The position numbers and the translations under genes were made by a program. DNA of 64,000 bases from Pseudomonas saudimassiliensis. Its GTDB lineage: Bacteria > Pseudomonadota > Gammaproteobacteria > Pseudomonadales > Pseudomonadaceae. Location of the stretch: the NCBI RefSeq assembly GCF_000939975.1, contig NZ_LK391969.1, positions 2,363,953 to 2,427,952 of the forward strand, written 5' to 3'. Below the pieces are notes generated by a model. The model made no database searches and was not told the origin of the DNA. It worked only from the letters and a program-made list of their open reading frames with translations. Positions 1-64,000 of this stretch are shown one piece after another. Within the stretch, counting starts at the first letter, position 1, and every line of letters begins with the position of its first letter.

Positions 1-2064
1 GCGGATATGCATCTGCCGGTGAAGGCGGGCTCCGATGTCTGGCTGTTCAATGGCCTGCTCGCCTATCTGGAAGAGCATGGCGTGGTAGACACCGACTTTG
101 TCGCCAACCATACCGGCGGCGCGGCCGAGACGTTGGCCGTTGCCCGTGACAGTGCCGGGCGACTGGAAGCCGTCGCCAAGGCCTGCGGCCTGCCGGTGGC
201 CGCCCTGGAAAGCTTCTATGCGCTGTTCGCCCGTACCCGCAGGGTGGTGACGGTGTTTTCCCAGGGGGTGAACCAGTCCTCCAGCGGTACCGACAAGGTC
301 AACAGCATCATCAATTGCCACCTGCTCACCGGGCGCATCGGCGCGCCGGGGATGGGGCCGTTTTCCATTACCGGGCAGCCCAATGCCATGGGCGGCAGGG
401 AAGTAGGCGGACTGGCCAATATGCTGGCCGCGCATCTGGAGTTGGCTGATCCGCAGCACCGGCAACTGGTGCAGACGTTCTGGGACGGCCCGCGCATGGC
501 CAGTGCGCCGGGCTTGAAAGCAGTAGACCTGTTTGAAGCCGTACATGCTGGACGGATCAAGGCGTTATGGATCATGGCGACCAACCCGGTGGTGAGCCTG
601 CCGGACGCTGACCGGGTGCGCGAGGCGCTCAAGCGCTGCGAGCTGGTGGTGGTGTCTGATCTGTTTGCCGATACCGATACCGCCGCGCTGGCCGATGTGG
701 TGTTGCCGGCCCTGGGCTGGGGCGAGAAGGACGGCACCGTCACCAACTCGGAGCGTTGCCTGTCCCGGCAACGGGCATTCCTGCCCGCGCCGGGTGCGGC
801 CAAGCCGGATTGGTGGGCAGTCAGCGAGGTGGCGTGCCGATTGGGCTATACAGGCTTCGATTATCAGCAGCCGGCGCAGATATTCGATGAGCATGCGCGG
901 CTGTCGGCCTGGGGTAATGATCTGCAGAAGGCGCCGCGTGCGTTCAATCTGAGCGGGCTGGTGGGACTGGATGCGCAGGGCTATGACAACCTGCGCCCGC
1001 TCCGCTGGCCGGTGCTGCAGGCGGGGCAGGAAACGCCCAGGCTATTTGCGGATAACCACTTTTCCCATGCCGATGGCCGGGCGCGATTGGTGCCGACCGT
1101 GCCCCGCGCCCCGGCAAACCCGGTGGATGAGGACTTTCCGCTGGTGCTCAATACCGGCCGGATCAGGGATCAGTGGCATACCATGACCCGTACCGGCCGC
1201 GCCGCGCGCCTGGCCGGCCACTTGCCGGAGCCGTTCGTGGAAATGCATCCCTATGAAGCCATGCTCTGTGGCGTGCAGGACGGTGCGCTGGTACGGGTTG
1301 CCAGCCGCTGGGGCAGCATGGTGGTGCGCTTGCGTTGCACGGCTGACCAGCCGCGCCGCACGGTATTCGTGCCGATCCACTGGAATGATCAATGCGCCTC
1401 GGATGCGCGGGTGGGGGCGCTGGTCAATCCGGTGGTCGATCCGCTGTCCGGGGAGCCGGAGTTCAAGCATACGCCCGCGGCGGTGACGCCGTTCCCGGTG
1501 GACTGGCACGGCGTGGTCTACAGTCGTGCGCCACTGGCGTTTGCGCCGGACGCGTCGCCAGCCTATTGGGTGCGCATTCAGGGCGATGGCTTCTTCCGCT
1601 ACGAGCTGGCCGGGCGCGGTGCGCTGGCAGACCCGCAGCGCTGGAGCCGGCAGTTGCTGGGGGCACAGCCAGGCTGGCTGGAAGTACAGGATGACAGTAC
1701 CCATGAGTACCGCACCGCGGCGCTTGATGGCGATCGCCTGCTGGCGTGCGTTTATCTCTCGCCGCGCGCCGAGCTGCCCTCGCGCAGCTGGCTGAATCGC
1801 CTGTTCACCCGGGCCAGTCTGACGGAAGCGGACATCGTTGGGCTCAGGCTCGGGCGATCCGTGGATCCGGCCGATGATGTCGGTGCAACCATCTGTTCCT
1901 GCTTTGCGGTGGGCCGTAACACCATCCTCGATGCCATCCGGGATAACGGCCTGACCAACGTCGAAGCAGTGGGCCGCTGCGTACGGGCCGGCACCAACTG
2001 CGGCTCCTGTCAGCCGGAAATCCGCGCGCTGCTGGCCGAGGCCAGAGCGACTGAAGGGGTATAA
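1..2064 (+). CDS. nasA: Assimilatory nitrate reductase, large subunit (5'-truncated)
   Basis: Only the 3' part is present; the reading frame is open from base 1 and the true start lies upstream, so the N-terminal 4Fe-4S region is missing. The visible part has the molybdopterin oxidoreductase core and, around residues 370-490, the molybdopterin dinucleotide-binding domain (VLNTGRIRDQWHTMTRTGR). The C-terminus carries a BFD-like [2Fe-2S] domain with cysteines in a C-x-C ... C-x2-C layout (ICSCF, then TNCGSC), which is typical of assimilatory NasA and absent from respiratory NarG or periplasmic NapA. It reduces nitrate to nitrite in the cytoplasm for assimilation. It converges with dapD. Family assignment is firm; the electron donor cannot be told from this fragment. 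Confidence 0.93.
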   Translation, partial: ADMHLPVKAGSDVWLFNGLLAYLEEHGVVDTDFVANHTGGAAETLAVARDSAGRLEAVAKACGLPVAALESFYALFARTRRVVTVFSQGVNQSSSGTDKVNSIINCHLLTGRIGAPGMGPFSITGQPNAMGGREVGGLANMLAAHLELADPQHRQLVQTFWDGPRMASAPGLKAVDLFEAVHAGRIKALWIMATNPVVSLPDADRVREALKRCELVVVSDLFADTDTAALADVVLPALGWGEKDGTVTNSERCLSRQRAFLPAPGAAKPDWWAVSEVACRLGYTGFDYQQPAQIFDEHARLSAWGNDLQKAPRAFNLSGLVGLDAQGYDNLRPLRWPVLQAGQETPRLFADNHFSHADGRARLVPTVPRAPANPVDEDFPLVLNTGRIRDQWHTMTRTGRAARLAGHLPEPFVEMHPYEAMLCGVQDGALVRVASRWGSMVVRLRCTADQPRRTVFVPIHWNDQCASDARVGALVNPVVDPLSGEPEFKHTPAAVTPFPVDWHGVVYSRAPLAFAPDASPAYWVRIQGDGFFRYELAGRGALADPQRWSRQLLGAQPGWLEVQDDSTHEYRTAALDGDRLLACVYLSPRAELPSRSWLNRLFTRASLTEADIVGLRLGRSVDPADDVGATICSCFAVGRNTILDAIRDNGLTNVEAVGRCVRAGTNCGSCQPEIRALLAEARATEGV

Positions 2065-2080
2065 GGGAGAAGGGGGCAAG

Positions 2081-2106
2081 GAGCGGCCCGGCGCGCCGGG
2101 CTGCTC
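2081..2106. terminator. GC-rich hairpin between convergent nasA and dapD
   Basis: A nearly perfect 13-bp inverted repeat (left arm 2081-2093, right arm 2094-2106, one G-T pair) sits in the short gap between two converging genes. No clear T-tract follows on either strand, so it is a possible bidirectional terminator or mRNA 3' stabiliser rather than a canonical intrinsic terminator. Confidence 0.4.
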
Positions 2107-2115
2107 CGGTCTAGC

Positions 2116-3150
2116 TCAGTTGTGTGCGTGCAGCATCTCGTTCAGTGCAATGGCGCTCTTGTTGGTCTTGCACTCGATGGCGCCGGTCTGGGAGTTGCGG
2201 CGGAACAGCAGGTCCGGCTGGTTGGCCAGCTCCCGCGCCTTGACGATGCCCACCTGGTGGTCGGCTTCATCCAGCAGCGCGACCTTGAGGCCGGCAGTGA
2301 TGTACAGGCCGGCTTCCACAGTGCAGCGATCGCCCAGCGGAATACCGATACCGGCGTTGGCGCCGATCAGGCAGCCTTCACCCACTGAAATGACGATATT
2401 GCCGCCACCGGAGAGGGTGCCCATGGTCGAGCAGCCACCGCCCAGGTCAGAACCCTTGCCAACAAACACGCCGGCCGAAATGCGCCCCTCAACCATGCTG
2501 GTGCCCGCGGTACCGGCATTGAAGTTGATAAAGCCTTCATGCATGACAGTAGTGCCTTCGCCGATATAGGCGCCCAGGCGCACCCGTGCGGTGTCCGCGA
2601 TACGTACGCCGGTGGGCACTACGTAGTTGGTCATGATCGGAAACTTGTCGACGCTGTGTACCTGCAGATCCTCGCCGCGCAGGCGGGCCGCCAGCTGGCG
2701 CTGCGGCAGCTCGTGGATGTCGATTGCGCCCTGGTTGGTCCAGGCAACGTTCGGCAGCAGCGGGAACAGGCCAGCCAGTACTACCTCGTGGGGCTTGACC
2801 AGGCGGTGCGACAGCAGGTGCAGTTTGAGATAGGCCCCGGGCGTGGTGATGGGGGCATCGTCGGTCTCGAGTATGGTGACCACCAGCGGGCGGGTGCTGT
2901 GCTGCAGTTCGGTTGCCAATGCGCCGAGCTCGGCAAAGCCTGCATCGGCAAGCGCTTTGCCCAGTACGGCGCACTGACTGACCGGCAGGTCGATCGCCTG
3001 GTTGCCGCCTGTATAGCCGAGCTGCTGGCCCACGGCGGCTACCAGTGCGCGGTCAGGATGGAGAATCGGCCGGGGGTAGAACACCTCCAGCCAGTCGCCG
3101 GCCATATTTTGGGTGCCGATACCCAGAGCCAGACTGAAATGGTCGCTCAT
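2116..3150 (-). CDS. dapD: 2,3,4,5-tetrahydropyridine-2,6-dicarboxylate N-succinyltransferase
   Basis: This 344-residue protein matches the longer, Pseudomonas-type DapD. It transfers succinyl from succinyl-CoA to tetrahydrodipicolinate in the succinylase branch of lysine and meso-diaminopimelate synthesis. The C-terminal half shows the left-handed beta-helix hexapeptide pattern (for example VRLGAYIGEGTTVMHEGF and GNIVISVGEGCLIGANAGIG). It is the last gene of a minus-strand run glnD-dapC-ArsC-like-dapD, with only 27 bases separating it from the ArsC-like gene, so co-transcription with dapC, the next enzyme of the same pathway, is likely. Confidence 0.96.
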   Translation of the reverse strand: MSDHFSLALGIGTQNMAGDWLEVFYPRPILHPDRALVAAVGQQLGYTGGNQAIDLPVSQCAVLGKALADAGFAELGALATELQHSTRPLVVTILETDDAPITTPGAYLKLHLLSHRLVKPHEVVLAGLFPLLPNVAWTNQGAIDIHELPQRQLAARLRGEDLQVHSVDKFPIMTNYVVPTGVRIADTARVRLGAYIGEGTTVMHEGFINFNAGTAGTSMVEGRISAGVFVGKGSDLGGGCSTMGTLSGGGNIVISVGEGCLIGANAGIGIPLGDRCTVEAGLYITAGLKVALLDEADHQVGIVKARELANQPDLLFRRNSQTGAIECKTNKSAIALNEMLHAHN

Positions 3151-3177
3151 CAGATGTGTTTTCCTTGGTACATGGAA

Positions 3178-3519
3178 TCAAAAGGCAGTGGCGTACAGCT
3201 CCGGCTTGAAGCCGACCAGACGCCGTGGGCCGGTATCCAGTACCGGTCTTTTTATCATGGAGGGGTTGGCCTGCATGAGGGCAATGGCCTTGTCCTGGTC
3301 GATATCCTGCTTGTCCGCCTCGTCGAGCTTGCGGAAGGTCGTGCCCTGGCGATTGAGGATCTTTTCCCAACCGTGCTCCTCGCACCAGCTGCGCAGGCGC
3401 TCGGCATCAATGCCTTCCTTCTTGTAGTCATGGAAGTGATAGTCGATGCCATGCTCATCCAGCCAGGTGCGGGCTTTCTTCATGGTGTCGCAGGCCTTGA
3501 TGCCGTACAGGGTAATCAT
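3178..3519 (-). CDS. ArsC/Spx-family protein (YffB-like)
   Basis: This is a small thioredoxin-fold protein of 113 residues. The N-terminus MITLYGIKACDTMKKA has the single CxxxxKA element of the ArsC/Spx/YffB family, and RPVLDTGPRRLVGF near the C-terminus matches the conserved RP(V/L) region. The start at 3519 was chosen because the family begins immediately before the first beta strand; upstream in-frame sequence overlaps dapC and looks like shadow sequence. It starts four bases after the dapC stop, so translation is probably coupled. YffB-like proteins are not proven arsenate reductases; the biochemical role is unknown, although the position between dapC and dapD is conserved in Pseudomonas. 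Confidence 0.88.
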   Translation of the reverse strand: MITLYGIKACDTMKKARTWLDEHGIDYHFHDYKKEGIDAERLRSWCEEHGWEKILNRQGTTFRKLDEADKQDIDQDKAIALMQANPSMIKRPVLDTGPRRLVGFKPELYATAF

Positions 3520-3523
3520 GGTG

Positions 3524-4720
3524 TTACAAACTCCGAATAAAGGTGCGGATCCGTTGGGCGGCTTCAATGCACTCGTCCAGCGGTGCGACCAGCGCCAGGC
3601 GGATGCGCCCGGCACCGGGGTTGAGGCCGTTGACCTCGCGGGACAGATAGCTGCCCGGCAGCACGGCCACGTTCTGCTCGGCCAGCAGCCGGCGGGTGAA
3701 GGTCTCGTCGTCGATGGGCGTAGCGGGCCAGAGGTAGAAGCCAGCGTCGGGACGCTGGACGTTCATGACATCGCCGAGGATGTCCAGCACGGCGTCGAAC
3801 TTGGCCTGGTAGAGGCGGCGGTTTTCCACGACATGCGCTTCGTCCTGCCACGCGGCCAGGCTCGCCAGTTGCGTCTGGATCGGCATGGCGCAGCCGTGGT
3901 AGGTGCGGTAGGTCAGGTAGGGGCCGAGCAGGCTGGCGTCACCAGCGACAAACCCCGAGCGCAGGCCGGGGAGGTTGGAGCGCTTGGACAGGCTGTGAAA
4001 CACCACGCAGCGGGCAAAATCAGCGCGGCCCAGGCTGGCGCAGGCCTGCAGCAAGCCGACCGGGCCGGATTGGTCCGGGTCATGGATCTCGCTGTAGCAC
4101 TCGTCGGCCGCGATCACGAAATCGTACTGGTCCGCGAGGTGGATCAACTCCTGCAGGGTCGCCAACGGCGTCACGGCGCCGGTGGGGTTGCCGGGCGAGC
4201 AGATGAACAGGAGCTGGCAGCGGCGCCAGATATCCGCGGGGACGCTGGCATAATCCGGGACGAAGCCATTGCTTTCATCGCAGGCGAGATAATGCGGCTC
4301 AACGCCGGCCAGCAGGGCGGCACCCTCATAGATCTGGTAGAAGGGGTTGGGGCTGACCACCAAACCCTGCGGATCACGTTGGACCATGGCCTGGGTGAAG
4401 GAAAACAGCGCCTCCCGGGTGCCGGTCACCGGCAGCACATGCCGGTCGGCGTCGATCATGCCCGCGGGCAACGCGAAGCGCTGGCTCAGCCAGCTGGCAA
4501 TGCCCCGGCGCAATTCCGGCACACCGGCGGTGGAGGGGTAGATGGCGGTCTTGTCCTGGTTGGCGGCCAGGGCCTCCAGTACCAGGGCGGGCGAGGCATG
4601 CTTGGGCTCGCCAATGGACAGGGAAATCGACGCCAGCGCCGGGTTGGGCGTGACACCCGCAACCAGGGCCCGCAGCTTCTCAAAAGGGTAGGGTTGCAGT
4701 CGCTGCAGGTCCTGGTTCAT
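3524..4720 (-). CDS. dapC: Succinyldiaminopimelate transaminase
   Basis: A 398-residue fold-type I PLP aminotransferase that converts N-succinyl-2-amino-6-ketopimelate to N-succinyl-LL-diaminopimelate with glutamate as donor. The PLP lysine is in HSLSKRSNLPGLRSGF, and the SIGEPKH N-terminal motif and the substrate-binding arginine near the C-terminus (GRIRLAL) are visible. The gene follows glnD by 13 bases and precedes the ArsC-like gene by 4, so it lies inside one transcription unit with dapD. The context separates it from general aspartate or tyrosine aminotransferases of the same fold. Confidence 0.94.
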   Translation of the reverse strand: MNQDLQRLQPYPFEKLRALVAGVTPNPALASISLSIGEPKHASPALVLEALAANQDKTAIYPSTAGVPELRRGIASWLSQRFALPAGMIDADRHVLPVTGTREALFSFTQAMVQRDPQGLVVSPNPFYQIYEGAALLAGVEPHYLACDESNGFVPDYASVPADIWRRCQLLFICSPGNPTGAVTPLATLQELIHLADQYDFVIAADECYSEIHDPDQSGPVGLLQACASLGRADFARCVVFHSLSKRSNLPGLRSGFVAGDASLLGPYLTYRTYHGCAMPIQTQLASLAAWQDEAHVVENRRLYQAKFDAVLDILGDVMNVQRPDAGFYLWPATPIDDETFTRRLLAEQNVAVLPGSYLSREVNGLNPGAGRIRLALVAPLDECIEAAQRIRTFIRSL

Positions 4721-4733
4721 CCGGGCTGGGTCC

Positions 4734-7427
4734 TCAAATCACTATGGCGTGCGGCGTGCCGTTATCCGATTGAATGTTCTGGCCGAGGGTACGGATGATG
4801 GTGTGCTGCAATTGCTCGCATAACCGGGGGTCGGACAGGGGTTGGTTGTCCGCGTCGGTTATGACGAAAACGTCATCCACGCGCTCGCCCAATGTGACGA
4901 TGCGCGCATTTTGCACGCTGATGTCGAAATCGAGAAATATTTTTCCCATACGGGCCAGCAGACCGGGCCGGTCCGGCGCGCTCAGTTCGAGAATGGTGTG
5001 CTGCCCGCTGTGGTCAGTGAAGATGGTGACCTCGGGTTCGAAGGCGAAATGCTTGAGCTGGCGCGGCACCCGCCGCTGGATGATCGCCGGGTAGGCGTCC
5101 GGGTCGGACAGGGCCTCGAGCAGGCCGCCCTTGATCTCCCGGATGCGCTGCGGGTTGTCGCCGATCGGCCCGCCATCGGCATCCAGCACGATATAGGTAT
5201 CCAGGCTGAAGCGGTTGGTGGTGGTGATGACCCGGGCGTCCTGGATGCTCAGGTTGAGCTGGTCCATGGCGGCGGCGGTCACGGCGAACAGATCGTGCTG
5301 CTCGGGTGTATAGAGGAATATCTGGGTCGCCCCTTCGAATTCCCGTTGCGCGGTTTCCTTGATCAGCACCAGCGGCCCGCGATGCTCGGGGTGCTGCACT
5401 ATGGCTTCGGTGTGCCAGGCGATATCGCTGGCGGTATGGCGCAGGAAGTAGTCCTCGCCCAGTTGCGCCCACAGCCCTTCGGCATCCTCTTCATCAATCC
5501 CGCTGCGCACCAGGATATCCAGCGCCGCCTCTTGGGTAGCGGTGATCTGCTGGGCCCGGTTGGGTGGGTTGTCCAGCCCGCGGCGCAGGGCCCGCTTGGT
5601 CTCGGTGTACAGCTGGCGCAGCAGCGAGGCGCGCCAGGAGTTCCACATGTTGGGGTTGGTCGCGTTGATGTCGGCTATGGTCAACACGTACAGGTAGTCC
5701 AGGCGCACCTGGTTGCCCACATGCACGGCAAAGTCATGGATCACCTCCGGGTCGGAGATGTCCTTGCGCTGGGCGGTGGTGGACATCACCAGATGGTGTT
5801 CGACCAGCCAGCTGACCAGGTGGGTATCCCAGGCGGGGAGATGATGGCGCTGGCAGAACAGGGTGGCGTCGATGGCGCCGAGTTCCGAATGATCGCCGCC
5901 ACGGCCTTTGGCGATGTCGTGATACAGGCCGGCCATGTACAGCAAATCCGGTTTGGGCAGCCGGCAGAAGATCTTCCAGGCCAGCGGGTACTTTTCCTGA
6001 TAGTCAGGGCGCCCGAGTTTGCGCAGGTGCTTGATCAGGTTCAGGGTGTGGGCATCGACCGTGTAGATGTGGAACAGGTCATGCTGCATCTGGCCGACGA
6101 TCCGGCCGAATTCGGGCAGGTAGCGTCCGAGAATGCCATAGCGGTTCATGCGGCGCAGATTGCGGTGCACGCCCTCGCGGCAGCGCAGCAGTTCGACGAA
6201 CAGGCTGGTGTTGCGGATGTCGCGGCGAAAGTCGTCGTCGATCAGATGCCGGTGATCGCGCAGCAGGCGAATGCTGTCGGCCCGGACCCCACGGATCTCC
6301 TGGTGCTGGGCCATCAGCACGAAGATCTCCAACAGCGCAAAGGGCGTACGCTTGAACACCTGGGGGTGGGTCACTTCAATATAGTGATTGCGCACCTGAA
6401 AGCGGGAATTCAACGGCTGGATATCCGCCGACTCGGCATCGCGCAGCAGGATCTCCTCGAAGTGCTGCATCAACAGGTCGTTGAGCTCCGACAGCGACAT
6501 GACGATGCGGTAGTACTTCTGCATGAAGCGTTCGACCGCCAGCTTGGCGTCGTTGTCCTCGAAGCCGAACAGCCGTGCCATGGCCCGCTGATGATCGAAC
6601 AGCAGCCGGTCCTCGGCGCGGCCGGACAAGGCGTGCAGGGCAAAGCGTACCTGCCAGAGGAAGGCCCGGCCGCCGGCCAGGATGTTGTACTCGGGCTCGT
6701 TGAGAAACCCCTGCTCGACCAGTTCGCGCAGGTCGCTGGTGCCGAAATGGCGCAGCGCTACCCAGCCGATGGTCTGAATATCCCGCAGGCCACCGGGCGA
6801 GCTTTTGACGTTGGGTTCGAGGTTGTACTCGGTGTCATTGAACTTGGCGTGCCGGTCGTGCTGCTCGGCGCGCTTGGCGCGGAAGAATTCGGCACTGGTC
6901 CACATATGCTGCGGGCCGACGGCGTCCATCATGTCCTGGCGCAGGGTTTCTTCGCCGACCAGGGTGCGCGACTCCATGAGGTTGGTGATGACGGTCACGT
7001 CGGCGCGCGCCTCGTCCTGGCACTCACCGATGGTGCGTACGCTCTGGCCGACCTCCAGGCCGATATCCCACAGCAGGGTGAGAAAGCGGCTGATGGCGTC
7101 GTTGTAGCGGTCGCTGCTGTCGCGCAACAGGATCAGCAGGTCGATATCCGAATGCGGGTGCAGCTCGCCCCGTCCGTAGCCGCCGACGGCCAGCAGGGCG
7201 ATATCGGCATCCGTCGGGCAATCCAGGGTGTGCCAGGCCTGCCGCAGGATCTGATCGACCAGCCAGGCGCGGTCGTGGATCAGCTTGTGGATGTCCCGGC
7301 CGCCTTCGAAGCGTGCCTGCAGCACGCCCTGGGCGTGGCGCAGGGCTTTCTTGAAGGCGGGAATCGGGCTGCGCTTGAGCGCCAGATCTTCCTGGAACTG
7401 GCTGGGGTCAAACAGTTCGTGATCCAC
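4734..7427 (-). CDS. glnD: Bifunctional PII uridylyltransferase/uridylyl-removing enzyme
   Basis: The protein has 897 residues, the usual length for GlnD. In order it has a nucleotidyltransferase domain ([19 protein letters not shown], about residues 80-98, with the DxD metal ligands), a GlnE/GlnD linker region, an HD phosphohydrolase domain ([19 protein letters not shown], about residues 500-520), and two C-terminal ACT domains that bind glutamine. It uridylylates PII when nitrogen is limiting and removes UMP when glutamine is high. The start is a GTG at 7427 preceded by a GAGGA ribosome-binding sequence with seven-base spacing. It lies 23 bases after map and 13 before dapC. Confidence 0.97.
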
Positions 7428-7450
7428 AATGATTCCTCGGCAAAACGGGG

Positions 7451-8239
7451 TTAGCGGAAATCTTCATCCTTGCGCAGGGTCAGCACTTCATAGCCATCGG
7501 CGGTAACCAGGATGGTGTGCTCCCATTGGGCGGACAGTTTGCGATCCTTGGTGATCGCGGTCCAGCCGTCACCCAGCAGGCGGGTTTCCGGGCGGCCCTG
7601 GTTGAGCATGGGCTCGATGGTGAAGATCATGCCTTCCTTCAACTCCAGGCCGGTACCGGCGCGCCCATAGTGCAATACCTGGGGCTCTTCGTGGAATACC
7701 TTGCCAATACCGTGACCGCAGTAGTCGCGCACCACGCTGAAGCGATTGGCATGGGCATGATCCTGGATGATCTGGCCGATATCACCCAGACGCGCGCCGG
7801 GGCGGACCACGGAAATACCTTTATACAGGCATTCCTGGGTGACGCGGGACAGCCGCTCGACCCATTCGGGTACATCGCCGACATGGAACATCTTGCTGGT
7901 ATCGCCGTGGTAGCCATCCTTGATGACCGTGACGTCGATATTCATCGCGTCGCCATTTTTCAACGGCTTGTCGTTGGGGATGCCGTGGCACACCACATGG
8001 TTGAGCGAGGTGCAGATGGATTTGGGGAAGGGGATGCGGCCATGGCCGCCGCCGTAGTTCAGCGGTGCGGGGATGGCCTGCAGCTCATTGACGATGTAGT
8101 CATGGCAACGCTGGTTCAGTTCATCGGTGGTCACGCCCGGCTTGACGTACTCTTCGATCATCTCCAGAACCTGCGCGGCCAGTCGGCCGGCGACGCGCAT
8201 GCCGGCGATGTCTTCGGGGGTCTTGATGGTTACTGTCAT
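7451..8239 (-). CDS. map: Methionine aminopeptidase, type I
   Basis: A 262-residue cytosolic metallopeptidase that removes the initiator methionine from nascent proteins. The sequence shows the pita-bread fold metal ligands: Asp in [17 protein letters not shown], His in [20 protein letters not shown], and Glu in FTIEPMLN and WEHTILV. I chose the ATG at 8239 ([19 protein letters not shown]) because homologues begin there; an in-frame extension upstream has no family similarity. It is divergent from rpsB across about 290 bases, the classic map/rpsB arrangement, and lies directly upstream of glnD. Confidence 0.96.
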
Positions 8240-8528
8240 GGTTGGGGAAATCTCTCGTCGTGCCACGCCGACTGGCGTGCGGAATGGATTGATTGGGCGT
8301 GAGTTTATCAGATTGATGGGCGCGCCGGGGTGGACGCCGTTCGGCACGCCGGCCTTTATTCAGCCGCGCACTTTGTGATATAAAGCGCCGCGCCTGAGAG
8401 AACCGCGGCATCGTCCGCCTCAGGTATTACTGAATCCGCACACATATCGACACGTTGTCCTGGGTGCCCTTCGGGGTTGGATGGCGGGATATGTGGAGGC
8501 TCAACCCGATACAATTGATGGAGTTATC
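8240..8528. promoter_or_regulatory. Divergent map/rpsB promoter region and rpsB leader
   Basis: This 289-base gap separates two divergent genes and must carry promoters for both. An AT-rich patch around 8372-8385 (TTTGTGATATAAAG) is a candidate -10 region for rpsB, which would leave an untranslated leader of about 140 bases. In gammaproteobacteria, ribosomal protein S2 represses its own operon through the rpsB leader; a similar role here is inference, and I did not identify the RNA fold. Confidence 0.4.
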
Positions 8529-9269
8529 ATGACCCAAGTTTCCATGCGTGACATGCTGAAGGCCGGCGCGCACTTCGGCCACCAGACCCGTTACTGGAAC
8601 CCGAAAATGGGCAAGTTCATTTTCGGCGCTCGCAACAAGATTCACATCATCAACCTGGAAAAGACCATGCCGATGTTCCATGAAGCCCTGAGCTTCGTGG
8701 AAAAACTGGCCAGCGGCAAGAACAAGCTGCTGTTCGTCGGTACCAAGCGCGCCGCCAGCAAGATCATTGCTGAAGAAGCCGCCCGCGCTGGCATGCCCTA
8801 CGTTGATCACCGCTGGCTCGGCGGCATGCTGACCAACTACAAGACCATCCGTCAGTCCATCAAGCGTCTGCGCGACCTGGAAGCCCAATCCCAGGACGGC
8901 ACCTTCACCAAGCTGACCAAGAAAGAGGCGCTGATGCGCACTCGCGATCTGGAAAAACTGGATCGCAGCCTGGGTGGTATCAAGGACATGGGCGGCCTGC
9001 CTGACGCGATCTTCGTTATCGACGTCGAGCACGAGCGCATTGCCATCACCGAAGCCAACAAGCTGGGCATCCCGGTCATCGGCATCGTCGATACCAACAG
9101 CAGCCCTGAAGGCGTTGACTACGTGATCCCCGGTAACGACGACGCCATCCGCGCCATCAAGCTGTACGCTGGTGCCATGGCTGACGCGGTACTGCGCGGC
9201 AAGAACAGCGGCGGCGTCGACGAGTTCGTCGAAGAAGCCGCAGCGGCTTCCGAGGCCTCCGAAGGCTGA
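8529..9269 (+). CDS. rpsB: 30S ribosomal protein S2
   Basis: The 246-residue protein begins [20 protein letters not shown], the highly conserved S2 N-terminus, and keeps the two S2 signature regions ([20 protein letters not shown] and the later [20 protein letters not shown]). It binds late in 30S assembly and is needed for S1 binding. The ATG at 8529 is chosen over an upstream in-frame ATG at 8481 because the family always starts MxQVxMRDML. A strong hairpin with a T-tract follows at 9302, before tsf. Confidence 0.98.
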
Positions 9270-9301
9270 GCGGAAACCGGCGTGGTGTGAATGCCGTATT
9301 C

Positions 9302-9327
9302 AAGAAGGGGGCCATGCCCCCTTTTTG
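9302..9327 (+). terminator. Hairpin plus T-tract between rpsB and tsf
   Basis: Stem GGGGGC (9307-9312), three-base loop, stem GCCCCC (9316-9321), then TTTTT at 9322-9326. This is a textbook intrinsic terminator. Because rpsB and tsf are co-transcribed in relatives, it more likely acts as a partial terminator that sets the S2 to EF-Ts ratio; the extent of read-through cannot be judged from sequence. Confidence 0.8.
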
Positions 9328-9415
9328 CACTATGTTGAAATATCTTGAAAGCAACATATTGAGGTCGCCCTGTGGTCCGGGCGGCTCCCAATCAAGCAAG
9401 CCAGAGGAATAATTC

Positions 9416-10285
9416 ATGTCACAGATTACTGCAGCCATGGTCAAGGAACTGCGTGAGCGTACCGGCCAGGGCATGATGGATTGCAAAAAGGCGCTTGCCG
9501 CAGCGGGTGGCGATATCGAGAAAGCCATCGACGATATGCGTGCCGCTGGCGCGATCAAGGCCGCCAAGAAAGCTGGCAACATCGCCGCTGAAGGCTCCAT
9601 TGCTGTCAAGGTTGCTGACGACAACAAGTCGGCCATCATCATCGAAGTCAACTCCCAGACCGACTTCCTGGCGCTGCAGGACGACTTCAAGGCCTTCGTC
9701 AACGAGAGCCTGGAAAAAGGCTTTGCCGCTGGTTACACCGACGCTGCTCCGCTGATTGCCGACCAGGAATCCGCCCGTGAAGCGCTGGTTGCCAAGTGTG
9801 GCGAAAACGTCAACATCCGTCGCCTGACCCGCGTTGAAAGTGACGTGGTAGGTGCCTACCTGCACGGTCACCGCATTGGTGTGCTGGTTGCCCTGAAAGG
9901 CGGCGACGCCGAGCTGGCTCGCGACATCGCCATGCACGTGGCTGCCAGCAACCCGCAGCTGCTTGATCCTTCCCAGGTTTCTCCTGAAGTGATCGAGAAG
10001 GAAAAAGAGATTTTCCTGGCACTGAACGCCGACAAGATCGCTGGCAAGCCGGAAAACATCGTTGAGAACATGGTCAAGGGCCGTATCAACAAGTTCCTGG
10101 CTGAAGCCAGTCTGGTCGAGCAGGCGTTCGTCAAGGATCCGGAAATCAAGGTCGGTGATCTGGCCAAGAAAGCCGGCGCTGAAATCCTGTCCTTCACCCG
10201 CTTTGAAGTGGGCGAAGGTATCGAGCGCGCCGAGGTCGACTTCGCCGCTGAAGTCGCCGCTCAGGTTGCTGCTTCCAAGCAGTAA
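9416..10285 (+). CDS. tsf: Elongation factor Ts
   Basis: A 289-residue guanine nucleotide exchange factor for EF-Tu. The N-terminal UBA-like module with TGQGMMDCKKAL and the second EF-Ts signature (EVNSQTDFLAL) are intact, followed by the two core subdomains. It lies 146 bases after rpsB, past a terminator-like hairpin, and is followed by two further hairpins before pyrH, so its transcript may be partly separated from both neighbours. Confidence 0.98.
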   Translation: MSQITAAMVKELRERTGQGMMDCKKALAAAGGDIEKAIDDMRAAGAIKAAKKAGNIAAEGSIAVKVADDNKSAIIIEVNSQTDFLALQDDFKAFVNESLEKGFAAGYTDAAPLIADQESAREALVAKCGENVNIRRLTRVESDVVGAYLHGHRIGVLVALKGGDAELARDIAMHVAASNPQLLDPSQVSPEVIEKEKEIFLALNADKIAGKPENIVENMVKGRINKFLAEASLVEQAFVKDPEIKVGDLAKKAGAEILSFTRFEVGEGIERAEVDFAAEVAAQVAASKQ

Positions 10286-10307
10286 GGCGCAGCGTGACCA
10301 GCGCTCT

Positions 10308-10331
10308 GCAGACTCCCTGCGCGGAGTCTGC
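10308..10331 (+). repeat. Perfect 9-bp inverted repeat after tsf
   Basis: Arms GCAGACTCC (10308-10316) and GGAGTCTGC (10323-10331) with a six-base loop. No T-tract follows directly. It precedes a second hairpin that does have a T-tract, so it may help termination or protect the tsf mRNA 3' end. Confidence 0.6.
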
Positions 10332-10349
10332 AACCAGGCAGTAAACAGG

Positions 10350-10383
10350 AAGGCTTCCCGCGCAGGCGTGAAGCCTTCTTTTT
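10350..10383 (+). terminator. Intrinsic terminator between tsf and pyrH
   Basis: Stem AAGGCTTC (10350-10357), 12-base loop, stem GAAGCCTT (10370-10377), followed by CTTTTT. It marks the end of the rpsB-tsf unit; pyrH starts 83 bases later and probably has its own promoter. Confidence 0.8.
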
Positions 10384-10466
10384 GAGAAATACTGAACAAG
10401 TCGCCATCCTGATGGTCTGGGTGGGACTTGTTGAGTGTTTCACCAGCCACAGCAGGAGAGTGATCA

Positions 10467-11201
10467 ATGGCCCAGGTACCTAGCAGCCGTCAGCCCAAGT
10501 ACAAGCGAATCCTTCTCAAACTCAGCGGAGAGGCCCTGATGGGTACCGAGGATTTCGGTATCGATCCCAAGGTGCTGGATCGCATGGCGCTGGAAATCGG
10601 CCAATTGATCGGTATCGGTGTCCAGGTGGGGCTGGTTATCGGCGGCGGCAACCTGTTCCGCGGCGCGGCCCTCAGCGCTGCCGGCATGGACCGGGTAACC
10701 GGGGACCATATGGGCATGCTTGCTACCGTGATGAATGGCCTGGCCATGCGCGACTCCCTGGAACGCTCCAACATCCAGACCCGGGTAATGTCCGCCATTA
10801 CCATGGAAGGCGTGACCGAGCATTACGACCGCCGCAAGGCCATGCGCTATCTGGCTGGTGGCGACGTGGTAATATTTTCCGCCGGTACCGGCAATCCCTT
10901 CTTCACAACCGACACCGCTGCCTGTCTGCGCGGTATCGAGGTAGATGCGGATGTGGTGCTGAAGGCGACCAAGGTGGATGGCGTCTACAATCGCGATCCG
11001 ATGAAGGATCCGAACGCCGAACGTTTCGACAGGCTCAGCTATGACCAGGTACTGGATCTCAAGCTGGGCGTGATGGATCTGACAGCCATCTGTCTGATCC
11101 GCGATCACCAGATGCCCTTGCGGGTATTCAACATGAACAAACCCGGCGCGCTGCTCAACGCAGTGGTAGGAAGCGCCGAGGGTACATTGATCGAGGGCTG
11201 A
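10467..11201 (+). CDS. pyrH: Uridylate kinase (UMP kinase)
   Basis: A 244-residue hexameric bacterial UMP kinase of the amino acid kinase family that makes UDP from UMP and ATP and is usually activated by GTP and inhibited by UTP. The phosphate-binding KLSGEALMG, the glycine-rich IGGGNLFRG, and [14 protein letters not shown] are conserved. The ATG at 10467 follows a CAGGAGAG ribosome-binding site. It is three bases upstream of frr and probably forms the head of the pyrH-frr-uppS-cdsA unit. Confidence 0.97.
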
Positions 11202-11204
11202 GTA

Positions 11205-11762
11205 ATGATCAACGAAATCAAGCAAGAAGCGCAGGAACGCATGAAGAAGTCGGTGGAGTCGCTCGATAGCGCCTTCGCCAAGATTCGCACCGGGCGTGCG
11301 CACCCGAGCATTCTTGATAGCGTGATGGTGTCCTACTACGGTTCCGACACGCCGCTGCGTCAGGTCGCCAACGTGACCGTGGAAGATTCGCGCACCCTGG
11401 CCCTGAGCGTGTTCGACAAGAGCATGATCCAGGCGGTGGAAAAGGCCATCATGACCTCGGACCTGGGGCTGAACCCGGCTACCGCCGGTACCACCATCCG
11501 CGTACCCATGCCGGCATTGACGGAAGAAACCCGCAAGGGCTATACCAAGCAGGCCCGCAGTGAAGCGGAGAACGCCCGGGTGGCGGTCCGCAACATCCGT
11601 CGCGACGCGCTGGGTCAGCTCAAGGATCTGCAGAAGGAAAAGGAGATCAGCGAGGACGAAGAACGTCGTGCCGCGGATGATGTGCAGAAACTGACTGACA
11701 AGTATATTGCCGAGATCGACAAGGCGCTGGAAGCCAAGGAAGCGGACCTGATGGCTATCTGA
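11205..11762 (+). CDS. frr: Ribosome recycling factor
   Basis: The 185-residue length and sequence are standard for RRF, which with EF-G splits post-termination ribosomes. The conserved segment [15 protein letters not shown] and the C-terminal helical region ([19 protein letters not shown]) are present. It begins three bases after pyrH, so translation is likely coupled, and is followed by a 101-base GC-rich gap before uppS. Confidence 0.98.
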
Positions 11763-11863
11763 AGCCAGTCCGTCCCCGATCGGGTCGCGCCTCCGGGTGC
11801 GGGTCGATGGGGGCGGGGGACCCAGGAGAGAATATTGTTCAGCACACCAGCAGATCCAGGATC

Positions 11864-12610
11864 ATGACTGATAATAAAGCTGCGACCGGGTCCGTCCCTC
11901 GTCACGTTGCCATCATCATGGATGGCAACAATCGCTGGGCGCGTAAACGGTTCCTGCCAGGGGTGGCGGGGCACAAGGCGGGTGTGGATGCCGTCCGGGC
12001 GGTCATCGAGGTGTGCGTCAAGGAAGGGGTCGAGGTACTCACGCTGTTCGCCTTTTCCAGCGAGAACTGGGCGCGGCCGCAGGCCGAGGTCGGTGCCTTG
12101 ATGGAGCTGTTCCTGTTGGCTCTGCACCGTGAGGTACGCAAGCTGCGGGATAATGATATCCGTCTGAACATCATCGGTGAGCGCACTCGCTTCGCGCCGC
12201 AGTTGCAACAGGCGATGGCGGACGCGGAGGCCTACACGGCCGAATGCCGCGGGTTGCGGTTGCTGGTTGCCGCCAACTACGGTGGCCAGTGGGATATTAC
12301 CCAGGCAGCGCGCTCGCTGGCCCGTGACGCCGCCGCTGGCGTGCTGGACGCCGATGCCATCCAGCCGGAAGATCTGGCCGCCCGGCTCAGTACGGCTGGT
12401 CTGCCGTTGCCCGACCTGTGCATTCGCACCGGAGGCGAACGACGCATCAGCAACTTCGTCCTCTGGCAGATGGCCTACGCCGAACTCTATTTCTCCGACC
12501 TTTTCTGGCCTGATTTCAAACACGACGCCATGCGCGAGGCACTGGCGGACTTTGCCCGCCGGCAACGGCGCTTCGGCAAGACCAGCGAACAAGTGGCAGC
12601 GGAGTCCTGA
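11864..12610 (+). CDS. uppS: Undecaprenyl diphosphate synthase (di-trans,poly-cis)
   Basis: A 248-residue cis-prenyltransferase that adds eight isopentenyl units to farnesyl diphosphate to make the lipid carrier for peptidoglycan and O-antigen. The catalytic Asp is in HVAIIMDGNNRWARKR, and the C-terminal signature DLCIRTGGERRISNFVLWQ and YSDLFWPDF-like region (ELYFSDLFWPDF) are intact. ATG 11864 was chosen by homology; a better ribosome-binding sequence (AGGAGAG, 11823-11829) lies 34 bases upstream, so the true start is a little uncertain. The stop overlaps the cdsA start by one base. Confidence 0.95.
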   Translation: MTDNKAATGSVPRHVAIIMDGNNRWARKRFLPGVAGHKAGVDAVRAVIEVCVKEGVEVLTLFAFSSENWARPQAEVGALMELFLLALHREVRKLRDNDIRLNIIGERTRFAPQLQQAMADAEAYTAECRGLRLLVAANYGGQWDITQAARSLARDAAAGVLDADAIQPEDLAARLSTAGLPLPDLCIRTGGERRISNFVLWQMAYAELYFSDLFWPDFKHDAMREALADFARRQRRFGKTSEQVAAES

Positions 12611-13425
12611 TGCTCAAACAACGCATTCTTACCGGTATCATCCTGGCACCCCTGGTCATCGCCGGCTTCGTGCTGCTGGACCATCTGTGGTTCGCCGTGA
12701 TGATCGGCTTCATTGTCACTCTCGGGGCCTGGGAGTGGGCGCGGCTGGCGGGCGAGACCAGCCAGAAAGGGCGGGTCATCTATGCCCTGGCGGTTGCCTT
12801 AATGCTAGTGGGGCTGTACCGGGATGTCTGGGCGCCGCATTTTCTGCTGGCACCGGCGCTGGGCTGGTGGTTGCTCGCCACCACCATGATCATCCGCTAC
12901 CCCAATGGCCGCGGACTCTGGGCCGGATCGCTGATCGCTCAGCTGTTCGGCCTGCTGGTTCTGCTGCCGGCCTGGTACGGGTTGGTCTGGCTGCGGGCGC
13001 TGGAAGGCGGGCTGTGGTTGATTCTGGCAGTGGTCGTCATGGTCTGGGCGGCGGATATCGGCGCCTACTTTGCCGGCAAGACCTTCGGGCGCAACAAGCT
13101 GCTGCCCCGGGTCAGCCCCGGCAAGACGATGGAAGGCCTGCTCGGCGGCGTAGTGCTGACCCAGGTGCTGGCGGTTGCCGCCATGCTCTACCTGGGTTGG
13201 TCGCTGCCGTCCATCCTGCTGGGCATGCTCGGTACGCTGGTGGTGGTGCTGTTCTCGGTGGTGGGCGACCTGACCGAGAGCTTGTTCAAGCGTGAGCAGG
13301 GGCTCAAGGACAGCAGCAACCTGCTGCCCGGCCACGGCGGCGTGATGGATCGCATTGACAGCCTGACCGCGGCGGTGCCGGTATTCTCCCTCGGCTGGTA
13401 CCTGTTCGGGAGTCTGCTGGGTTGA
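12610..13425 (+). CDS. cdsA: Phosphatidate cytidylyltransferase (CDP-diglyceride synthase)
   Basis: A 271-residue polytopic inner-membrane enzyme that makes CDP-diacylglycerol from phosphatidate and CTP. About eight hydrophobic segments are visible, and the CdsA signature near the C-terminus is present as [21 protein letters not shown] followed by VMDRID. Its ATG overlaps the uppS stop by one base and its own stop overlaps the dxr start, so the three are translationally coupled. Confidence 0.96.
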
Positions 13426-14606
13426 GCCACGAATGGATAACGGTGCTGGGCGCAACGGGTTCGATCGGCGTCAGCACCCTGGATGTGATTGCGCGGCACG
13501 CTGACCGTTACAGTGTCTTTGCGCTGACCGGCCATAGCCGCATGGCGGTGCTCGAAGCCCAGTGTCTGCAGCACCAGCCGGTATTCGCCGTGGTCGCGGA
13601 CGGGGCCCAGGCTGCCGCTTTGCAGCAACGCCTGGATGCAGCGGGCCTGGCGACCCGGGTGCTGCATGGCTCCGAGGCGCTGGCCGAGGTGGCTGCTGAT
13701 GAGCGTTGCCAGGTGGTCATGGCGGCCATCGTTGGCGCGGCAGGTCTGGAACCGACCCTGGCGGCGGTACGTACCGGCAAGCGGGTATTGCTGGCCAACA
13801 AGGAAGCGCTGGTCATGTCCGGCGCGCTGTTCATGCAGGCGGTCAGCCACTCCGGCGCACAATTGCTGCCGATCGACAGCGAGCACAATGCGATCTTCCA
13901 GTGCATGCCGCACAACTATGCCACCGGTCTGGGCAAGGTCGGCGTGCGGCGCATCCTGTTGACGGCATCGGGCGGCCCGTTCCGCGACTTCGCCCTGGAA
14001 GACCTGAGCGGCGTTACCCCTGCCCAGGCCTGCGCCCACCCCAATTGGTCCATGGGCCAGAAGATCTCCGTCGATTCCGCCAGCATGATGAACAAGGGGC
14101 TGGAGCTGATCGAAGCCTGCTGGCTGTTCGATGCGCGACCGGACCAGGTGGAGGTGGTAGTGCATCCGCAGAGCGTGGTGCATTCGCTGGTCGACTATGT
14201 CGATGGTTCGGTGCTGGCCCAGTTGGGCAATCCAGATATGCGCACGCCCATCGCCCATGCCCTGGCCTGGCCGGAGCGGATCGATTCGGGGGTCAGCGCG
14301 CTCGACCTGCTGTTGACCGCGCGGCTGGATTTCCAAGCGCCGGATCCGCTGCGTTTTCCTTGCCTGCGCCTGGCGCGGGAGGCTTTCGATGCCGGCGGCA
14401 CGGCCTGCGCCATCCTCAATGCGGCCAATGAAGTGGCCGTCGAGGCCTTTCTGGCTGGGCGCATTGGTTTCACCGACATCCCTGTTATTATCGAGCACAC
14501 GTTGAACTGCCTGCCGCCCGAGCGGGTCGAAGAGCTGCCGCAGGTCATGCTGGCCGATCAGCAAGCTCGCGAACAGGCGCACAGGTGGCTGATCAACCGG
14601 GCCTGA
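13422..14606 (+). CDS. dxr: 1-deoxy-D-xylulose 5-phosphate reductoisomerase
   Basis: A 394-residue NADPH-dependent enzyme of the MEP isoprenoid pathway that forms 2-C-methyl-D-erythritol 4-phosphate. The N-terminal Rossmann motif [15 protein letters not shown], the metal-binding [13 protein letters not shown], and the substrate loop [21 protein letters not shown] are conserved. The start is a TTG at 13422 overlapping the cdsA stop by four bases; no ATG or GTG in frame lies between it and the Rossmann motif, so the rare start is strongly implied. It supplies the isoprenoids used by the neighbouring uppS. Confidence 0.95.
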
Positions 14607-14643
14607 GCATGAATCCGGGCGCATTCCCCAAGTGAGGCACTGA

Positions 14644-16005
14644 ATGGATCTTTTATTTACTTTGCTAGCCACCGTCGTGGCGCTGGGGCTGCTGGTCACC
14701 ATTCACGAGTACGGGCATTTTTGGGTCGCCCGTCGCTGCGGCGTCAAGGTGCTGCGTTTCTCCATCGGGTTTGGCCCGGCGTTGTACCGCTGGTATGACC
14801 GCCAGGGCACCGAATATGTCATTGCCGGCATTCCGCTGGGCGGCTACGTCAAGATGCTCGATGAGCGTGAAGCCCCCGTGCCGGAGCAGGAGCTGGACCA
14901 GGCGTTCAATCGCAAGACCGTCAAACAGCGCATTGCCATCGTGGCCGCAGGCCCGGCCGCCAATTTCCTGCTGGCGATAGTCGCGTTCTGGGTTATCGCC
15001 GTGCTCGGTGTCACTACCGTGGCGCCGGTGATCGGGCCGGTCGAGCCGGGCAGTGTCGCCGAGCGTGCCGGGCTGTACGAAGGGCTGGAGATCCTCGAGA
15101 TCGATGGCACTGCCACGCCTACCTGGCACGAGGTCAATCTTCAGCTGATCCGCCGCCTCGGCGAGACCGGCCAACTGCAACTGCAGGCCCGGGAAGGCGA
15201 GGGCGGTATGCCCCAGCGCTTTACCCTGGAACTGCAGGACTGGCTGCGTGGTGCCGAACAGCCCGACCCGGTGACGGCGCTGGGCCTGACCAGCTGGAAG
15301 CCGCCGGTGCCGCCGCTGATCGGCCAGGTCAGTCCCGACGGTGCCGCCGCTGCTGCCGGCCTGGAGGCGGGCGATCTGATCGTGGCCATCAACGACACGC
15401 CGGTCGACGACTGGCTGGTGGACGTGGTTCCGACTATCCAATCCAGCGCAGGCCAACCCCTGCAGCTGACCATCGAGCGTGACGGCCGCAGTCGCCTGCT
15501 CGAACTCACCCCCGCCGCCCGCGAGCAGGACGGCAAGCAGATCGGCTTTATCGGGGCCGGCATCGAGGCCTTCGAATGGCCTGAACACATGATGCGCAGC
15601 ATCAGTCACAACCCGCTGGCGGCCATCCCGGTAGCCATGGTCAAGACCTGGGACATGACGGCGCTGACCCTCGACTCGCTGAAAAAGATGATCACCGGGC
15701 TGGTCTCGGCAAAAAACTTGAGTGGCCCGATAACCATTGCTAAAGTGGCGGGCGCCTCGGCCAAGTCCGGAGTCGAAAGCTTTCTCGGTTTCATCGCCTA
15801 TCTGAGTATCAGCCTGGGGGTGTTGAATCTGCTACCCATCCCGGTGCTCGATGGTGGCCATCTGGTGTACTACGTAGCCGAATGGATCAGAGGCAAGCCC
15901 TTGTCCGAGCGTGTGCAAGGTTGGGGCTTGCAGATAGGTTTGACCTTGATAGTCGGCGTGATGTTATTCGCCATCTACAACGATATAAGCCGGTTGGGCA
16001 GCTGA
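14644..16005 (+). CDS. rseP: RIP zinc metalloprotease RseP (MucP)
   Basis: This 453-residue inner-membrane site-2 protease cleaves the anti-sigma factor RseA/MucA during envelope stress. The zinc-binding HExxH is seen as TIHEYGHFWVA near residue 22, two periplasmic PDZ domains occupy roughly residues 115-310, and the second metal-ligand motif is IPVLDGGHLVYY near residue 400. It follows dxr by 37 bases and precedes bamA, linking it to outer-membrane biogenesis. Confidence 0.97.
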   Translation: MDLLFTLLATVVALGLLVTIHEYGHFWVARRCGVKVLRFSIGFGPALYRWYDRQGTEYVIAGIPLGGYVKMLDEREAPVPEQELDQAFNRKTVKQRIAIVAAGPAANFLLAIVAFWVIAVLGVTTVAPVIGPVEPGSVAERAGLYEGLEILEIDGTATPTWHEVNLQLIRRLGETGQLQLQAREGEGGMPQRFTLELQDWLRGAEQPDPVTALGLTSWKPPVPPLIGQVSPDGAAAAAGLEAGDLIVAINDTPVDDWLVDVVPTIQSSAGQPLQLTIERDGRSRLLELTPAAREQDGKQIGFIGAGIEAFEWPEHMMRSISHNPLAAIPVAMVKTWDMTALTLDSLKKMITGLVSAKNLSGPITIAKVAGASAKSGVESFLGFIAYLSISLGVLNLLPIPVLDGGHLVYYVAEWIRGKPLSERVQGWGLQIGLTLIVGVMLFAIYNDISRLGS

Positions 16006-16059
16006 GCGGCAAAGAAATACGGAGGCGGGATCGCACCGGTGGTGCCGCTCCAACCCGAA

Positions 16060-16075
16060 CTGCCGCGTGCGGCAG
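16060..16075. repeat. Small perfect palindrome upstream of bamA
   Basis: Arms CTGCCGC (16060-16066) and GCGGCAG (16069-16075) separated by two bases, 34 bases before the bamA ATG. Function unknown; it could be an mRNA structure in the rseP-bamA gap. Confidence 0.45.
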
Positions 16076-16108
16076 ATAAGAATTAACCAGTCAGCCAGAA
16101 CGGATTTC

Positions 16109-18427
16109 ATGAAACGTTACCTATTGCCTGCGCTATTGCTGATACTCCTGGCGCCGGGAGTTTATGCCGATGCCTTCCAGATCTCCGACATTCGTGTCAA
16201 TGGATTGCAACGTGTTTCCGCTGGCAGCGTGTTCAGTGCCTTGCCACTCAATATCGGTGACAACGTGGATGACCAGGCATTGGTCGACGCCTCCCGTTCG
16301 CTGTTCCGCACCGGCTTCTTCCAGGATATCCAACTGGGACGCGAAGGTGAGGTACTGATCATCAACGTGGTCGAGCGCCCGTCGATTTCCTCCATCGAGC
16401 TGGAAGGCAACAAGGCGATCAAGAGCGAGGATCTGCTCGATGGCCTGCGCATGGCCGGCCTGGCCGAAGGCGAAATCTTCCAGCAGGCCACGCTCGAAGG
16501 CGTGCGCAACGAGCTGCTGCGTCAGTACGTTGCCCAGGGCCGTTATTCGGCTGACATCGATGCCCAGGTAATTGCCGAGCCGCGCAACCGCGTCGCCCTG
16601 AAGATTGTCGTGGACGAAGGCTCGGTGGCGTCCATCAAGCACGTCAACGTGGTTGGCAACTCGGTATTCTCCGATGAGGAACTGCAACCGCTGTTCGAGC
16701 TCAAGACCACCGGCTGGCTGTCCTTCATCCGCAACGACGACAAGTATTCCCGCGAAAAACTCTCCGGCGACCTGGAGCGCCTGCGTTCCTGGTACCTGGA
16801 CCGCGGCTACATCAACATGGATATCGCCTCCACCCAGGTGTCCATTACGCCGGACAAGAAACACGTCTACATCACCGTCAACGTCAACGAGGGCGAGCTG
16901 TATACCGTCAATGACGTGAAGCTGTCCGGCAACCTGGTGGTGCCCGAGCAGGACGTGCGGCGTCTGCTGCTGGTCGAGCCGGGCCAGGTCTTCTCGCGTC
17001 AGGTGATGACCGCCAGCTCGGATCTGATCGGCCGTCGCCTGGGTAACGAGGGTTACACCTTCGCCAACGTCAACGGTATTCCCCAGGTCAATGAAGAAGA
17101 CCGCACCGTCGATGTCACCTTCGTAGTGGACCCCGGCCAGCGCGCCTACGTGAACCGCATCAACTTCCGCGGCAACACCAAGACCGACGACGAAGTGCTG
17201 CGTCGGGAAATGCGCCAGATGGAAGGCGGCTGGGCCTCGACCTACCTGATCGACCAGTCCAAGGTGCGTCTCGAGCGCCTGGGCTTCTTCAAGGAAGTGG
17301 ATGTCGAAACCGTGCCGGTGCCTGGCGCCGATGACCTGATCGACGTCAACTATACCGTTGAAGAGCAGCCCTCCGGCTCGGTAACCGCCAGCCTCGGTTT
17401 TGCCCAGGGCACCGGTCTGATCCTTGGCGGCTCGATCAGCCAGAACAACTTCTTCGGTACGGGTAACCGGGTCAGCTTCAGCGCCAACCGTTCGTCCTAC
17501 CAGACCGCACTGTCCTTCGGCTTCCTCAATCCGTACTTCACCGCCGACGGCGTCAGCCTGGGTTACAACGCCTTCTACCGCACCACCGACTATGAAGAGC
17601 TGGACGTGGATATCGCCCGCTACTCGGTCGACTCCTACGGCGCCGGCTTCAATATCGGTTATCCGATCAGCGACACCTCGCGCCTGTCCTTCGGTATGTC
17701 ACTGCAGCAGGACGACATCAAGGAAGGCCTGTATCCGGCGCGGGAGATCGAGGAGTTCCTGGATGCCGAAGGCGACAGCTTCATGAACTTCAAGGCCAAC
17801 CTCGGCTGGTCGCAGTCCACGCTGAACCGCGGTGTGTTCCCGGACCGCGGCTATTCCCAGAGCCTGGGCCTGGAAACCACTATCCCGGGTAGTGACCTGT
17901 ACTTCTACAAGATCGGCTACCGCGGCCAGCGGTTCTTCCCGATCACCCAGGACTGGACCCTGCGTCTGCACACCGACACTGGTTTTGCCCGTCGCTTTGG
18001 CTCGACCAAACAGGTGCCGTTCTATGAACACTACTTCGCCGGTGGTATCGGCTCGGTACGTGGCTTCGAAGACAGCACCCTGGGCCCCAAGAGCACGCCC
18101 CATGAAGACGACTGGGATCCGGATGAGCTGCCCTTCGGTGGTAACGTCAAGATTACCGGTGGTGCCGAGCTGATTTTCCCGGCGCCCTTCATCAAGGACC
18201 AGCGCTCGCTGCGCACTGTGCTGTTCCTTGACGCCGGTAACGTGTTCAACACCTACTGCGATAACTGTCCTGATGTGAGCGCCAGCGAAATCCGTTACAG
18301 TGTCGGCGTTGGCCTTTCATGGCTGACGGCCTTGGGTCCGCTGGGCTTCAGCCTTGGCATGCCGCTGAACGACGAGTCCGATGACGATCGTCAAGTATTC
18401 CAGTTCACCCTGGGTCAGACATTCTGA
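16109..18427 (+). CDS. bamA: Outer membrane protein assembly factor BamA
   Basis: The 772-residue precursor has a signal peptide (MKRYLLPALLLILLAPGVYA), five POTRA domains over roughly residues 20-420, and a 16-strand beta barrel. The barrel keeps the VRGF element (GSVRGFEDSTLGP) of loop 6 and ends in phenylalanine (FTLGQTF), as expected for an outer-membrane protein. It is the central insertase of the BAM complex. ATG 16109 was chosen because the signal peptide starts there. The neighbours rseP, skp and lpxD form the standard envelope-assembly cluster. Confidence 0.98.
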   Translation: MKRYLLPALLLILLAPGVYADAFQISDIRVNGLQRVSAGSVFSALPLNIGDNVDDQALVDASRSLFRTGFFQDIQLGREGEVLIINVVERPSISSIELEGNKAIKSEDLLDGLRMAGLAEGEIFQQATLEGVRNELLRQYVAQGRYSADIDAQVIAEPRNRVALKIVVDEGSVASIKHVNVVGNSVFSDEELQPLFELKTTGWLSFIRNDDKYSREKLSGDLERLRSWYLDRGYINMDIASTQVSITPDKKHVYITVNVNEGELYTVNDVKLSGNLVVPEQDVRRLLLVEPGQVFSRQVMTASSDLIGRRLGNEGYTFANVNGIPQVNEEDRTVDVTFVVDPGQRAYVNRINFRGNTKTDDEVLRREMRQMEGGWASTYLIDQSKVRLERLGFFKEVDVETVPVPGADDLIDVNYTVEEQPSGSVTASLGFAQGTGLILGGSISQNNFFGTGNRVSFSANRSSYQTALSFGFLNPYFTADGVSLGYNAFYRTTDYEELDVDIARYSVDSYGAGFNIGYPISDTSRLSFGMSLQQDDIKEGLYPAREIEEFLDAEGDSFMNFKANLGWSQSTLNRGVFPDRGYSQSLGLETTIPGSDLYFYKIGYRGQRFFPITQDWTLRLHTDTGFARRFGSTKQVPFYEHYFAGGIGSVRGFEDSTLGPKSTPHEDDWDPDELPFGGNVKITGGAELIFPAPFIKDQRSLRTVLFLDAGNVFNTYCDNCPDVSASEIRYSVGVGLSWLTALGPLGFSLGMPLNDESDDDRQVFQFTLGQTF

Positions 18428-18461
18428 AGCCGGGAATCATTTTCATCAGGAGTGTTAGAGA

Positions 18462-18968
18462 GTGCGCAAGTTTATTTCCGTAGCAATATTGTCCGTCTTC
18501 GCGCTGGCCAGCTTCCCGGCCGCGGCGCAGATGAAAATCGCCGTACTGGATTATCAGATGGCCTTGCTTGAGTCGGATGCCGCCAAACGGTACTCCGTCG
18601 ATGCCGAAAAGAAGTTCGGCAGCCAGCTGCAGCGGCTGAAGAACCTGGAGTCCGAAGCCAAGCGTCTGCAGGACCGTATGAAGCGTGACGGCGAGAAGCT
18701 GGGTCAGACCGAAGTGGAAAAGATCGAGCTGGAGTTCCGCCAGAAGGCCCGTGAGTTCCAGGTCCAGTCCAAGGAACTGAACGACGCCAAGGCCCAATCC
18801 GACCGCGAGATGCTGGAGCAGCTCAAGCCGAAGCTGGATGCGGCGGTGGAAAACGTGCTCAAGGCCGGCGCCTATGATCTGGTGATCGATCGCAGCGCCG
18901 TCGTGGACGTGAAGCCGGAGTTCGATATTACCCGTCAGGTCATCGAGCGCCTGAACAGCGCGCGTTGA
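18462..18968 (+). CDS. skp: Periplasmic chaperone Skp/OmpH
   Basis: A 168-residue protein with a signal peptide ending at about PAAAQ and a long central coiled coil rich in Lys, Glu and Gln, as in the Skp trimer that carries unfolded outer-membrane proteins to BamA. The start is a GTG at 18462, nine bases after an AGGAG ribosome-binding site. The gene follows bamA by 34 bases and its stop abuts lpxD. Confidence 0.94.
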
Positions 18969-18973
18969 TCGGC

Positions 18974-20035
18974 ATGACGCATTCGATCCGTTTTACCCTG
19001 GCGCAGCTGGCCGAGGCGCTGGACGCCCGGCTGGTGGGCGATGCTGACAAGGTGGTCACGGGGCTGTCCGCCTTGCAGGATGCCGGTCCCGATGAGCTGA
19101 GCTTTCTGGCCAACCGCCAATACCGCAAGCTGCTGGCCACCTCCCAGGCCGGTGCGTTGCTGTTGACCGAGGCGGATGCCGCCGAGTTCGCCGGCAACGC
19201 ACTGATCGTGGCTGACCCCTATCTGGCCTACGCCCGGTTGTCCCACCGGTTCGATCCCAAGCCGCGCCCGCAGGCCGGTATTCACCCGACTGCCGTCGTG
19301 GCCGAGTCCGCCCAGGTGGATGCCACCGCTGCGGTGGGCCCTGGAGTGGTTATCGAGGCGGGCGCCATTGTCGGCGCGAATGTCACCCTGGGCGCCCAGT
19401 GTTTCATTGGTGCGCGCTGTGTGATTGGTGACGGCAGCTGGCTGGCCCCGCGGGTGACCCTGTACCACGATGTGCGGATGGGCCAGCGGGTGGTGATTCA
19501 ATCCGGTGCGGTGATCGGCGGGGAGGGCTTCGGCTTTGCCAATGATCGCGGCAGCTGGCAGAAGATTGCCCAGATCGGTGGCGTGCTGATTGGTGATGAC
19601 GTGGAGATCGGTGCCAATACCACCGTCGACCGCGGCGCCATCAACGACACCGTGATCGGCAATGGCGTCAAGCTGGACAACCAGATCCAGATCGCCCACA
19701 ACGTGCAGATTGGTGATCACACCGCGATGGCGGCCTGCGTCGGCATCTCCGGCAGCACCCGTATCGGTCGCCACTGTACCATTGCCGGCGGCGTCGGCAT
19801 GGTGGGCCACATCGAGATCTGTGACAACGTATTCGTCAGCGGCATGACCATGGTCACGCGCTCCATTACCGAACCCGGAGCCTATTCCTCCGGTACCGCA
19901 ATGCAGCCTGCCGCCGAATGGAAGAAAAGTGCAGCGCGCATTCGTCAGCTCGACGGCATGGCCAAGCGCCTGCAACAACTGGAGAAGCAGTTGCCTGCGG
20001 TGACTCAGGCGAAGCAGGACTCATCTGAGTCCTGA
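18974..20035 (+). CDS. lpxD: UDP-3-O-(3-hydroxyacyl)glucosamine N-acyltransferase
   Basis: A 353-residue hexapeptide-repeat acyltransferase that adds the second 3-hydroxyacyl chain in lipid A synthesis. The N-terminal uridine-binding domain ([17 protein letters not shown]) is followed by a long left-handed beta helix and a C-terminal helical tail with [22 protein letters not shown] 18974 is preferred to a TTG at 18965 that overlaps the skp stop; either would leave the gene tightly coupled. The catalytic His region ([16 protein letters not shown]) is intact. Confidence 0.96.
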
Positions 20036-20083
20036 GCTATGCGCATTGCGCATCCACCTTTCACTGCAAGGCCTCAAGACATA

Positions 20084-20521
20084 ATGGACATCAACGAAAT
20101 CAAAGAATACCTGCCCCACCGCTATCCTTTCCTGCTGGTGGACCGGGTGGTCGAACTGGACCTTGAGGGCAAGCGTATTCGTGCCTACAAGAATGTGTCG
20201 GTCAACGAACCTTTCTTCAATGGGCATTTCCCCGGCCACCCCATCATGCCGGGTGTGCTGATCATCGAGGCGATGGCCCAGGCTGCCGGCCTGCTGGGTT
20301 TCAAGATGATGAATACCAAGGCCGAGGACGGCACGCTGTATTACTTCGTCGGCTCGGACAAGCTGCGGTTCCGCCAGCCGGTGGTGCCGGGCGATCAGCT
20401 GCAGCTGGAAGCCACCTACCTGAGTAACAAGCGTGGCATCTGGAAGTTCGCCTGCCGCGCCCTGGTGGACGGCAAGGAAGCCTGTTCCGGGGAAATCATC
20501 TGTGCGGAACATAAAGTATGA
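20084..20521 (+). CDS. fabZ: 3-hydroxyacyl-[acyl-carrier-protein] dehydratase
   Basis: A 145-residue hot-dog-fold dehydratase of fatty acid elongation, which also competes with LpxA/LpxD for 3-hydroxyacyl-ACP. The catalytic His and Glu are in [14 protein letters not shown] and [13 protein letters not shown] 20084 ([17 protein letters not shown]) matches the family start; an upstream in-frame ATG at 20039 would add a nonconserved extension. The stop overlaps lpxA by four bases. Confidence 0.96.
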
Positions 20522-21294
20522 GTCGGATTCATCCTCTGGCGCTCGTCGACCCCGCCGCCCGGCTGGCTGATGACGTCGAGGTCGGCCCCTGGTCCCTGAT
20601 CGGACCGGATGTCGAGATTGGCGCAGGGACTGTCATCGGCCCCCATGTAGTCATCAAGGGACCGACGACTATTGGCCAGGGCAACCGGATTTTCCAGTTT
20701 GCCTCGGTCGGCGAGGACTGCCAGGACAAGAAGTACCGGGGCGAGCCGACCCGGCTGGTCATCGGTGACAACAACGTCATCCGTGAAGGCTGCACCCTGC
20801 ATCGGGGCACCGTCCAGGACCGCGGCGTGACCACGGTCGGCAGCAACAACCTGCTGATGGCCTACGTGCACATCGCCCATGACTGTGTGGTTGGCAACAA
20901 CATCATCATGGCCAACAACGCGACCATCGCAGGTCACGTGCACGTCGGCGATGGCGCTATTCTCGGTGGCTACACCACGGTGCACCAGTTCTGCCATATC
21001 GGCGCCTGGTCCATGAGTGCCGCCAACAGCGCGGTGTTCAAGGATATTCCGGCGTTCGTCATGGTCGGCGGCAACCCCGCCAACGCCCATGGCATGAACT
21101 TCGAGGGCATGCGCCGTCGCGGTTACAGCCAGGAGCTGATTTCGGCGCTGCGCCGCGCCTACAAGGTTGTCTACCGGCAGGGCAAGACACTGCAGGAAGC
21201 GCTGCAGCTGCTGGATGACGAAGCTAACCAGTATCCTGAAGTAGCCCTCTATCGCGACTCCATCCTGGCCTCGACCCGCGGTATCACCCGCTGA
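20518..21294 (+). CDS. lpxA: Acyl-[ACP]--UDP-N-acetylglucosamine O-acyltransferase
   Basis: A 258-residue hexapeptide-repeat enzyme that catalyses the first step of lipid A synthesis. The beta-helix repeats run through about residue 190, the catalytic His lies in [13 protein letters not shown], and the C-terminal helical domain ([20 protein letters not shown]) is typical. Its ATG overlaps the fabZ stop (ATGA), the conserved lpxD-fabZ-lpxA-lpxB arrangement. Confidence 0.97.
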
Positions 21295-21297
21295 GCC

Positions 21298-22482
21298 ATG
21301 GGCATTACGGCTGCGGTATCCCATCGCCCCCTGTGTATCGCCCTGGTTGCCGGTGAGGCGTCCGGCGATACCCTGGGCGCGGGGCTCATCCGGGCGCTGA
21401 AGGAAATCCATCCCGATGCGCAGTTCATCGGCATCGGTGGGCCGCGGATGCAGGCCGAGGGCCTGGTGACCCAGGTACCTATGGAGCGTCTGTCAGTGAT
21501 GGGTCTGGTCGAGGTACTCGGCAGGCTGCGGGAGTTGCTGCGCATCCGCCGTGAGCTGGTGGAATTCCTCAAGCAGCGGCGCCCCGATGTGTTCATCGGT
21601 ATCGATGCACCGGATTTTACCCTGGGTGTGGAGCGCAAACTGCGCGATGCCGGTATCCCCACGGTGCACTACGTCAGCCCCTCGGTCTGGGCGTGGCGGC
21701 AGAAGCGCGTGTTGGGTATCCGCCAGTCCACCGATCTGATGCTCACCCTGTTCCCCTTCGAGGAAGCGGTCTACCGTGAGCACGGGGTAGCGGTGCGCTG
21801 CGTGGGCCACACGCTGGCCGACCGCATTCCGCTACAGCCGGACCGCAGCGCCGCCCGTCAGGGCCTGGGGCTGAGCGACAGTGCCCAGGTGGTGGCGTTG
21901 ATGCCTGGCAGTCGCAACGGCGAGCTGCGCAAGCTCGGCCTGCTGTTTTTGCAGACGGCCCACTGGTGCCTGCAACGCAACCCCGACCTGCAGTTCATCC
22001 TGCCCTGCGCCAATCCCGAGCGGCGCCAACAGATGGAAGCGATCTTGGCCGCGAGCGGTTTGCAGTTGCCACTGAGGCTGCTGGATGGTCAGGGCCATGA
22101 GGCATTGGCGGCCTGTGATGCAGTGCTGATCGCCTCGGGCACCGCCACGCTGGAGGCCATGCTGTTCAAGCGGCCCATGGTGGTTGCCTACCGCATGGCG
22201 CCATTGACCTTCAAGATCCTCAAACGCCTGGTCAAGGTGGGGCATGTGGCGCTGCCGAACCTGCTGGCCGGACGCGAGGTGGCGCCGGAATTTTTGCAGG
22301 ATGACGCCACCCCCGAGGCGATGGGCCAGGCGCTGTTGGCGCGCCTGGGGCCGACGCCCGAACGGGAGCAGACCGAGGCGGTATTCATGGAGCTGCACCG
22401 CATGCTGCGCCGCGATGCCGACCGTACGGCCGCCGCCGCGATAACCGAGCTGCTGCAGTGCAAGGGAGCGCAGCCGGCATGA
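21298..22482 (+). CDS. lpxB: Lipid-A-disaccharide synthase
   Basis: A 394-residue GT19 glycosyltransferase that joins UDP-2,3-diacylglucosamine and lipid X. Family features seen include [15 protein letters not shown] near the N-terminus, [25 protein letters not shown] and [20 protein letters not shown]. It begins three bases after lpxA without an obvious ribosome-binding site, so translational coupling is likely, and overlaps rnhB by four bases. Confidence 0.97.
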
Positions 22483-23147
22483 CCCAGATGATGATGGATT
22501 GGACCTTGCCTCCCGGTGACGAACTCATCGCCGGTGTCGATGAAGTGGGCCGCGGCCCGCTGTGCGGCGCGGTGGTCACGGCGGCGGTGATCCTTGATCC
22601 GCTGCGACCGATTGAAGGCTTGAATGATTCGAAGAAGCTCAATCAAGCCCGCCGTGAAGAGCTCTTTCCGCTGATCCAGGAGCGGGCACTGGCCTGGGCT
22701 ATCGGCCGCGCCGAGGTGGAAGAGATTGACCGGCTGAATATCCTGCACGCCACCATGCTGGCCATGCAGCGGGCGGTGGAAGGGCTGGCGGTGCGACCGG
22801 ACCGGGTGCTGGTCGATGGTAACCGCTGCCCGGTACTACCCATGCCGAGTGAGCCGGTTATCCAGGGTGATGCACGGGTACCCGCCATTGCCGCAGCTTC
22901 CATACTCGCCAAGGTCACCCGCGACCGGGAAATGCAGGAGCTGGAATTGCTCTATCCCGGCTATGGTATCGGTAAGCACAAGGGCTATCCGACGCCTGAG
23001 CACCTGTCGTCGTTGAAACTGCTGGGCGCGACCCCGGTACATCGACGCTCTTTCGCGCCGGTGCGTGAAGCACTGACCGCCGAGCCCGTCGCGCCCGTGA
23101 TGGAAGACCTGACCGAGCATAGCTCCGCCGTGGTGCTGATTCCCTGA
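22479..23147 (+). CDS. rnhB: Ribonuclease HII
   Basis: A 222-residue type 2 RNase H that removes single ribonucleotides and RNA primers from DNA. The signature [13 protein letters not shown] and the catalytic Asp region DGNRCP are present. ATG 22479 overlaps the lpxB stop and has AAGGGAG upstream. In many gammaproteobacteria the next genes are dnaE and accA; here the imuA-imuB-dnaE2 cassette follows instead. Confidence 0.96.
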
Positions 23148-23161
23148 TGCGGTAGCTGCCT

Positions 23162-23180
23162 GCCGGCTTTGCCTAGCCGG
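23162..23180 (+). terminator. Weak hairpin after rnhB
   Basis: Arms CCGGC and GCCGG around an eight-base loop lie just after rnhB. There is no T-tract, so any terminator role is doubtful, but it sits between the lpx operon and the separately regulated imu cassette. Confidence 0.3.
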
Positions 23181-23215
23181 TGGTCGTTGATCTGTTGACC
23201 TCCCTTGCATGAATA

Positions 23216-23243
23216 AATAACCTGTATGTCCATACAGGTTATT
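23216..23243. promoter_or_regulatory. LexA operator (SOS box) of the imu cassette
   Basis: CTGTATGTCCATACAG at 23222-23237 matches the gammaproteobacterial LexA consensus CTGT-N8-ACAG. It lies inside a larger palindrome with 13-bp perfect arms (23216-23228 and 23231-23243) and a two-base centre. A possible -35 (TTGACC, 23195-23200) lies just upstream so the operator would cover the -10 region. The first gene downstream is imuA, so SOS control of the whole cassette is expected from known imu regulation. Confidence 0.93.
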
Positions 23244-23322
23244 GGGTGTATATCATGCTGGCCTCTCGGCTGTTCCCTTCTCTCTGCCTAGCGCAGTACC
23301 CATGGTCCCTGGAGCCAGGGCC

Positions 23323-23931
23323 ATGAGCGCCGTGGTATCGCTGGATACCTTGCTGCAGCAGCGGCGAGTCTGGAAGGGCGGGGCGGATATTGCCGTGCCG
23401 GTCGCCCAGCCGACGGGCCATCCACACCTGGATGCCCTGCTGCCCGGCGGCGGTTGGCCCGAGTCGGCCCTGGCCGAATTGCTGTTGGCCCACCCGGGTG
23501 CGGGTGAGCTGCAACTGCTGTGGCCGACCCTGGCCCGCCTGACTCAGGCGCAGGAGCGGGTCGTGCTGGTGACGCCGCCGTTCATTCCCTACGCCCATGC
23601 CTGGCTGCAGGCTGGAGTCGACCTGCGCTGGCTGGTGATGATCAATGCCCCGGAGCGCGATTTGCTGTGGGCGGCAGAACAATGCCTGCGCTCGGGCAGT
23701 TGCGGGGCAGTGTTGTGCTGGCCGCAGCGGGTTGATGACCGCGGGCTGCGGCGCCTGCAACTGGCCGCAGCTACCGGCCAGACGCTGGGTTTTGTCTGCC
23801 GGTCCCTGCGTGAAGCGGCCAATCCCTCACCCGCAGCATTGCGCCTGGCGCTGGACGCCTGGCCACGACAGGTGCGGGTGCTGAAAAGCCGGGGAGCCCT
23901 GCCCGCAGGGCACCCGGTTGCGTTGGGCTAG
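23323..23931 (+). CDS. imuA: Translesion synthesis-associated protein ImuA
   Basis: A 202-residue protein of the ImuA/SulA-RecA-like family, the first member of the SOS-induced ImuA-ImuB-DnaE2 mutasome. It matches the typical N-terminus (AVVSLDTLLQQRRVWKGG) and the HLDALLPGGGWPESALAELL segment that resembles a RecA core without a proper Walker A. The ATG at 23323 has GGAG eight bases upstream. The LexA operator is about 85 bases upstream, and imuB begins three bases after the stop. Its exact molecular role is not settled in the family. Confidence 0.9.
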   Translation: MSAVVSLDTLLQQRRVWKGGADIAVPVAQPTGHPHLDALLPGGGWPESALAELLLAHPGAGELQLLWPTLARLTQAQERVVLVTPPFIPYAHAWLQAGVDLRWLVMINAPERDLLWAAEQCLRSGSCGAVLCWPQRVDDRGLRRLQLAAATGQTLGFVCRSLREAANPSPAALRLALDAWPRQVRVLKSRGALPAGHPVALG

Positions 23932-23934
23932 ACC

Positions 23935-25347
23935 ATGCGCTGGGCCTGTATCCTGCTGACCCAGTTGGCGTTGGATGGCGTCATGCGCAGCCGGGCAGAT
24001 CCAACCGTGCCGCTGGTGCTGGCGACCGGCACCGTGCCGCGCCGAGTGATCCGCACGCTCAATCCAGCGGCCCGCGCGCTCGGGCTCAAGCCGGGGATGA
24101 CCCTGACCGCCGCCCAGGCGCTGGCCAGCGGCTTTGCGGTGGCGGATTATGACGAACAGCAGATTCTTCACTGGCAGGGCTTTCTGGCCGCCTGGGCCTA
24201 CCGCTATAGCTCCCACGTCAGCCTGGATTACCCCCGCGCGCTGTTGCTGGAGGTGGAATCCAGTTTCGGTCTGTTCGGCCCCTGGCCTGCCTTCGAGCAG
24301 CGGTTGCGTGATGAGCTGACTGCGCTGGGCTTCAGCCACCGTATCGTGCTGGCGCCCAACCCGGCAGCGGCCCGGGTGTTGACCAATATCCATGATGGCC
24401 TGGCGGTGGATCAGCACAACCTGCGTGAACAGGTGGAGCGCCTGCCCATCCAGCGCTGCGGGCTCGACCGCGAGAGCGCCGCCGCTTTGTCTCGCATGGG
24501 GTTGAAGCAGGTGCGGCAATTGTTGAGCCTGCCCCGGGATACCCTGGCCCGGCGCTTTCCCGCAGTAGTGCTGGAGCATCTCGACCGCTTGCTGGGCCTG
24601 CGACCGGTAGCCCTGGACTGTTATAAGCCGGCCGATGAATTCAGCGCCCGGATCGAATTCAATTTCGAGGTCGACTCCCACCAGGCGCTGCTGTTTCCGC
24701 TGCGCCGATTGCTGACCGACCTCAGCGCCTTTCTCGCCGGCCGGGACTGCAGCGTGCAGCGCTTCGAATTGACCCTCGAACATCGCCATCGCGAGCACAC
24801 CAGTTTGCCCATCGGCCTGTTGACCCCGGAGCGGGACGCGCAATTGTTGTTCGAGGTGGTCCGCAGCCGTCTGGAACAGGTGCAGCTGCCCGAGCCGGTG
24901 CTGGCCGTACGGCTGTTGGCCCGGGACCTACCGGCTTTTGCTCCGCAACCGGCTTCCCTGCTTGATGAACGCCCACAACAATCCCAACCCTGGGAGCAAC
25001 TGCGTGAGCGGCTGCGAGCCAGGTTGGGCGACCAGGCCATCCACGGTCTGCTGGCCGTGGCCGATCACCGACCGGAAGCCAGCTGGCGCCGGGAAGTGCA
25101 GGGTGGGGGGATACGGCCCGGGGTTCTCGGACCGCGCCCCGGCTGGCTGCTGGATGAGCCCCAACCCTTGAATGACCTGTTGCCGGAGATTATCGCCGGC
25201 CCCGAGCGTCTCGAGACTGGCTGGTGGGACGGCGCCGACCAGCGCCGGGACTACTATGTGGTGCGCACCCGGGACGGGCGCGTGGCCTGGGCCTGGCAAG
25301 CGGTGGACGGCAGCGGCCCCTTCATGCTGCAGGGCTGGTTCGCATGA
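23935..25347 (+). CDS. imuB: ImuB, inactive Y-family polymerase-like mutasome subunit
   Basis: A 470-residue Y-family DNA polymerase homologue. The segment aligning with the active-site strand ([13 protein letters not shown], residues 3-15) lacks the catalytic Asp residues of DinB/UmuC, and the second acidic motif is replaced by [13 protein letters not shown], as in ImuB. The family acts as a scaffold that binds the beta clamp, ImuA and DnaE2. QQSQPWEQL near residue 345 is a possible but degenerate clamp-binding stretch; this is a guess. Its stop overlaps dnaE2 by four bases. Confidence 0.92.
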
Positions 25348-28300
25348 CCCCCGACTATGCCGAGCTGCATTGCCTGAGCAACTTCAGCTTCCAGCGCGGT
25401 GCCTCCGGTGCTGACGAGCTGTTTGCCCGTGCCAAACAACAGGGCTACCGAGCGCTGGCGATCACGGACGAATGTACCCTGGCCGGGATAGTCCGGGCCC
25501 GCGAAGCGGCCATTGAGCACGGCGTGCCGCTGATTGTCGGCAGCGAAATGCAGATCGAGAACGGCCCCAAGGTGGTGCTGTTAGTGGAAAATATCACCGG
25601 TTACCAGCGCCTGTGCCAGTTGATCACCCACGCCCGCCGCCGCGCAGAAAAAGGCCGTTATCGGCTGTTGCGGGAGGATCTGATCGAGGACACCGGTGGC
25701 CTGCTGGCACTCTGGCTTGCCGGCCCAGACGCAACACGGGAGCAGGGCGGGTGGCTGAAACAGGTCTTTCCCGACCGGCTGTGGCTGGCCATAGAGCTGC
25801 ACTGCGGCCCGTCCGATGAGGCCGAGCTGACCCGCCTGCAACAGCTGGCCCAGGTACTGGCGATCCCCACCGTGGCCAGCGGCGATGTGCATATGCACGC
25901 CCGGGGCCGCCGTGCGCTGCAGGACACCCTCACCGCCATCCGCCATCACTGCCCGGTGGACGAGGCCGGTTTCCGGCTGTTCCCCAACGGCGAGCGTCAC
26001 CTGCGCAGCCGCGAGCAACTGGCGCGGCTGTACCCCGAAGCACTGCTGGCCGAGACCCTGCGCATAGCCGAGCGCTGCCGCTTCGAACTGAAAGAGCTCA
26101 AATACTACTACCCCAACGAATTGGTCCCGGCTGGTCATACACCGTCCAGCTGGTTGCGACAGCTGACCGAGGAAGGCATCGCCTGGCGCTGGCCCCAGGG
26201 CATTTCCCCCGAACTGCGCGCCCAGCTCGACAAAGAGCTGACCCTGATCAGCGAGCTGGAATACGAAAGCTACTTCCTCACCGTGCATGACATCGTGCGC
26301 TTTGCCCGCCAGCAGCACATCCTCTGCCAGGGCCGGGGCTCGGCCGCCAACTCCGCGGTGTGCTTTGCCCTCGGCATCACCGAGATCGACCCCAGCCGCT
26401 CCAACCTGCTGTTCGAACGCTTCCTGTCCCGTGAGCGCAACGAGCCACCGGACATCGACGTGGACTTCGAACATGAGCGCCGGGAAGAGGTCATCCAGTA
26501 CATCTTCAACCGCTATGGCCGCCGCCGCGCGGCACTGGCCGCCGTGGTCAGCAGCTATCACGCCGCCGGTGCCATCCGCGATGTGGGCAAGGCTCTGAGC
26601 CTGCCGCCGGAACAGGTCGATGCCCTGGCCCGCTGTTGTAACCGCTGGAGCGATCGCATTCCCGATGCCGAGCGCCTGCGTGAAGCCGGCTTCGACCCGG
26701 ACAGCCCGGTACTGCACCGCGTATTGACACTGAGCGGTCAACTGATCGGCTTCCCCCGGCACCTGTCCCAGCATCCGGGAGGCTTTGTCATTTCAGAACA
26801 GCCGCTGGACACCCTGGTACCGGTGGAAAACACCGCCATGGAAGGGCGCACCGTTATCCAATGGGATAAGGATGACCTGGATGCGGTCGGCCTGCTCAAG
26901 GTGGATGTGCTCGCCTTGGGCATGCTCACCGCGCTGCGCCGCTGCTTCGATCTGGTCCGTCATTACCGGGGCCGAAAATTGACCCTGGCCACCATCCCCG
27001 CAGGAGATAAGCCGACCTACGAGATGATCAGCAAGGCCGACACCATAGGCGTATTCCAGATCGAATCCCGGGCGCAGATGAGCATGCTGCCGCGGCTGCG
27101 CCCGAGGGAGTTCTACGACCTTGTCATCGAAGTCGCCATCGTCCGCCCCGGCCCGATCCAGGGGGACATGGTGCATCCCTACCTGCGCCGTCGAAACCGC
27201 GAAGAGGAAGTGACATATCCGTCCCCCGCGCTGAAAAAGGTACTCGAGCGCACCCTCGGCGTGCCCCTGTTTCAGGAACAGGTCATGGAGATCGCCATAG
27301 TCGCCGCCGGCTACAGCGCCGGTGAAGCAGACCAGCTGCGCCGCTCCATGGCCGCCTGGAAGCGCAAGGGCGGGCTGGAGCCGCACCGGGAAAAACTTAC
27401 CCAGGGCATGCTCGCGCGCGGCTATACGAGGGAATTTGCCGAACGCCTCTTCGAGCAGATCAAGGGCTTTGGCGACTACGGCTTCCCCGAATCCCACGCC
27501 GCCAGCTTTGCCCTGCTTACCTACGCCAGCAGCTGGCTCAAATGCCACGAACCAGCCGCCTTCGCCTGCGCCCTGATCAACAGCTGGCCCATGGGCTTCT
27601 ACAGCCCCGACCAGATTCTGCAGGACGCCCGCCGCCACGGCATCGAAACCTGGCCGGTGGACGTGCGCTACAGCGACTGGGACTGCACCCTGGAACACGA
27701 CCGCAACGGCGAATATGGCATCCGCCTGGGCATGCGCATGATCCGCGGCTTCCGCGAGGACGATTCCCACAGGCTGGTGCAGACAAGGCAGCAGCAGGGC
27801 TTCAATTCTGTCGACGAACTGGCCCTGCGCAGCAAACTCAACCGCCGGGCAATGGAGCTGCTGGCCGACGCCGGCGCCCTGCGCGGCCTCGCCGGCCACC
27901 GCCACCAGGCCCGCTGGGCCGTCGCCGGTGTACAGGAGCCGCTGCCCCTGTTCGCCGAAACACCACCCCAGGCAGAGCAAGGCGTAGCCCTGCCACTGCC
28001 CAGCGTCGGCGAAAACCTCATGGCCGACTACGCCCTGGTCGGCACCACCATGGGCCCCCATCCCCTGCGCCTGCTGCGCAGCCAGTTGAAAACCATAGGT
28101 TGCCGCAGCTCAAAACAGCTCAAACAAATGAACGACGACACCCACGTCAAAGTCGCGGGTCTCGTCACCGGCCGCCAACGTCCCGGCACTGCCAGCGGCG
28201 TCACCTTCGTCACCCTCGAAGACGAACACGGCATGATCAACGTCGTTGTCTGGCGCACCCTTGCCGAACGCCAGAGAAAGGAACTGGTGCACTCACAACT

Positions 28301-28421
28301 GCTGCAAGTGCAGGGCAAGCTCGAACACAAGGAAGGAGTACGCCACCTGATCGCCAGCAGACTGACCGACCTCACGCCGATGCTGCAGGGGCTGGATACA
28401 CGGAGTCGGGATTTTCACTAA
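25344..28421 (+). CDS. dnaE2: Error-prone DNA polymerase DnaE2 (ImuC)
   Basis: A 1025-residue C-family polymerase. It has an N-terminal PHP domain ([20 protein letters not shown]), palm Asp residues in [11 protein letters not shown] (D370 and D372) and [12 protein letters not shown] (D521), a helix-hairpin-helix region and a C-terminal OB fold ([17 protein letters not shown]). It is shorter than replicative DnaE1 and lacks its C-terminal tau-binding region; the clustering with imuA and imuB confirms DnaE2. It performs SOS-induced translesion synthesis. Start ATG 25344 overlaps the imuB stop. Confidence 0.95.
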
Positions 28422-28634
28422 GGCAGAATTGGCAAATGTAACCATGCGCCGCACTTTGGACGGTGGTTGAGCCGAGCGACTACGAAGGAAGGGGGACGTG
28501 GCTTGGTTGAGTCGATAGTGCTTTTGACCTTGGCGTTGTTTCACTGGATTCATAGATAGGCTTCGAGCCGCCGGCGTAGTACCGGCACCGTCTGGCAGGT
28601 TTCATGCAGGGTGCATTCCTGCGGCCCGGAGACA
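28422..28634. other. Intergenic stretch after dnaE2
   Basis: This 213-base gap lies between dnaE2 and the end of a minus-strand gene. A short hairpin (GCCGG/CCGGC around 28570-28587) is the only structure noted. I see no gene and no clear terminator. Confidence 0.5.
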
Positions 28635-29135
28635 TTAGTTGTACAGGTGTTCTCTGATCAAAAGGGAGTTGAAAGGTCGTTGGAATGCTTCGACTTCTTC
28701 CATTCTTTCCCTCATTTCCCTTGGTAATGACAAATAATGTCGTTGCAGCTCCCATCGGGTAGAGACGAATGTAGCGGGCTTGATCTCGTTCATCAACGTA
28801 ACCGCATCCTCTGATGGTTCATGCTCAGCCGCTTCGATAGTAAGCAGGGCAGCCGCGAGTTCCCCGAGCTCCTTGGCGACACATTGTTCTTCAGCCAGCG
28901 TAGCCTTGGTGACCAGAAAACTTTCGACTTGCTCTTGCGGGTACGCTTCCAGAGCGGCCAGTACTGCCTCGGATGGAAAATCGGCGTTGCGGCCCATCAA
29001 CATGCATTCTTGGAGTTGGTTTTCGTAGGCAGCGACCTTTTCTTGCAGATATACAAATTCCAGCGAGTCGTCGGCAAACACTTCGGCACATGCCAGGACA
29101 ATGGTCACTGTTGATAATGCAAGTAGCTTATTCAT
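28635..29135 (-). CDS. Hypothetical exported protein
   Basis: A 166-residue protein I do not recognise. MNKLLALSTVTIVLACAEVFAD looks like a cleavable signal peptide (cleavage after VFA). The mature part is acidic and mainly helical, with a Glu/Gln-rich coiled-coil-like stretch (YLQEKVAAYENQLQECM) and two cysteines (CMLMG and EEQCVAKEL) that could pair in the periplasm. It lies alone in an AT-richer stretch between dnaE2 and unrelated genes; function unknown. Codon use looks less GC-biased than in neighbours, consistent with a recently acquired or fast-evolving gene. Confidence 0.65.
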   Translation of the reverse strand: MNKLLALSTVTIVLACAEVFADDSLEFVYLQEKVAAYENQLQECMLMGRNADFPSEAVLAALEAYPQEQVESFLVTKATLAEEQCVAKELGELAAALLTIEAAEHEPSEDAVTLMNEIKPATFVSTRWELQRHYLSLPREMRERMEEVEAFQRPFNSLLIREHLYN

Positions 29136-29707
29136 TCAGAATCCTTGGCAGCCATCTTCAACTGCTCGCCAGAAGAGGCGTTGTTCATGTGTCGACCCGC
29201 TACGCAGTTGCTGCAGGCGAGCGGTTTGTACAAATGCGTTACGCTCAATAGCGGAGACTTAGGCCATGGCTTGAGCAAGGGTGGCCCAGTCGGTGACCGC
29301 AATATTGTGGCCCACTTGGGCCGCATTATTGCCCAAGAAGATTGTAGCCATGACGCCAGTGGGTAAGGTTGCTTCGAGCAGCTTGCGGCTTCGTGGCAGA
29401 TTACGAAGACGTCGTAACGCAGTGATATCGCTCTGGTCCAGTCGCAGACCGTGAATGGGAGGGCATCTCACAAGCAGCTCCTTTTCCGATAGAAATATGT
29501 CAGATCCTATCTCCCGTTCAATCGTTTGTCCCTTCACTGCGCTGAAAGATTCTCCATTTTGTAGGTGCCGTCACAGTCGGGGGTCCAATGGCCCAGCTTC
29601 GCTGCGATTGGCGAGTGGCATTGGGTATGATCGCGACGAAAAGGATGCTGGAAAGTGCGTTCCTGCACCCCCATCGCAGCGCGCATCAGGTGAAAGGAGG
29701 TCGGTGA
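29136..29707. other. 572-base region without a convincing gene
   Basis: Several short open frames occur on both strands, the longest on minus from 29537 (GTG) to 29259, 92 codons, containing TGVMATIFLGNNAAQVGHNI. None has a recognised domain, a clear ribosome-binding site and good codon use together. The stretch is AT-richer than the rest of the window. It may hold a decayed gene or an orphan small gene; I cannot decide from sequence. Confidence 0.5.
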
Positions 29708-30307
29708 ATGACCAGATGGATAGGACTGCTATTTCTGACAGCGGCCTTTGCCGCTAACGGTCAGGAAAGCTGCAGCGACTCTGTTGTTGAATCTAGTTTG
29801 CCTACCGCCCGGGCGGCTGAAGGTCAGACTCTGCTTCTCGCCGGGAAGGCGAGGCTGGAACTGGATCTCGGCGAGAAGGCGATGACCCTAGCTCGCTTTC
29901 CGGAAATGCTGATCGTTAAATTCGCCGATGGCGCTACGCTGTCCCATCGCTGGATGGCTCCGTCGGAGCTCCGTGAAGACCAATCCAGTGATCTGCCCTT
30001 TGTGGACTTCATCCGTCTGGTATTCAGAAAAAACGTGTCTGACGCGTCCACTGCTGATCGGGCTGAGGCTGATGCCGTCTGGCACGCCATGGTGTCTAGC
30101 TGCATAAATGCCAGGCATTACCAGCTTTCCGATACGGATCTTTTTACCTACTCGCAGACGCGAGCCAGCGGTGGACGCTACCACGTTTTTTTCATTCTCG
30201 ACGACGATGTTGTTCATTACCTCGATATCCACGGTGACGATGCGCTCGCAGATCATCTGTTGGCAACCCTGAAAGAGAGAGTGAGGCAAGAATCCTCTGA
30301 ACTGTAA
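29708..30307 (+). CDS. Hypothetical exported protein
   Basis: A 199-residue protein of unknown function. It starts with a probable signal peptide (MTRWIGLLFLTAAFAANG, cleavage near ANG-Q), and a very strong ribosome-binding site, AAAGGAGGT, ends six bases before the ATG. Two cysteines in the mature part (QESCSDS near the N-terminus and SSCINARHY) could form a disulfide. The C-terminal half is YHVFFILDDDVVHYLDIHGD. No known domain was recognised. It shares the islet with the exported protein at 28635-29135 and converges with the metallo-hydrolase gene. Confidence 0.72.
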   Translation: MTRWIGLLFLTAAFAANGQESCSDSVVESSLPTARAAEGQTLLLAGKARLELDLGEKAMTLARFPEMLIVKFADGATLSHRWMAPSELREDQSSDLPFVDFIRLVFRKNVSDASTADRAEADAVWHAMVSSCINARHYQLSDTDLFTYSQTRASGGRYHVFFILDDDVVHYLDIHGDDALADHLLATLKERVRQESSEL

Positions 30308-30354
30308 TGAAGATGGAGCTTTACACATTGACTCGGAGCATCCCTCTCCCCAAC

Positions 30355-31221
30355 TTACATCGCCACCCCCCGCACATTCCCCTGCGCCTCCCGCGCCGTA
30401 TACCTGCACTTCTCATCCCTATCTACATACGCCACCGCAACATCCCGGTCATGGGTAAACACCAGTCGCCCATTACGCGCGACCAGCTCATTGAGCAGGG
30501 CTTCTTTTTCTCCGATCAGCATTTCGGGGAAGCGGTCGTAGCCCATGGTGATGGGCAGGTGCAGCCAGGGCGCGCCGGGGATAAGGTCGCCGGGGAAGAC
30601 GACGGGGCCGTCGGGCATGCTGAACTCCGGCAGCATCAGGCCGGGGGTGTGGCCGTCGCTGAAATGGAACTGCCAGTCCGTGCCCAGGGTTGGGGATGGC
30701 TGGCCGTCCTTGATCAGTTCCACCCGTCCGCTGGCGCTCAGTAGCTCTATCAGCTGGGGGATGAAGGAGGCTTGGTCCCTTGGGTGGGGGCGGCGGGCGC
30801 GGGCCCAGTGGCGTTCGCCGATGATGAAGGTGGCGTTGGGGAACAGCAGTTCCGGTTCCTTGCCTTCCTCCCAGGCGGTGAGCAGACCGCCGGCATGGTC
30901 GAAGTGCAGGTGGGTGAGGACCACCACGTCGATGTCGGTATGGCTGAAGCCGACCTCCTTCAGGCTGTCGAGCAGGACGTGATTGTCTTCGACCACGCCG
31001 TAGCGCTCTTTCATCTGCGGGGAGAAGAAGGCGCCGATGCCGGTCTCGATGAGGATGTTGCGGTCACTCTCCTGTACCAGCAGAGCCCGGCAGCTGAGGG
31101 CAATGCGGTTCTGGTCGTCGGTGTCGACCCAGCGGGACCACAGGGCCTTGGGGGCGTTGCCGAACATGGCGCCGCCGTCCAGTCGCTGACTGTTGCCTTC
31201 GAGGGTGGTGAAAGTACGCAT
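30355..31221 (-). CDS. MBL-fold metallo-hydrolase
   Basis: A 288-residue metallo-beta-lactamase-fold enzyme with the zinc motif HxHxDH in VVLTHLHFDHAGG, plus the later metal-ligand histidines and aspartate (DGHTPG, FPGDLIPG and FTHDRD). The layout resembles the N-acyl homoserine lactonase/glyoxalase-like subgroup, but the substrate cannot be assigned. It has no signal peptide, so it is cytoplasmic. It is the last gene of the minus-strand unit acyl-CoA synthetase-permease-porin-hydrolase, with 51 bases to the porin gene and a GGAGAAT ribosome-binding sequence, which suggests a hydrolytic step (for example a lactone or thioester) in the same pathway. Confidence 0.85.
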   Translation of the reverse strand: MRTFTTLEGNSQRLDGGAMFGNAPKALWSRWVDTDDQNRIALSCRALLVQESDRNILIETGIGAFFSPQMKERYGVVEDNHVLLDSLKEVGFSHTDIDVVVLTHLHFDHAGGLLTAWEEGKEPELLFPNATFIIGERHWARARRPHPRDQASFIPQLIELLSASGRVELIKDGQPSPTLGTDWQFHFSDGHTPGLMLPEFSMPDGPVVFPGDLIPGAPWLHLPITMGYDRFPEMLIGEKEALLNELVARNGRLVFTHDRDVAVAYVDRDEKCRYTAREAQGNVRGVAM

Positions 31222-31272
31222 GGGATTCTCCTTGGCCGGCCGCCAGTGCGGGGCTGGCGGCCGGGGGGCGTG

Positions 31273-32535
31273 TTACAGGTTGAAGGTGTAGCCGACAATC
31301 AGGCGGTTCTCGTCCATGTCGGTGGCGTAGTTGCTGCGGTAGGTCGCGTTGCGCCAGTGCAGGGACAGGTTCTTCAGCGCGCCGCTCTGGATCACATAGA
31401 TCAGATCGGTGTTGCGCTCCCATTCCTTGCCGCGGCCACCGGCATGCTCGATGTTGTGGCCGTGGGTGTAGCGGTTCATCAGCTTCAGTCCGGGCAGACC
31501 CAGATCGGCGAAGGAGTAGTCATGGCGAACCTGCCAGCTGCGCTCGTCGCGGTTGGCGAAGTCCTGGATCTGCACCAGGTGAGCGAGGTAAGGGTCGGTG
31601 CCGTTGATATAGGCAAAGCCGGTGTCGCCTTCCATGTGCTGGTAGCTGGTGCTGAAGCGGTGCATGCCGGCCTGGTAGCTCAGGCCCAGGCTGGTCATAC
31701 GGTTGTCGATATTGCTGCGTCCGGCGTCGGTGGAGTCGGCGTGGCGCAGGTTCAGGTTCAGGCGATCGCCGTTATCCAGCTGCCAGCTGTGGCCCAGGGT
31801 CAGGTAGTGCTGGCGGTAGATGTCCTCCAGTTCGCCGAAGTGCCAGCTTACTTTTGTCTGCTCGCTCGCCTGCCAGGTCAGACCGGCGAAGTCGAATGCG
31901 CTGGCCTCGACGCCCGCGGCGTTGAGCCGGATATTGCGCGCGCCGCCCATGACCGGGGTCATGCGCTCGTGGTTCGAGGAGTCGCGCAGGTTGATCCGGT
32001 CAAAGCGGCCAAGGTCCAGCTTGAGGGGCGCTGCCGGGTCGCTCTGCAGCCAGGCGCCGCGAAAGGTCTGCGGCAGCAGGCGGGTGTCGTTATGCATGGC
32101 CAGCGGCATGGACGGCAGCAGGGTGCCGATGCGCAGCACATGGTTGTCCAGCCGCAGGCGGGCGGTCAAGCCCAGCTCGCCGTACTCGTCCATGGCGCGG
32201 CCGTCGCTGGTGCTGCGCTTGAGAATGCCGGTGCCGTTGCGCTCGGGGCTGGAGTCCAGCTTGATGCCGAGCAGGCCGATGGCATCCATACCCAGGCCGA
32301 GGCGGCCGGGAGTATAGCCAGAGTGCCATTCGGCGCGCAGACCCTGGGCCCATTCGTCGGCCTTGCTCTGGGTAGCGGCCGAGTGGCGGAAGTCGCGGTT
32401 GAAGTACAGGTTGCGCAGGCTGAGGCTGGCGCTGCTGTCTTCGAAGAATTCGGCCTGGGCGGGCAGGATGCCGAGGCCGCCGCCGAGCAGGGCGGCAGCG
32501 ATGGCGATGTGTCTGGTCAGGTTGAGTCGGTTCAT
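31273..32535 (-). CDS. OprD-family outer-membrane porin
   Basis: A 420-residue precursor with a signal peptide (MNRLNLTRHIAIAAALLGGG ending at PAQA) and the OprD family start EFFEDSSASLSLRNLYFNRDF. The rest alternates like a beta barrel (18 strands in the family). It ends VGYTFNL, so the last residue is Leu, not the more common Phe. OprD/Opd porins of the OpdK branch take up carboxylates, which fits the adjacent acyl-CoA synthetase. The start overlaps the permease stop by four bases, showing tight co-expression of outer- and inner-membrane transporters. Confidence 0.92.
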   Translation of the reverse strand: MNRLNLTRHIAIAAALLGGGLGILPAQAEFFEDSSASLSLRNLYFNRDFRHSAATQSKADEWAQGLRAEWHSGYTPGRLGLGMDAIGLLGIKLDSSPERNGTGILKRSTSDGRAMDEYGELGLTARLRLDNHVLRIGTLLPSMPLAMHNDTRLLPQTFRGAWLQSDPAAPLKLDLGRFDRINLRDSSNHERMTPVMGGARNIRLNAAGVEASAFDFAGLTWQASEQTKVSWHFGELEDIYRQHYLTLGHSWQLDNGDRLNLNLRHADSTDAGRSNIDNRMTSLGLSYQAGMHRFSTSYQHMEGDTGFAYINGTDPYLAHLVQIQDFANRDERSWQVRHDYSFADLGLPGLKLMNRYTHGHNIEHAGGRGKEWERNTDLIYVIQSGALKNLSLHWRNATYRSNYATDMDENRLIVGYTFNL

Positions 32536-33908
32536 TGTGCGCCCTCCTGGCTGGTGGTTTTGACGTCGCTGACGCTGCGGAATTTCAGCAGGTGGGTACG
32601 TTCCACCAGGACGTACAAGACTGCGCCGGCGGCCAGCCCCCAGCCTGCGCCGTAGACCGCCAGGACCACGCCCATGGTGCCGGCGATGCCGCGCTCGGTG
32701 TTGTTCTGCAGCTGCTCGAAGCCCACCATGAGACAGATGTAGCCGGTGAGGATCAGGGTCAGCGACAGGGCAATCGGCAGTACTGGCTGGAAGAAACTCA
32801 CCAGCGGCAGCATGAACAGCGCCAGAAAGCCGCTGATCCAGAAGGTGCCGGCGCCGCTGTAAATGGAGTCCATCGCGTTGCGGCCGTACTTGTAGCGCTC
32901 GGCCATGGTGGCGGCGACTGCTGTCCACAACGGGCCGGCCAGCCCGGGGTAGGGCGCGAAGAAGGCATGCAAGGCGTTGCGGATGGCAGTGACCAGATGC
33001 ACACGGTCGATGTTGTTCTCGATCACCTCGTCGGTGCGCAGCTCATCGGCGCGCTGCATCAGCGACTGGCCGACGATGATGTCACCAAAGGCGATCACAT
33101 AGGCGATCACCGCGGTGGGCACCGCCAGCATGAATACCTCGGCGTCGGGGAAGCCGACGCTGAAGGGCAGGTAGTTCCACATCTCGCCGAAGGCCGGAGC
33201 CGTGATGCCGAACTGCACATCAGGCATGGCATATTCCCCGGTAGCAATGCCGACGAAGATGGCGATCAACATGCCCGGCACCATGCCGTAGTTGACGATC
33301 TTGCGCGCCAGTGGAAAGCGCTGGGTCAGGCCCTGGAAGGACACCGAGAACATCAGGTACAGGCAGATCAGGCTGCCCAGCACCAGTGAAATCGGCGTGT
33401 TGGCCAAGCGGCCGCCGGTATCGATCTCGCCGATCAGCGCGGCGATACCGGCGCCGATGATGATGCCGCCCTTCATCGAGTTGGGGATCAGCCGCACCAG
33501 CACCGATCCGAGCCGGGTGATGCCAAGCAGCAGGAAGATCACGAATACCAGAAACTGCAGGGCGAACAGCGCCTGGATAGCCTCCGGCCCCGGCTCGAAG
33601 TTACCCAGAAACAGCAACACCACCGGAATACCCGGGGTGATCCAGCCGGGTACGAAGGGCACGCCCAGCAGCGCCGGCAGCATGAAGCCGACGCCGCACA
33701 CCACCACATAGGCCAGAGCGACCTCGTAGGGCAGGCCAAGGGTGCTCTGCAGCAGGGGAATCATGCCCAGGCTGACCACGAACATGATCAACGCCTGGAG
33801 CATTTCTGCGGTTTCCCAGCGGTAGTGGACGAAGGGCAGGCGGATCTTGAAGGGGCCGCAAGGCCAATGAGGCTGCTCTGCGCCATGGGCGCGCTTGTAG
33901 ACTTGCAT
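32532..33908 (-). CDS. NCS2-like (xanthine/uracil permease family) inner-membrane transporter
   Basis: A 458-residue polytopic protein with about 12-14 hydrophobic segments. The order of glycine-rich membrane segments (MKGGIIIGAGIAALIGEID and TAVIAYVIAFGDIIVGQS) resembles the nucleobase-ascorbate/uracil permease superfamily, but it lacks clear nucleobase signature motifs and its substrate is unknown. It is coupled to the OprD-type porin (four-base overlap) and lies 164 bases downstream of the acyl-CoA synthetase gene. From context the substrate is more likely a carboxylic acid than a nucleobase; this is inference. Confidence 0.8.
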   Translation of the reverse strand: MQVYKRAHGAEQPHWPCGPFKIRLPFVHYRWETAEMLQALIMFVVSLGMIPLLQSTLGLPYEVALAYVVVCGVGFMLPALLGVPFVPGWITPGIPVVLLFLGNFEPGPEAIQALFALQFLVFVIFLLLGITRLGSVLVRLIPNSMKGGIIIGAGIAALIGEIDTGGRLANTPISLVLGSLICLYLMFSVSFQGLTQRFPLARKIVNYGMVPGMLIAIFVGIATGEYAMPDVQFGITAPAFGEMWNYLPFSVGFPDAEVFMLAVPTAVIAYVIAFGDIIVGQSLMQRADELRTDEVIENNIDRVHLVTAIRNALHAFFAPYPGLAGPLWTAVAATMAERYKYGRNAMDSIYSGAGTFWISGFLALFMLPLVSFFQPVLPIALSLTLILTGYICLMVGFEQLQNNTERGIAGTMGVVLAVYGAGWGLAAGAVLYVLVERTHLLKFRSVSDVKTTSQEGAQ

Positions 33909-34072
33909 GTAAACACTCCTCTGGCCGAACGCCGGGTGCAGGGCAGGAGCGCCCCGCCTGACGGTCGTCGGCTTATTGTTGTTGTGGAACAGGAAATGTT
34001 GCCGCGGTCCGGCGATCCGGCGCCGTCGGCGGCCCCGCAGGGGTGGCTGCGGGGCATCAGGGGGTCAGCGGA

Positions 34073-35701
34073 TCAGCAGGCCTCGCGCTGGCAGGCCCAT
34101 TCACGCAGAACGTATTTCTGGATCTTGCCGGTGGAGGTCTTCGGCAGGTCGACGAAGACCACATCCTTGGGAACCTTGAACCCGGCCAGATGCTCGCGGC
34201 AGAAGCGCATGATGTCCTGTTCGCTTACCCGCTGGCCGGCCTTGAGGGTGATGAAGGCGCAAGGAGTCTCGCCCCATTTGTCATCCGGTTTGGCGACCAC
34301 CGCAGCCTCCAGCACCGCCGGGTGCCGGTAGAGCACGCCCTCGACCTCGATGGTGGAGATGTTCTCGCCACCGGAAATGATGATGTCCTTGAGGCGGTCC
34401 TTGATCTGCACGTAGCCGTCCTCATGCCACACGCCCAGGTCGCCGGTATGGAACCAGCCACCTTCGAAGGCTTCGGCGGTGGCGCTCGGGTTCTTCAGGT
34501 AGCCCTTCATCACGGTGTTGCCGCGCATGAAGATCTCGCCGATGGTCTGACCGTCCTTGGGTACCGGTTGCAGGGTCTTGGGATCGGCAACCATGACCCC
34601 TTCCAGGGTCGCATAGCGCACACCCTGGCGGGATTTGATATCCGCGCGCTGCTCCAGCGGCAGCTCATCCCACTTGCCATGCCAGGCGCAGACAGTTACC
34701 GGACCGTAGGTCTCGGTCAGGCCGTAGACGTGCGCGACCTTGATGCCCATTTCTTCCACCGCGCCGATTACCTTGGCCGGCGGTGCTGCGCCCGCGACCA
34801 TGGCGTGCACCGGATGGTCGATGGCGGCCTTGGCTTCCGGCGGCATGTTGACCAGGGCATTGAGCACGATGGGCGCGCCGCACATGTGGGTTACCTGCTC
34901 GTCGTGGATCAGGTTGAGGATTTTCTGCGGATCGACCCGGCGCAGGAACACGTGCACGCCGGCCATGGCGGTCACTGTCCAGGGGTAGCACCAGCCGTTG
35001 CAGTGGAACATCGGCAGGGTCCACAGGTAGACCGGATGCTGGCCCATGTTCCAGGTCATCTGGTTGCCCAGGGCGTTAAGGAAGGCGCCGCGGTGGTGGT
35101 AGACCACACCCTTGGGATTGCCGGTGGTACCGGAAGTGTAGTTGAGGCTGATGGCGTCCCACTCGTCACCAGGCAGTTGCCAGACGAACTCGGGATCGCC
35201 CTCAGCGAGGAAGGCTTCGTAGTCCAGCGGGCTGGTCGCTTGACCTTCACCATACTCGGGATCGTTGACGTCGATCACCAGCGGCGGGTGATCGAGCATG
35301 CCGATGGCCGCGTGCACAATGTCATGGAATTCGCGGTCGGCAATCAGCACCTTGGCCTCGCCATGCTGCAGCATGAAGGCGATGGCTTCGGCGTCCAGGC
35401 GTACGTTCAGGGTGTTGAGGACCGCACCGATCATTGGCACGCCGAAGTGGGCTTCGAGCATTTCCGGGATGTTTGGCAGGATGACGGCTACTGTGTCGCC
35501 CTTGCCGATACCACGGTTCGCCAGAGCAGAGGCTAGACGGCGGCAGCGAGTATAGGTCTCCGACCAGGTGCGGCGTACAGCACCGTGCACCACAGCGGGG
35601 TAATCGGGATAGACACTGGCTGTGCGCTCGATAAAGGTCAGCGGAGACAGGGCAGTGTGGTTCACGGCGGTGGCCGACAGGCCTTCCTCGAAGATGGACA
35701 T
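34073..35701 (-). CDS. Acyl-CoA synthetase (AMP-forming), DmdB-like
   Basis: A 542-residue ANL-superfamily enzyme that activates a carboxylic acid through an acyl-AMP. The P-loop-like motif is YTSGTTGNPKG, followed by VYGLTETYGP, FHTGDLGVW, the hinge region IKDRLKDIIISGGENIS, and the C-terminal catalytic Lys in PKTSTGKIQKYVL. The whole sequence resembles medium-chain and 3-methylmercaptopropionate (DmdB-type) ligases. It heads a minus-strand unit with a permease, a porin and a hydrolase, and is divergent from a two-component system. The true acid is not known. Confidence 0.88.
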   Translation of the reverse strand: MSIFEEGLSATAVNHTALSPLTFIERTASVYPDYPAVVHGAVRRTWSETYTRCRRLASALANRGIGKGDTVAVILPNIPEMLEAHFGVPMIGAVLNTLNVRLDAEAIAFMLQHGEAKVLIADREFHDIVHAAIGMLDHPPLVIDVNDPEYGEGQATSPLDYEAFLAEGDPEFVWQLPGDEWDAISLNYTSGTTGNPKGVVYHHRGAFLNALGNQMTWNMGQHPVYLWTLPMFHCNGWCYPWTVTAMAGVHVFLRRVDPQKILNLIHDEQVTHMCGAPIVLNALVNMPPEAKAAIDHPVHAMVAGAAPPAKVIGAVEEMGIKVAHVYGLTETYGPVTVCAWHGKWDELPLEQRADIKSRQGVRYATLEGVMVADPKTLQPVPKDGQTIGEIFMRGNTVMKGYLKNPSATAEAFEGGWFHTGDLGVWHEDGYVQIKDRLKDIIISGGENISTIEVEGVLYRHPAVLEAAVVAKPDDKWGETPCAFITLKAGQRVSEQDIMRFCREHLAGFKVPKDVVFVDLPKTSTGKIQKYVLREWACQREAC

Positions 35702-35744
35702 GGCTCGTATCCTGTATGGCGTTTTATTAGCTCTTGTTTGGAAA

Positions 35745-35769
35745 GAATGCGACTATCTTTAACGCATTC
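35745..35769. promoter_or_regulatory. Inverted repeat, candidate operator 1
   Basis: Perfect 7-bp arms GAATGCG (35745-35751) and CGCATTC (35763-35769) with an 11-base AT-rich spacer. The position, 44 bases upstream of the acyl-CoA synthetase ATG, fits a regulator site for that gene. The FixJ-type regulator encoded next door is the natural candidate to bind it. Confidence 0.55.
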
Positions 35770-35779
35770 CCCGTATTCG

Positions 35780-35802
35780 TGGATCAAGTTATAGGTGATC
35801 CA
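35780..35802. promoter_or_regulatory. Inverted repeat, candidate operator 2
   Basis: Perfect 7-bp arms TGGATCA (35780-35786) and TGATCCA (35796-35802) with a nine-base spacer. Its sequence differs from the neighbouring repeat at 35745-35769, which suggests a second protein or a different binding mode. Confidence 0.55.
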
Positions 35803-35859
35803 TGTAAGGATTGGAAGTATTACCAAAGTCATATAGTGCTTTTACTATAAGGTAGCCGG

Positions 35860-37332
35860 GTGCCGTCCAAGAACAAGACCGAACCAGCGCTACGCTGGCT
35901 TTTGCCGAGCGCCGATCCCCAGCCGGCGGTGGTGTTTGACGCCGCCGGACGGCTCTGCGACTGGAATCCGGCGCTGCATGCCTGGCTCCAGGCCGGCACC
36001 GCGCCGGATGAGCTGCTGCCGCAGAACTGGGCGCATCTGGTCACGGCGGTGCTCACGCAGCAGCGGGCCATTGAGGATGTGCCGGTCGCAACGCCCGACG
36101 AGCGGCAGTTGCTCTGGACCTTCTTCCCGTTGGGCGAGGGTCATGTGCTGGGTCGCGCCCGGGATGCCACCGACATGCTGCAGACCTATCAGCAGGCGCA
36201 GGTCGCCCGCCGCCTGTACCGGGTGATCATTGAGAACACCACTGACCTGATCTCCCGGCACACCCCGGAGGGCGAATTCCTTGACGCCTCGCCCGCCGCC
36301 TGGGCACTGCTGGGCTACTGGCCCGAGCAGCTGCGTGGCACCCGGATTCAGCAGCTGATCCACCCCCAGCAGCGTGACGAGCTGATGCAGCGCTATGCCA
36401 GGGCGCTGGAGCAGGACGGCTACCTCACCGTGAGCTACCAGATCCAGCACCGGGACGGGCATTATCTCTGGTTCGAGACCGCCAGCCGGGCGACCCGGGA
36501 TACCTACTCCGGCAATGTGGTCGAGGTGGTCAGCGTCTCCCGGGATATCACCGAACGGGTACGCAGCGAAGAGCGGACCCGTCGGCTGCAGGACGAGCTG
36601 ACCCATGCCACGCGACTGGCCGCCCTGGGCGAGCTGGCGTCGGGCATTGCCCATGAGATCAACCAACCCCTGGCAGCCATCGTCAACTATGCCAGCGCCA
36701 GTCAGCGCTACCTGGCGGCAATGCCAGCGCAGGGTGATACCGGGCAGCGCCTGGCCCAGGGGCTGGCGCGCATCACCGATCACGCCCAGCATGCTGCAGA
36801 AGTGATCAGGCGCATGCGTGCCTTCCTGCGCAAGGGGCCGCGCAATGCCCAACGCGTGAGTCCGGCGCAGCTGGCACAGGACGCGGTGAGCCTGTGCGCC
36901 TGGGAGGCCCGGCAACAGGAGGTCGAGATCATCCAGCAGATTCCGCCGGACCTGCCGGATGTGCACGCCGATCCGGTACTGGTCCAGCAGGTGTTGCTCA
37001 ACCTGCTGCGCAATGCCATCGAGGCCAACCGCGAGACCCATCCGGATGCCCCTTCGCAGGTGGTCCTGCAACTGAGCACCGAGCAGCGCCAGGTGCACCT
37101 CAGGGTCATCGACCAGGGCCCCGGCGCCAGCGCGGAACAGTTGACCCATCTTTTCACCCCCTTCTTCACCAGCAAGGCGGACGGGCTCGGCTTGGGCCTT
37201 TCCATGAGCCAGGGCATCATCGACAGTTTTGACGGTGGGCTGGAAGCCTACCCGGCGGTCGAAGGCGGGCTGTGCCTACATGGTTGGCTGCCTGCCCTGG
37301 TGGATAGACAAGAACAATCAACGGAGACGTAG
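35860..37332 (+). CDS. PAS-domain sensor histidine kinase
   Basis: A 490-residue kinase without obvious membrane segments, so probably soluble. An N-terminal PAS-like region (about residues 15-100) is followed by a clearer PAS/PAC domain (about 119-235, ENTTDLISRHTPEGEF), a HisKA domain with the phospho-acceptor H265 in GIAHEINQPLAAIVNY, and an HATPase domain with an N box (LLNLLRNAIEAN), a G1 box (VIDQGPG) and a G2 box (GLGLGLSMS). The HEINQPL motif is typical of FixL/DctB-type kinases. The start is a GTG at 35860. It is four bases upstream of the FixJ-type regulator, its likely partner. Confidence 0.92.
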   Translation: MPSKNKTEPALRWLLPSADPQPAVVFDAAGRLCDWNPALHAWLQAGTAPDELLPQNWAHLVTAVLTQQRAIEDVPVATPDERQLLWTFFPLGEGHVLGRARDATDMLQTYQQAQVARRLYRVIIENTTDLISRHTPEGEFLDASPAAWALLGYWPEQLRGTRIQQLIHPQQRDELMQRYARALEQDGYLTVSYQIQHRDGHYLWFETASRATRDTYSGNVVEVVSVSRDITERVRSEERTRRLQDELTHATRLAALGELASGIAHEINQPLAAIVNYASASQRYLAAMPAQGDTGQRLAQGLARITDHAQHAAEVIRRMRAFLRKGPRNAQRVSPAQLAQDAVSLCAWEARQQEVEIIQQIPPDLPDVHADPVLVQQVLLNLLRNAIEANRETHPDAPSQVVLQLSTEQRQVHLRVIDQGPGASAEQLTHLFTPFFTSKADGLGLGLSMSQGIIDSFDGGLEAYPAVEGGLCLHGWLPALVDRQEQSTET

Positions 37333-37335
37333 AAC

Positions 37336-37974
37336 ATGGACATGCATCAGCAGCAGGTATATGTGGTGGACGACGACCAAGGCATGCTCGACTCCACCCT
37401 GTGGCTGCTGGAATCGGTCGGCCTGCGCGCCGTCCCCTTCGCCTCGGGCCAGGCCTTTCTGGATAGCTACAACGAAGACCTTCCCGCCTGCGTCCTGCTG
37501 GATATCCGCATGCCCGGCATGGGCGGCCTCGCGGTGCAGGATGCGCTGCGCGAACGGGGCAGCCAGCTCCCCGTTATCTTTGTCAGCGCCCACGCCGATG
37601 TGCCCATCGTGGTGCGCGCCTTCCGCGGGGGCGCTGTCGACTTCATCGAGAAACCCTACAACGAACAGCTGCTGCTCGACAGCGTGCAGCGCGCGTTGCG
37701 CATGAACTCACGCCCCATCGCCAGTGGCCCCCAGGCGGTGGACATCCGCAACCGCCTGGCCCAGCTGACCCCACGGGAGCGGGACGTGCTGCTGCCGCTG
37801 GTGCAGGGTTACAGCAACCGGGAAATCGCCGAGCAGCTGGGGATCAGCGTCAAGACCGTGGACCTGTACCGCTCGCGGGTAATGAAGCGCATGCAGGCCG
37901 ATAGCCTGCCGGCGTTGGTGGGCATGGCGATAGGAACGGGGTTGGTGGCGCCTTTCGGTTTGCAGGCGTTGTGA
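37336..37974 (+). CDS. FixJ-family two-component response regulator
   Basis: A 212-residue regulator: a receiver domain (about residues 7-120) with acidic pocket VVDDDQ and phospho-acceptor D56 in LLDIRMPGMGG, then a LuxR/FixJ-type helix-turn-helix (about 140-200) with LTPRERDVLLPLVQGYSNRE and KTVDLYRSRVMKRM. It starts three bases after the kinase gene. By position it probably controls the divergent acyl-CoA synthetase unit; this is inference. It is not clearly any named regulator. Confidence 0.92.
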   Translation: MDMHQQQVYVVDDDQGMLDSTLWLLESVGLRAVPFASGQAFLDSYNEDLPACVLLDIRMPGMGGLAVQDALRERGSQLPVIFVSAHADVPIVVRAFRGGAVDFIEKPYNEQLLLDSVQRALRMNSRPIASGPQAVDIRNRLAQLTPRERDVLLPLVQGYSNREIAEQLGISVKTVDLYRSRVMKRMQADSLPALVGMAIGTGLVAPFGLQAL

Positions 37975-38024
37975 TGGACTGGTCGGATCGCTTATCGCGT
38001 CCGGCCCGGAAAGAGGAAGATGTC

Positions 38025-38702
38025 ATGGTCGTTGCATTGCCCCGTTTATATTCCTTCCGCCGTTGCCCGTACGCCATGCGGGCTCGGCTCGGCATCCTGT
38101 TTGCCGGTATGCAGGTGGAGCTGCGCGAGGTGGTACTGAAGAACAAGCCGCCGCAGCTGCTCGCCATCAGTCCCAAGGGCACTGTTCCGGTGCTGGAATG
38201 GGCGGCAGGTGAAAGCTCAAGCGGGCGGGTCATCGAGGAAAGCAGGGAGATAGTCGACTGGGCGCTGCGGCAGAATGATCCGCAAGGTCTGCTGCAGACC
38301 GATCTCGCACGCGCTGGCGCCCTGATCGATCAGAACGACAGTGAATTCAAGCACTGGCTGGATCGCTACAAGTACGCGGACCGCTACCCTGAATTGCCCC
38401 AGTCGGAATACCTGCAGCGCGGCGAACGCTTTCTGCAGGTGCTGGAAGCCTTGCTTGGTGCCAACGACTATCTGCTGGGTGACCGGGTAAGCGTCGCGGA
38501 TATTGGCGTGATGCCCTTTGTCCGCCAGTTTGCCCATGTGGACCAGGAGGTGTTCCACAGCCTGCCGTACCCGAATCTGCAACGCTGGCTGAGGAACTGG
38601 CTGGCCCATCCGTTATTTGTGAGCGCCATGGTCAAGCTTCCACCCTGGCAGGCGGGTGATGTACCAGTGCTGTTTCCCGAGGTTCGCCCTGGGATGGAGT
38701 GA
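38025..38702 (+). CDS. Glutathione S-transferase-like protein
   Basis: A 225-residue protein with an N-terminal thioredoxin-like domain carrying the CPYA motif (YSFRRCPYAMRARLGILFAG), seen in omega/Grx2-type glutathione transferases, the GTVPVLEW cis-proline loop, and a C-terminal helical domain (DRVSVADIGVMPFVRQFAH). ATG 38025 is chosen because AAGAGGA lies seven bases before it; an in-frame upstream start at 37971 overlaps the regulator stop. It may be co-transcribed with the two-component genes, but a functional link is not proven. Confidence 0.85.
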   Translation: MVVALPRLYSFRRCPYAMRARLGILFAGMQVELREVVLKNKPPQLLAISPKGTVPVLEWAAGESSSGRVIEESREIVDWALRQNDPQGLLQTDLARAGALIDQNDSEFKHWLDRYKYADRYPELPQSEYLQRGERFLQVLEALLGANDYLLGDRVSVADIGVMPFVRQFAHVDQEVFHSLPYPNLQRWLRNWLAHPLFVSAMVKLPPWQAGDVPVLFPEVRPGME

Positions 38703-38712
38703 TCGAGGATCG

Positions 38713-38740
38713 CTTTTTAAAGGCCGGGCTCGCGCCCGGC
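38713..38740 (-). terminator. Hairpin between convergent GST-like and acyl-CoA dehydrogenase genes
   Basis: Arms GCCGGGC (38723-38729) and GCCCGGC (38734-38740) with a four-base loop. On minus it is followed by CTTTAAAAAG, a weak T-tract, so it may end the valine operon. Confidence 0.45.
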
Positions 38741-38749
38741 GGCCCCATG

Positions 38750-39901
38750 TTAGAGCGGGTAGTTCTTCAACTCCCGGGCAATCAGCAGACGCTGGATTTC
38801 GCTGGTGCCTTCATAGATCTGGGTGATGCGGGCATCGCGGTATAGCCGCTCGACGGGGTAGTCTTCAAGATAGCCGTAGCCGCCGTGAATCTGCACGGCC
38901 TTGGAGCACACCTCTTCGGCCATTTCACTGGCGAACAGCTTGGCCTGGGAGGCTTCCGACAGGCAGGGGATACCTTCGGTGCGCAGGCGCGCCGCGTGCA
39001 GAATCAACAGGCGTGCCGCGTTGAGGCGGGTGTGCATGTCGGCCAACATGTTGGCAACGCTCTGGTGCTCGGTGAGCGGCACGCCAAACTGGGTGCGTTC
39101 ACGGGCGTAGGTCAGGGCGGCTTCAAAGGCCGACCGAGCGATGCCCAGCGCCTGGGCGGCAATGCCGATGCGGCCGCCTTCCAGGTTGGACAGGGCAATC
39201 GCCAGACCCTTGCCGCGCGGGCCAAGCAGATTGGCCTCGGGGATGCGGCAGTTGTCCAGGGTCACGGCGCAGGTGTCCGAACCGCGGATACCCATCTTGT
39301 GTTCCATACGCTCGATCTTGAAACCGGGGTTGTCAGTGGGCACCAGGAAGGCTGATAAGCCTTTCTTGCCCAGCTCCGGATCGGTAACGGCAAACACGAT
39401 AGCCAGATGCGCGCGTTTGGCGTTGCTGACGAATTGTTTGGCGCCGTTGATGACCCACTCGCCATTGTCCAGCACCGCCCGGGTGCGCAGGTTATGGGCC
39501 TCGGAGCCCGCCTGGGGTTCGGTCAGGGCAAAGCAGCCGATCTTTCTGCCGGCAGCCAGATCCGGCAGCCAGGTTTGCTGCTGCTCAGGGGTGCCATATT
39601 TGAGCAGCGGGCCACAGCCCACCGAGTTGTGAATGCTCATCATGGCTCCGGTGGCGCTGCAGCCGGCGGCGATTTCTTCCACGGCCAGGGCATAGGCGAT
39701 GTAGTCAACATAGCTGCCGCCCCATTCCTCGGGGACGACCATGCCCAGCAGGCCCAGCTCACCCATCTGGCTTACCACAGCGTCGTCGATCCAGCCGGAC
39801 TTGTCCCATTCGGCAGCGCGGGGGGCTAGTTCGCTCTGGGCAAACTGGCGGGCCATGTCGCGGATCATGCGCTGGTCTTCATTAAGCTCGATGTCATGCA
39901 T
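38750..39901 (-). CDS. Acyl-CoA dehydrogenase, probably isobutyryl-CoA dehydrogenase
   Basis: A 383-residue FAD enzyme of the acyl-CoA dehydrogenase family. The signatures [15 protein letters not shown] and [20 protein letters not shown] are present, and the C-terminal segment contains [17 protein letters not shown] with the catalytic Glu typical of short-chain acyl-CoA dehydrogenases. Clustering with 3-hydroxyisobutyryl-CoA hydrolase and mmsB points to isobutyryl-CoA oxidation in valine catabolism; a 2-methylbutyryl-CoA role is possible. It lies 13 bases after the hydrolase gene. Confidence 0.9.
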
Positions 39902-39914
39902 CTATCTGTCTCCC

Positions 39915-40979
39915 TCAAGCCTGGCCCGGTTGGAAGTCGGCGAAGAACGCTGCCACCCGGGCGGGGCTGACGTCGTCCAGCGTAGGCGGATTCCACCGGG
40001 GGTTCTTGTCCTTGTCGACGATGAGTGCGCGTACGCCTTCCATGATGTCGCCCTCGGCGAACCACTGGGCATCCAGGTGCAGTTCCAGTGCAAAGCAGTC
40101 GGGCAGGCTCAGTTCGCGCCCCTGGCGCAGCAGCTCCAGGGTGACGTTCATGGCCAACGGCGATTTGCTGTCGATGGCCGCCAGGGTACGTTCGGCCCAG
40201 TCCTGGTAGGCGGGGCATTCCTCAGCGGCCAGCGAGGCGCGGATGCGCGGCATGTCTGGCTGGCTGAAGTGGTGATCGATGGCCGAGCGCATGGCCTTGA
40301 TCTCCGAGCCCGGAATCTTCTGCGAGGCGCGCTTGTGCAGCAGCGCGTCCAGGTCGCTGGCAGGTTCGTCGGACCATTGCATGCTATCGAGCGCCTGATC
40401 CAGCTCGCCAACGAGGTCGCTGCCGAGGCAGTGATCGGCCAGCCCGCAATAGAGGGCATCGGCTGCGCGGATATGGGTGCCGGTGATGCCCAGGTACTGG
40501 CCGATGGCGCCGTCCAGGCGGGACAGGAAGTAGCTGCCGCCGACATCCGGGAAGTAGCCGATGCCGGTTTCCGGCATGCCCATCTTTACCCCCTCGGTGA
40601 TCACCCGATGCGATGCCGCCTGGGCCAGGCCCATGCCGCCGCCCAGCACGAAGCCGTCCATCAGGGCGACAACCGGCTTGGGGTAGTCATGGATCAACTG
40701 ATCCAGCGCGTACTCCTCGCGGAAGAAGGTCATGTACATGCCATCGCCGGCCAGGTAGCTGTCATACAGCCCGCGGATATCGCCACCGGCGCAGAAGGCT
40801 TTCTCGCCATTGGCGCGCAGCACCACGACGCGCACCTGATCATCGTTCAGCCAGGCGTCCAGCTGCTGGCGCAGCTGGCGGACCATGTCCAGGTTCAGGG
40901 CGTTGAGGCCGGCAGGGCGGTTGAGTGTCAGGTGGCCGACGCGGTTGCGCACCTCCACCAGTACGGTCTGCTCGGTCAT
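39915..40979 (-). CDS. 3-hydroxyisobutyryl-CoA hydrolase
   Basis: A 354-residue crotonase-superfamily protein, longer than enoyl-CoA hydratases, with the HIBCH-type region GMPETGIGYFPDVGGSYFLS and the oxyanion-hole segment VLGGGMGLAQAASHRV. It releases free 3-hydroxyisobutyrate from its CoA ester, which mmsB next oxidises. The ATG overlaps the mmsB stop by four bases, so the two steps are co-expressed. The C-terminal half with NPRWNPPTLDDV also matches the family. Confidence 0.92.
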   Translation of the reverse strand: MTEQTVLVEVRNRVGHLTLNRPAGLNALNLDMVRQLRQQLDAWLNDDQVRVVVLRANGEKAFCAGGDIRGLYDSYLAGDGMYMTFFREEYALDQLIHDYPKPVVALMDGFVLGGGMGLAQAASHRVITEGVKMGMPETGIGYFPDVGGSYFLSRLDGAIGQYLGITGTHIRAADALYCGLADHCLGSDLVGELDQALDSMQWSDEPASDLDALLHKRASQKIPGSEIKAMRSAIDHHFSQPDMPRIRASLAAEECPAYQDWAERTLAAIDSKSPLAMNVTLELLRQGRELSLPDCFALELHLDAQWFAEGDIMEGVRALIVDKDKNPRWNPPTLDDVSPARVAAFFADFQPGQA

Positions 40980-41869
40980 TCTATGGCTCCGTTGTACAGC
41001 TTGATGATGGCAGAGAAGTCCAGCGCGCCATTACCCTGGCTGCTGAAGGTCTGGTACAGCTGCTGGGCCAGACCGCCGAGGATCACCGGTTGCCGCGATT
41101 GCCTGGCTGCTTCGGTGGCCAGCCCCAGGTCCTTGAGCATCAGGTCGGTACCGAAACCGCCGGTGTAGCCGCGGGAAGCCGGTACGTTGTCCATGACGCC
41201 AGGATAGGGGTTATAGGTGTCCGAGCTCCAGTTGCGGCCGCTGGAGGTGTTGATTATGCCGGCCAGGACCGCGGGGTCCATGCCCAGGGACACGCCCAGG
41301 TTCATCGCCTCGGCGGTGCCGATCATGGTGATGGCCAGCAGCATATTGTTGGCGACCTTGGCGACCTGGCCATTGCCGGTGGGGCCACAGTGAACGATGT
41401 TTTTGCCCATGGCCTGGAGTATTGGCAGGGCCGTGTCGAAGTCCGCCTTGTCGCCGCCGACCATGAAGGTCAGGGTGCCGGCAGCGGCGCCGCCGGTACC
41501 GCCGGAAACCGGGGCATCAATCATGCGGTTACCCTGTTTCCCAGCAGCAGTAGCTACCTCGCGGGCACTCATGGGGTCGATGGTAGAGCTGTCGATCAGG
41601 CGCACGTGCGCAGCCACATGGGCCAGCAGGCCGTTCTCACCCAGGTAGACGCCCTTCACGTGGGGCGCTGCCGGCAGCATGGTTATGATCAGCTCGACGT
41701 CGCTGCGGGCCAGTTCCGCGATGCTGGCGGCGGCAGTAGCACCGGCCTCGACCAGACCGGCGACGGCGCTTTGCGAGAGGTCGGATACGGTGAGCTGGTG
41801 GCCTGCCTTGATCAGGTTACGGGCCATCGGCCCACCCATGTTACCCAGTCCTATAAAGCCAATTTTCAT
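40976..41869 (-). CDS. mmsB: 3-hydroxyisobutyrate dehydrogenase
   Basis: A 297-residue beta-hydroxyacid dehydrogenase with N-terminal Rossmann motif FIGLGNMGGPMARNLIKAGH, substrate motif DAPVSGGTGGAAAGTL, and catalytic Lys in GNGQVAKVANNMLLA. It oxidises 3-hydroxyisobutyrate to methylmalonate semialdehyde with NAD, feeding mmsA. It sits between the enoyl-CoA hydratase gene and the hydrolase gene. Confidence 0.94.
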   Translation of the reverse strand: MKIGFIGLGNMGGPMARNLIKAGHQLTVSDLSQSAVAGLVEAGATAAASIAELARSDVELIITMLPAAPHVKGVYLGENGLLAHVAAHVRLIDSSTIDPMSAREVATAAGKQGNRMIDAPVSGGTGGAAAGTLTFMVGGDKADFDTALPILQAMGKNIVHCGPTGNGQVAKVANNMLLAITMIGTAEAMNLGVSLGMDPAVLAGIINTSSGRNWSSDTYNPYPGVMDNVPASRGYTGGFGTDLMLKDLGLATEAARQSRQPVILGGLAQQLYQTFSSQGNGALDFSAIIKLYNGAIE

Positions 41870-41925
41870 GTGGTTGCCTCATTATTGTTGTCAGGCGGTT
41901 GGGCGTGCTGCGCACGCTCGCTCAC

Positions 41926-42699
41926 TCAGCCGTGCTTGAAGTTGGGTTTACGCTTCTCGACAAAAGCCTGCATGCCTTCGGTCTGGTCGGCGGTGGCGAA
42001 GATGGAGTGGAACACGCGACGCTCGAAGCGCACGCCTTCGGCCAGGCTGGTTTCGAACACGCGGTTCACGCATTCCTTGGTCATCATCACGCTGGGCAGG
42101 GATTTTTCCGCAATGACCTGGGCGGCCTTCAGGGTCTCGTCCAGCAACTGATCCACCGGGAAGATCCGCGCAACCAGACCGGCCTGCTCGGCTTCCTGGG
42201 CGTCCATCTGGCGACCGGTCAGGCACATCTCCATGGCCTTGGCCTTGCCGATGGCGCGGGTCAGGCGCTGGGTACCACCGATACCGGGCAGTACGCCCAG
42301 GTTGATCTCCGGCTGGCCGAAGCGGGCGTTGTCCGCGGCATAGATAAAGTCGCAGATCATCGCCAGCTCGCAGCCACCGCCCAGGGCATAACCGGCCACC
42401 GCGGCGATCAGCGGCTTGCGGCGGTTGGCGATGCGGTCGGCGGGGGAGAAGAAGTCGTCCATGAACACGCCGGGGTACTGCAGATCGACCATCTGCTTGA
42501 TGTCGGCACCGGCAGCAAAGGCCTTGCTGGAGCCGGTCAGCACCACGCAGCCGATATTCGGGTCATTCTCGAACTGGTCCAGCGCCTGGTTCAGCTCGTC
42601 CAGGACCTGGGTGTTCAGGGCGTTCAACGCCTGGGGGCGGTTCAGGGTAATCAGGCCGACGCGCTCACGGGTCTCGATCAGGAGGGTTTCAAAACTCAT
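41926..42699 (-). CDS. Enoyl-CoA hydratase
   Basis: A 257-residue crotonase-family hydratase. Both catalytic Glu regions are seen: [17 protein letters not shown] and [17 protein letters not shown]. In this cluster it most likely hydrates methacrylyl-CoA to 3-hydroxyisobutyryl-CoA; general short-chain enoyl-CoA hydration cannot be excluded. A terminator-like hairpin separates it from mmsA upstream. Confidence 0.93.
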
Positions 42700-42710
42700 G
42701 TCACTACTCC

Positions 42711-42744
42711 AACAAAAAGAGGCCGGCCTTTACGGAGCCGGCCT
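42711..42744 (-). terminator. Intrinsic terminator between mmsA and enoyl-CoA hydratase genes
   Basis: Arms GGCCGGC (42721-42727) and GCCGGCC (42737-42743) with a nine-base loop. On minus the stem is followed by TCTTTTTGTT (complement of 42711-42720), a good intrinsic terminator directly after mmsA. It implies that mmsA is expressed above the downstream genes or that they have another promoter. Confidence 0.78.
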
Positions 42745-42752
42745 TTCGGGCA

Positions 42753-44261
42753 TTACTTCAGGGTGATGGTCGTGTTCACGGCAGCGGCCTGCTCGTCGTC
42801 ATCGAACCAGCGCGCGGTGATGGTCTTGGTCTGGGTGTAGAACAGGATCACCTGCTTGCCGTACGGACCCAGGTCGCCCAGCTTGGAGCCGCGCGAGCCG
42901 CTGAAGGAGAACAGCGGGACCGGTACCGGAATCGGCACGTTGATGCCGACCTGACCCACGTCGATGTCTTCCTGGAAGCGGCGGGCGATGCCACCGGAAC
43001 GGGTGAAGATGGCGGTGCCGTTACCGTTCGGGTTGGCGTTGATGATCTCGATCGCCTCGTCCAGGGAGTCGGCTTCCATCACGCAGAGTACCGGCCCGAA
43101 GATTTCGGTGTCGTACACGCTCATGCCCGGCTTGACGCCCGCCAGGATGGTCGGGCCGACGAAGTTGCCATCGGCGTAGCCGGGGACCTCGGGGCTGCGA
43201 CCATCCAGCACCAGCTCGGCGCCTTCATCGATACCCTGCTGGATCAGATCGTTGATGCGCTCCAGCGCGGAGCGGGAGATGACCGGGCCGACATCGGTAC
43301 CCGGCTCGACGCCGGCGCTGACCTTGAGGCCCTGGGCCTTGCGCGCCAGTTCCGGCAGCCAGTTGCGCGACTCGCCCACCAGGATGATTACCGGCAGGGC
43401 CATGCAGCGCTGACCGGCCGCACCGAAGGCGGCTCCCACCAGGTTATTGAGGGTCTGCTCCTTGTTGGCGTCGGGCATGACGATGGCGTGGTTCTTCGCG
43501 CCCATCATGCACTGTACGCGCTTGCCGGCCTGGCTGGCGCGGTTGTAGACGTGGGTGCCGACATGGGTGGAGCCGACGAAGGAAACGGCTTTGATGTCCG
43601 GGTGGTCGCAGACCGCATTCACCGCGTCCACGCCGCCGTGGATCACGTTCAGTACGCCCGGCGGGATGCCGGCTTCCAGCGCCAGTTCGGCCAGGCGCAT
43701 GGTGACCATGGGGTCCTGTTCGGAGGGCTTGAGTACGAAGGTGTTACCGGTGGCGATGGCCATGGGGAACATCCACAGCGGGATCATCGCCGGGAAGTTG
43801 AACGGGGTGATACCGGCGCAGACGCCCAGCGGCTGCAGCAGGGTGTAGGTGTCGACACCACCGGCCACGTTGTTGGCCAGCTCGCCCAGTTGCAGGTTGC
43901 CCACGGCGGAGGCGTGTTCGACCACTTCCAGACCACGGAATACATCGCCTTCGGCATCGGCCAGGGTCTTGCCCTGCTCGGCGGTGAGGATGGCGGCTAG
44001 CTCCTTCATGTTCTCGCGGATCAGCTGCTGATACTTGAGGAAAATGCGGGCGCGGGCACCGATCGGCGTCTTGCGCCAGGTCTTGAAGGCTTCCTTGGCG
44101 TTGGCCACGGCGGCGTTGATTTCGTCCTGGGTGGCGAAGGGTACACGGGCCAGGACTTCCTGGGTGGCCGGGTTGACCACGTCGCGCCATTGATCGGTCT
44201 TCGATTCAACGAACTCGCCGTTGATCAGCAACTTGACGGTAGGAATATTGTTATTGCTCAT
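42753..44261 (-). CDS. mmsA: Methylmalonate-semialdehyde dehydrogenase (CoA-acylating)
   Basis: A 502-residue aldehyde dehydrogenase that converts methylmalonate semialdehyde to propionyl-CoA in valine catabolism. The catalytic Cys lies in [13 protein letters not shown], a CoA-acylating MMSDH hallmark, and the fold motifs [16 protein letters not shown] and [13 protein letters not shown] are present. The start at 44261 ([20 protein letters not shown]) was chosen by homology; in-frame sequence further upstream overlaps the divergent LysR gene. It is the first gene of the minus-strand valine cluster. Confidence 0.95.
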
Positions 44262-44385
44262 TGGTGCCCTCTGGGCCGTGGCCCTTGTCGTCTGGAAAGA
44301 TGTCATGGATAGTAGCAGTGCGTTTTTCCCATAAACAATTGGCTCATTCGCAAGTTGGGTCTGCGTTTTTGCACAGGGAGAGGAA
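44262..44385. promoter_or_regulatory. Divergent mmsA/LysR-gene control region with direct repeats
   Basis: This 124-base gap holds two copies of TGCGTTTTT (44319-44327 and 44362-44370), 43 bases apart, about four helical turns. They are candidate regulator contacts, though they do not form a classical LysR T-N11-A box on their own. Confidence 0.4.
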
Positions 44386-45282
44386 ATGGATTGGGACAAC
44401 CTGCGGTTTTTCCTGGAGTTGAGCCGGGCAGGGCGACTGACCACGGCGGCCCGGCGACTTGGGGTTGACCACACCACGGTTTCCCGGCGGCTGCAGGCCT
44501 TGGAGAAAAGCCTGGGCGTCGCATTGTTCCTGCGCGATACCAGCGGCTACACCCTGACCGAGGCCGGGCGCAGCCTCCTGCCGCAGGTGGAGTTGATGGA
44601 AGGAGCCAGCGTGCGCATCGAGCAGGCGCTGCCCAGCCCGGGGGATAGCCTCTCCGGCCAGGTGCGCATCGGTGCCACCGAGGGCTACGGCACCATGTTG
44701 GTGGCGGGGCAGCTCAGTGAACTCAGTCACCGCCATCCGCATTTGCACCTTGACCTGCTGGCGCTGCCCCGCGCAGTGCGCCTGTCCCGTCATGAGGCAG
44801 ACATTGTCATTACCCTGGAGCGCCCCGAGCGCGGCCCCTTTATCATCACCAAACTCACCGACTATGTGCTGCGCCTCTATGCGGGCAAGGATTACCTGCA
44901 GCAGCATGGTCCAATCAACAGCCGCAGTGATCTGGAGAAACACCGCTTCGTCAGTTACGTGGACGACCTGGTGTTCAGCAAGGACCTGCTGTTCCTCGAC
45001 GAGATTGCCGGCTCCGGCGCGGTCGGGGTGCGTAGTACCAGCGTGCTGGCGCAACAGGAGGCGATTGCTGCTGGCGCCGGCTTGGGTATCCTGCCGGCAT
45101 TTACTGCCGACCAAGACTCGCGGTTGAGCCTGATCATGCCGGCCCAGATCCGCTTTATCCGCACTTTCTGGATGTTGATGCCGATTGAATTGAAGGATAT
45201 TGCGCGGATGCGGGTGACCTGGGATTTTCTCCGCGAACAGGCGGAGCGGGAGCGGGGGCGATTGATGGGGTCGGTTGGTTAG
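44386..45282 (+). CDS. LysR-family transcriptional regulator
   Basis: A 298-residue LysR-type regulator: N-terminal winged helix-turn-helix (about residues 1-60, [20 protein letters not shown]) and a C-terminal effector-binding domain. The sequence [20 protein letters not shown] is the D-N-L-R-F-F-L-E subtype. It is divergent from mmsA with 124 bases between, so it probably regulates the valine cluster. In P. aeruginosa the mms operon is instead governed by the AraC-type MmsR; which regulator acts here is inference. Confidence 0.9.
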
Positions 45283-45387
45283 CCCTCATTTGCTCAGGCG
45301 GTTACCTGGGCCGGAAGGCGGAACGTGGTTTTTACTCCTATCCTGACTAATCTGATACTGGGACGACTATATCGCGATGAGGATGAC

Positions 45388-46266
45388 ATGATGTTGAGAA
45401 ACTGGATGCTGCTGGTACTGCTATGGACAGGAGTGGGAGTTGGGGGCGCATACGCGCAGGCGGAGGACGATGGCGCGCAGGCCCGCGCTTTGCTGACCGA
45501 AGCTGTGGACTACTACAAGGAAAACGGCGACAAGGCGCTGGCGGTATTCAGCCGGCAGGGGCGCTTCGTCAAGGATGATCTTTATGTTTTTGCCATCAAC
45601 ACCAACGGCATCATGCTGGCGAGCGGCGGCCCGTCGGTCATGCTGATCGGGCGGGACATCATGAACTCCATCGATGATGAGCTCAAGCCGAAGTTCCAGC
45701 AGGCACTGAGCCAGCCGGAGAACGGTGAGATCCTCGAGGCAGATTATCCCTGGGGCAGCTGGAATACTGGTGGGAGAAAGATCACCAAGCATGTGTATTT
45801 CCAGCGGGTAGGCGATACGGTTCTGGCCGTGGGTTACTACCAGCCGCGGGCGAGCTCCGAGCAGGCGCTGCAGCTGCTGGAGACGGCCGCCGAGGCGGTG
45901 AGCAGCAACGCGCGGGAGACCTTCAACGCGATCAACGCGCTTGATCCGCGCTTCTACCAGGATGATCTCTATGTATTCGTGGTCGAGCTGGACAGCCAGC
46001 GCTTCGTCGCCCACGGCTCCAACCTGCGCCTCGTCGGCCGCGACTTCGGTGCGCTGGCTGATCGGGTCGGCAAGCCCTTTGGCCAGGAGGCGCTGGACAA
46101 GATCGCGACCACTGAAATGGTCGAATTCGACTACCAGTGGAAGCATCCGATCACCGGTGATACTGAGCACAAGCATGCCTATGCACGCAAGGTCGGCAAC
46201 TACCTGGTGGCGGTGGGGTATTACCAGCCCAATAACGGCGACGGCGCGCAGGCCAGCGCCGAGTAA
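45388..46266 (+). CDS. Exported tandem Cache-domain protein
   Basis: A 292-residue protein with a signal peptide or anchor (MMLRNWMLLVLLWTGVGVGG ending at YAQA) followed by two homologous sensor halves. Each half has DDLYVF followed by GRD (LIGRDIMNS in the first, LVGRDFGAL in the second) and ends in VAVGYYQP or LAVGYYQP, the single-Cache type 2 pattern. There is no kinase, methyl-accepting or cyclase domain, so it is probably a free periplasmic ligand-binding protein. Its stop abuts the stop of the converging acetoacetyl-CoA synthetase gene. The start may be 45391 instead. Confidence 0.85.
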   Translation: MMLRNWMLLVLLWTGVGVGGAYAQAEDDGAQARALLTEAVDYYKENGDKALAVFSRQGRFVKDDLYVFAINTNGIMLASGGPSVMLIGRDIMNSIDDELKPKFQQALSQPENGEILEADYPWGSWNTGGRKITKHVYFQRVGDTVLAVGYYQPRASSEQALQLLETAAEAVSSNARETFNAINALDPRFYQDDLYVFVVELDSQRFVAHGSNLRLVGRDFGALADRVGKPFGQEALDKIATTEMVEFDYQWKHPITGDTEHKHAYARKVGNYLVAVGYYQPNNGDGAQASAE

Positions 46267-48216
46267 CTACTGCTGAAGCTCGACCCGGTGGCGAAAATGC
46301 GCCAGCGCCTCCGGGTTGGCCAAAGCTTCGGTGTTCTTCACCGGTTGGTCGTGCACTGCATCGCGCACGGCCAGTTCGGCTATCTTGCCGCTGCGAGTGC
46401 GCGGTATATCTCGGACCGGGACGATCCGGGCCGGTACATGCCGTGGTGTGGTGTGCTGGCGAATTGCGGTCCTGATGCGCTGCTGCAGCGCGTCATCCAG
46501 CGCGACCCCGTCACGTAATATCACGAACAGCACCACCCGCTCGTCTCCCTGCCACCGCTGGCCGATGGCAACCGATTCCAGCACCTCGTCGATGCGCTCT
46601 ACCTGGCGGTAGATCTCCGCCGTACCAATCCGCACCCCGCCGGGGTTGAGGATGGCGTCCGAGCGGCCATGGATGACCAGCCCGCCGTGTTCGGTCTGCT
46701 CGGCATAATCACCATGGGCCCACACGCCGGGAAAGCGCTCGAAGTAGGCGGCGCGGTAGCGGCTGCCATCCGGGTCGTTCCAGAAGCCCAGCGGCATGGA
46801 TGGGAAAGCGCGGTTGCAGACCAGTTCGCCCTTTTCACCGGTGACCCGCTGCCCATCGTCATTCCATACCTCCACCGCCATGCCCAGCCCCGCGCCCTGC
46901 AGTTCGCCGCGCCAGACTGACTGCAACGGATTGCCAAGCGCAAAGCAGGAGACGATATCGGTACCACCGGAAATGGACGATAGCTGCACGTCCCGCTTGA
47001 TGTCGCGGTACACATAGTCGAAGCCCTCCGGTGCCAGCGGCGAGCCGGTTGAGAGGATGGTACGCAGGCTGTCGAGGCGGTGGCTGTGTGCCGGTCGCAG
47101 GTTGGCCTTCTCCAGCGCGGCGAGGTAACGGGCGCTGGTGCCGAAGACAGTGATGCCTTCGGCATCGATCAGGTCGATCAGCCTGGCATCGTTCGGGTAC
47201 AGCGGGGCCCCGTCGTACAGTATCAGGGTGGCGCCAACGGCGAGCCCTGAGGCCAGCCAGTTCCACATCATCCAGCCACAGGTGGTGTAGTAGAACAAGC
47301 GGTCTTCCGGCTGCAGGTCCGTATGCAAGCCCAGTTCCTTCAGGTGTTGCAGCAGCACGCCGCCGCTGCGGTGGACGATGCATTTGGGCACGCCCGTGGT
47401 GCCGCTGGAATACAGGATATACAGCGGGTGGTCGAAGGGCAGGGCGGCAAAGGTCGGGCTACCGCCGGGCTGGTAGAAGCTGTCCCACGCGCAAACGGCC
47501 ACGCCGGGCGCCGTTGGTTGCGGCACTTCCGCGTTAGCGCCAGTCAGCACCAACTGCTTGACGCTGGGCAACTGCCGCAGCACCTGTGCCAGCCGTTCTC
47601 CCAGCGTAATCTGCTTGCCAGCGTACTGATAACCGGCGCAGGCGATCAACACCTTGGGCGCGATCTGGCCGAAACGGTCGACGATGCCCTGGGCGCCGAA
47701 GTCAGGCGAGCAGGACGACCAGATCGCACCTAGGCTGGTGGCGGCCAGCATGGCGACAATGGCCTGCCAGGCATTGGGCAGCACGGCGGCAACCCGATCA
47801 CCCACACCTACGCCGGCCGCTGCCAGGCTCCGCTGCAGCCCCGCGACATGGGCATGGAGCTGGGCATGGCTCAGCTGTGTCCGCTCCCCGGCCTCGTTGA
47901 TACTGATCAGCGCTGGGCGTTCATCCGTGCGCCGCAGCAGGTGCTCGGCGTAGTTGAGGCGTGCGCCTGTGAACCAGCGTGCCTGGGTCATGTCCTGGGC
48001 TTCTTCCAGCACCTTCTCGGCCGGGCTACTGAAATGCACATCGAAGAACTGCGCCAGACTGTTCCAGAAGTCGGCTCGTCGGTCGACGCTCCAGGCATGC
48101 AACTGGCTGTAGTCGGCCAGGTTCAGCTGGTACTGCCGATTCACGTATTGGCGAAACGCCTCCATCCGGCTGTGGCGGATGCGTTCGGCGCTGGGCGTCC
48201 ATAGCGGTTGGGGCAT
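46267..48216 (-). CDS. Acetoacetyl-CoA synthetase
   Basis: A 649-residue ANL-superfamily ligase that makes acetoacetyl-CoA from acetoacetate, ATP and CoA. N-terminal WTPSAERIRHSRMEAF, ATP motif ILYSSGTTGVPK, and C-terminal catalytic Lys in IPRTRSGKIAELAVRDAV match the acetoacetate-CoA ligase family. It is 14 bases downstream of the HMG-CoA lyase gene, which releases acetoacetate, so it completes leucine degradation. The stop directly abuts the stop of the converging Cache gene. Confidence 0.93.
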   Translation of the reverse strand: MPQPLWTPSAERIRHSRMEAFRQYVNRQYQLNLADYSQLHAWSVDRRADFWNSLAQFFDVHFSSPAEKVLEEAQDMTQARWFTGARLNYAEHLLRRTDERPALISINEAGERTQLSHAQLHAHVAGLQRSLAAAGVGVGDRVAAVLPNAWQAIVAMLAATSLGAIWSSCSPDFGAQGIVDRFGQIAPKVLIACAGYQYAGKQITLGERLAQVLRQLPSVKQLVLTGANAEVPQPTAPGVAVCAWDSFYQPGGSPTFAALPFDHPLYILYSSGTTGVPKCIVHRSGGVLLQHLKELGLHTDLQPEDRLFYYTTCGWMMWNWLASGLAVGATLILYDGAPLYPNDARLIDLIDAEGITVFGTSARYLAALEKANLRPAHSHRLDSLRTILSTGSPLAPEGFDYVYRDIKRDVQLSSISGGTDIVSCFALGNPLQSVWRGELQGAGLGMAVEVWNDDGQRVTGEKGELVCNRAFPSMPLGFWNDPDGSRYRAAYFERFPGVWAHGDYAEQTEHGGLVIHGRSDAILNPGGVRIGTAEIYRQVERIDEVLESVAIGQRWQGDERVVLFVILRDGVALDDALQQRIRTAIRQHTTPRHVPARIVPVRDIPRTRSGKIAELAVRDAVHDQPVKNTEALANPEALAHFRHRVELQQ

Positions 48217-48230
48217 GCTCTACTCCTGGT

Positions 48231-49136
48231 CTAATCGGCTCGGGCCAGCAGTGCCCGCGCAACCCGGGAGCCGTTGTCCCGGCGCAACAGCTGGCAGATC
48301 CAGTGGCTGGCTTCCACCAGTTTCGTTAGCTCCACGCCGGTGCGGATGCCCATGCCCTGCAGCAGGTAGACCACGTCCTCGCTGGCCACATTGCCACTGG
48401 CGCCCCTGGCGTAGGGGCAGCCACCCAGCCCGGCGACGGAGCTGTCGAATACTGCGACGCCTTCCAGCAGGGCAGCGTAGATATTGGTCAGTGCCTGGCC
48501 ATAGGTGTCATGAAAATGCCCGGCCAGTTGCTGCCGGGGCACGCGTTGACCGACGGTCTCCAGTAAGTGGCGGGTCGCGCTGGGCACGCCGACACCGATG
48601 GTGTCTCCCAGGGACACCTCGTAGCATCCCATTGCCAGCAGCTCGGCGCTGACTGTAGCCACCTGCTCCGGCGCGACGGTGCCGTCATAGGGGCAGCCCA
48701 ACACGCAGGAAACATAACCGCGCACCGCCATGCCGCGTGCGGCAGCCAGTTCCATAACCGGCACGAAGCGTTGCAGGCTTTCGCTGATCGAACAGTTGAT
48801 ATTGCGCCAGGAAAATCCCTCCGAGGCCGAGGCAAACACCGCTACCTCACGGGCACCAGCGGCAATGGCATCCTCCAGGCCGCGCAGATTGGGTGTCAGG
48901 ACGCTGTAGCGCACCCCCGGCTGGCGCGTGATAGCGGCCAGTACCGCGGCGGAGTCGGCCATCTGCGGCACCCAGCGGGGCGAGACAAAGCTGCCGACCT
49001 CGATATGCCCTAGTCCGGCCGCCGTCAGGCGGTCAACCAGCTCGATACGCTGGGCCACGGAAAGATGCTGGGCCTCGTTCTGCAGCCCATCGCGGGGGCC
49101 GACTTCCACCAGGCGGACGTGCTCGGGCAGGGACAT
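48231..49136 (-). CDS. liuE: Hydroxymethylglutaryl-CoA lyase
   Basis: A 301-residue TIM-barrel lyase that splits HMG-CoA into acetyl-CoA and acetoacetate. EVGPRDGLQNE near the N-terminus supplies metal-ligand Asp, and GLGGCPYARGASGN near residue 235-250 holds the catalytic Cys loop. It follows liuD by 72 bases and precedes acetoacetyl-CoA synthetase, matching the end of the leucine pathway. Confidence 0.95.
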   Translation of the reverse strand: MSLPEHVRLVEVGPRDGLQNEAQHLSVAQRIELVDRLTAAGLGHIEVGSFVSPRWVPQMADSAAVLAAITRQPGVRYSVLTPNLRGLEDAIAAGAREVAVFASASEGFSWRNINCSISESLQRFVPVMELAAARGMAVRGYVSCVLGCPYDGTVAPEQVATVSAELLAMGCYEVSLGDTIGVGVPSATRHLLETVGQRVPRQQLAGHFHDTYGQALTNIYAALLEGVAVFDSSVAGLGGCPYARGASGNVASEDVVYLLQGMGIRTGVELTKLVEASHWICQLLRRDNGSRVARALLARAD

Positions 49137-49208
49137 TGGGATCTCCGGTACTGCTGGTTGCTTGCTTCGAGTATAGCGAGCCCCGGCGGGCGCAGCCGTT
49201 TGCGAAGG

Positions 49209-51104
49209 TCAACCCGGCTCCAGCTCCAGCAACAGGCTGCCCTCACTGACCATATCGCCTTCGGCAAACAGGATGCGCTTGACCGTGCCGGCCTGATCGG
49301 CGCGGATGCTGTGTTCCATTTTCATCGCCTCCAGCACCAGCAGCGCAGCGCCCACGTCCACCTGTTGGCCCGGCGACACCAACACCCGCACGACGCTACC
49401 GTTCATCGGCGCGGTAAGTCCGCCTGAAGCGAGGTGATGGCCGCTGGCCTCTGTCAGCGGGTCGTATTGTCGTACGGCGTGCAGCTCACCCTGCCATTGC
49501 ACATAGAGCACCTCGCCCCGGCGGACTGCCAGGGCCGTCGGTTGGGCCGGCTGGCTGGCGCCGAGATACAGCACGCGTTGTTCACCATTGCATTGCAGAT
49601 GCAGCCGTGTCGCCGCAGGCAGGCCCAAACGCAGGCCGTCGCTGCGCTCCCAGGGCGAGCCGGGGTCATCGCCCCGCCGGATGGCGGGCAGGGTGGCGAC
49701 AAACTGCCGGGCCGCCTGCTCCCAGAAGGCGTCGGGCAGGGACTCGACAGGCGGCAGGAGGTCCGCGGCGTGACGCTCGATAAAACCGGTGTCCAGTTCC
49801 CCGGCTACAAACGCAGGGTGTTCCAGTAATCGCTGCAGGAAGCGGCGATTACTGCGAATGCCGCCGACCAGGGTGCGTTTTAGCAGGTCCAACAATAGCC
49901 GCCGGGCCTGCTCACGATCCGCGCCCCAGGCAATCAGCTTGCCCAACATCGGATCATAGTAGGGAGAAATGACATCGCCCTCGCGCACGCCGCTGTCGAT
50001 CCGCTGGCCGGGCTTGAGCGGGGGCTCCTGGTACAACTGCAGCCGGCCGCTGGCGGGGAGGAAGTCTTGGTCCGGGTCCTCGGCGTACAGCCGCACTTCC
50101 ATGGCGTGGCCTTGCAGGGGGACCTGCTCCTGACCCAGCGGCAGGGTCTCGCCCTGGGCGACGCGCAGCTGCCATTCCACCAGGTCCAGCCCGGTAATGG
50201 CCTCGGTCACCGGATGCTCCACCTGCAGCCGGGCATTCATTTCCATGAAGAAGAAATCACCGCGCTCGTCCAACAGGAATTCCACAGTGCCTGCGCCTAC
50301 ATAGCCGATCGCCAGGGCCGCCCGCACTGCGGCCTGGCCCATGGTCTGGCGCAGTGGCTGACTCAGGCCGGGGGCGGGCGCCTCTTCGAGTACTTTCTGG
50401 TGGCGGCGCTGGATCGAGCAGTCCCGTTCGTGCAGGTAGAGGCAGTTGCCCTGGCAGTCGGCAAACACCTGGATCTCCACATGGCGCGGTCTGGGCAGGT
50501 ATTTCTCCAGCAGCAGGCGATCGTCACCAAAGGCCGCCTGGGCCTCGCGCCGGGCCGATTGCAGGGCCGCGGCCAGTTCGGCCTCGCTCTGTACTATCTT
50601 CATGCCCTTACCGCCGCCCCCAGCACTGGCCTTGAGCAGTGCGGGATAACCGATCTGCCGCGCGGCCTCGACAAAGGCCTGCGGCGACTGGTCCGCACCG
50701 TGATAGCCCGGCACCAGCGGTACCCCAGCCTCGGCCATCAGCGCTTTGGCAGCGGACTTGTCACCCATGGCCTCGATGGCGGCGGCGGGTGGGCCAACCA
50801 GCAGCAGGCCCGCCGCGCTGACAGCCCGGGCGAAGGCGGCGTTTTCTGAGAGAAAGCCATAACCCGGATGGATCGCCTGGGCGCCGCTGGCGAGTGCGGC
50901 CTGGATGATGCGGTTGATGTCCAGGTAGCTTTCGCTGGCCCGGACACCGCCCAGGTCCACCGCCTGGTCGGCCTGATGAACGTGTAAGGCATCCCGGTCC
51001 ACCGCGCTATGCACGGCCACGGTAGTGATGCCCATGGCGCTGGCGGTGCGCATGATGCGGCAGGCGATTTCGCCCCGGTTGGCCACCAGCAGCGTGGTGA
51101 TCAT
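49209..51104 (-). CDS. liuD: Methylcrotonyl-CoA carboxylase, biotin-containing alpha subunit
   Basis: A 631-residue biotin carboxylase plus biotin carrier. In order: N-terminal ANRGEIACRIMRTA domain, ATP-grasp (LKASAGGGGKGMKIV), carboxylase signature MEMNARLQVEHPVTE, a BT-type linker, and a C-terminal biotinyl domain with modified Lys in LVLEAMKMEHSI. It carboxylates biotin for 3-methylcrotonyl-CoA together with liuB. ATG 51104 (MITTLLVANRGEIA) was chosen by homology. It begins four bases after liuC. Confidence 0.95.
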   Translation of the reverse strand: MITTLLVANRGEIACRIMRTASAMGITTVAVHSAVDRDALHVHQADQAVDLGGVRASESYLDINRIIQAALASGAQAIHPGYGFLSENAAFARAVSAAGLLLVGPPAAAIEAMGDKSAAKALMAEAGVPLVPGYHGADQSPQAFVEAARQIGYPALLKASAGGGGKGMKIVQSEAELAAALQSARREAQAAFGDDRLLLEKYLPRPRHVEIQVFADCQGNCLYLHERDCSIQRRHQKVLEEAPAPGLSQPLRQTMGQAAVRAALAIGYVGAGTVEFLLDERGDFFFMEMNARLQVEHPVTEAITGLDLVEWQLRVAQGETLPLGQEQVPLQGHAMEVRLYAEDPDQDFLPASGRLQLYQEPPLKPGQRIDSGVREGDVISPYYDPMLGKLIAWGADREQARRLLLDLLKRTLVGGIRSNRRFLQRLLEHPAFVAGELDTGFIERHAADLLPPVESLPDAFWEQAARQFVATLPAIRRGDDPGSPWERSDGLRLGLPAATRLHLQCNGEQRVLYLGASQPAQPTALAVRRGEVLYVQWQGELHAVRQYDPLTEASGHHLASGGLTAPMNGSVVRVLVSPGQQVDVGAALLVLEAMKMEHSIRADQAGTVKRILFAEGDMVSEGSLLLELEPG

Positions 51105-51108
51105 CAGT

Positions 51109-51900
51109 TTATTCCTCGATCCAGTTGGGGGTACGTTTTTCCAGGAAGGCGCGGATGCCTTCCCGGCCCTCTGCACTGGCGCGGATCTGCACAATGCTTT
51201 GCTGGGTGTAATGGCGCAGCTCCAGGGAAAGTTGGTGGGCGGTGGCCGCATGCACCAGGGCCTTGCTGGCACGCATGGCCTGGGGGCTGTTCTGCAGTAG
51301 GGTAGTGATCCAGTCCGCCTGCCGCTGTTCCAGTTCGGCTGAGGGGCAGCTCTCCGTCAGCAGGCCCAGCTCTTCGGCGCGGCGGCCGGAAAAGCGTTCG
51401 CCACTGATGGCGTAACGGCGGCTGGCCCGCTCACCCATGGCCTTGACCACAAAGGGGCTGATCACCGCTGGCGCCAGGCCAATCCGCACCTCGGACAGTG
51501 ATAACTGGGCATCCTCGGCGCCGATGGCGATATCGCAGCAGGCAATCAGCCCGAGGGCCCCGCCGAATGCCGCCCCCTGGACCACCGCCAGGGTCGGCAT
51601 GGGCAACTGGTACAGGCGGTACATGACCTCGGCCATGGCCTCGGCATCGCGCAGGTTGCCGGTGTAGTCCAGCTCGGCGGACTGACGCATCCACTGCAGA
51701 TCGGCACCGGCGCAGAAATGCTTGCCCCGGCCGCGCAGAAGGAGAAAGCGCAGCTGGTGATCCTCACGCAGATGGTCGAGTGCGGTGAGCAGTTCTTCAA
51801 TCATCTCGGCATTGAAGGCGTTGTGCTTGTCCACGCGGTTTAGCCACAGGGTGGCGTAGCCGCGGGGATGGCGTTCCAGCTGGATGGTATTGAACTGCAT
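51109..51900 (-). CDS. liuC: Methylglutaconyl-CoA hydratase
   Basis: A 263-residue crotonase-family enzyme that hydrates 3-methylglutaconyl-CoA to HMG-CoA. The oxyanion-hole and acid regions are VQGAAFGGALGLIACCDIAI and SEVRIGLAPAVISPFV. ATG 51900 was chosen by homology; the open frame continues upstream into a repeat element. It lies between liuB and liuD, the usual liu order. Confidence 0.94.
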   Translation of the reverse strand: MQFNTIQLERHPRGYATLWLNRVDKHNAFNAEMIEELLTALDHLREDHQLRFLLLRGRGKHFCAGADLQWMRQSAELDYTGNLRDAEAMAEVMYRLYQLPMPTLAVVQGAAFGGALGLIACCDIAIGAEDAQLSLSEVRIGLAPAVISPFVVKAMGERASRRYAISGERFSGRRAEELGLLTESCPSAELEQRQADWITTLLQNSPQAMRASKALVHAATAHQLSLELRHYTQQSIVQIRASAEGREGIRAFLEKRTPNWIEE

Positions 51901-51939
51901 GGTTTGTTTCTCCCTTATCCTGTCGCTTGAGCTTATCTG

Positions 51940-51975
51940 CCCCTCTCCCCAGCCCTCTCCCGCGAGGGGAGAGGG
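51940..51975. repeat. REP-like palindrome between liuB and liuC
   Basis: CCCCTCTCCCC (51940-51950) is followed by a hairpin with arms CCCTCTCCC (51953-51961) and GGGAGAGGG (51967-51975). Elements of this composition are common intergenic repeats in proteobacteria. It may stabilise the liuAB mRNA or reduce read-through into liuC. Confidence 0.65.
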
Positions 51976-51991
51976 AGCCGCCGCACTCCCA

Positions 51992-53599
51992 TTACATCCG
52001 GAACACGCCAAACCGCGTCTCTTCCACCGCCGCATTCAAACTCGCTGAAAGCGCCAACCCCACTACATCCCGCGTCTGCGCCGGGTCGATCACCCCGTCA
52101 TCCCACAGTCTGGCACTCGAATAGAATGGGTGCCCCTGACGTTCATATTGCTCCAGTATCGGCTGGCGCAGCTGTTGTTCCTCCTGCTCCGAGAAAGCCA
52201 GGCCACGGCGCTCGGCCTGGTCGCGCTTGACCTGCACCAGCACCCCGGCGGCCTGTTCGCCACCCATGACGCCGATCCGCGCGTTGGGCCACATCCAAAG
52301 AAAGCGCGGATCATAGGCGCGGCCGCACATGCCGTAGTTGCCGGCACCGAAGCTGCCGCCGATGATCACGGTGAACTTGGGCACCCGGGCGCAGGCGACG
52401 GCGGTGACCAGCTTGGCGCCATGCTTGGCGATGCCGCCGGCCTCGTACTTCTGGCCGACCATGAAGCCGGTAATGTTCTGCAGAAACAGTAGCGGGATGC
52501 CCCGTTGGCACGCCAGCTCGATAAAGTGCGCGCCTTTTTGCGCCGCCTCGGCAAACAGCACGCCGTTGTTGGCGAGGATCGCCAGCGGATAGCCATGTAA
52601 GTGGGCGAAGCCGCACACCAGGGTAGTGCCGAACAGCGCCTTGAATTCATCGAACTCGCTAGCGTCCACCAGCCGGGCGATGACCTCGCGCACGTCATAG
52701 GATTGTTTCGCCTGGGCCGGAATGATCCCGTACAACTCGTCCGCGGGATAACGCGGCGCCTGGGGCTGACGAGTCTGGAGTTGCCCCAGCTTGCGCCAAT
52801 TGAGCTGGGCGACGCAGCGCCGGGCCAGTTCCAGGGCGTGTTCATCGTTCTCGGCGTAATGGTCGGCCACGCCGGAGGTGCGGCAATGCACATCCGCGCC
52901 GCCCAGCTCCTCGGCGCTGACCACCTCACCCGTGGCCGCCCGGACCAGCGGCGGGCCGGCCAGGAAGATGGTGGCCTGGTTGCGCACCATGATGGTTTCG
53001 TCGGCCATGGCCGGGACATAGGCGCCTCCGGCGGTGCAGGAGCCCATCACCACCGCAAGCTGCGGTATGCCCTGGGCGCTCATCCGCGCCTGGTTGAAGA
53101 AGATGCGGCCGAAATGCTCGCGGTCGGGAAACACCTCATCCTGGCGCGGCAGGTTGGCGCCGCCCGAGTCGACCAGATAGAGGCAGGGCAGGCGGTTCTG
53201 TTCGGCAATAGCCTGGGCCCGCAGGTGCTTCTTCACTGTCAGGGGGTAGTAGCTGCCGCCTTTGACGGTGGCGTCGTTGGCGATGATCATGCACTCGACC
53301 CCAGCGACCCGACCGATACCGGCGATCAGCCCTGCGGCGGGCACCTCCTCGTCATATACCCCATGGGCAGCCAGCGGGCAGATTTCGAGAAACGGCGAGC
53401 CGGGATCAAGCAGGGTATCGATGCGTTCCCGGGGCAAGAGTTTTCCCCGGCCGCAGTGGCGCGCCTGGGCCTGTTCACCGCCACCCTGAGCAATGCGCTC
53501 AAGCAGCGTGCGCAGTGCCGTCACCTCACGCAGCATGGCGCTGCGGTTGGCGGCGTACTCGGGTGAATGGACATCGAGCTGGGTGTGGAATATGGCCAT
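51992..53599 (-). CDS. liuB: Methylcrotonyl-CoA carboxylase, carboxyltransferase beta subunit
   Basis: A 535-residue carboxyltransferase with two crotonase-fold halves. [20 protein letters not shown] and [18 protein letters not shown] are hallmarks of the methylcrotonyl/acyl-CoA carboxylase beta family. With LiuD it makes 3-methylglutaconyl-CoA. ATG 53599 ([15 protein letters not shown]) has GGGAGAG upstream; a TTG at 53611 is less likely. It is 37 bases after liuA. Confidence 0.95.
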
Positions 53600-53636
53600 G
53601 GTCTCTCCCAACGATAGGCAGGGCGCCCGTGGCGAC

Positions 53637-54800
53637 TTAGCGGCTCTGCTCGAACAACTCCCGGCCGATCAGCATCCGCCGGATCTCGCTGGTGCCGGCG
53701 CCGATCTCGTACAGCTTGGCATCACGCAGCAGGCGACCGGTGGGGTAGTCATTGATATAGCCGTTGCCCCCGAGGATCTGGATAGCATCCAGCGCGGCAC
53801 GGGTCGCCTGTTCGGCGGTATAGAGGATCACCCCGGCGGCGTCCTGCCGGCTGGCCCGGCCGAGGTCGCAACTGCGAGCCACGGCATACAGGTAGGCGCG
53901 GCTGGCGTTGAGGCTGGTATAGAGGTCGGCGACTTTGCCCTGGATCAGCTGAAACTCGCCAATGCTGCGGCCGAATTGCTGGCGGTCGTGGATGTAGGGC
54001 AGCACCACATCCAGGCAGGCCTGCATGATCCCCACCGGTCCGCCGGCCAGCACCACCCGTTCGTAGTCCAGCCCGCTCATCAATACCCGCGCACCGTCGT
54101 TGATCTCGCCCAGCACATTGGCCAGCGGCACGGTTACCTCGTCGAAAAACAGCGCGCAGGTGTTGGAGCCGCGCATGCCCAGCTTGTCCAGCTTGGGCCC
54201 ACGGGAAAAGCCGGGGCTGTCGCCTTCCAGGATGAAGGCCGTCAGGCCGCGGGCACCGCGGTCGGGCTCGGTTTTGGCGTAGATAACATAGATATCGGCA
54301 TCCGGCCCGTTGGTTATCCACATCTTGCTGCCGTTGAGCACAAAGTGATCGCCTCGGCGCTCGGCGCGCAACCGCATGCTGACCACGTCGGAGCCGGCGT
54401 TGGGTTCGCTCATGGCGAGTGCCCCCACGTGCTCGCCGGAGATCAGCTGGGGCAGGTATCGGGCCTGCTGTTCGGCGCTGCCGTTGCGACAGATCTGGTT
54501 CACGCACAGATTGGAATGGGCGCCATAGGACAGCGCTACGGAGGCGGAGCCGCGGCTGATTTCTTCCATCACCAGAGCGTGGGCCAGGTAACCCAGGCCG
54601 GCGCCGCCGTGCTGCTCCGGTGCGGTGATGCCGAGCAAGCCCATGTCGCCCAGCTTGCGCCACATGTCCCTGGGAAACTGGTTATCACGGTCGATGGCAG
54701 CGGCCCGCGGGGCCAGCTCCCGATCAACGAAGCCCCGCACCTGCTCGCGCAGCAAGTCGAGGGTTTCCCCCAGGGCAAAATCGAGGTGGGGTGGGTTCAT
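53637..54800 (-). CDS. liuA: Isovaleryl-CoA dehydrogenase
   Basis: A 387-residue FAD-dependent enzyme. [16 protein letters not shown] and the catalytic-Glu region [18 protein letters not shown] are diagnostic: isovaleryl-CoA dehydrogenase carries the catalytic base here, not near the C-terminus. It oxidises isovaleryl-CoA from leucine to 3-methylcrotonyl-CoA and heads the liuABCDE unit. AAAGGTG precedes the ATG. No MerR-type liuR lies upstream in the 224 bases before ccoN. Confidence 0.95.
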
Positions 54801-55024
54801 GGGTCACCTTTGTTGTTCTGTTCTTCTGGCTGTGACTATTGATCAAGCTAGCAGCGGCAGGCGGGGTGTCAATGTGTCGACCAACCGGGGCGGGGCGAAG
54901 CGACAATAGAAAACCTATAAATAACCACAAATGAATTTAACGTTAGTTATTATTGGTTTGTTTATATTCAATGTCAGGCGCAAACTAGTCCGGTTCCGCC
55001 TGTCTGTTTATCAATGGAGTCATC
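54801..55024. promoter_or_regulatory. Divergent liuA/ccoN intergenic region
   Basis: A 224-base divergent gap with an AT-rich core around 54910-54975. A palindromic TAACGTTA lies at about 54938-54945 and TTTATATT near 54960 could be a -10 element for ccoN. TTGATCAA at 54839-54846 lacks the four-base centre needed for an FNR/ANR site. Confidence 0.4.
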
Positions 55025-56467
55025 ATGCATCCTTCCTTCGCTTCAGCTGGTGCGAAGCCCGGCTACAACTACGATGTGGTTCGCAAGTTCACCCTCATGA
55101 CCCTGGTGTGGGGCGTGTTGGGCATGGCGGTGGGTGTGGTGCTGGCTGCGCAGCTGGTCTGGCCGGCATTGAATTTCGATCTGCCCTGGTTCAGCTTCGG
55201 ACGTATTCGCCCCATCCATACCAATCTGGTGATTTTCGCCTTTGGCGGCGGCGCGCTGTTCGCTACCTCGCTTTATGTGGTCCAGCGCACCAGCCGGGTA
55301 CGCCTGGTGTCCGACCGGGTCGCGAATTTCGTGTTCTGGGGTTGGCAGACGATCATCGTGGCGATCATCCTCAGTTACGCGAACGGCCTGACCACCAGCA
55401 AGGAGTACGCGGAAATGATCTGGCCGATTGCGACCCTGATCACCCTGGTCTGGCTCGCTTACGGTTACCTGTTCTTCGCCACCATCGCCCGGCGGCAGGT
55501 CAAGCACATCTACGTGGGCAACTGGTTCTACGGGGCTTTCATCATCGTCACCGGCCTGGTGCACGTGGTTAACCATATCGACGTGCCGGTGTCGCTGTTC
55601 AAGTCCTATCCGATCTATGCCGGCGCTGCCGATGCCATGATCCAGTGGTGGTATGGCCACAGCGTGGTGGGCTTCATCCTGTCGGTCGGGTTTCTCGGCC
55701 TGATGTATTACTACGTACCCAAGCAGGCGGAACGGCCCATCTATTCCTATCGCCTGTCCATCGTGCATTTCTGGGCGGTTATCGCCCTGTACATCTGGGC
55801 CGGCCCGCATCACCTGCACTACACCGCGCTGCCGGATTGGGCGCAGACCCTGGGCATGGTGATGTCGATCATCCTGCTGGCGCCCAGTTGGGGCGGCATG
55901 ATCAACGGCATGATGACCCTGTCCGGCGCCTGGCATAAATTGCGCAGCGATCCGATCCTGCGGTTCCTGGTCGTGGCGCTGGCGTTCTACGGCATGTCGA
56001 CCTTCGAAGGGCCGATGATGGCGATCAAGACCGTGAACGCGCTGTCGCACTATACCGACTGGACCATCGGCCACGTGCACGCCGGGGCCCTGGGCTGGGT
56101 GGCGATGATCAGCATCGGTGCGCTCTACCATATGGTGCCCAGGCTCTGGGGCCGGAAAGGGATGTACAGCATCAAGTTGATCAACGTGCATTTCTGGATG
56201 GCGAGCATGGGGACGGTGCTGTATATCGTTGCCATGTGGGTCAATGGCATTACCCAGGGGCTGATGTGGCGGGCGGTCAACCTCGACGGCACCCTGACCT
56301 ACTCCTTTGTCGAGGCCCTGGATGCCAGCCATCCTGGATATATCGTACGGATGATAGGCGGCGGCATTTTCGCGGCGGGCATGGTGCTGATGGCGTTCAA
56401 TTGTGCCATGACCATCCGCCGCGCAGCCGCATCCACGCAGCAGGACAACCTGATCACGGCTTCCTGA
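55025..56467 (+). CDS. ccoN: Orphan cbb3-type cytochrome c oxidase subunit I
   Basis: A 480-residue haem-copper oxidase catalytic subunit with about 12 membrane segments. Metal ligands are visible: haem b His in [15 protein letters not shown], the CuB ligands in VGHSVV-like ([10 protein letters not shown]) and [17 protein letters not shown], and the two C-terminal haem ligands in [15 protein letters not shown]. No ccoO, ccoQ or ccoP follows, so it is an orphan isoform like CcoN3/CcoN4 of P. aeruginosa, which pair with subunits made elsewhere. An ATG at 55025 follows TGGAGTCATC. Confidence 0.93.
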
Positions 56468-56639
56468 GGGAGGCCATGATCAGGTTGATATAGGAATTAC
56501 TGTATAAAAACTCAATTATTATTGAATTGCCTGCGGCCATTCCAGAGCCCAAAATATCCGGCTCGTTAAATCCCCTTTGCAAGTTCCGGTTTCTGATGTG
56601 CTTTATCCGGCCGTCATTGACTGCCGGCAGGAGCATTCA

Positions 56640-57785
56640 ATGTCCGGTCAGCTGCTGACCCTTTCCCGTTTTCTGTTTGGCTGGTTACCCCGGACGGTAC
56701 AGACTCGTCCGGGTGAATGGCTGCGCGCTGCCATCGGCGTTGCCGCCGCAGTGGCCTTCACATTCTGGCTGTCCAGCCTGCTCTATGGCTCGACCACGGC
56801 GATGGTCCTGCTCGGGCCGGCGGGGGCGACCGCCGTGCTGTTGTTCGTGGTGTCCTCCGGTGCGCTCGCCCAGCCCTGGCCGGTGCTGGGCAGTTACCTA
56901 CTGGCGGCGCTGATCGGCCTGGCCATGTTGTACCTACCGGTGCCGGACATGACCCTGGGCTGGCGACTGGTAAGCGGGGTGAGTGCGGTGGTGCTGGGGA
57001 TGTCGGTACTACGCTGCCTGCACCCGCCGGCCAGCGCCCTGGTCGTAGTGATCGTGCTGGCCGCCGATCTGCTGGAGCCGCTGGGCGGTTGGCTGGTGCT
57101 GCCGATCATGCTCAATGCATGCTGCCTGTTGTTCTGCGCCACCCTGTACAACAACCTCACCGGCATTCGCTATCCGAAGCAGCCGCCGCGCGTCGATCTG
57201 CACCATACCCGAGATGCGTTGCCGCAACAGCGGGTGGGCTTCACCGACGAAGACCTGGATCGGGCACTGGAGCAGTTCGGTGGCTTTGTCGACATCACCC
57301 GCCATGACCTGGAACAGATCATCCGCGACACCGAGAGTTCGGCACTGCGGCGCAAGATGGGCGATATCCGCGCCGAGCAGATCATGTCCCGGGATATCCG
57401 TACCGTGGGTCCCGATACCACGGTAATGCAGGCCATCCGGCTGTTCCGCCATCATCACGTGAAGACCCTGCCGGTGGTGGACAGCGCTGGCGCGGTGCAG
57501 GGCATCATCAGCCTGAGCGACCTGCTGGCGCAATTGGACCTGCCCCTGGGCCGCATCCTGCCGACGCGGATCAACCTGTGGCGCGACCAGCCGCTACACA
57601 AGATAATGACCGCGCCGGTGGTGACGGTGGACGGGCACACCCATGTGGTGGACATGATTCCCCTGATGTCGAGCCAGGGCTTGCACTGCCTGCCGGTGCT
57701 CGACAATGGCAGCCTGGTGGGCCTGGTCACCCAGACTGACGTGATCGCCGCGTTGCACCGGGATCTGGTCAGCCACCTAGCCTGA
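56640..57785 (+). CDS. HPP-family membrane protein with CBS domain pair
   Basis: A 381-residue protein. The N-terminal 170 residues have four to five hydrophobic helices with the HPP motif (LRCLHPPASALVVV) near residue 127; the C-terminal region (about 245-380) holds two CBS domains (MSRDIRTVGPDTTVMQAIRL and MTAPVVTVDGHTHVV). The HPP family has been linked to nitrite transport in plastids, and CBS pairs bind adenine nucleotides; the role here is unknown. ATG 56640 has AGGAG six bases before it. It follows ccoN by 172 bases. Confidence 0.88.
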   Translation: MSGQLLTLSRFLFGWLPRTVQTRPGEWLRAAIGVAAAVAFTFWLSSLLYGSTTAMVLLGPAGATAVLLFVVSSGALAQPWPVLGSYLLAALIGLAMLYLPVPDMTLGWRLVSGVSAVVLGMSVLRCLHPPASALVVVIVLAADLLEPLGGWLVLPIMLNACCLLFCATLYNNLTGIRYPKQPPRVDLHHTRDALPQQRVGFTDEDLDRALEQFGGFVDITRHDLEQIIRDTESSALRRKMGDIRAEQIMSRDIRTVGPDTTVMQAIRLFRHHHVKTLPVVDSAGAVQGIISLSDLLAQLDLPLGRILPTRINLWRDQPLHKIMTAPVVTVDGHTHVVDMIPLMSSQGLHCLPVLDNGSLVGLVTQTDVIAALHRDLVSHLA

Positions 57786-57796
57786 CCGCGCCAGGA

Positions 57797-59176
57797 TCAG
57801 TTGGCGGCAACGACCACCCGGTTGCGGCCGCTGTGCTTGGCTTCGTACAAGGCGCTGTCCGCTCGCCGCAGCAGTTGCTGGTAATCCGGATGGCCAGTGA
57901 ACATGGCCAAGCCCAGGCTGGCGGTGAGATTGATGGTCACGTCCTGGGGCAGACGGAAAGTTTCGCTGGCGGTGAGTTGGCGGAATTTCTCCGCGGCGCG
58001 CCGGGCATTGGCGTCGTTGACGTCGACCATGATCACCAGAAATTCCTCACCTCCCATGCGAAACAGGTAGTCGCCGGCCCGGCTCTGGTTCAACAGCACG
58101 CTGGCAAACTGCTGCAGTACCAGGTCGCCCGCCTCGTGGCCATAGGTGTCGTTGACCTGCTTGAAGTGGTCGAGGTCGATGGAGAGTACTGCGAAGGAGT
58201 TGCCGGCCTGACGCGCGTAGTTGATCTGCCGACTCAGCACCACCGACAGAAACTTGCGACTGAGCAGACGGGTGAGGGTATCGCGACCCGATTCCAGTTC
58301 GTTGTTCTGCTCGAACAGCAGCTCCAGATGATGACCAATGCTGCGGCTCTGCTCGCGCACCTCGCGCAGCAGCTGAGTTGGCGAGTGGGGAGCTTCGCCA
58401 GTGGCAGGCTGGGCGAACAGTGGCAGCAGCACGTCATCGATTTCGGTAATGGCATCCATGATCAGGCCGGTTTCCAGCGCACCCTCAAAGCCGTGGGCAC
58501 CCTTGTGCCGGAACCACAGGCCGAACTCGGAGGCGCGCAGCCGGGGCAACTGGTCCGCTGCCAGGCCCATGGCATGGTCGAACATCAGTTGGCTTTCCCA
58601 ATTGAGCAGGGCGGCGCGCTGCCGTTCCTTTTCGTTGGCCATGTTCTGGGTCACGGCGAACAGGCGATAACCTTCCTCGGCGCGGGACCGTCGTTCATGG
58701 GATACCGCATAGGCCTGGCTCATGATCTCCATCGCCAGGTCGATCAGGGTGGTGGCATAACTGGCGGCCTGGGAACGCTGCGCGGGACCGAGCTGCTGAT
58801 GGAGCAGCTCGACCAGCCGCCCCTTGAGCAGGCGCGCCCCGTGCAGGACCAGGTGCACCGGGACATCGATGCGCGCATGCACCTCGCCGATCTTGTGCTG
58901 ATGGGCGATGAGCGCCTGGATCTCGGTCGCTTGCTGGCTGGAATAGAGGTTGACGAGCCAGCCCTGCAGGGAGTTGTTCAACCGCGTCTTGACGTCCTCA
59001 TGGGAGAGCAGGGCGCCGGCTTCACCATGCCCCAGCAGCGCCGCATAGAAGTGGTCGGCCAGCTCCTGTTTGTGCCGCATGGCGACCTCGGCGGTGCCCT
59101 CCTTGACCGCATCATCGAAGCGGTTCAGCTGATGCTGCCAGTGCGCAGCGAGTTCATCGAGGGACAATCGGGCCAT
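57797..59176 (-). CDS. dosC: Globin-coupled diguanylate cyclase (DosC/DgcO-like)
   Basis: A 459-residue protein, the same length as E. coli DosC. The N-terminal globin-coupled sensor (about residues 1-155) has proximal His H100 in KIGEVHARIDVP and a distal Tyr at about Y44 (DHFYAALLG). A middle helical domain links it to a GGDEF domain (about 290-459) with active-site GGEEF at 375 and an inhibitory I-site RAGD at 366-369, which E. coli DosC-like proteins do not always keep. It should make c-di-GMP according to haem-bound oxygen. It converges with the HPP gene, 11 bases away. Confidence 0.93.
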   Translation of the reverse strand: MARLSLDELAAHWQHQLNRFDDAVKEGTAEVAMRHKQELADHFYAALLGHGEAGALLSHEDVKTRLNNSLQGWLVNLYSSQQATEIQALIAHQHKIGEVHARIDVPVHLVLHGARLLKGRLVELLHQQLGPAQRSQAASYATTLIDLAMEIMSQAYAVSHERRSRAEEGYRLFAVTQNMANEKERQRAALLNWESQLMFDHAMGLAADQLPRLRASEFGLWFRHKGAHGFEGALETGLIMDAITEIDDVLLPLFAQPATGEAPHSPTQLLREVREQSRSIGHHLELLFEQNNELESGRDTLTRLLSRKFLSVVLSRQINYARQAGNSFAVLSIDLDHFKQVNDTYGHEAGDLVLQQFASVLLNQSRAGDYLFRMGGEEFLVIMVDVNDANARRAAEKFRQLTASETFRLPQDVTINLTASLGLAMFTGHPDYQQLLRRADSALYEAKHSGRNRVVVAAN

Positions 59177-59341
59177 GGTAAATTCCGGTGTTCAAGGGAA
59201 AGGAGGCATTTTTCCACAGGCCTTCGGGCAAGGCCATCGCGGAAAATGTAATCTTTCTGTTGCATTTTTCTGTTTGAACCAAATCGCCGCGGATAATTCT
59301 ATTGCCATGTAGTCCCCCCAAATACACCCGGAGGTGGAAAC

Positions 59342-59722
59342 ATGAAACAGCAATTGATTTATACCGCTTTGTTTACCTTTGCCTTGGGCGCAACCGCACC
59401 GATGGCGTTGGCCGGAGGCGACAAGCACGACGACGACCACACCATGACCGAGCAACGGCAGGATTCCGGTGCCTATAACGCTACCGGTGCCAATGGCGAT
59501 GCGCCGCCCACCAGCCCGGCCCATCCTTCGGGTCCTGAGGGAGCTGGGACTGGCAGTGGCACCGGCACTGGTACCGGCGGCGCGGGCGGCGGTGGCACAG
59601 GTACAGGCACAGGCGGTGGTGCGGGTACCGGTACCAGCGGCGGCTCCGGCAGCACAGGCGCAGGCACCGGTGGCGCCGGTTCAGGTGGTGCCAGCGGTGC
59701 TGGCGCAGGCGCCGGGGGCTAA
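59342..59722 (+). CDS. Exported Gly/Thr/Ser-rich low-complexity protein
   Basis: A 126-residue protein with a signal peptide (MKQQLIYTALFTFALGATAP ending at ALA), a short charged part with DKHDDDH, then about 65 residues almost entirely of G, T, S and A in GTG/TGG repeats. No domain was recognised. The frame is supported by the signal peptide, an upstream ribosome-binding GGAGG, and a terminator just after the stop. It could be a secreted structural or surface protein. Confidence 0.7.
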   Translation: MKQQLIYTALFTFALGATAPMALAGGDKHDDDHTMTEQRQDSGAYNATGANGDAPPTSPAHPSGPEGAGTGSGTGTGTGGAGGGGTGTGTGGGAGTGTSGGSGSTGAGTGGAGSGGASGAGAGAGG

Positions 59723-59749
59723 CCCTGGCAGTAGTATCAGCGACAACGG

Positions 59750-59774
59750 AAGGCCGGGCTTATCCCGGCCTTTT
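59750..59774 (+). terminator. Intrinsic terminator after the Gly-rich protein gene
   Basis: Stem AGGCCGGG (59751-59758), five-base loop, stem CCCGGCC (59764-59770) and TTTT (59771-59774). Confidence 0.85.
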
Positions 59775-59869
59775 CGTGTCCCCGGTCCGGTCTCGGAAAA
59801 AATTGCAGATCCGCTGATGGAACGCCAGCCCTGAACTAGACTGAAAGCGAACCAGTAAACGAGGGAGCT

Positions 59870-62824
59870 ATGAGGCTGCGGATTTGGATTGTATTGGGCA
59901 TTGTCTCCTTGATACTGCTCTGCGTGGCCGGCTTTGAATTTCGTTATGCCTGGCTGCAATCACAGTGGATCAGTGACTACGCGAGCAGATTGGAATACCA
60001 ACTCGGCGAAGGTCCGAGCGAGGCGATCCGTTTTCCAGAAGCCGGGCCCTTCAACCAGCGTCTCGGTTACAGCCTGATTCCCGACTTTCAGCCGCGCCTG
60101 CAGCAGCGCGGTTACGGCATCAGCCAACAGGCGCGCTTCTCCTCGGAGCTGCTCGACTACGCCGACCACGGGCTCTTTGTTCCCTATCGGGAAAAGACCC
60201 AGGCCGGTTTGATGATCACCGACGCTCGCGGCCAGTCCATCTACCGTTTCACCTATCCCCGTTTCGGTTTTGCCGCCTTTGAGGATATTCCTCCCTTGCT
60301 GGTGGAGGCACTGCTGTTTATCGAGAACCGTCATCTGCTGGACCCGACGCTGGAGCATGCCAACCCCGCCGTGGACTGGCCACGGCTGGCCAGCGCGTCG
60401 CTGGCGATGGTGGCGGGCACCCTGGGCGGCGCCGGATACAGCCATGGCGCCAGTACCCTGGCCACCCAGATCGAGAAATACCGCCACTCCCTCGAAGGTC
60501 GTACCCAGTCACCCCTGGACAAGTTACGGCAGATGACCTCGGCCAGCGTGCGGGCCTACCGCGGCGGACCGCAGACCCTGGATGCCCGTCGCCAATTGGT
60601 GCTGGACTACCTCAACAGCGTACCGCTGACCGCGGCGCCCGGGCATGGCGAAGTGCACGGCTTCGGCGATGCGTTGTGGGTATGGTTTGCCGAAGATATC
60701 GAGGGTTTCAGTGCCAGCCTCAATGGCGAGCGGGGCCTGCCGGCTCAGGCCCTGGCGCTGCGCCAGGGCCTGTCGCTGGTGATCGCCCAGCGGCGTCCCA
60801 GCTGGTATTTGCTGACGGGCCGGGCTGAATTGCAGGAGCTGGTCGACAGCCATATCCGGCTGCTGGCCAACGAGCAGCGTATCGATCCCCGGCTGGCGGA
60901 GGCCGCGCTGGCCAGCCCCTTGGCGTTTCGCAACTGGGAGACCCAGCCGCTGCAGGAAACCATCGAGGCGGACAAGGCAATCCGCGTCACCCGCAGCCAG
61001 CTGGCCGGGATGCTCGGTCAGTCGATCTACAGCCTGGACCGGCTGGACATGAGTGCGGCCAGCAGTCTGGATCTGGCACTGCAGCGCGCGGTGAGCGACT
61101 TCCTCGACAGCCTGGCTGACGAGGAGAGCGCCCGGCAACACGGCCTGTTGGGTGAGACGCTGTTGTCGGCCCGGCAGGCAGCCGAAGTAAGCTACAGCTT
61201 CACCCTGATGGAGCGCACCCCCACCGGCAACCAGGTGCGGGTGCAGACCGATACCACCGGGCAGCCCTTCGACCTGAACCAGAGCAGCAAGCTGGAGCTG
61301 GGCTCCACTGCCAAGCTGCGGGTACTGACCAGTTACCTTGAGATCATCGCTGAGTTGCACGCTGCGCTGACCAGTGAGGCGGGCGCCGCCCCAGCGCGGG
61401 ACCCGCTCAGCGCCTGGGCGGTAGAATATTTGCGCGCCAACCCGGACAGCGACCTGCCGACGATGCTGGACGCGGCCCTGCAACGGCGCTATTCCGCCTC
61501 GCCCTGGGAGCGCTTCCCCACCGGTGGGGGCGTGCAGAGCTTCGCCAACTACAGCAAGGACGACAACCAACGGCGCCCCACGGTGCAACAGGCGCTGCAG
61601 GAATCCATCAATCTGCCCTTTGTGCGGTTGCTGCGCGACATCATCCGCTATAGCCAATACCAGATTGTGGAGGATGCCGACAGCCTGCTGACCAATGATC
61701 GCGATCCACGGCGCAAGGCCTGGCTGCAGACCTTTGCCGACCGCGAGGGTCGGGTCTACCTGCAGCGTTTCTGGCGCCGCTATGCGGGGATGGACGAGCA
61801 GCAGCGCTTCGATCGACTACTGCGCCAGGTGCAGCCCATCGCCGCGCGCCTGTCGGTGGTGTACCGCATGCTGTATCCGGAGGCCGACTTCGAGCGGTTC
61901 AGCACCTTCCTGCAGGAGCATGTGCGGGTGCCGCAGAAGCCCGAGCGTATCGAGCGGTTGTACCAGGCCTACCGGCCGGGCAAGTACAGTCTCACCGACC
62001 AGGGCTATATCGCCCAGGTGCACCCCCTGGAGCTCTGGCTACTGGACTATCTGCGGCGCCATCCCCAGGCCACCTTCAACGACGCGGTCTCGGCTAGCGC
62101 AGTGGAGCGCCAGGAGGTGTATGCCTGGTTGTTTCGCACCCGGCACGCGGGGGCGCGCAATGTGCGTATCCGCAGTATGCTCGAGCGCGAAGCCTTCGAT
62201 GATCTGCACCGGCGCTGGCAGCGGGTCGGCTATCCCTTTCCCCATCTGGTGCCCTCCCTGGGCACTGCCCTGGGCAGCTCGGGTGATCGCCCCAGCGCGC
62301 TGGCCGAGCTGATGGGGATCATCATCAATGATGGTCAGCGGTTGCCGGTAAGACGCATCAACAACCTGCATTTTGCTGCCGACACGCCCTGGGAAACCCG
62401 CTTCGAACCAGTGCCCGTCGAGGCCAGGCAGGTGCTGGCGCCGGAGGTTGCGGCCGCGCTGCGCCAGGCGCTGTCCGCCGTGGTATTGGATGGGACCGGG
62501 CGCCGGCTGCAGGGGGTATTCACCACGGCCAGCGGTGAGCCGCTGGCCGTGGGTGGCAAGACCGGCACCGGGGACAATCGCAGCTACACCATGGCGTCGG
62601 GTGGTCGCGTGCTGTCCTCCCAGGTCCTGAATCGGACGGCGACCTTCGTGTTCTTCCTAGGGCCCAACCATTTCGGCACGCTTACCGCCTTTGTCCCCGG
62701 GGCCGATGCCGGGGACTTCCATTTCACCTCCGCGCTGCCGGCGCAGGTGCTGAAAAGCATGGCGCCGGTCCTGGCGCCCTATCTGGATGAGCCTGCCGCC
62801 GTACTCGCCCAGCACCAGCCTTGA
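59870..62824 (+). CDS. Large divergent class A PBP-like transglycosylase/transpeptidase
   Basis: A 984-residue protein with an N-terminal membrane anchor (IWIVLGIVSLILLCVAGFEF). A divergent GT51 domain has putative catalytic E152 in LLFIENRHLLD (normally EDRxF) and GASTLATQIEKYR. The penicillin-binding part shows S479-T-A-K482 (LELGSTAKLR), S579-I-N581 (QESINLPF) and K897-T-G (VGGKTGTGDN), the three PBP motifs, so transpeptidase activity is plausible. About 315 residues separate SxN and KTG, more than in common PBPs. A ribosome-binding GAGGGAG precedes the ATG. Probably a peptidoglycan polymerase variant. Confidence 0.85.
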   Translation: MRLRIWIVLGIVSLILLCVAGFEFRYAWLQSQWISDYASRLEYQLGEGPSEAIRFPEAGPFNQRLGYSLIPDFQPRLQQRGYGISQQARFSSELLDYADHGLFVPYREKTQAGLMITDARGQSIYRFTYPRFGFAAFEDIPPLLVEALLFIENRHLLDPTLEHANPAVDWPRLASASLAMVAGTLGGAGYSHGASTLATQIEKYRHSLEGRTQSPLDKLRQMTSASVRAYRGGPQTLDARRQLVLDYLNSVPLTAAPGHGEVHGFGDALWVWFAEDIEGFSASLNGERGLPAQALALRQGLSLVIAQRRPSWYLLTGRAELQELVDSHIRLLANEQRIDPRLAEAALASPLAFRNWETQPLQETIEADKAIRVTRSQLAGMLGQSIYSLDRLDMSAASSLDLALQRAVSDFLDSLADEESARQHGLLGETLLSARQAAEVSYSFTLMERTPTGNQVRVQTDTTGQPFDLNQSSKLELGSTAKLRVLTSYLEIIAELHAALTSEAGAAPARDPLSAWAVEYLRANPDSDLPTMLDAALQRRYSASPWERFPTGGGVQSFANYSKDDNQRRPTVQQALQESINLPFVRLLRDIIRYSQYQIVEDADSLLTNDRDPRRKAWLQTFADREGRVYLQRFWRRYAGMDEQQRFDRLLRQVQPIAARLSVVYRMLYPEADFERFSTFLQEHVRVPQKPERIERLYQAYRPGKYSLTDQGYIAQVHPLELWLLDYLRRHPQATFNDAVSASAVERQEVYAWLFRTRHAGARNVRIRSMLEREAFDDLHRRWQRVGYPFPHLVPSLGTALGSSGDRPSALAELMGIIINDGQRLPVRRINNLHFAADTPWETRFEPVPVEARQVLAPEVAAALRQALSAVVLDGTGRRLQGVFTTASGEPLAVGGKTGTGDNRSYTMASGGRVLSSQVLNRTATFVFFLGPNHFGTLTAFVPGADAGDFHFTSALPAQVLKSMAPVLAPYLDEPAAVLAQHQP

Positions 62825-62894
62825 GCGGCCGCGCGCTTGAAGGCCGGCCGGATCAGGCCGCACAATGGCGCTTTCTCCCGTAAAGGATGTCACC

Positions 62895-63743
62895 ATGTCT
62901 GATCTGCCGCTGGCCGGGCGCCGCATTGCCCTGCCGGAAAGCCGCGAGCTGGACCTGTTCGCCGATATGCTGCTCAAGCGCGGCGCCGAGGTCGTGCGCT
63001 GCCCCCTGGTCGCGATCCACGATGCGCCGGACCAGCAGCCCGTCAGGGATTGGCTGCACACCTTCAACAGCGAGGCCTGGGACGATTTCATCATGCTCAC
63101 CGGTGAGGGGATGCGACGCCTGCTGACCGCAGCGGAGCGGGCGGGTGGCAGTATGCGGGAGGATTTCATTCACCGCCTCGGCCAGGTCCGCAAGATCGTT
63201 CGCGGTCCCAAGCCGGGCGCCGCGCTGCGCGCCGTCGGTTTGAAAGCCGAGGTGGTGGCAGTCGAGCCGACCACGGCGGGCATTATCGCCACCCTGCAGA
63301 ACGAAGATCTGCGCGGCCGCAAGATCGCCGTGCAACTGTACGGCACCGACCCGAACCAGCCGCTCATGGACTTTCTCGCACAGGCGGGCGCCCAGGTCGC
63401 GCCGGTATGGCCCTACATCTATGCAGACGACGCCGAGAACGCCCGGGTTGACCAGCTGATCGCGGAAATGGCCAGCGGACGCCTGGATGCCATTGCCTTT
63501 ACCAGCGGCACCCAGGTTCGGCGGCTGTTCCAGATCGGCAAGCGCACGGTTGGCGAGTCCCGATTGCGCGAGATCCTCGGCGCGCTGCGGATTGCTGCGG
63601 TCGGGCCGGTGGTTGCCAGTGAGCTGGAGGAGCGGGGGCTGCGCGTCGATCTCATGCCGCCCAGCAGTTTCTTCATGAAGCCGCTGGTGCGCGAGCTGGT
63701 CCGGGAGTTCGGGGGCGCAAGCCCGGACGATGGTTTACACTGA
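62895..63743 (+). CDS. Uroporphyrinogen-III synthase-like (HemD family) protein
   Basis: A 282-residue protein with HemD-type two-lobe fold signals: FIMLTGEGMRRLL in the first lobe, and IAFTSGTQVRRLF with IAAVGPVVASELEERGLRVD in the second. HemD closes hydroxymethylbilane to uroporphyrinogen III. In Pseudomonas the main hemD sits beside hemC, and no haem genes are nearby, so this may be a paralogue with a different task. ATG 62895 has AAAGGA seven bases before it. Confidence 0.83.
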   Translation: MSDLPLAGRRIALPESRELDLFADMLLKRGAEVVRCPLVAIHDAPDQQPVRDWLHTFNSEAWDDFIMLTGEGMRRLLTAAERAGGSMREDFIHRLGQVRKIVRGPKPGAALRAVGLKAEVVAVEPTTAGIIATLQNEDLRGRKIAVQLYGTDPNQPLMDFLAQAGAQVAPVWPYIYADDAENARVDQLIAEMASGRLDAIAFTSGTQVRRLFQIGKRTVGESRLREILGALRIAAVGPVVASELEERGLRVDLMPPSSFFMKPLVRELVREFGGASPDDGLH

Positions 63744-63772
63744 CTTTTCACCTGTTCCACAAGGGATGTTTG

Positions 63773-64000
63773 ATGAGCAAAGCCGGCCCGACATTGCTGT
63801 CGCCAGAACAATTGACCGTACCTATCGACCTCGACAGCCTGGGGTTCACGTCCACGGATGATCTTGAACCCTTTAAGGGCATCCTCGGGCAGGACCGTGC
63901 CGTGGAGGCGATGCATTTCGGGGTCGCCATGCGCCGGCCCGGTTACAACATGTTTGTCATGGGCGAACCGGGCACCGGGCGATTCTCCTATGCCATGCGC
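63773..64000 (+). CDS. Lon-family ATP-dependent protease, N-terminal part (PA0779-like)
   Basis: The first 76 codons are in the window and the gene runs past its end. The N-terminus (LSPEQLTVPIDLDSLGFTST) and the Walker A-like segment VMGEPGTGRFSYAMR match the PA0779/LonB-type AAA protease family in Pseudomonas. Only the ATPase start is visible; the Lon proteolytic domain would lie downstream. Confidence 0.85.
   Translation, partial: MSKAGPTLLSPEQLTVPIDLDSLGFTSTDDLEPFKGILGQDRAVEAMHFGVAMRRPGYNMFVMGEPGTGRFSYAMR

Follow-up and report, generated by a model that had tools for sequence, protein, structure and literature searches.

Among the closest described systems is the acetate module of CrbS/R (MxtR/ErdR), acs and actP, in which a LuxR-type regulator has under its control, via an inverted repeat, an acyl-CoA synthetase together with a monocarboxylate permease (PMC5715377). 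The module described here lies in the window, by which we mean the whole 64,000-nucleotide stretch of Pseudomonas saudimassiliensis DNA that was analysed, and it resembles CrbS/R-acs-actP in its two-component system, LuxR-type regulator, acyl-CoA synthetase, permease and inverted repeat. The ACTU repeat differs in sequence from the palindrome of the window (PMC5715377). Other differences are that CrbS carries an SLC5 transporter domain, whereas the window kinase has no clear membrane segment (top 19-residue hydropathy 0.96) and is probably cytosolic, that the ErdR model gives only 48 bits on the window regulator against a cut-off of 390, that the permease belongs to the NCS2 family, unlike the acetate permease ActP, and that the module is local and divergent, its palindrome having a single exact copy in the genome. 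The permease is instead close to PurT of Colwellia psychrerythraea (PDB 7TAK), which is reported to be an H+-coupled purine transporter. A more distant likeness is to blcABC/attKLM, the gamma-butyrolactone-4-hydroxybutyrate operon: a sister clade of the permease (clade B) adjoins such genes, and both settings have a lactonase-type gene of the MBL fold. However, loci of the blcABC/attKLM type have no CoA ligase and carry an IclR regulator rather than a two-component system, and the alignment between the AttM protein and the MBL hydrolase of the window extends to no more than 116 residues (31%).

Two Pseudomonas aeruginosa systems also bear on the locus. FadE2, described as a medium-chain acyl-CoA dehydrogenase with Glu296 and Met130 (PMC11890623), is the nearest solved relative of the FadE encoded in sister operons of the module; there Glu296 is kept and Met130 is replaced by Ala or Thr, and the window operon has no such gene. 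The BfiSR biofilm regulators likewise comprise a PAS kinase and a response regulator, and they bear the locus tags PA4196-4197, directly before that of the synthetase, PA4198; FadD5 is given as PA2893, not PA4198. A comparison within a second genus of this family (g295) lent orthology with BfiSR no support: there, 10 of 11 genomes without the ligase gave regulator matches of only 37-43% identity. One weak match in that genus lies near a gene that, from the start of its protein, we take to resemble hmgA.

Table 1. Features of the module and of the adjoining genes (positions in the window)
Feature	Position	Strand	Model or family	Status
MBL-fold hydrolase, lactonase-like, HLHFDH motif	30355..31221	-		Frequent partner
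OprD/OccK-type outer-membrane channel	31273..32535	-	PF03573	Accessory
NCS2/NAT-fold permease, PurT clade A	32532..33908	-	PF00860	Core
Acyl-CoA synthetase, PRK08162 type	34073..35701	-	NF006020	Core; first gene of operon
Palindrome TATAGT-N6-ACTATA	35832..35849	.		Proposed response-regulator operator
PAS histidine kinase	35860..37332	+	Pfam PAS_3, HisKA, HATPase_c	Core
Response regulator, receiver + LuxR/GerE output, FixJ-like	37336..37974	+	Pfam Response_reg+GerE	Core
GST-like gene	37971..38702	+	Pfam GST	Neighbour only, outside conserved unit
Distal-valine/isobutyryl-CoA genes	38750..44477	-	NCBIfam	Possible downstream pathway

Seven open reading frames occupy 30355-38702 of the window. Open reading frames and Pfam families bear out the preliminary description, in which the OprD porin, permease, acyl-CoA synthetase and MBL hydrolase are co-directional and the kinase, regulator and GST-like gene divergent, as well as the four-base overlap of permease and porin, which is the ATGA at 32532-32535. 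The order of transcription is ligase, permease, porin, MBL hydrolase. The ligase, of the Pfam family AMP-binding, is best described by NF006020/PRK08162 (1001 bits, cut-off 677). The porin is a member of the OprD family (468.8 bits); it had been called OpdK-like, and this label, that of a vanillate channel, was dropped, as its closest solved relative is 3t24 (474 bits), followed by 4frt (425), OpdH (399), OpdO (353) and OpdK (272). The MBL hydrolase matches PF00753 (Lactamase_B) at 75.6 bits and has the HxHxDH motif, with scores below the NCBIfam equivalog cut-offs for YtnP (162 vs 425) and AttM (24.5 vs 390). Likewise, the FixJ model gives 205 bits on the regulator (cut-off 255) and FixL 183 of 850 on the kinase.

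To see which of these genes belong together, 80 loci retrieved by the permease alone as query were compared; two queries, probably antisense frames of the large open reading frame 25224-28421, were left out of use. The ligase was directly upstream of the permease in all 77 testable loci, and in all 72 testable loci the kinase and regulator were divergent and the four-gene core was intact. The MBL hydrolase was present in 48 of 69 loci and the porin in 11 of 69 (13 of 18 in the own genus), while a GST match occurred in 1 of 80 loci and 1 of 18 own-genus loci, both from one genome. Outside the module, 136 of the 156 ordered pairs formed by 13 chosen representative loci had no flanking gene in common, and none of the 20 flank-sharing pairs reached 40% identity over 100 residues. 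Given that the core persists while its outside flanks turn over, its linkage is more than chance, although kinship among many of the loci means that they cannot be counted as separate events. Four genes thus form the core of the unit: the acyl-CoA synthetase and permease on one side and, transcribed away from them, the PAS kinase and FixJ-like regulator. The self-contained seven-gene set first described therefore does not hold, because the porin and GST are lineage-specific and not stable members; the proposal that a carboxylic acid is taken up and activated to its CoA ester, with a local two-component system as the switch, finds support as regards the four-gene core and not as regards the seven-gene set. 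In g295, 14 of 25 genomes had the regulator, kinase and ligase and no permease in the fetched stretch, which makes the permease dispensable.

The permease matches PF00860 (Xan_ur_permease) at 33.2 bits against a gathering cut-off of 27, the weakest of three matches in the genome. Against 7TAK it gives 651.6 bits (E 6e-195). The NAT signature motif is [QEP]NxGx4T[RKG]; it is absent from the window permease and PurT and also from the stronger-scoring NCS2 members of the genome, and so is not discriminating. Transport of nucleobases by the permease had been named at the outset as an outcome that would tell against a carboxylic acid, and the evidence goes part of this way, since its nearest characterised relative is PurT, reported to be a purine transporter; the purine label of PurT remains in conflict with a carboxylate reading. 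The permease might be a true purine importer, in which case the ligase would owe its place beside it to regulation or to history and the acid would enter otherwise. This would fit the 66% identity to PurT (291 of 443 aligned residues), the conservation of the stretches that surround the shared FGD and PGLAGPLWTA motifs, the name that 7TAK carries in the PDB, and the genes for nucleosides or purines that accompany some loci, namely a NupC gene for nucleoside transport at a distance of 5.5 kb in L149 (by Pfam), a NupC-like gene 5 kb away in L152 (judged by protein start) and a second purA about 1.1 kb downstream in the Vibrionaceae loci L101 and L103. No ligase was found in 19.5 kb at L150 and L151, whose permeases are 60-61% identical to PurT, which counts against the carboxylate reading. 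We nevertheless regard a purine importer as rather unlikely, given that the ligase linkage survives both gene orders and three different regulator pairs, that two clade A plasmid neighbourhoods show no purine gene among their annotated genes (the gene tables being incomplete) and that two further NCS2 members encoded in the genome score higher with Pfam. The permease of G746, obtained by a phylum-level search, is 88% identical to PurT, so that G746 is probably a Colwellia relative, and adjoins an acyl-CoA synthetase, here in reversed gene order and accompanied by a dCache_2 hybrid kinase and an OmpR-type regulator. G736 has the same adjacency, also in the opposite order, with a sigma-54 regulator and a periplasmic binding protein. 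TyrS and SeqA searches aimed at Enterobacterales (80 genomes each) had no yield. Among the papers listed by the literature search, no title or opening of an abstract connected permeases of this type with acyl-CoA synthetases, which does not prove that no such connection has been published. Structure models of the ligase and permease (mean pLDDT 55.7 and 66.1) were too low in confidence to be used.

Gene contexts in relatives suggest a short-chain carboxylate as the substrate. A Halomonas KO116 plasmid operon encodes, in order, an acyl-CoA dehydrogenase, the permease (72% identity), the ligase (69%), a 3-hydroxybutyryl-CoA dehydrogenase and an enoyl-CoA hydratase, with no thiolase seen in the operon; its dehydrogenase has the mixed set Met/Ala/Gln at the selectivity positions. 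On a Stutzerimonas plasmid, bktB-fadB-acyl-CoA dehydrogenase lie 1.2 kb from the core. FadE is found in sister operons at 34 of 69 loci, is nearest to the medium-chain FadE2 (955 bits) and keeps Glu296 in all 50 sequences read. In clade B, whose permeases are 41% identical to that of the window, the neighbours include a succinate-semialdehyde dehydrogenase (SSADH) and an iron alcohol dehydrogenase (Fe-ADH), and the gene order is AttM lactonase (481 over 390)-Fe-ADH-IclR-SSADH (706 over 646)-permease on an Agrobacterium plasmid, IclR-SSADH (712)-Fe-ADH-permease on a Thioclava plasmid and SSADH (715)-Fe-ADH-permease in G615; the iron alcohol dehydrogenases score below the cut-off for 4-hydroxybutyrate dehydrogenase (best 239 of 500).

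The genes adjoining the module in the window encode an acyl-CoA dehydrogenase, 3-hydroxyisobutyryl-CoA hydrolase, 3-hydroxyisobutyrate dehydrogenase, enoyl-CoA hydratase and methylmalonate-semialdehyde dehydrogenase, and NCBIfam models are all over cut-off for PRK05617 (431 bits), HIBADH (432), PRK05862 (439) and MMSDH (748). The acid could therefore be specifically branched isobutyrate feeding this 3-hydroxyisobutyryl-CoA pathway, whose hydrolase has a homologue at 12 of 18 own-genus loci and whose acyl-CoA dehydrogenase at 8 of 18, on either side of the module. We find this restriction doubtful, however, because the hydrolase at 55% identity or more occurs in 9 of 80 loci, all of the own genus, because other genera have a FadE2-like dehydrogenase and thiolase, suited to straight chains, and because SCAD (388 bits) outscores ACAD8 (261) as a match to the window dehydrogenase. 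This dehydrogenase is over no NCBIfam cut-off; it matches short-chain types among solved ones, and its best solved matches (596) are without stated substrate.

The palindrome stops 10 bp short of the kinase start as annotated and is 131 bp away from the start codon of the ligase. With at most one mismatch in the five-base arms, it is present in 69 of 76 divergent promoter regions, the same regions in which it was found, against a mean of 0.7 and a maximum of 3 in mononucleotide shuffles, the only kind of shuffle used. Fresher tests came from a scan of 37 own-genus genomes, a set overlapping the genomes of the 76 regions, in which all nine exact copies lay at the module, one in each of nine genomes, and from loci with regulator and ligase and without permease, 14 of 14 of which had it at two mismatches or fewer. 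The sole exact copy in the own genome sits at the module. The palindrome is absent from L147 and from the L149 module, where the regulator differs. From this pattern we propose that it is the operator of the response regulator. Away from the module, one-mismatch copies numbered 28 against 165 for a reversed control pattern in the 37 genomes, and 4 against 3 in the own genome; we therefore propose no targets beyond the module. A pair of divergent -10 boxes, for which TATAGT is similar enough to the -10 hexamer and in favour of which we also count that a sigma-70 scan found no consensus promoter in the palindrome region, is a distinctly unlikely explanation, since exact copies occur once per genome and always at the module in nine genomes, presence of the palindrome tracks the regulator, and the distance to the ligase start codon is at least 131 bp.

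A 3-methylthiopropionate (DmdB-DmdC type) pathway is highly improbable, for although DmdC 6ijc gives 560 bits with the dehydrogenase of the sister operons, FadE2 scores higher, and the DmdB label is ruled out by the 327 bits of the ligase on the 3-(methylthio)propionyl-CoA ligase model NF005426, whose cut-off is 822.

Taken together, we consider it rather probable that the core is a locally regulated module for importing and activating a short-chain (about C4-C8) monocarboxylic acid, a reading to which the palindrome, the partners from beta-oxidation in relatives (FadE, thiolase and others) and the position of clade B beside 4-hydroxybutyrate-type genes lend further weight. Besides the PurT relationship, what speaks against it is that g295 can do without the permease, that the Halomonas dehydrogenase has mixed selectivity residues and that the clade B iron alcohol dehydrogenases stay below the 4-hydroxybutyrate dehydrogenase cut-off. 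The acid would cross the outer membrane, in Halopseudomonas via the OccK-type channel, and pass the inner membrane through the PurT-clade permease, which may serve small organic acids such as butyrate. The PRK08162 ligase would convert it to acyl-CoA, destined for beta-oxidation or, beside this window's module, the isobutyryl-CoA route, and the MBL hydrolase may act earlier by opening a precursor that is a lactone or an ester. Inside the cell, the PAS kinase would sense the acid or a product of it; once phosphorylated, the regulator would bind the palindrome between the operons and activate the ligase-permease operon. Computation establishes the gene set and its linkage, as well as the palindrome and its occurrence together with the regulator, and from these we deduce the substrate, the direction of transport, the signal, the binding to DNA and the activation.

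More tentatively, and with somewhat less than even confidence, we suggest that the PurT-type branch of NCS2/NAT, Colwellia PurT included, consists of transporters that in the cell import short-chain carboxylates, in clade A acids activated to CoA (butyrate-, isobutyrate- or hexanoate-like) and in clade B 4-hydroxybutyrate, with purines as surrogate or secondary ligands. If this is true, the uracil-permease fold has a carboxylate branch, a structurally solved transporter clade bears the wrong physiological label, and proteins such as the plasmid permeases currently annotated 'solute carrier family 23 protein' or 'hypothetical protein' would be importers of short-chain fatty acids or 4-hydroxybutyrate. 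The module would also offer a compact kinase-regulator-operator switch with one exact genomic site, which may be useful as an acid sensor.

The region lies in a host genome of 3.34 Mb, near Halopseudomonas pertucinogena and H. formosensis, whose permeases share 97% and 96% identity, respectively, with that of the window. The preliminary description had proposed a candidate seven-gene uptake and activation module with an OprD-type porin, an NCS2-like permease and an acyl-CoA synthetase, pointing to OpdK-like porins and DmdB-type ligases as precedents; its coordinates and gene families stand, while the sequence of the genes (see the table) and the names given to ligase and channel have been corrected.

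Genes of the module and its surroundings, and the candidate operator (window coordinates)
Feature	Position	Strand or orientation	Remark
MBL-fold hydrolase	30355-31221	minus	4th in order of transcription
OprD-family channel	31273-32535	minus	3rd; start codon overlaps permease stop as ATGA
Permease	32532-33908	minus	2nd
Acyl-CoA synthetase (ligase)	34073-35701	minus	1st
Palindrome TATAGTGCTTTTACTATA	35832-35849		between ligase and kinase
PAS histidine kinase	35860-37332	divergent from minus-strand operon	
Receiver-GerE response regulator	37336-37974	divergent from minus-strand operon	
GST-like gene	37971-38702	divergent from minus-strand operon	
Acyl-CoA dehydrogenase, 3-hydroxyisobutyryl-CoA hydrolase, 3-hydroxyisobutyrate dehydrogenase, enoyl-CoA hydratase, methylmalonate-semialdehyde dehydrogenase	38750-44477		

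Genome contigs were scanned with the permease only, and the best 80 of 173 relatives were kept with their flanks; the hosts include Pseudomonas, Halopseudomonas, Stutzerimonas, Denitrificimonas, Marinobacter, Alcanivorax, Zobellella, Photobacterium, and Vibrio. The ligase was directly upstream of the permease on the same strand in 77 out of 77 loci having at least 1.7 kb upstream, which are related to one another and do not represent 77 independent events, and the ligase, divergent kinase and divergent regulator were all present in 72 out of 72 loci having at least 5.5 kb. In the 69 loci that extend 5 kb or more downstream, the MBL gene was found in 48, a long acyl-CoA dehydrogenase in 34, a thiolase in 22 and the porin in 11; the porin and the long dehydrogenase never occurred together, and 19 loci had neither of these nor the MBL gene. 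In many Marinobacter loci (L108-L123), a PF10118 metal-hydrolase, a DegV-family protein and an RhtB-type exporter replace the long dehydrogenase (FadE) and MBL genes downstream of the permease. Twenty-two genomes of the genus carry the permease at a level of at least 85%, and in the 18 fetched besides the window's, most of which overlap with the 80-locus set, the permease, ligase, kinase, regulator and MBL gene were always present, the porin in 13 and the GST gene in one. Flanks turn over: 136 of the 156 ordered pairs of 13 chosen representative loci had no common flank gene, and none of the exceptions reached 40% identity over 100 residues.

The arms of the palindrome, TATAG-N8-CTATA, were exact in 51 and within one mismatch in 69 of 76 intergenic regions (the window and the 75 of 80 named loci where the ligase start could be placed), compared with a mean of 0.7 and a maximum of 3 in 20 mononucleotide shuffling rounds; as the palindrome was first noticed in those regions, this count is no fresh test. 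The full 12-base palindrome has one exact copy in its own genome and nine in 37 genus genomes, all at the module, where it occurs with at most one mismatch in 19 of the 22 permease-bearing genomes. Away from the module, these 37 genomes hold 28 single-mismatch copies versus 165 matches of a reversed control pattern. In g295, another genus of the same family, the palindrome (at most two mismatches) was found in all 14 fetched loci with regulator, kinase and ligase and no permease in the fetched stretch. L148 has an exact copy, L147 lacks it, and in L149 it is present only far from the module. The palindrome therefore tracks the regulator rather than the permease. Its end and the kinase's annotated GTG start codon (35860) are 10 bp apart, so either the true start is further downstream or this element may act on the kinase gene as well.

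Searches at class and phylum level, with PurT (the homologue in PDB 7TAK) as query, revealed the permease-ligase pair in other arrangements. In genome G746, probably a Colwellia relative given that its permease is 88% identical to PurT, the gene right after the permease encodes a ligase with 62% identity to the window's, and next come a dCache_2 hybrid kinase and an OmpR-type regulator; in genome G736, a HAMP kinase, a sigma-54 regulator and a periplasmic binding protein precede the pair. A plasmid of Halomonas sp. KO116 (L236 8012-15618) has, one after the other on a single strand, genes for acyl-CoA dehydrogenase, PurT-like permease (72%), ligase (69%), 3-hydroxybutyryl-CoA dehydrogenase (PRK05808, 414 bits against a cut-off of 408), enoyl-CoA hydratase (short-chain model best, at 312 bits under its cut-off of 394) and a GST-family gene, with no thiolase seen in the stretch. 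In a mobilizable plasmid of Stutzerimonas, the core has bktB, fadB and an acyl-CoA dehydrogenase as neighbours, separated from them by an AraC gene. Counting against the pairing, loci L150 and L151 (60-61% identity to PurT) have no ligase within 19.5 kb.

One rival to a carboxylate as permease substrate is a nucleobase. Over 443 residues, the window permease shares 66% identity with PurT of Colwellia psychrerythraea, which reportedly performs H+-coupled purine transport. Nucleobases are also hinted at by NupC near L149 (Pfam) and near L152 (by protein start) and by a second purA (adenylosuccinate synthetase), which in Vibrionaceae L101 and L103 is just downstream of the permease together with a LysR-type gene (~12200-13700). 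Alignment of 35 permeases gave three main groups, A (window), B and C, differing in the signature after a common FGD motif and in a later RN...GP segment; PurT bears the clade A signature. Clade C includes a second copy in the window genome (G000:C1:405156-406442, L159; 38% identity), near htpG as judged by protein start; related copies in L163 and L164 also have htpG nearby on the same criterion. Clade B adjoins iron alcohol and aldehyde dehydrogenases in L152 and L154 (Pfam); in L155 its neighbour is an apparent iron alcohol dehydrogenase, and in L153 (Pfam), L156 and L157 (both by protein start) it is a zinc alcohol dehydrogenase; by eye, L161 has no such neighbour. In L152 (6421-10499), the aldehyde dehydrogenase exceeds the cut-off of the succinate-semialdehyde model (715 over 646). 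Annotated "hypothetical protein" on both plasmids, clade B permeases occur on an Agrobacterium plasmid (L238 3511-9362) with AttM lactonase (481 over 390 bits), iron alcohol dehydrogenase, IclR regulator and succinate-semialdehyde dehydrogenase (706 over 646); a Thioclava plasmid (L237 5207-9359) combines one with succinate-semialdehyde dehydrogenase (712), iron alcohol dehydrogenase and an IclR gene. The succinate-semialdehyde and iron alcohol dehydrogenase association spans Alpha- and Gammaproteobacteria. These plasmid-borne neighbours are the parts of the gamma-butyrolactone/4-hydroxybutyrate (blc/att) pathway, though the clade B alcohol dehydrogenases fail the 4-hydroxybutyrate dehydrogenase model (best 239 against 500). 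By its neighbours, the sister clade thus accompanies a C4 carboxylate pathway, while clade A belongs to operons with a CoA ligase. On a Fusobacteria plasmid (L239 1652-9407), genes for a glycyl radical enzyme and its activator and for an iron alcohol dehydrogenase precede a permease that is nearest to clade B (55% to L152). Of the 13 NCS1/NCS2 members in P. aeruginosa, 10 have had substrates assigned by Kennelly and Prindle (PMC11633122).

As to chain length, the long dehydrogenase of the sister operons, absent from the window operon, scored highest against FadE2 (8png, 955 bits), ahead of FadE1 (8pns, 649) and DmdC (6ijc, 560); 8png was taken as FadE2 because of its length and because 8r1e differs from it, in the printed alignment, at the three FadE2 positions mutated in PMC11890623. 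That paper describes FadE2 as medium-chain only, with Glu at position 296 (Ala in FadE1) as one determinant. Glu296 is kept in 50 out of 50 dehydrogenases from sister loci (40 from named loci and 10 from g295 genomes, excluding a partial one in L183), in which the Met130 position is Ala (39) or Thr (11); the Halomonas plasmid enzyme has Met, Ala and Gln instead at the selectivity positions. Among solved structures, the acyl-CoA dehydrogenase beside the window module matched 4n5f and 4m9a (596 bits, no stated substrate), SCAD (388) and ACAD8 (261), and 3-hydroxyisobutyryl-CoA hydrolase is present in 12 of the 18 genus loci, on one side of the module or the other. The common denominator of the loci is a short-chain acid, straight or branched; the best single guess for Halopseudomonas is isobutyrate, and that for the Halomonas operon is butyrate.

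In the mechanism that we propose, the PAS kinase, which has no clear membrane segment, would sense the acid or its CoA ester, and the regulator would bind the palindrome and raise the ligase-permease operon, so that the acid would enter the cell and be activated and oxidised; it may also be released from lactones or esters by the lactonase-like MBL protein. The module would work like CrbS/R-acs-actP, yet it is not a member, and the CrbR repeat differs in sequence from the candidate operator. The permease substrate is the weakest step, where the purine activity reported for the nearest characterised homologue conflicts with a consistent carboxylate context. Taken as a whole, the unit is probably a short-chain carboxylate module; a bolder claim, under which carboxylates are what the whole PurT branch serves, may hold and is advanced tentatively.
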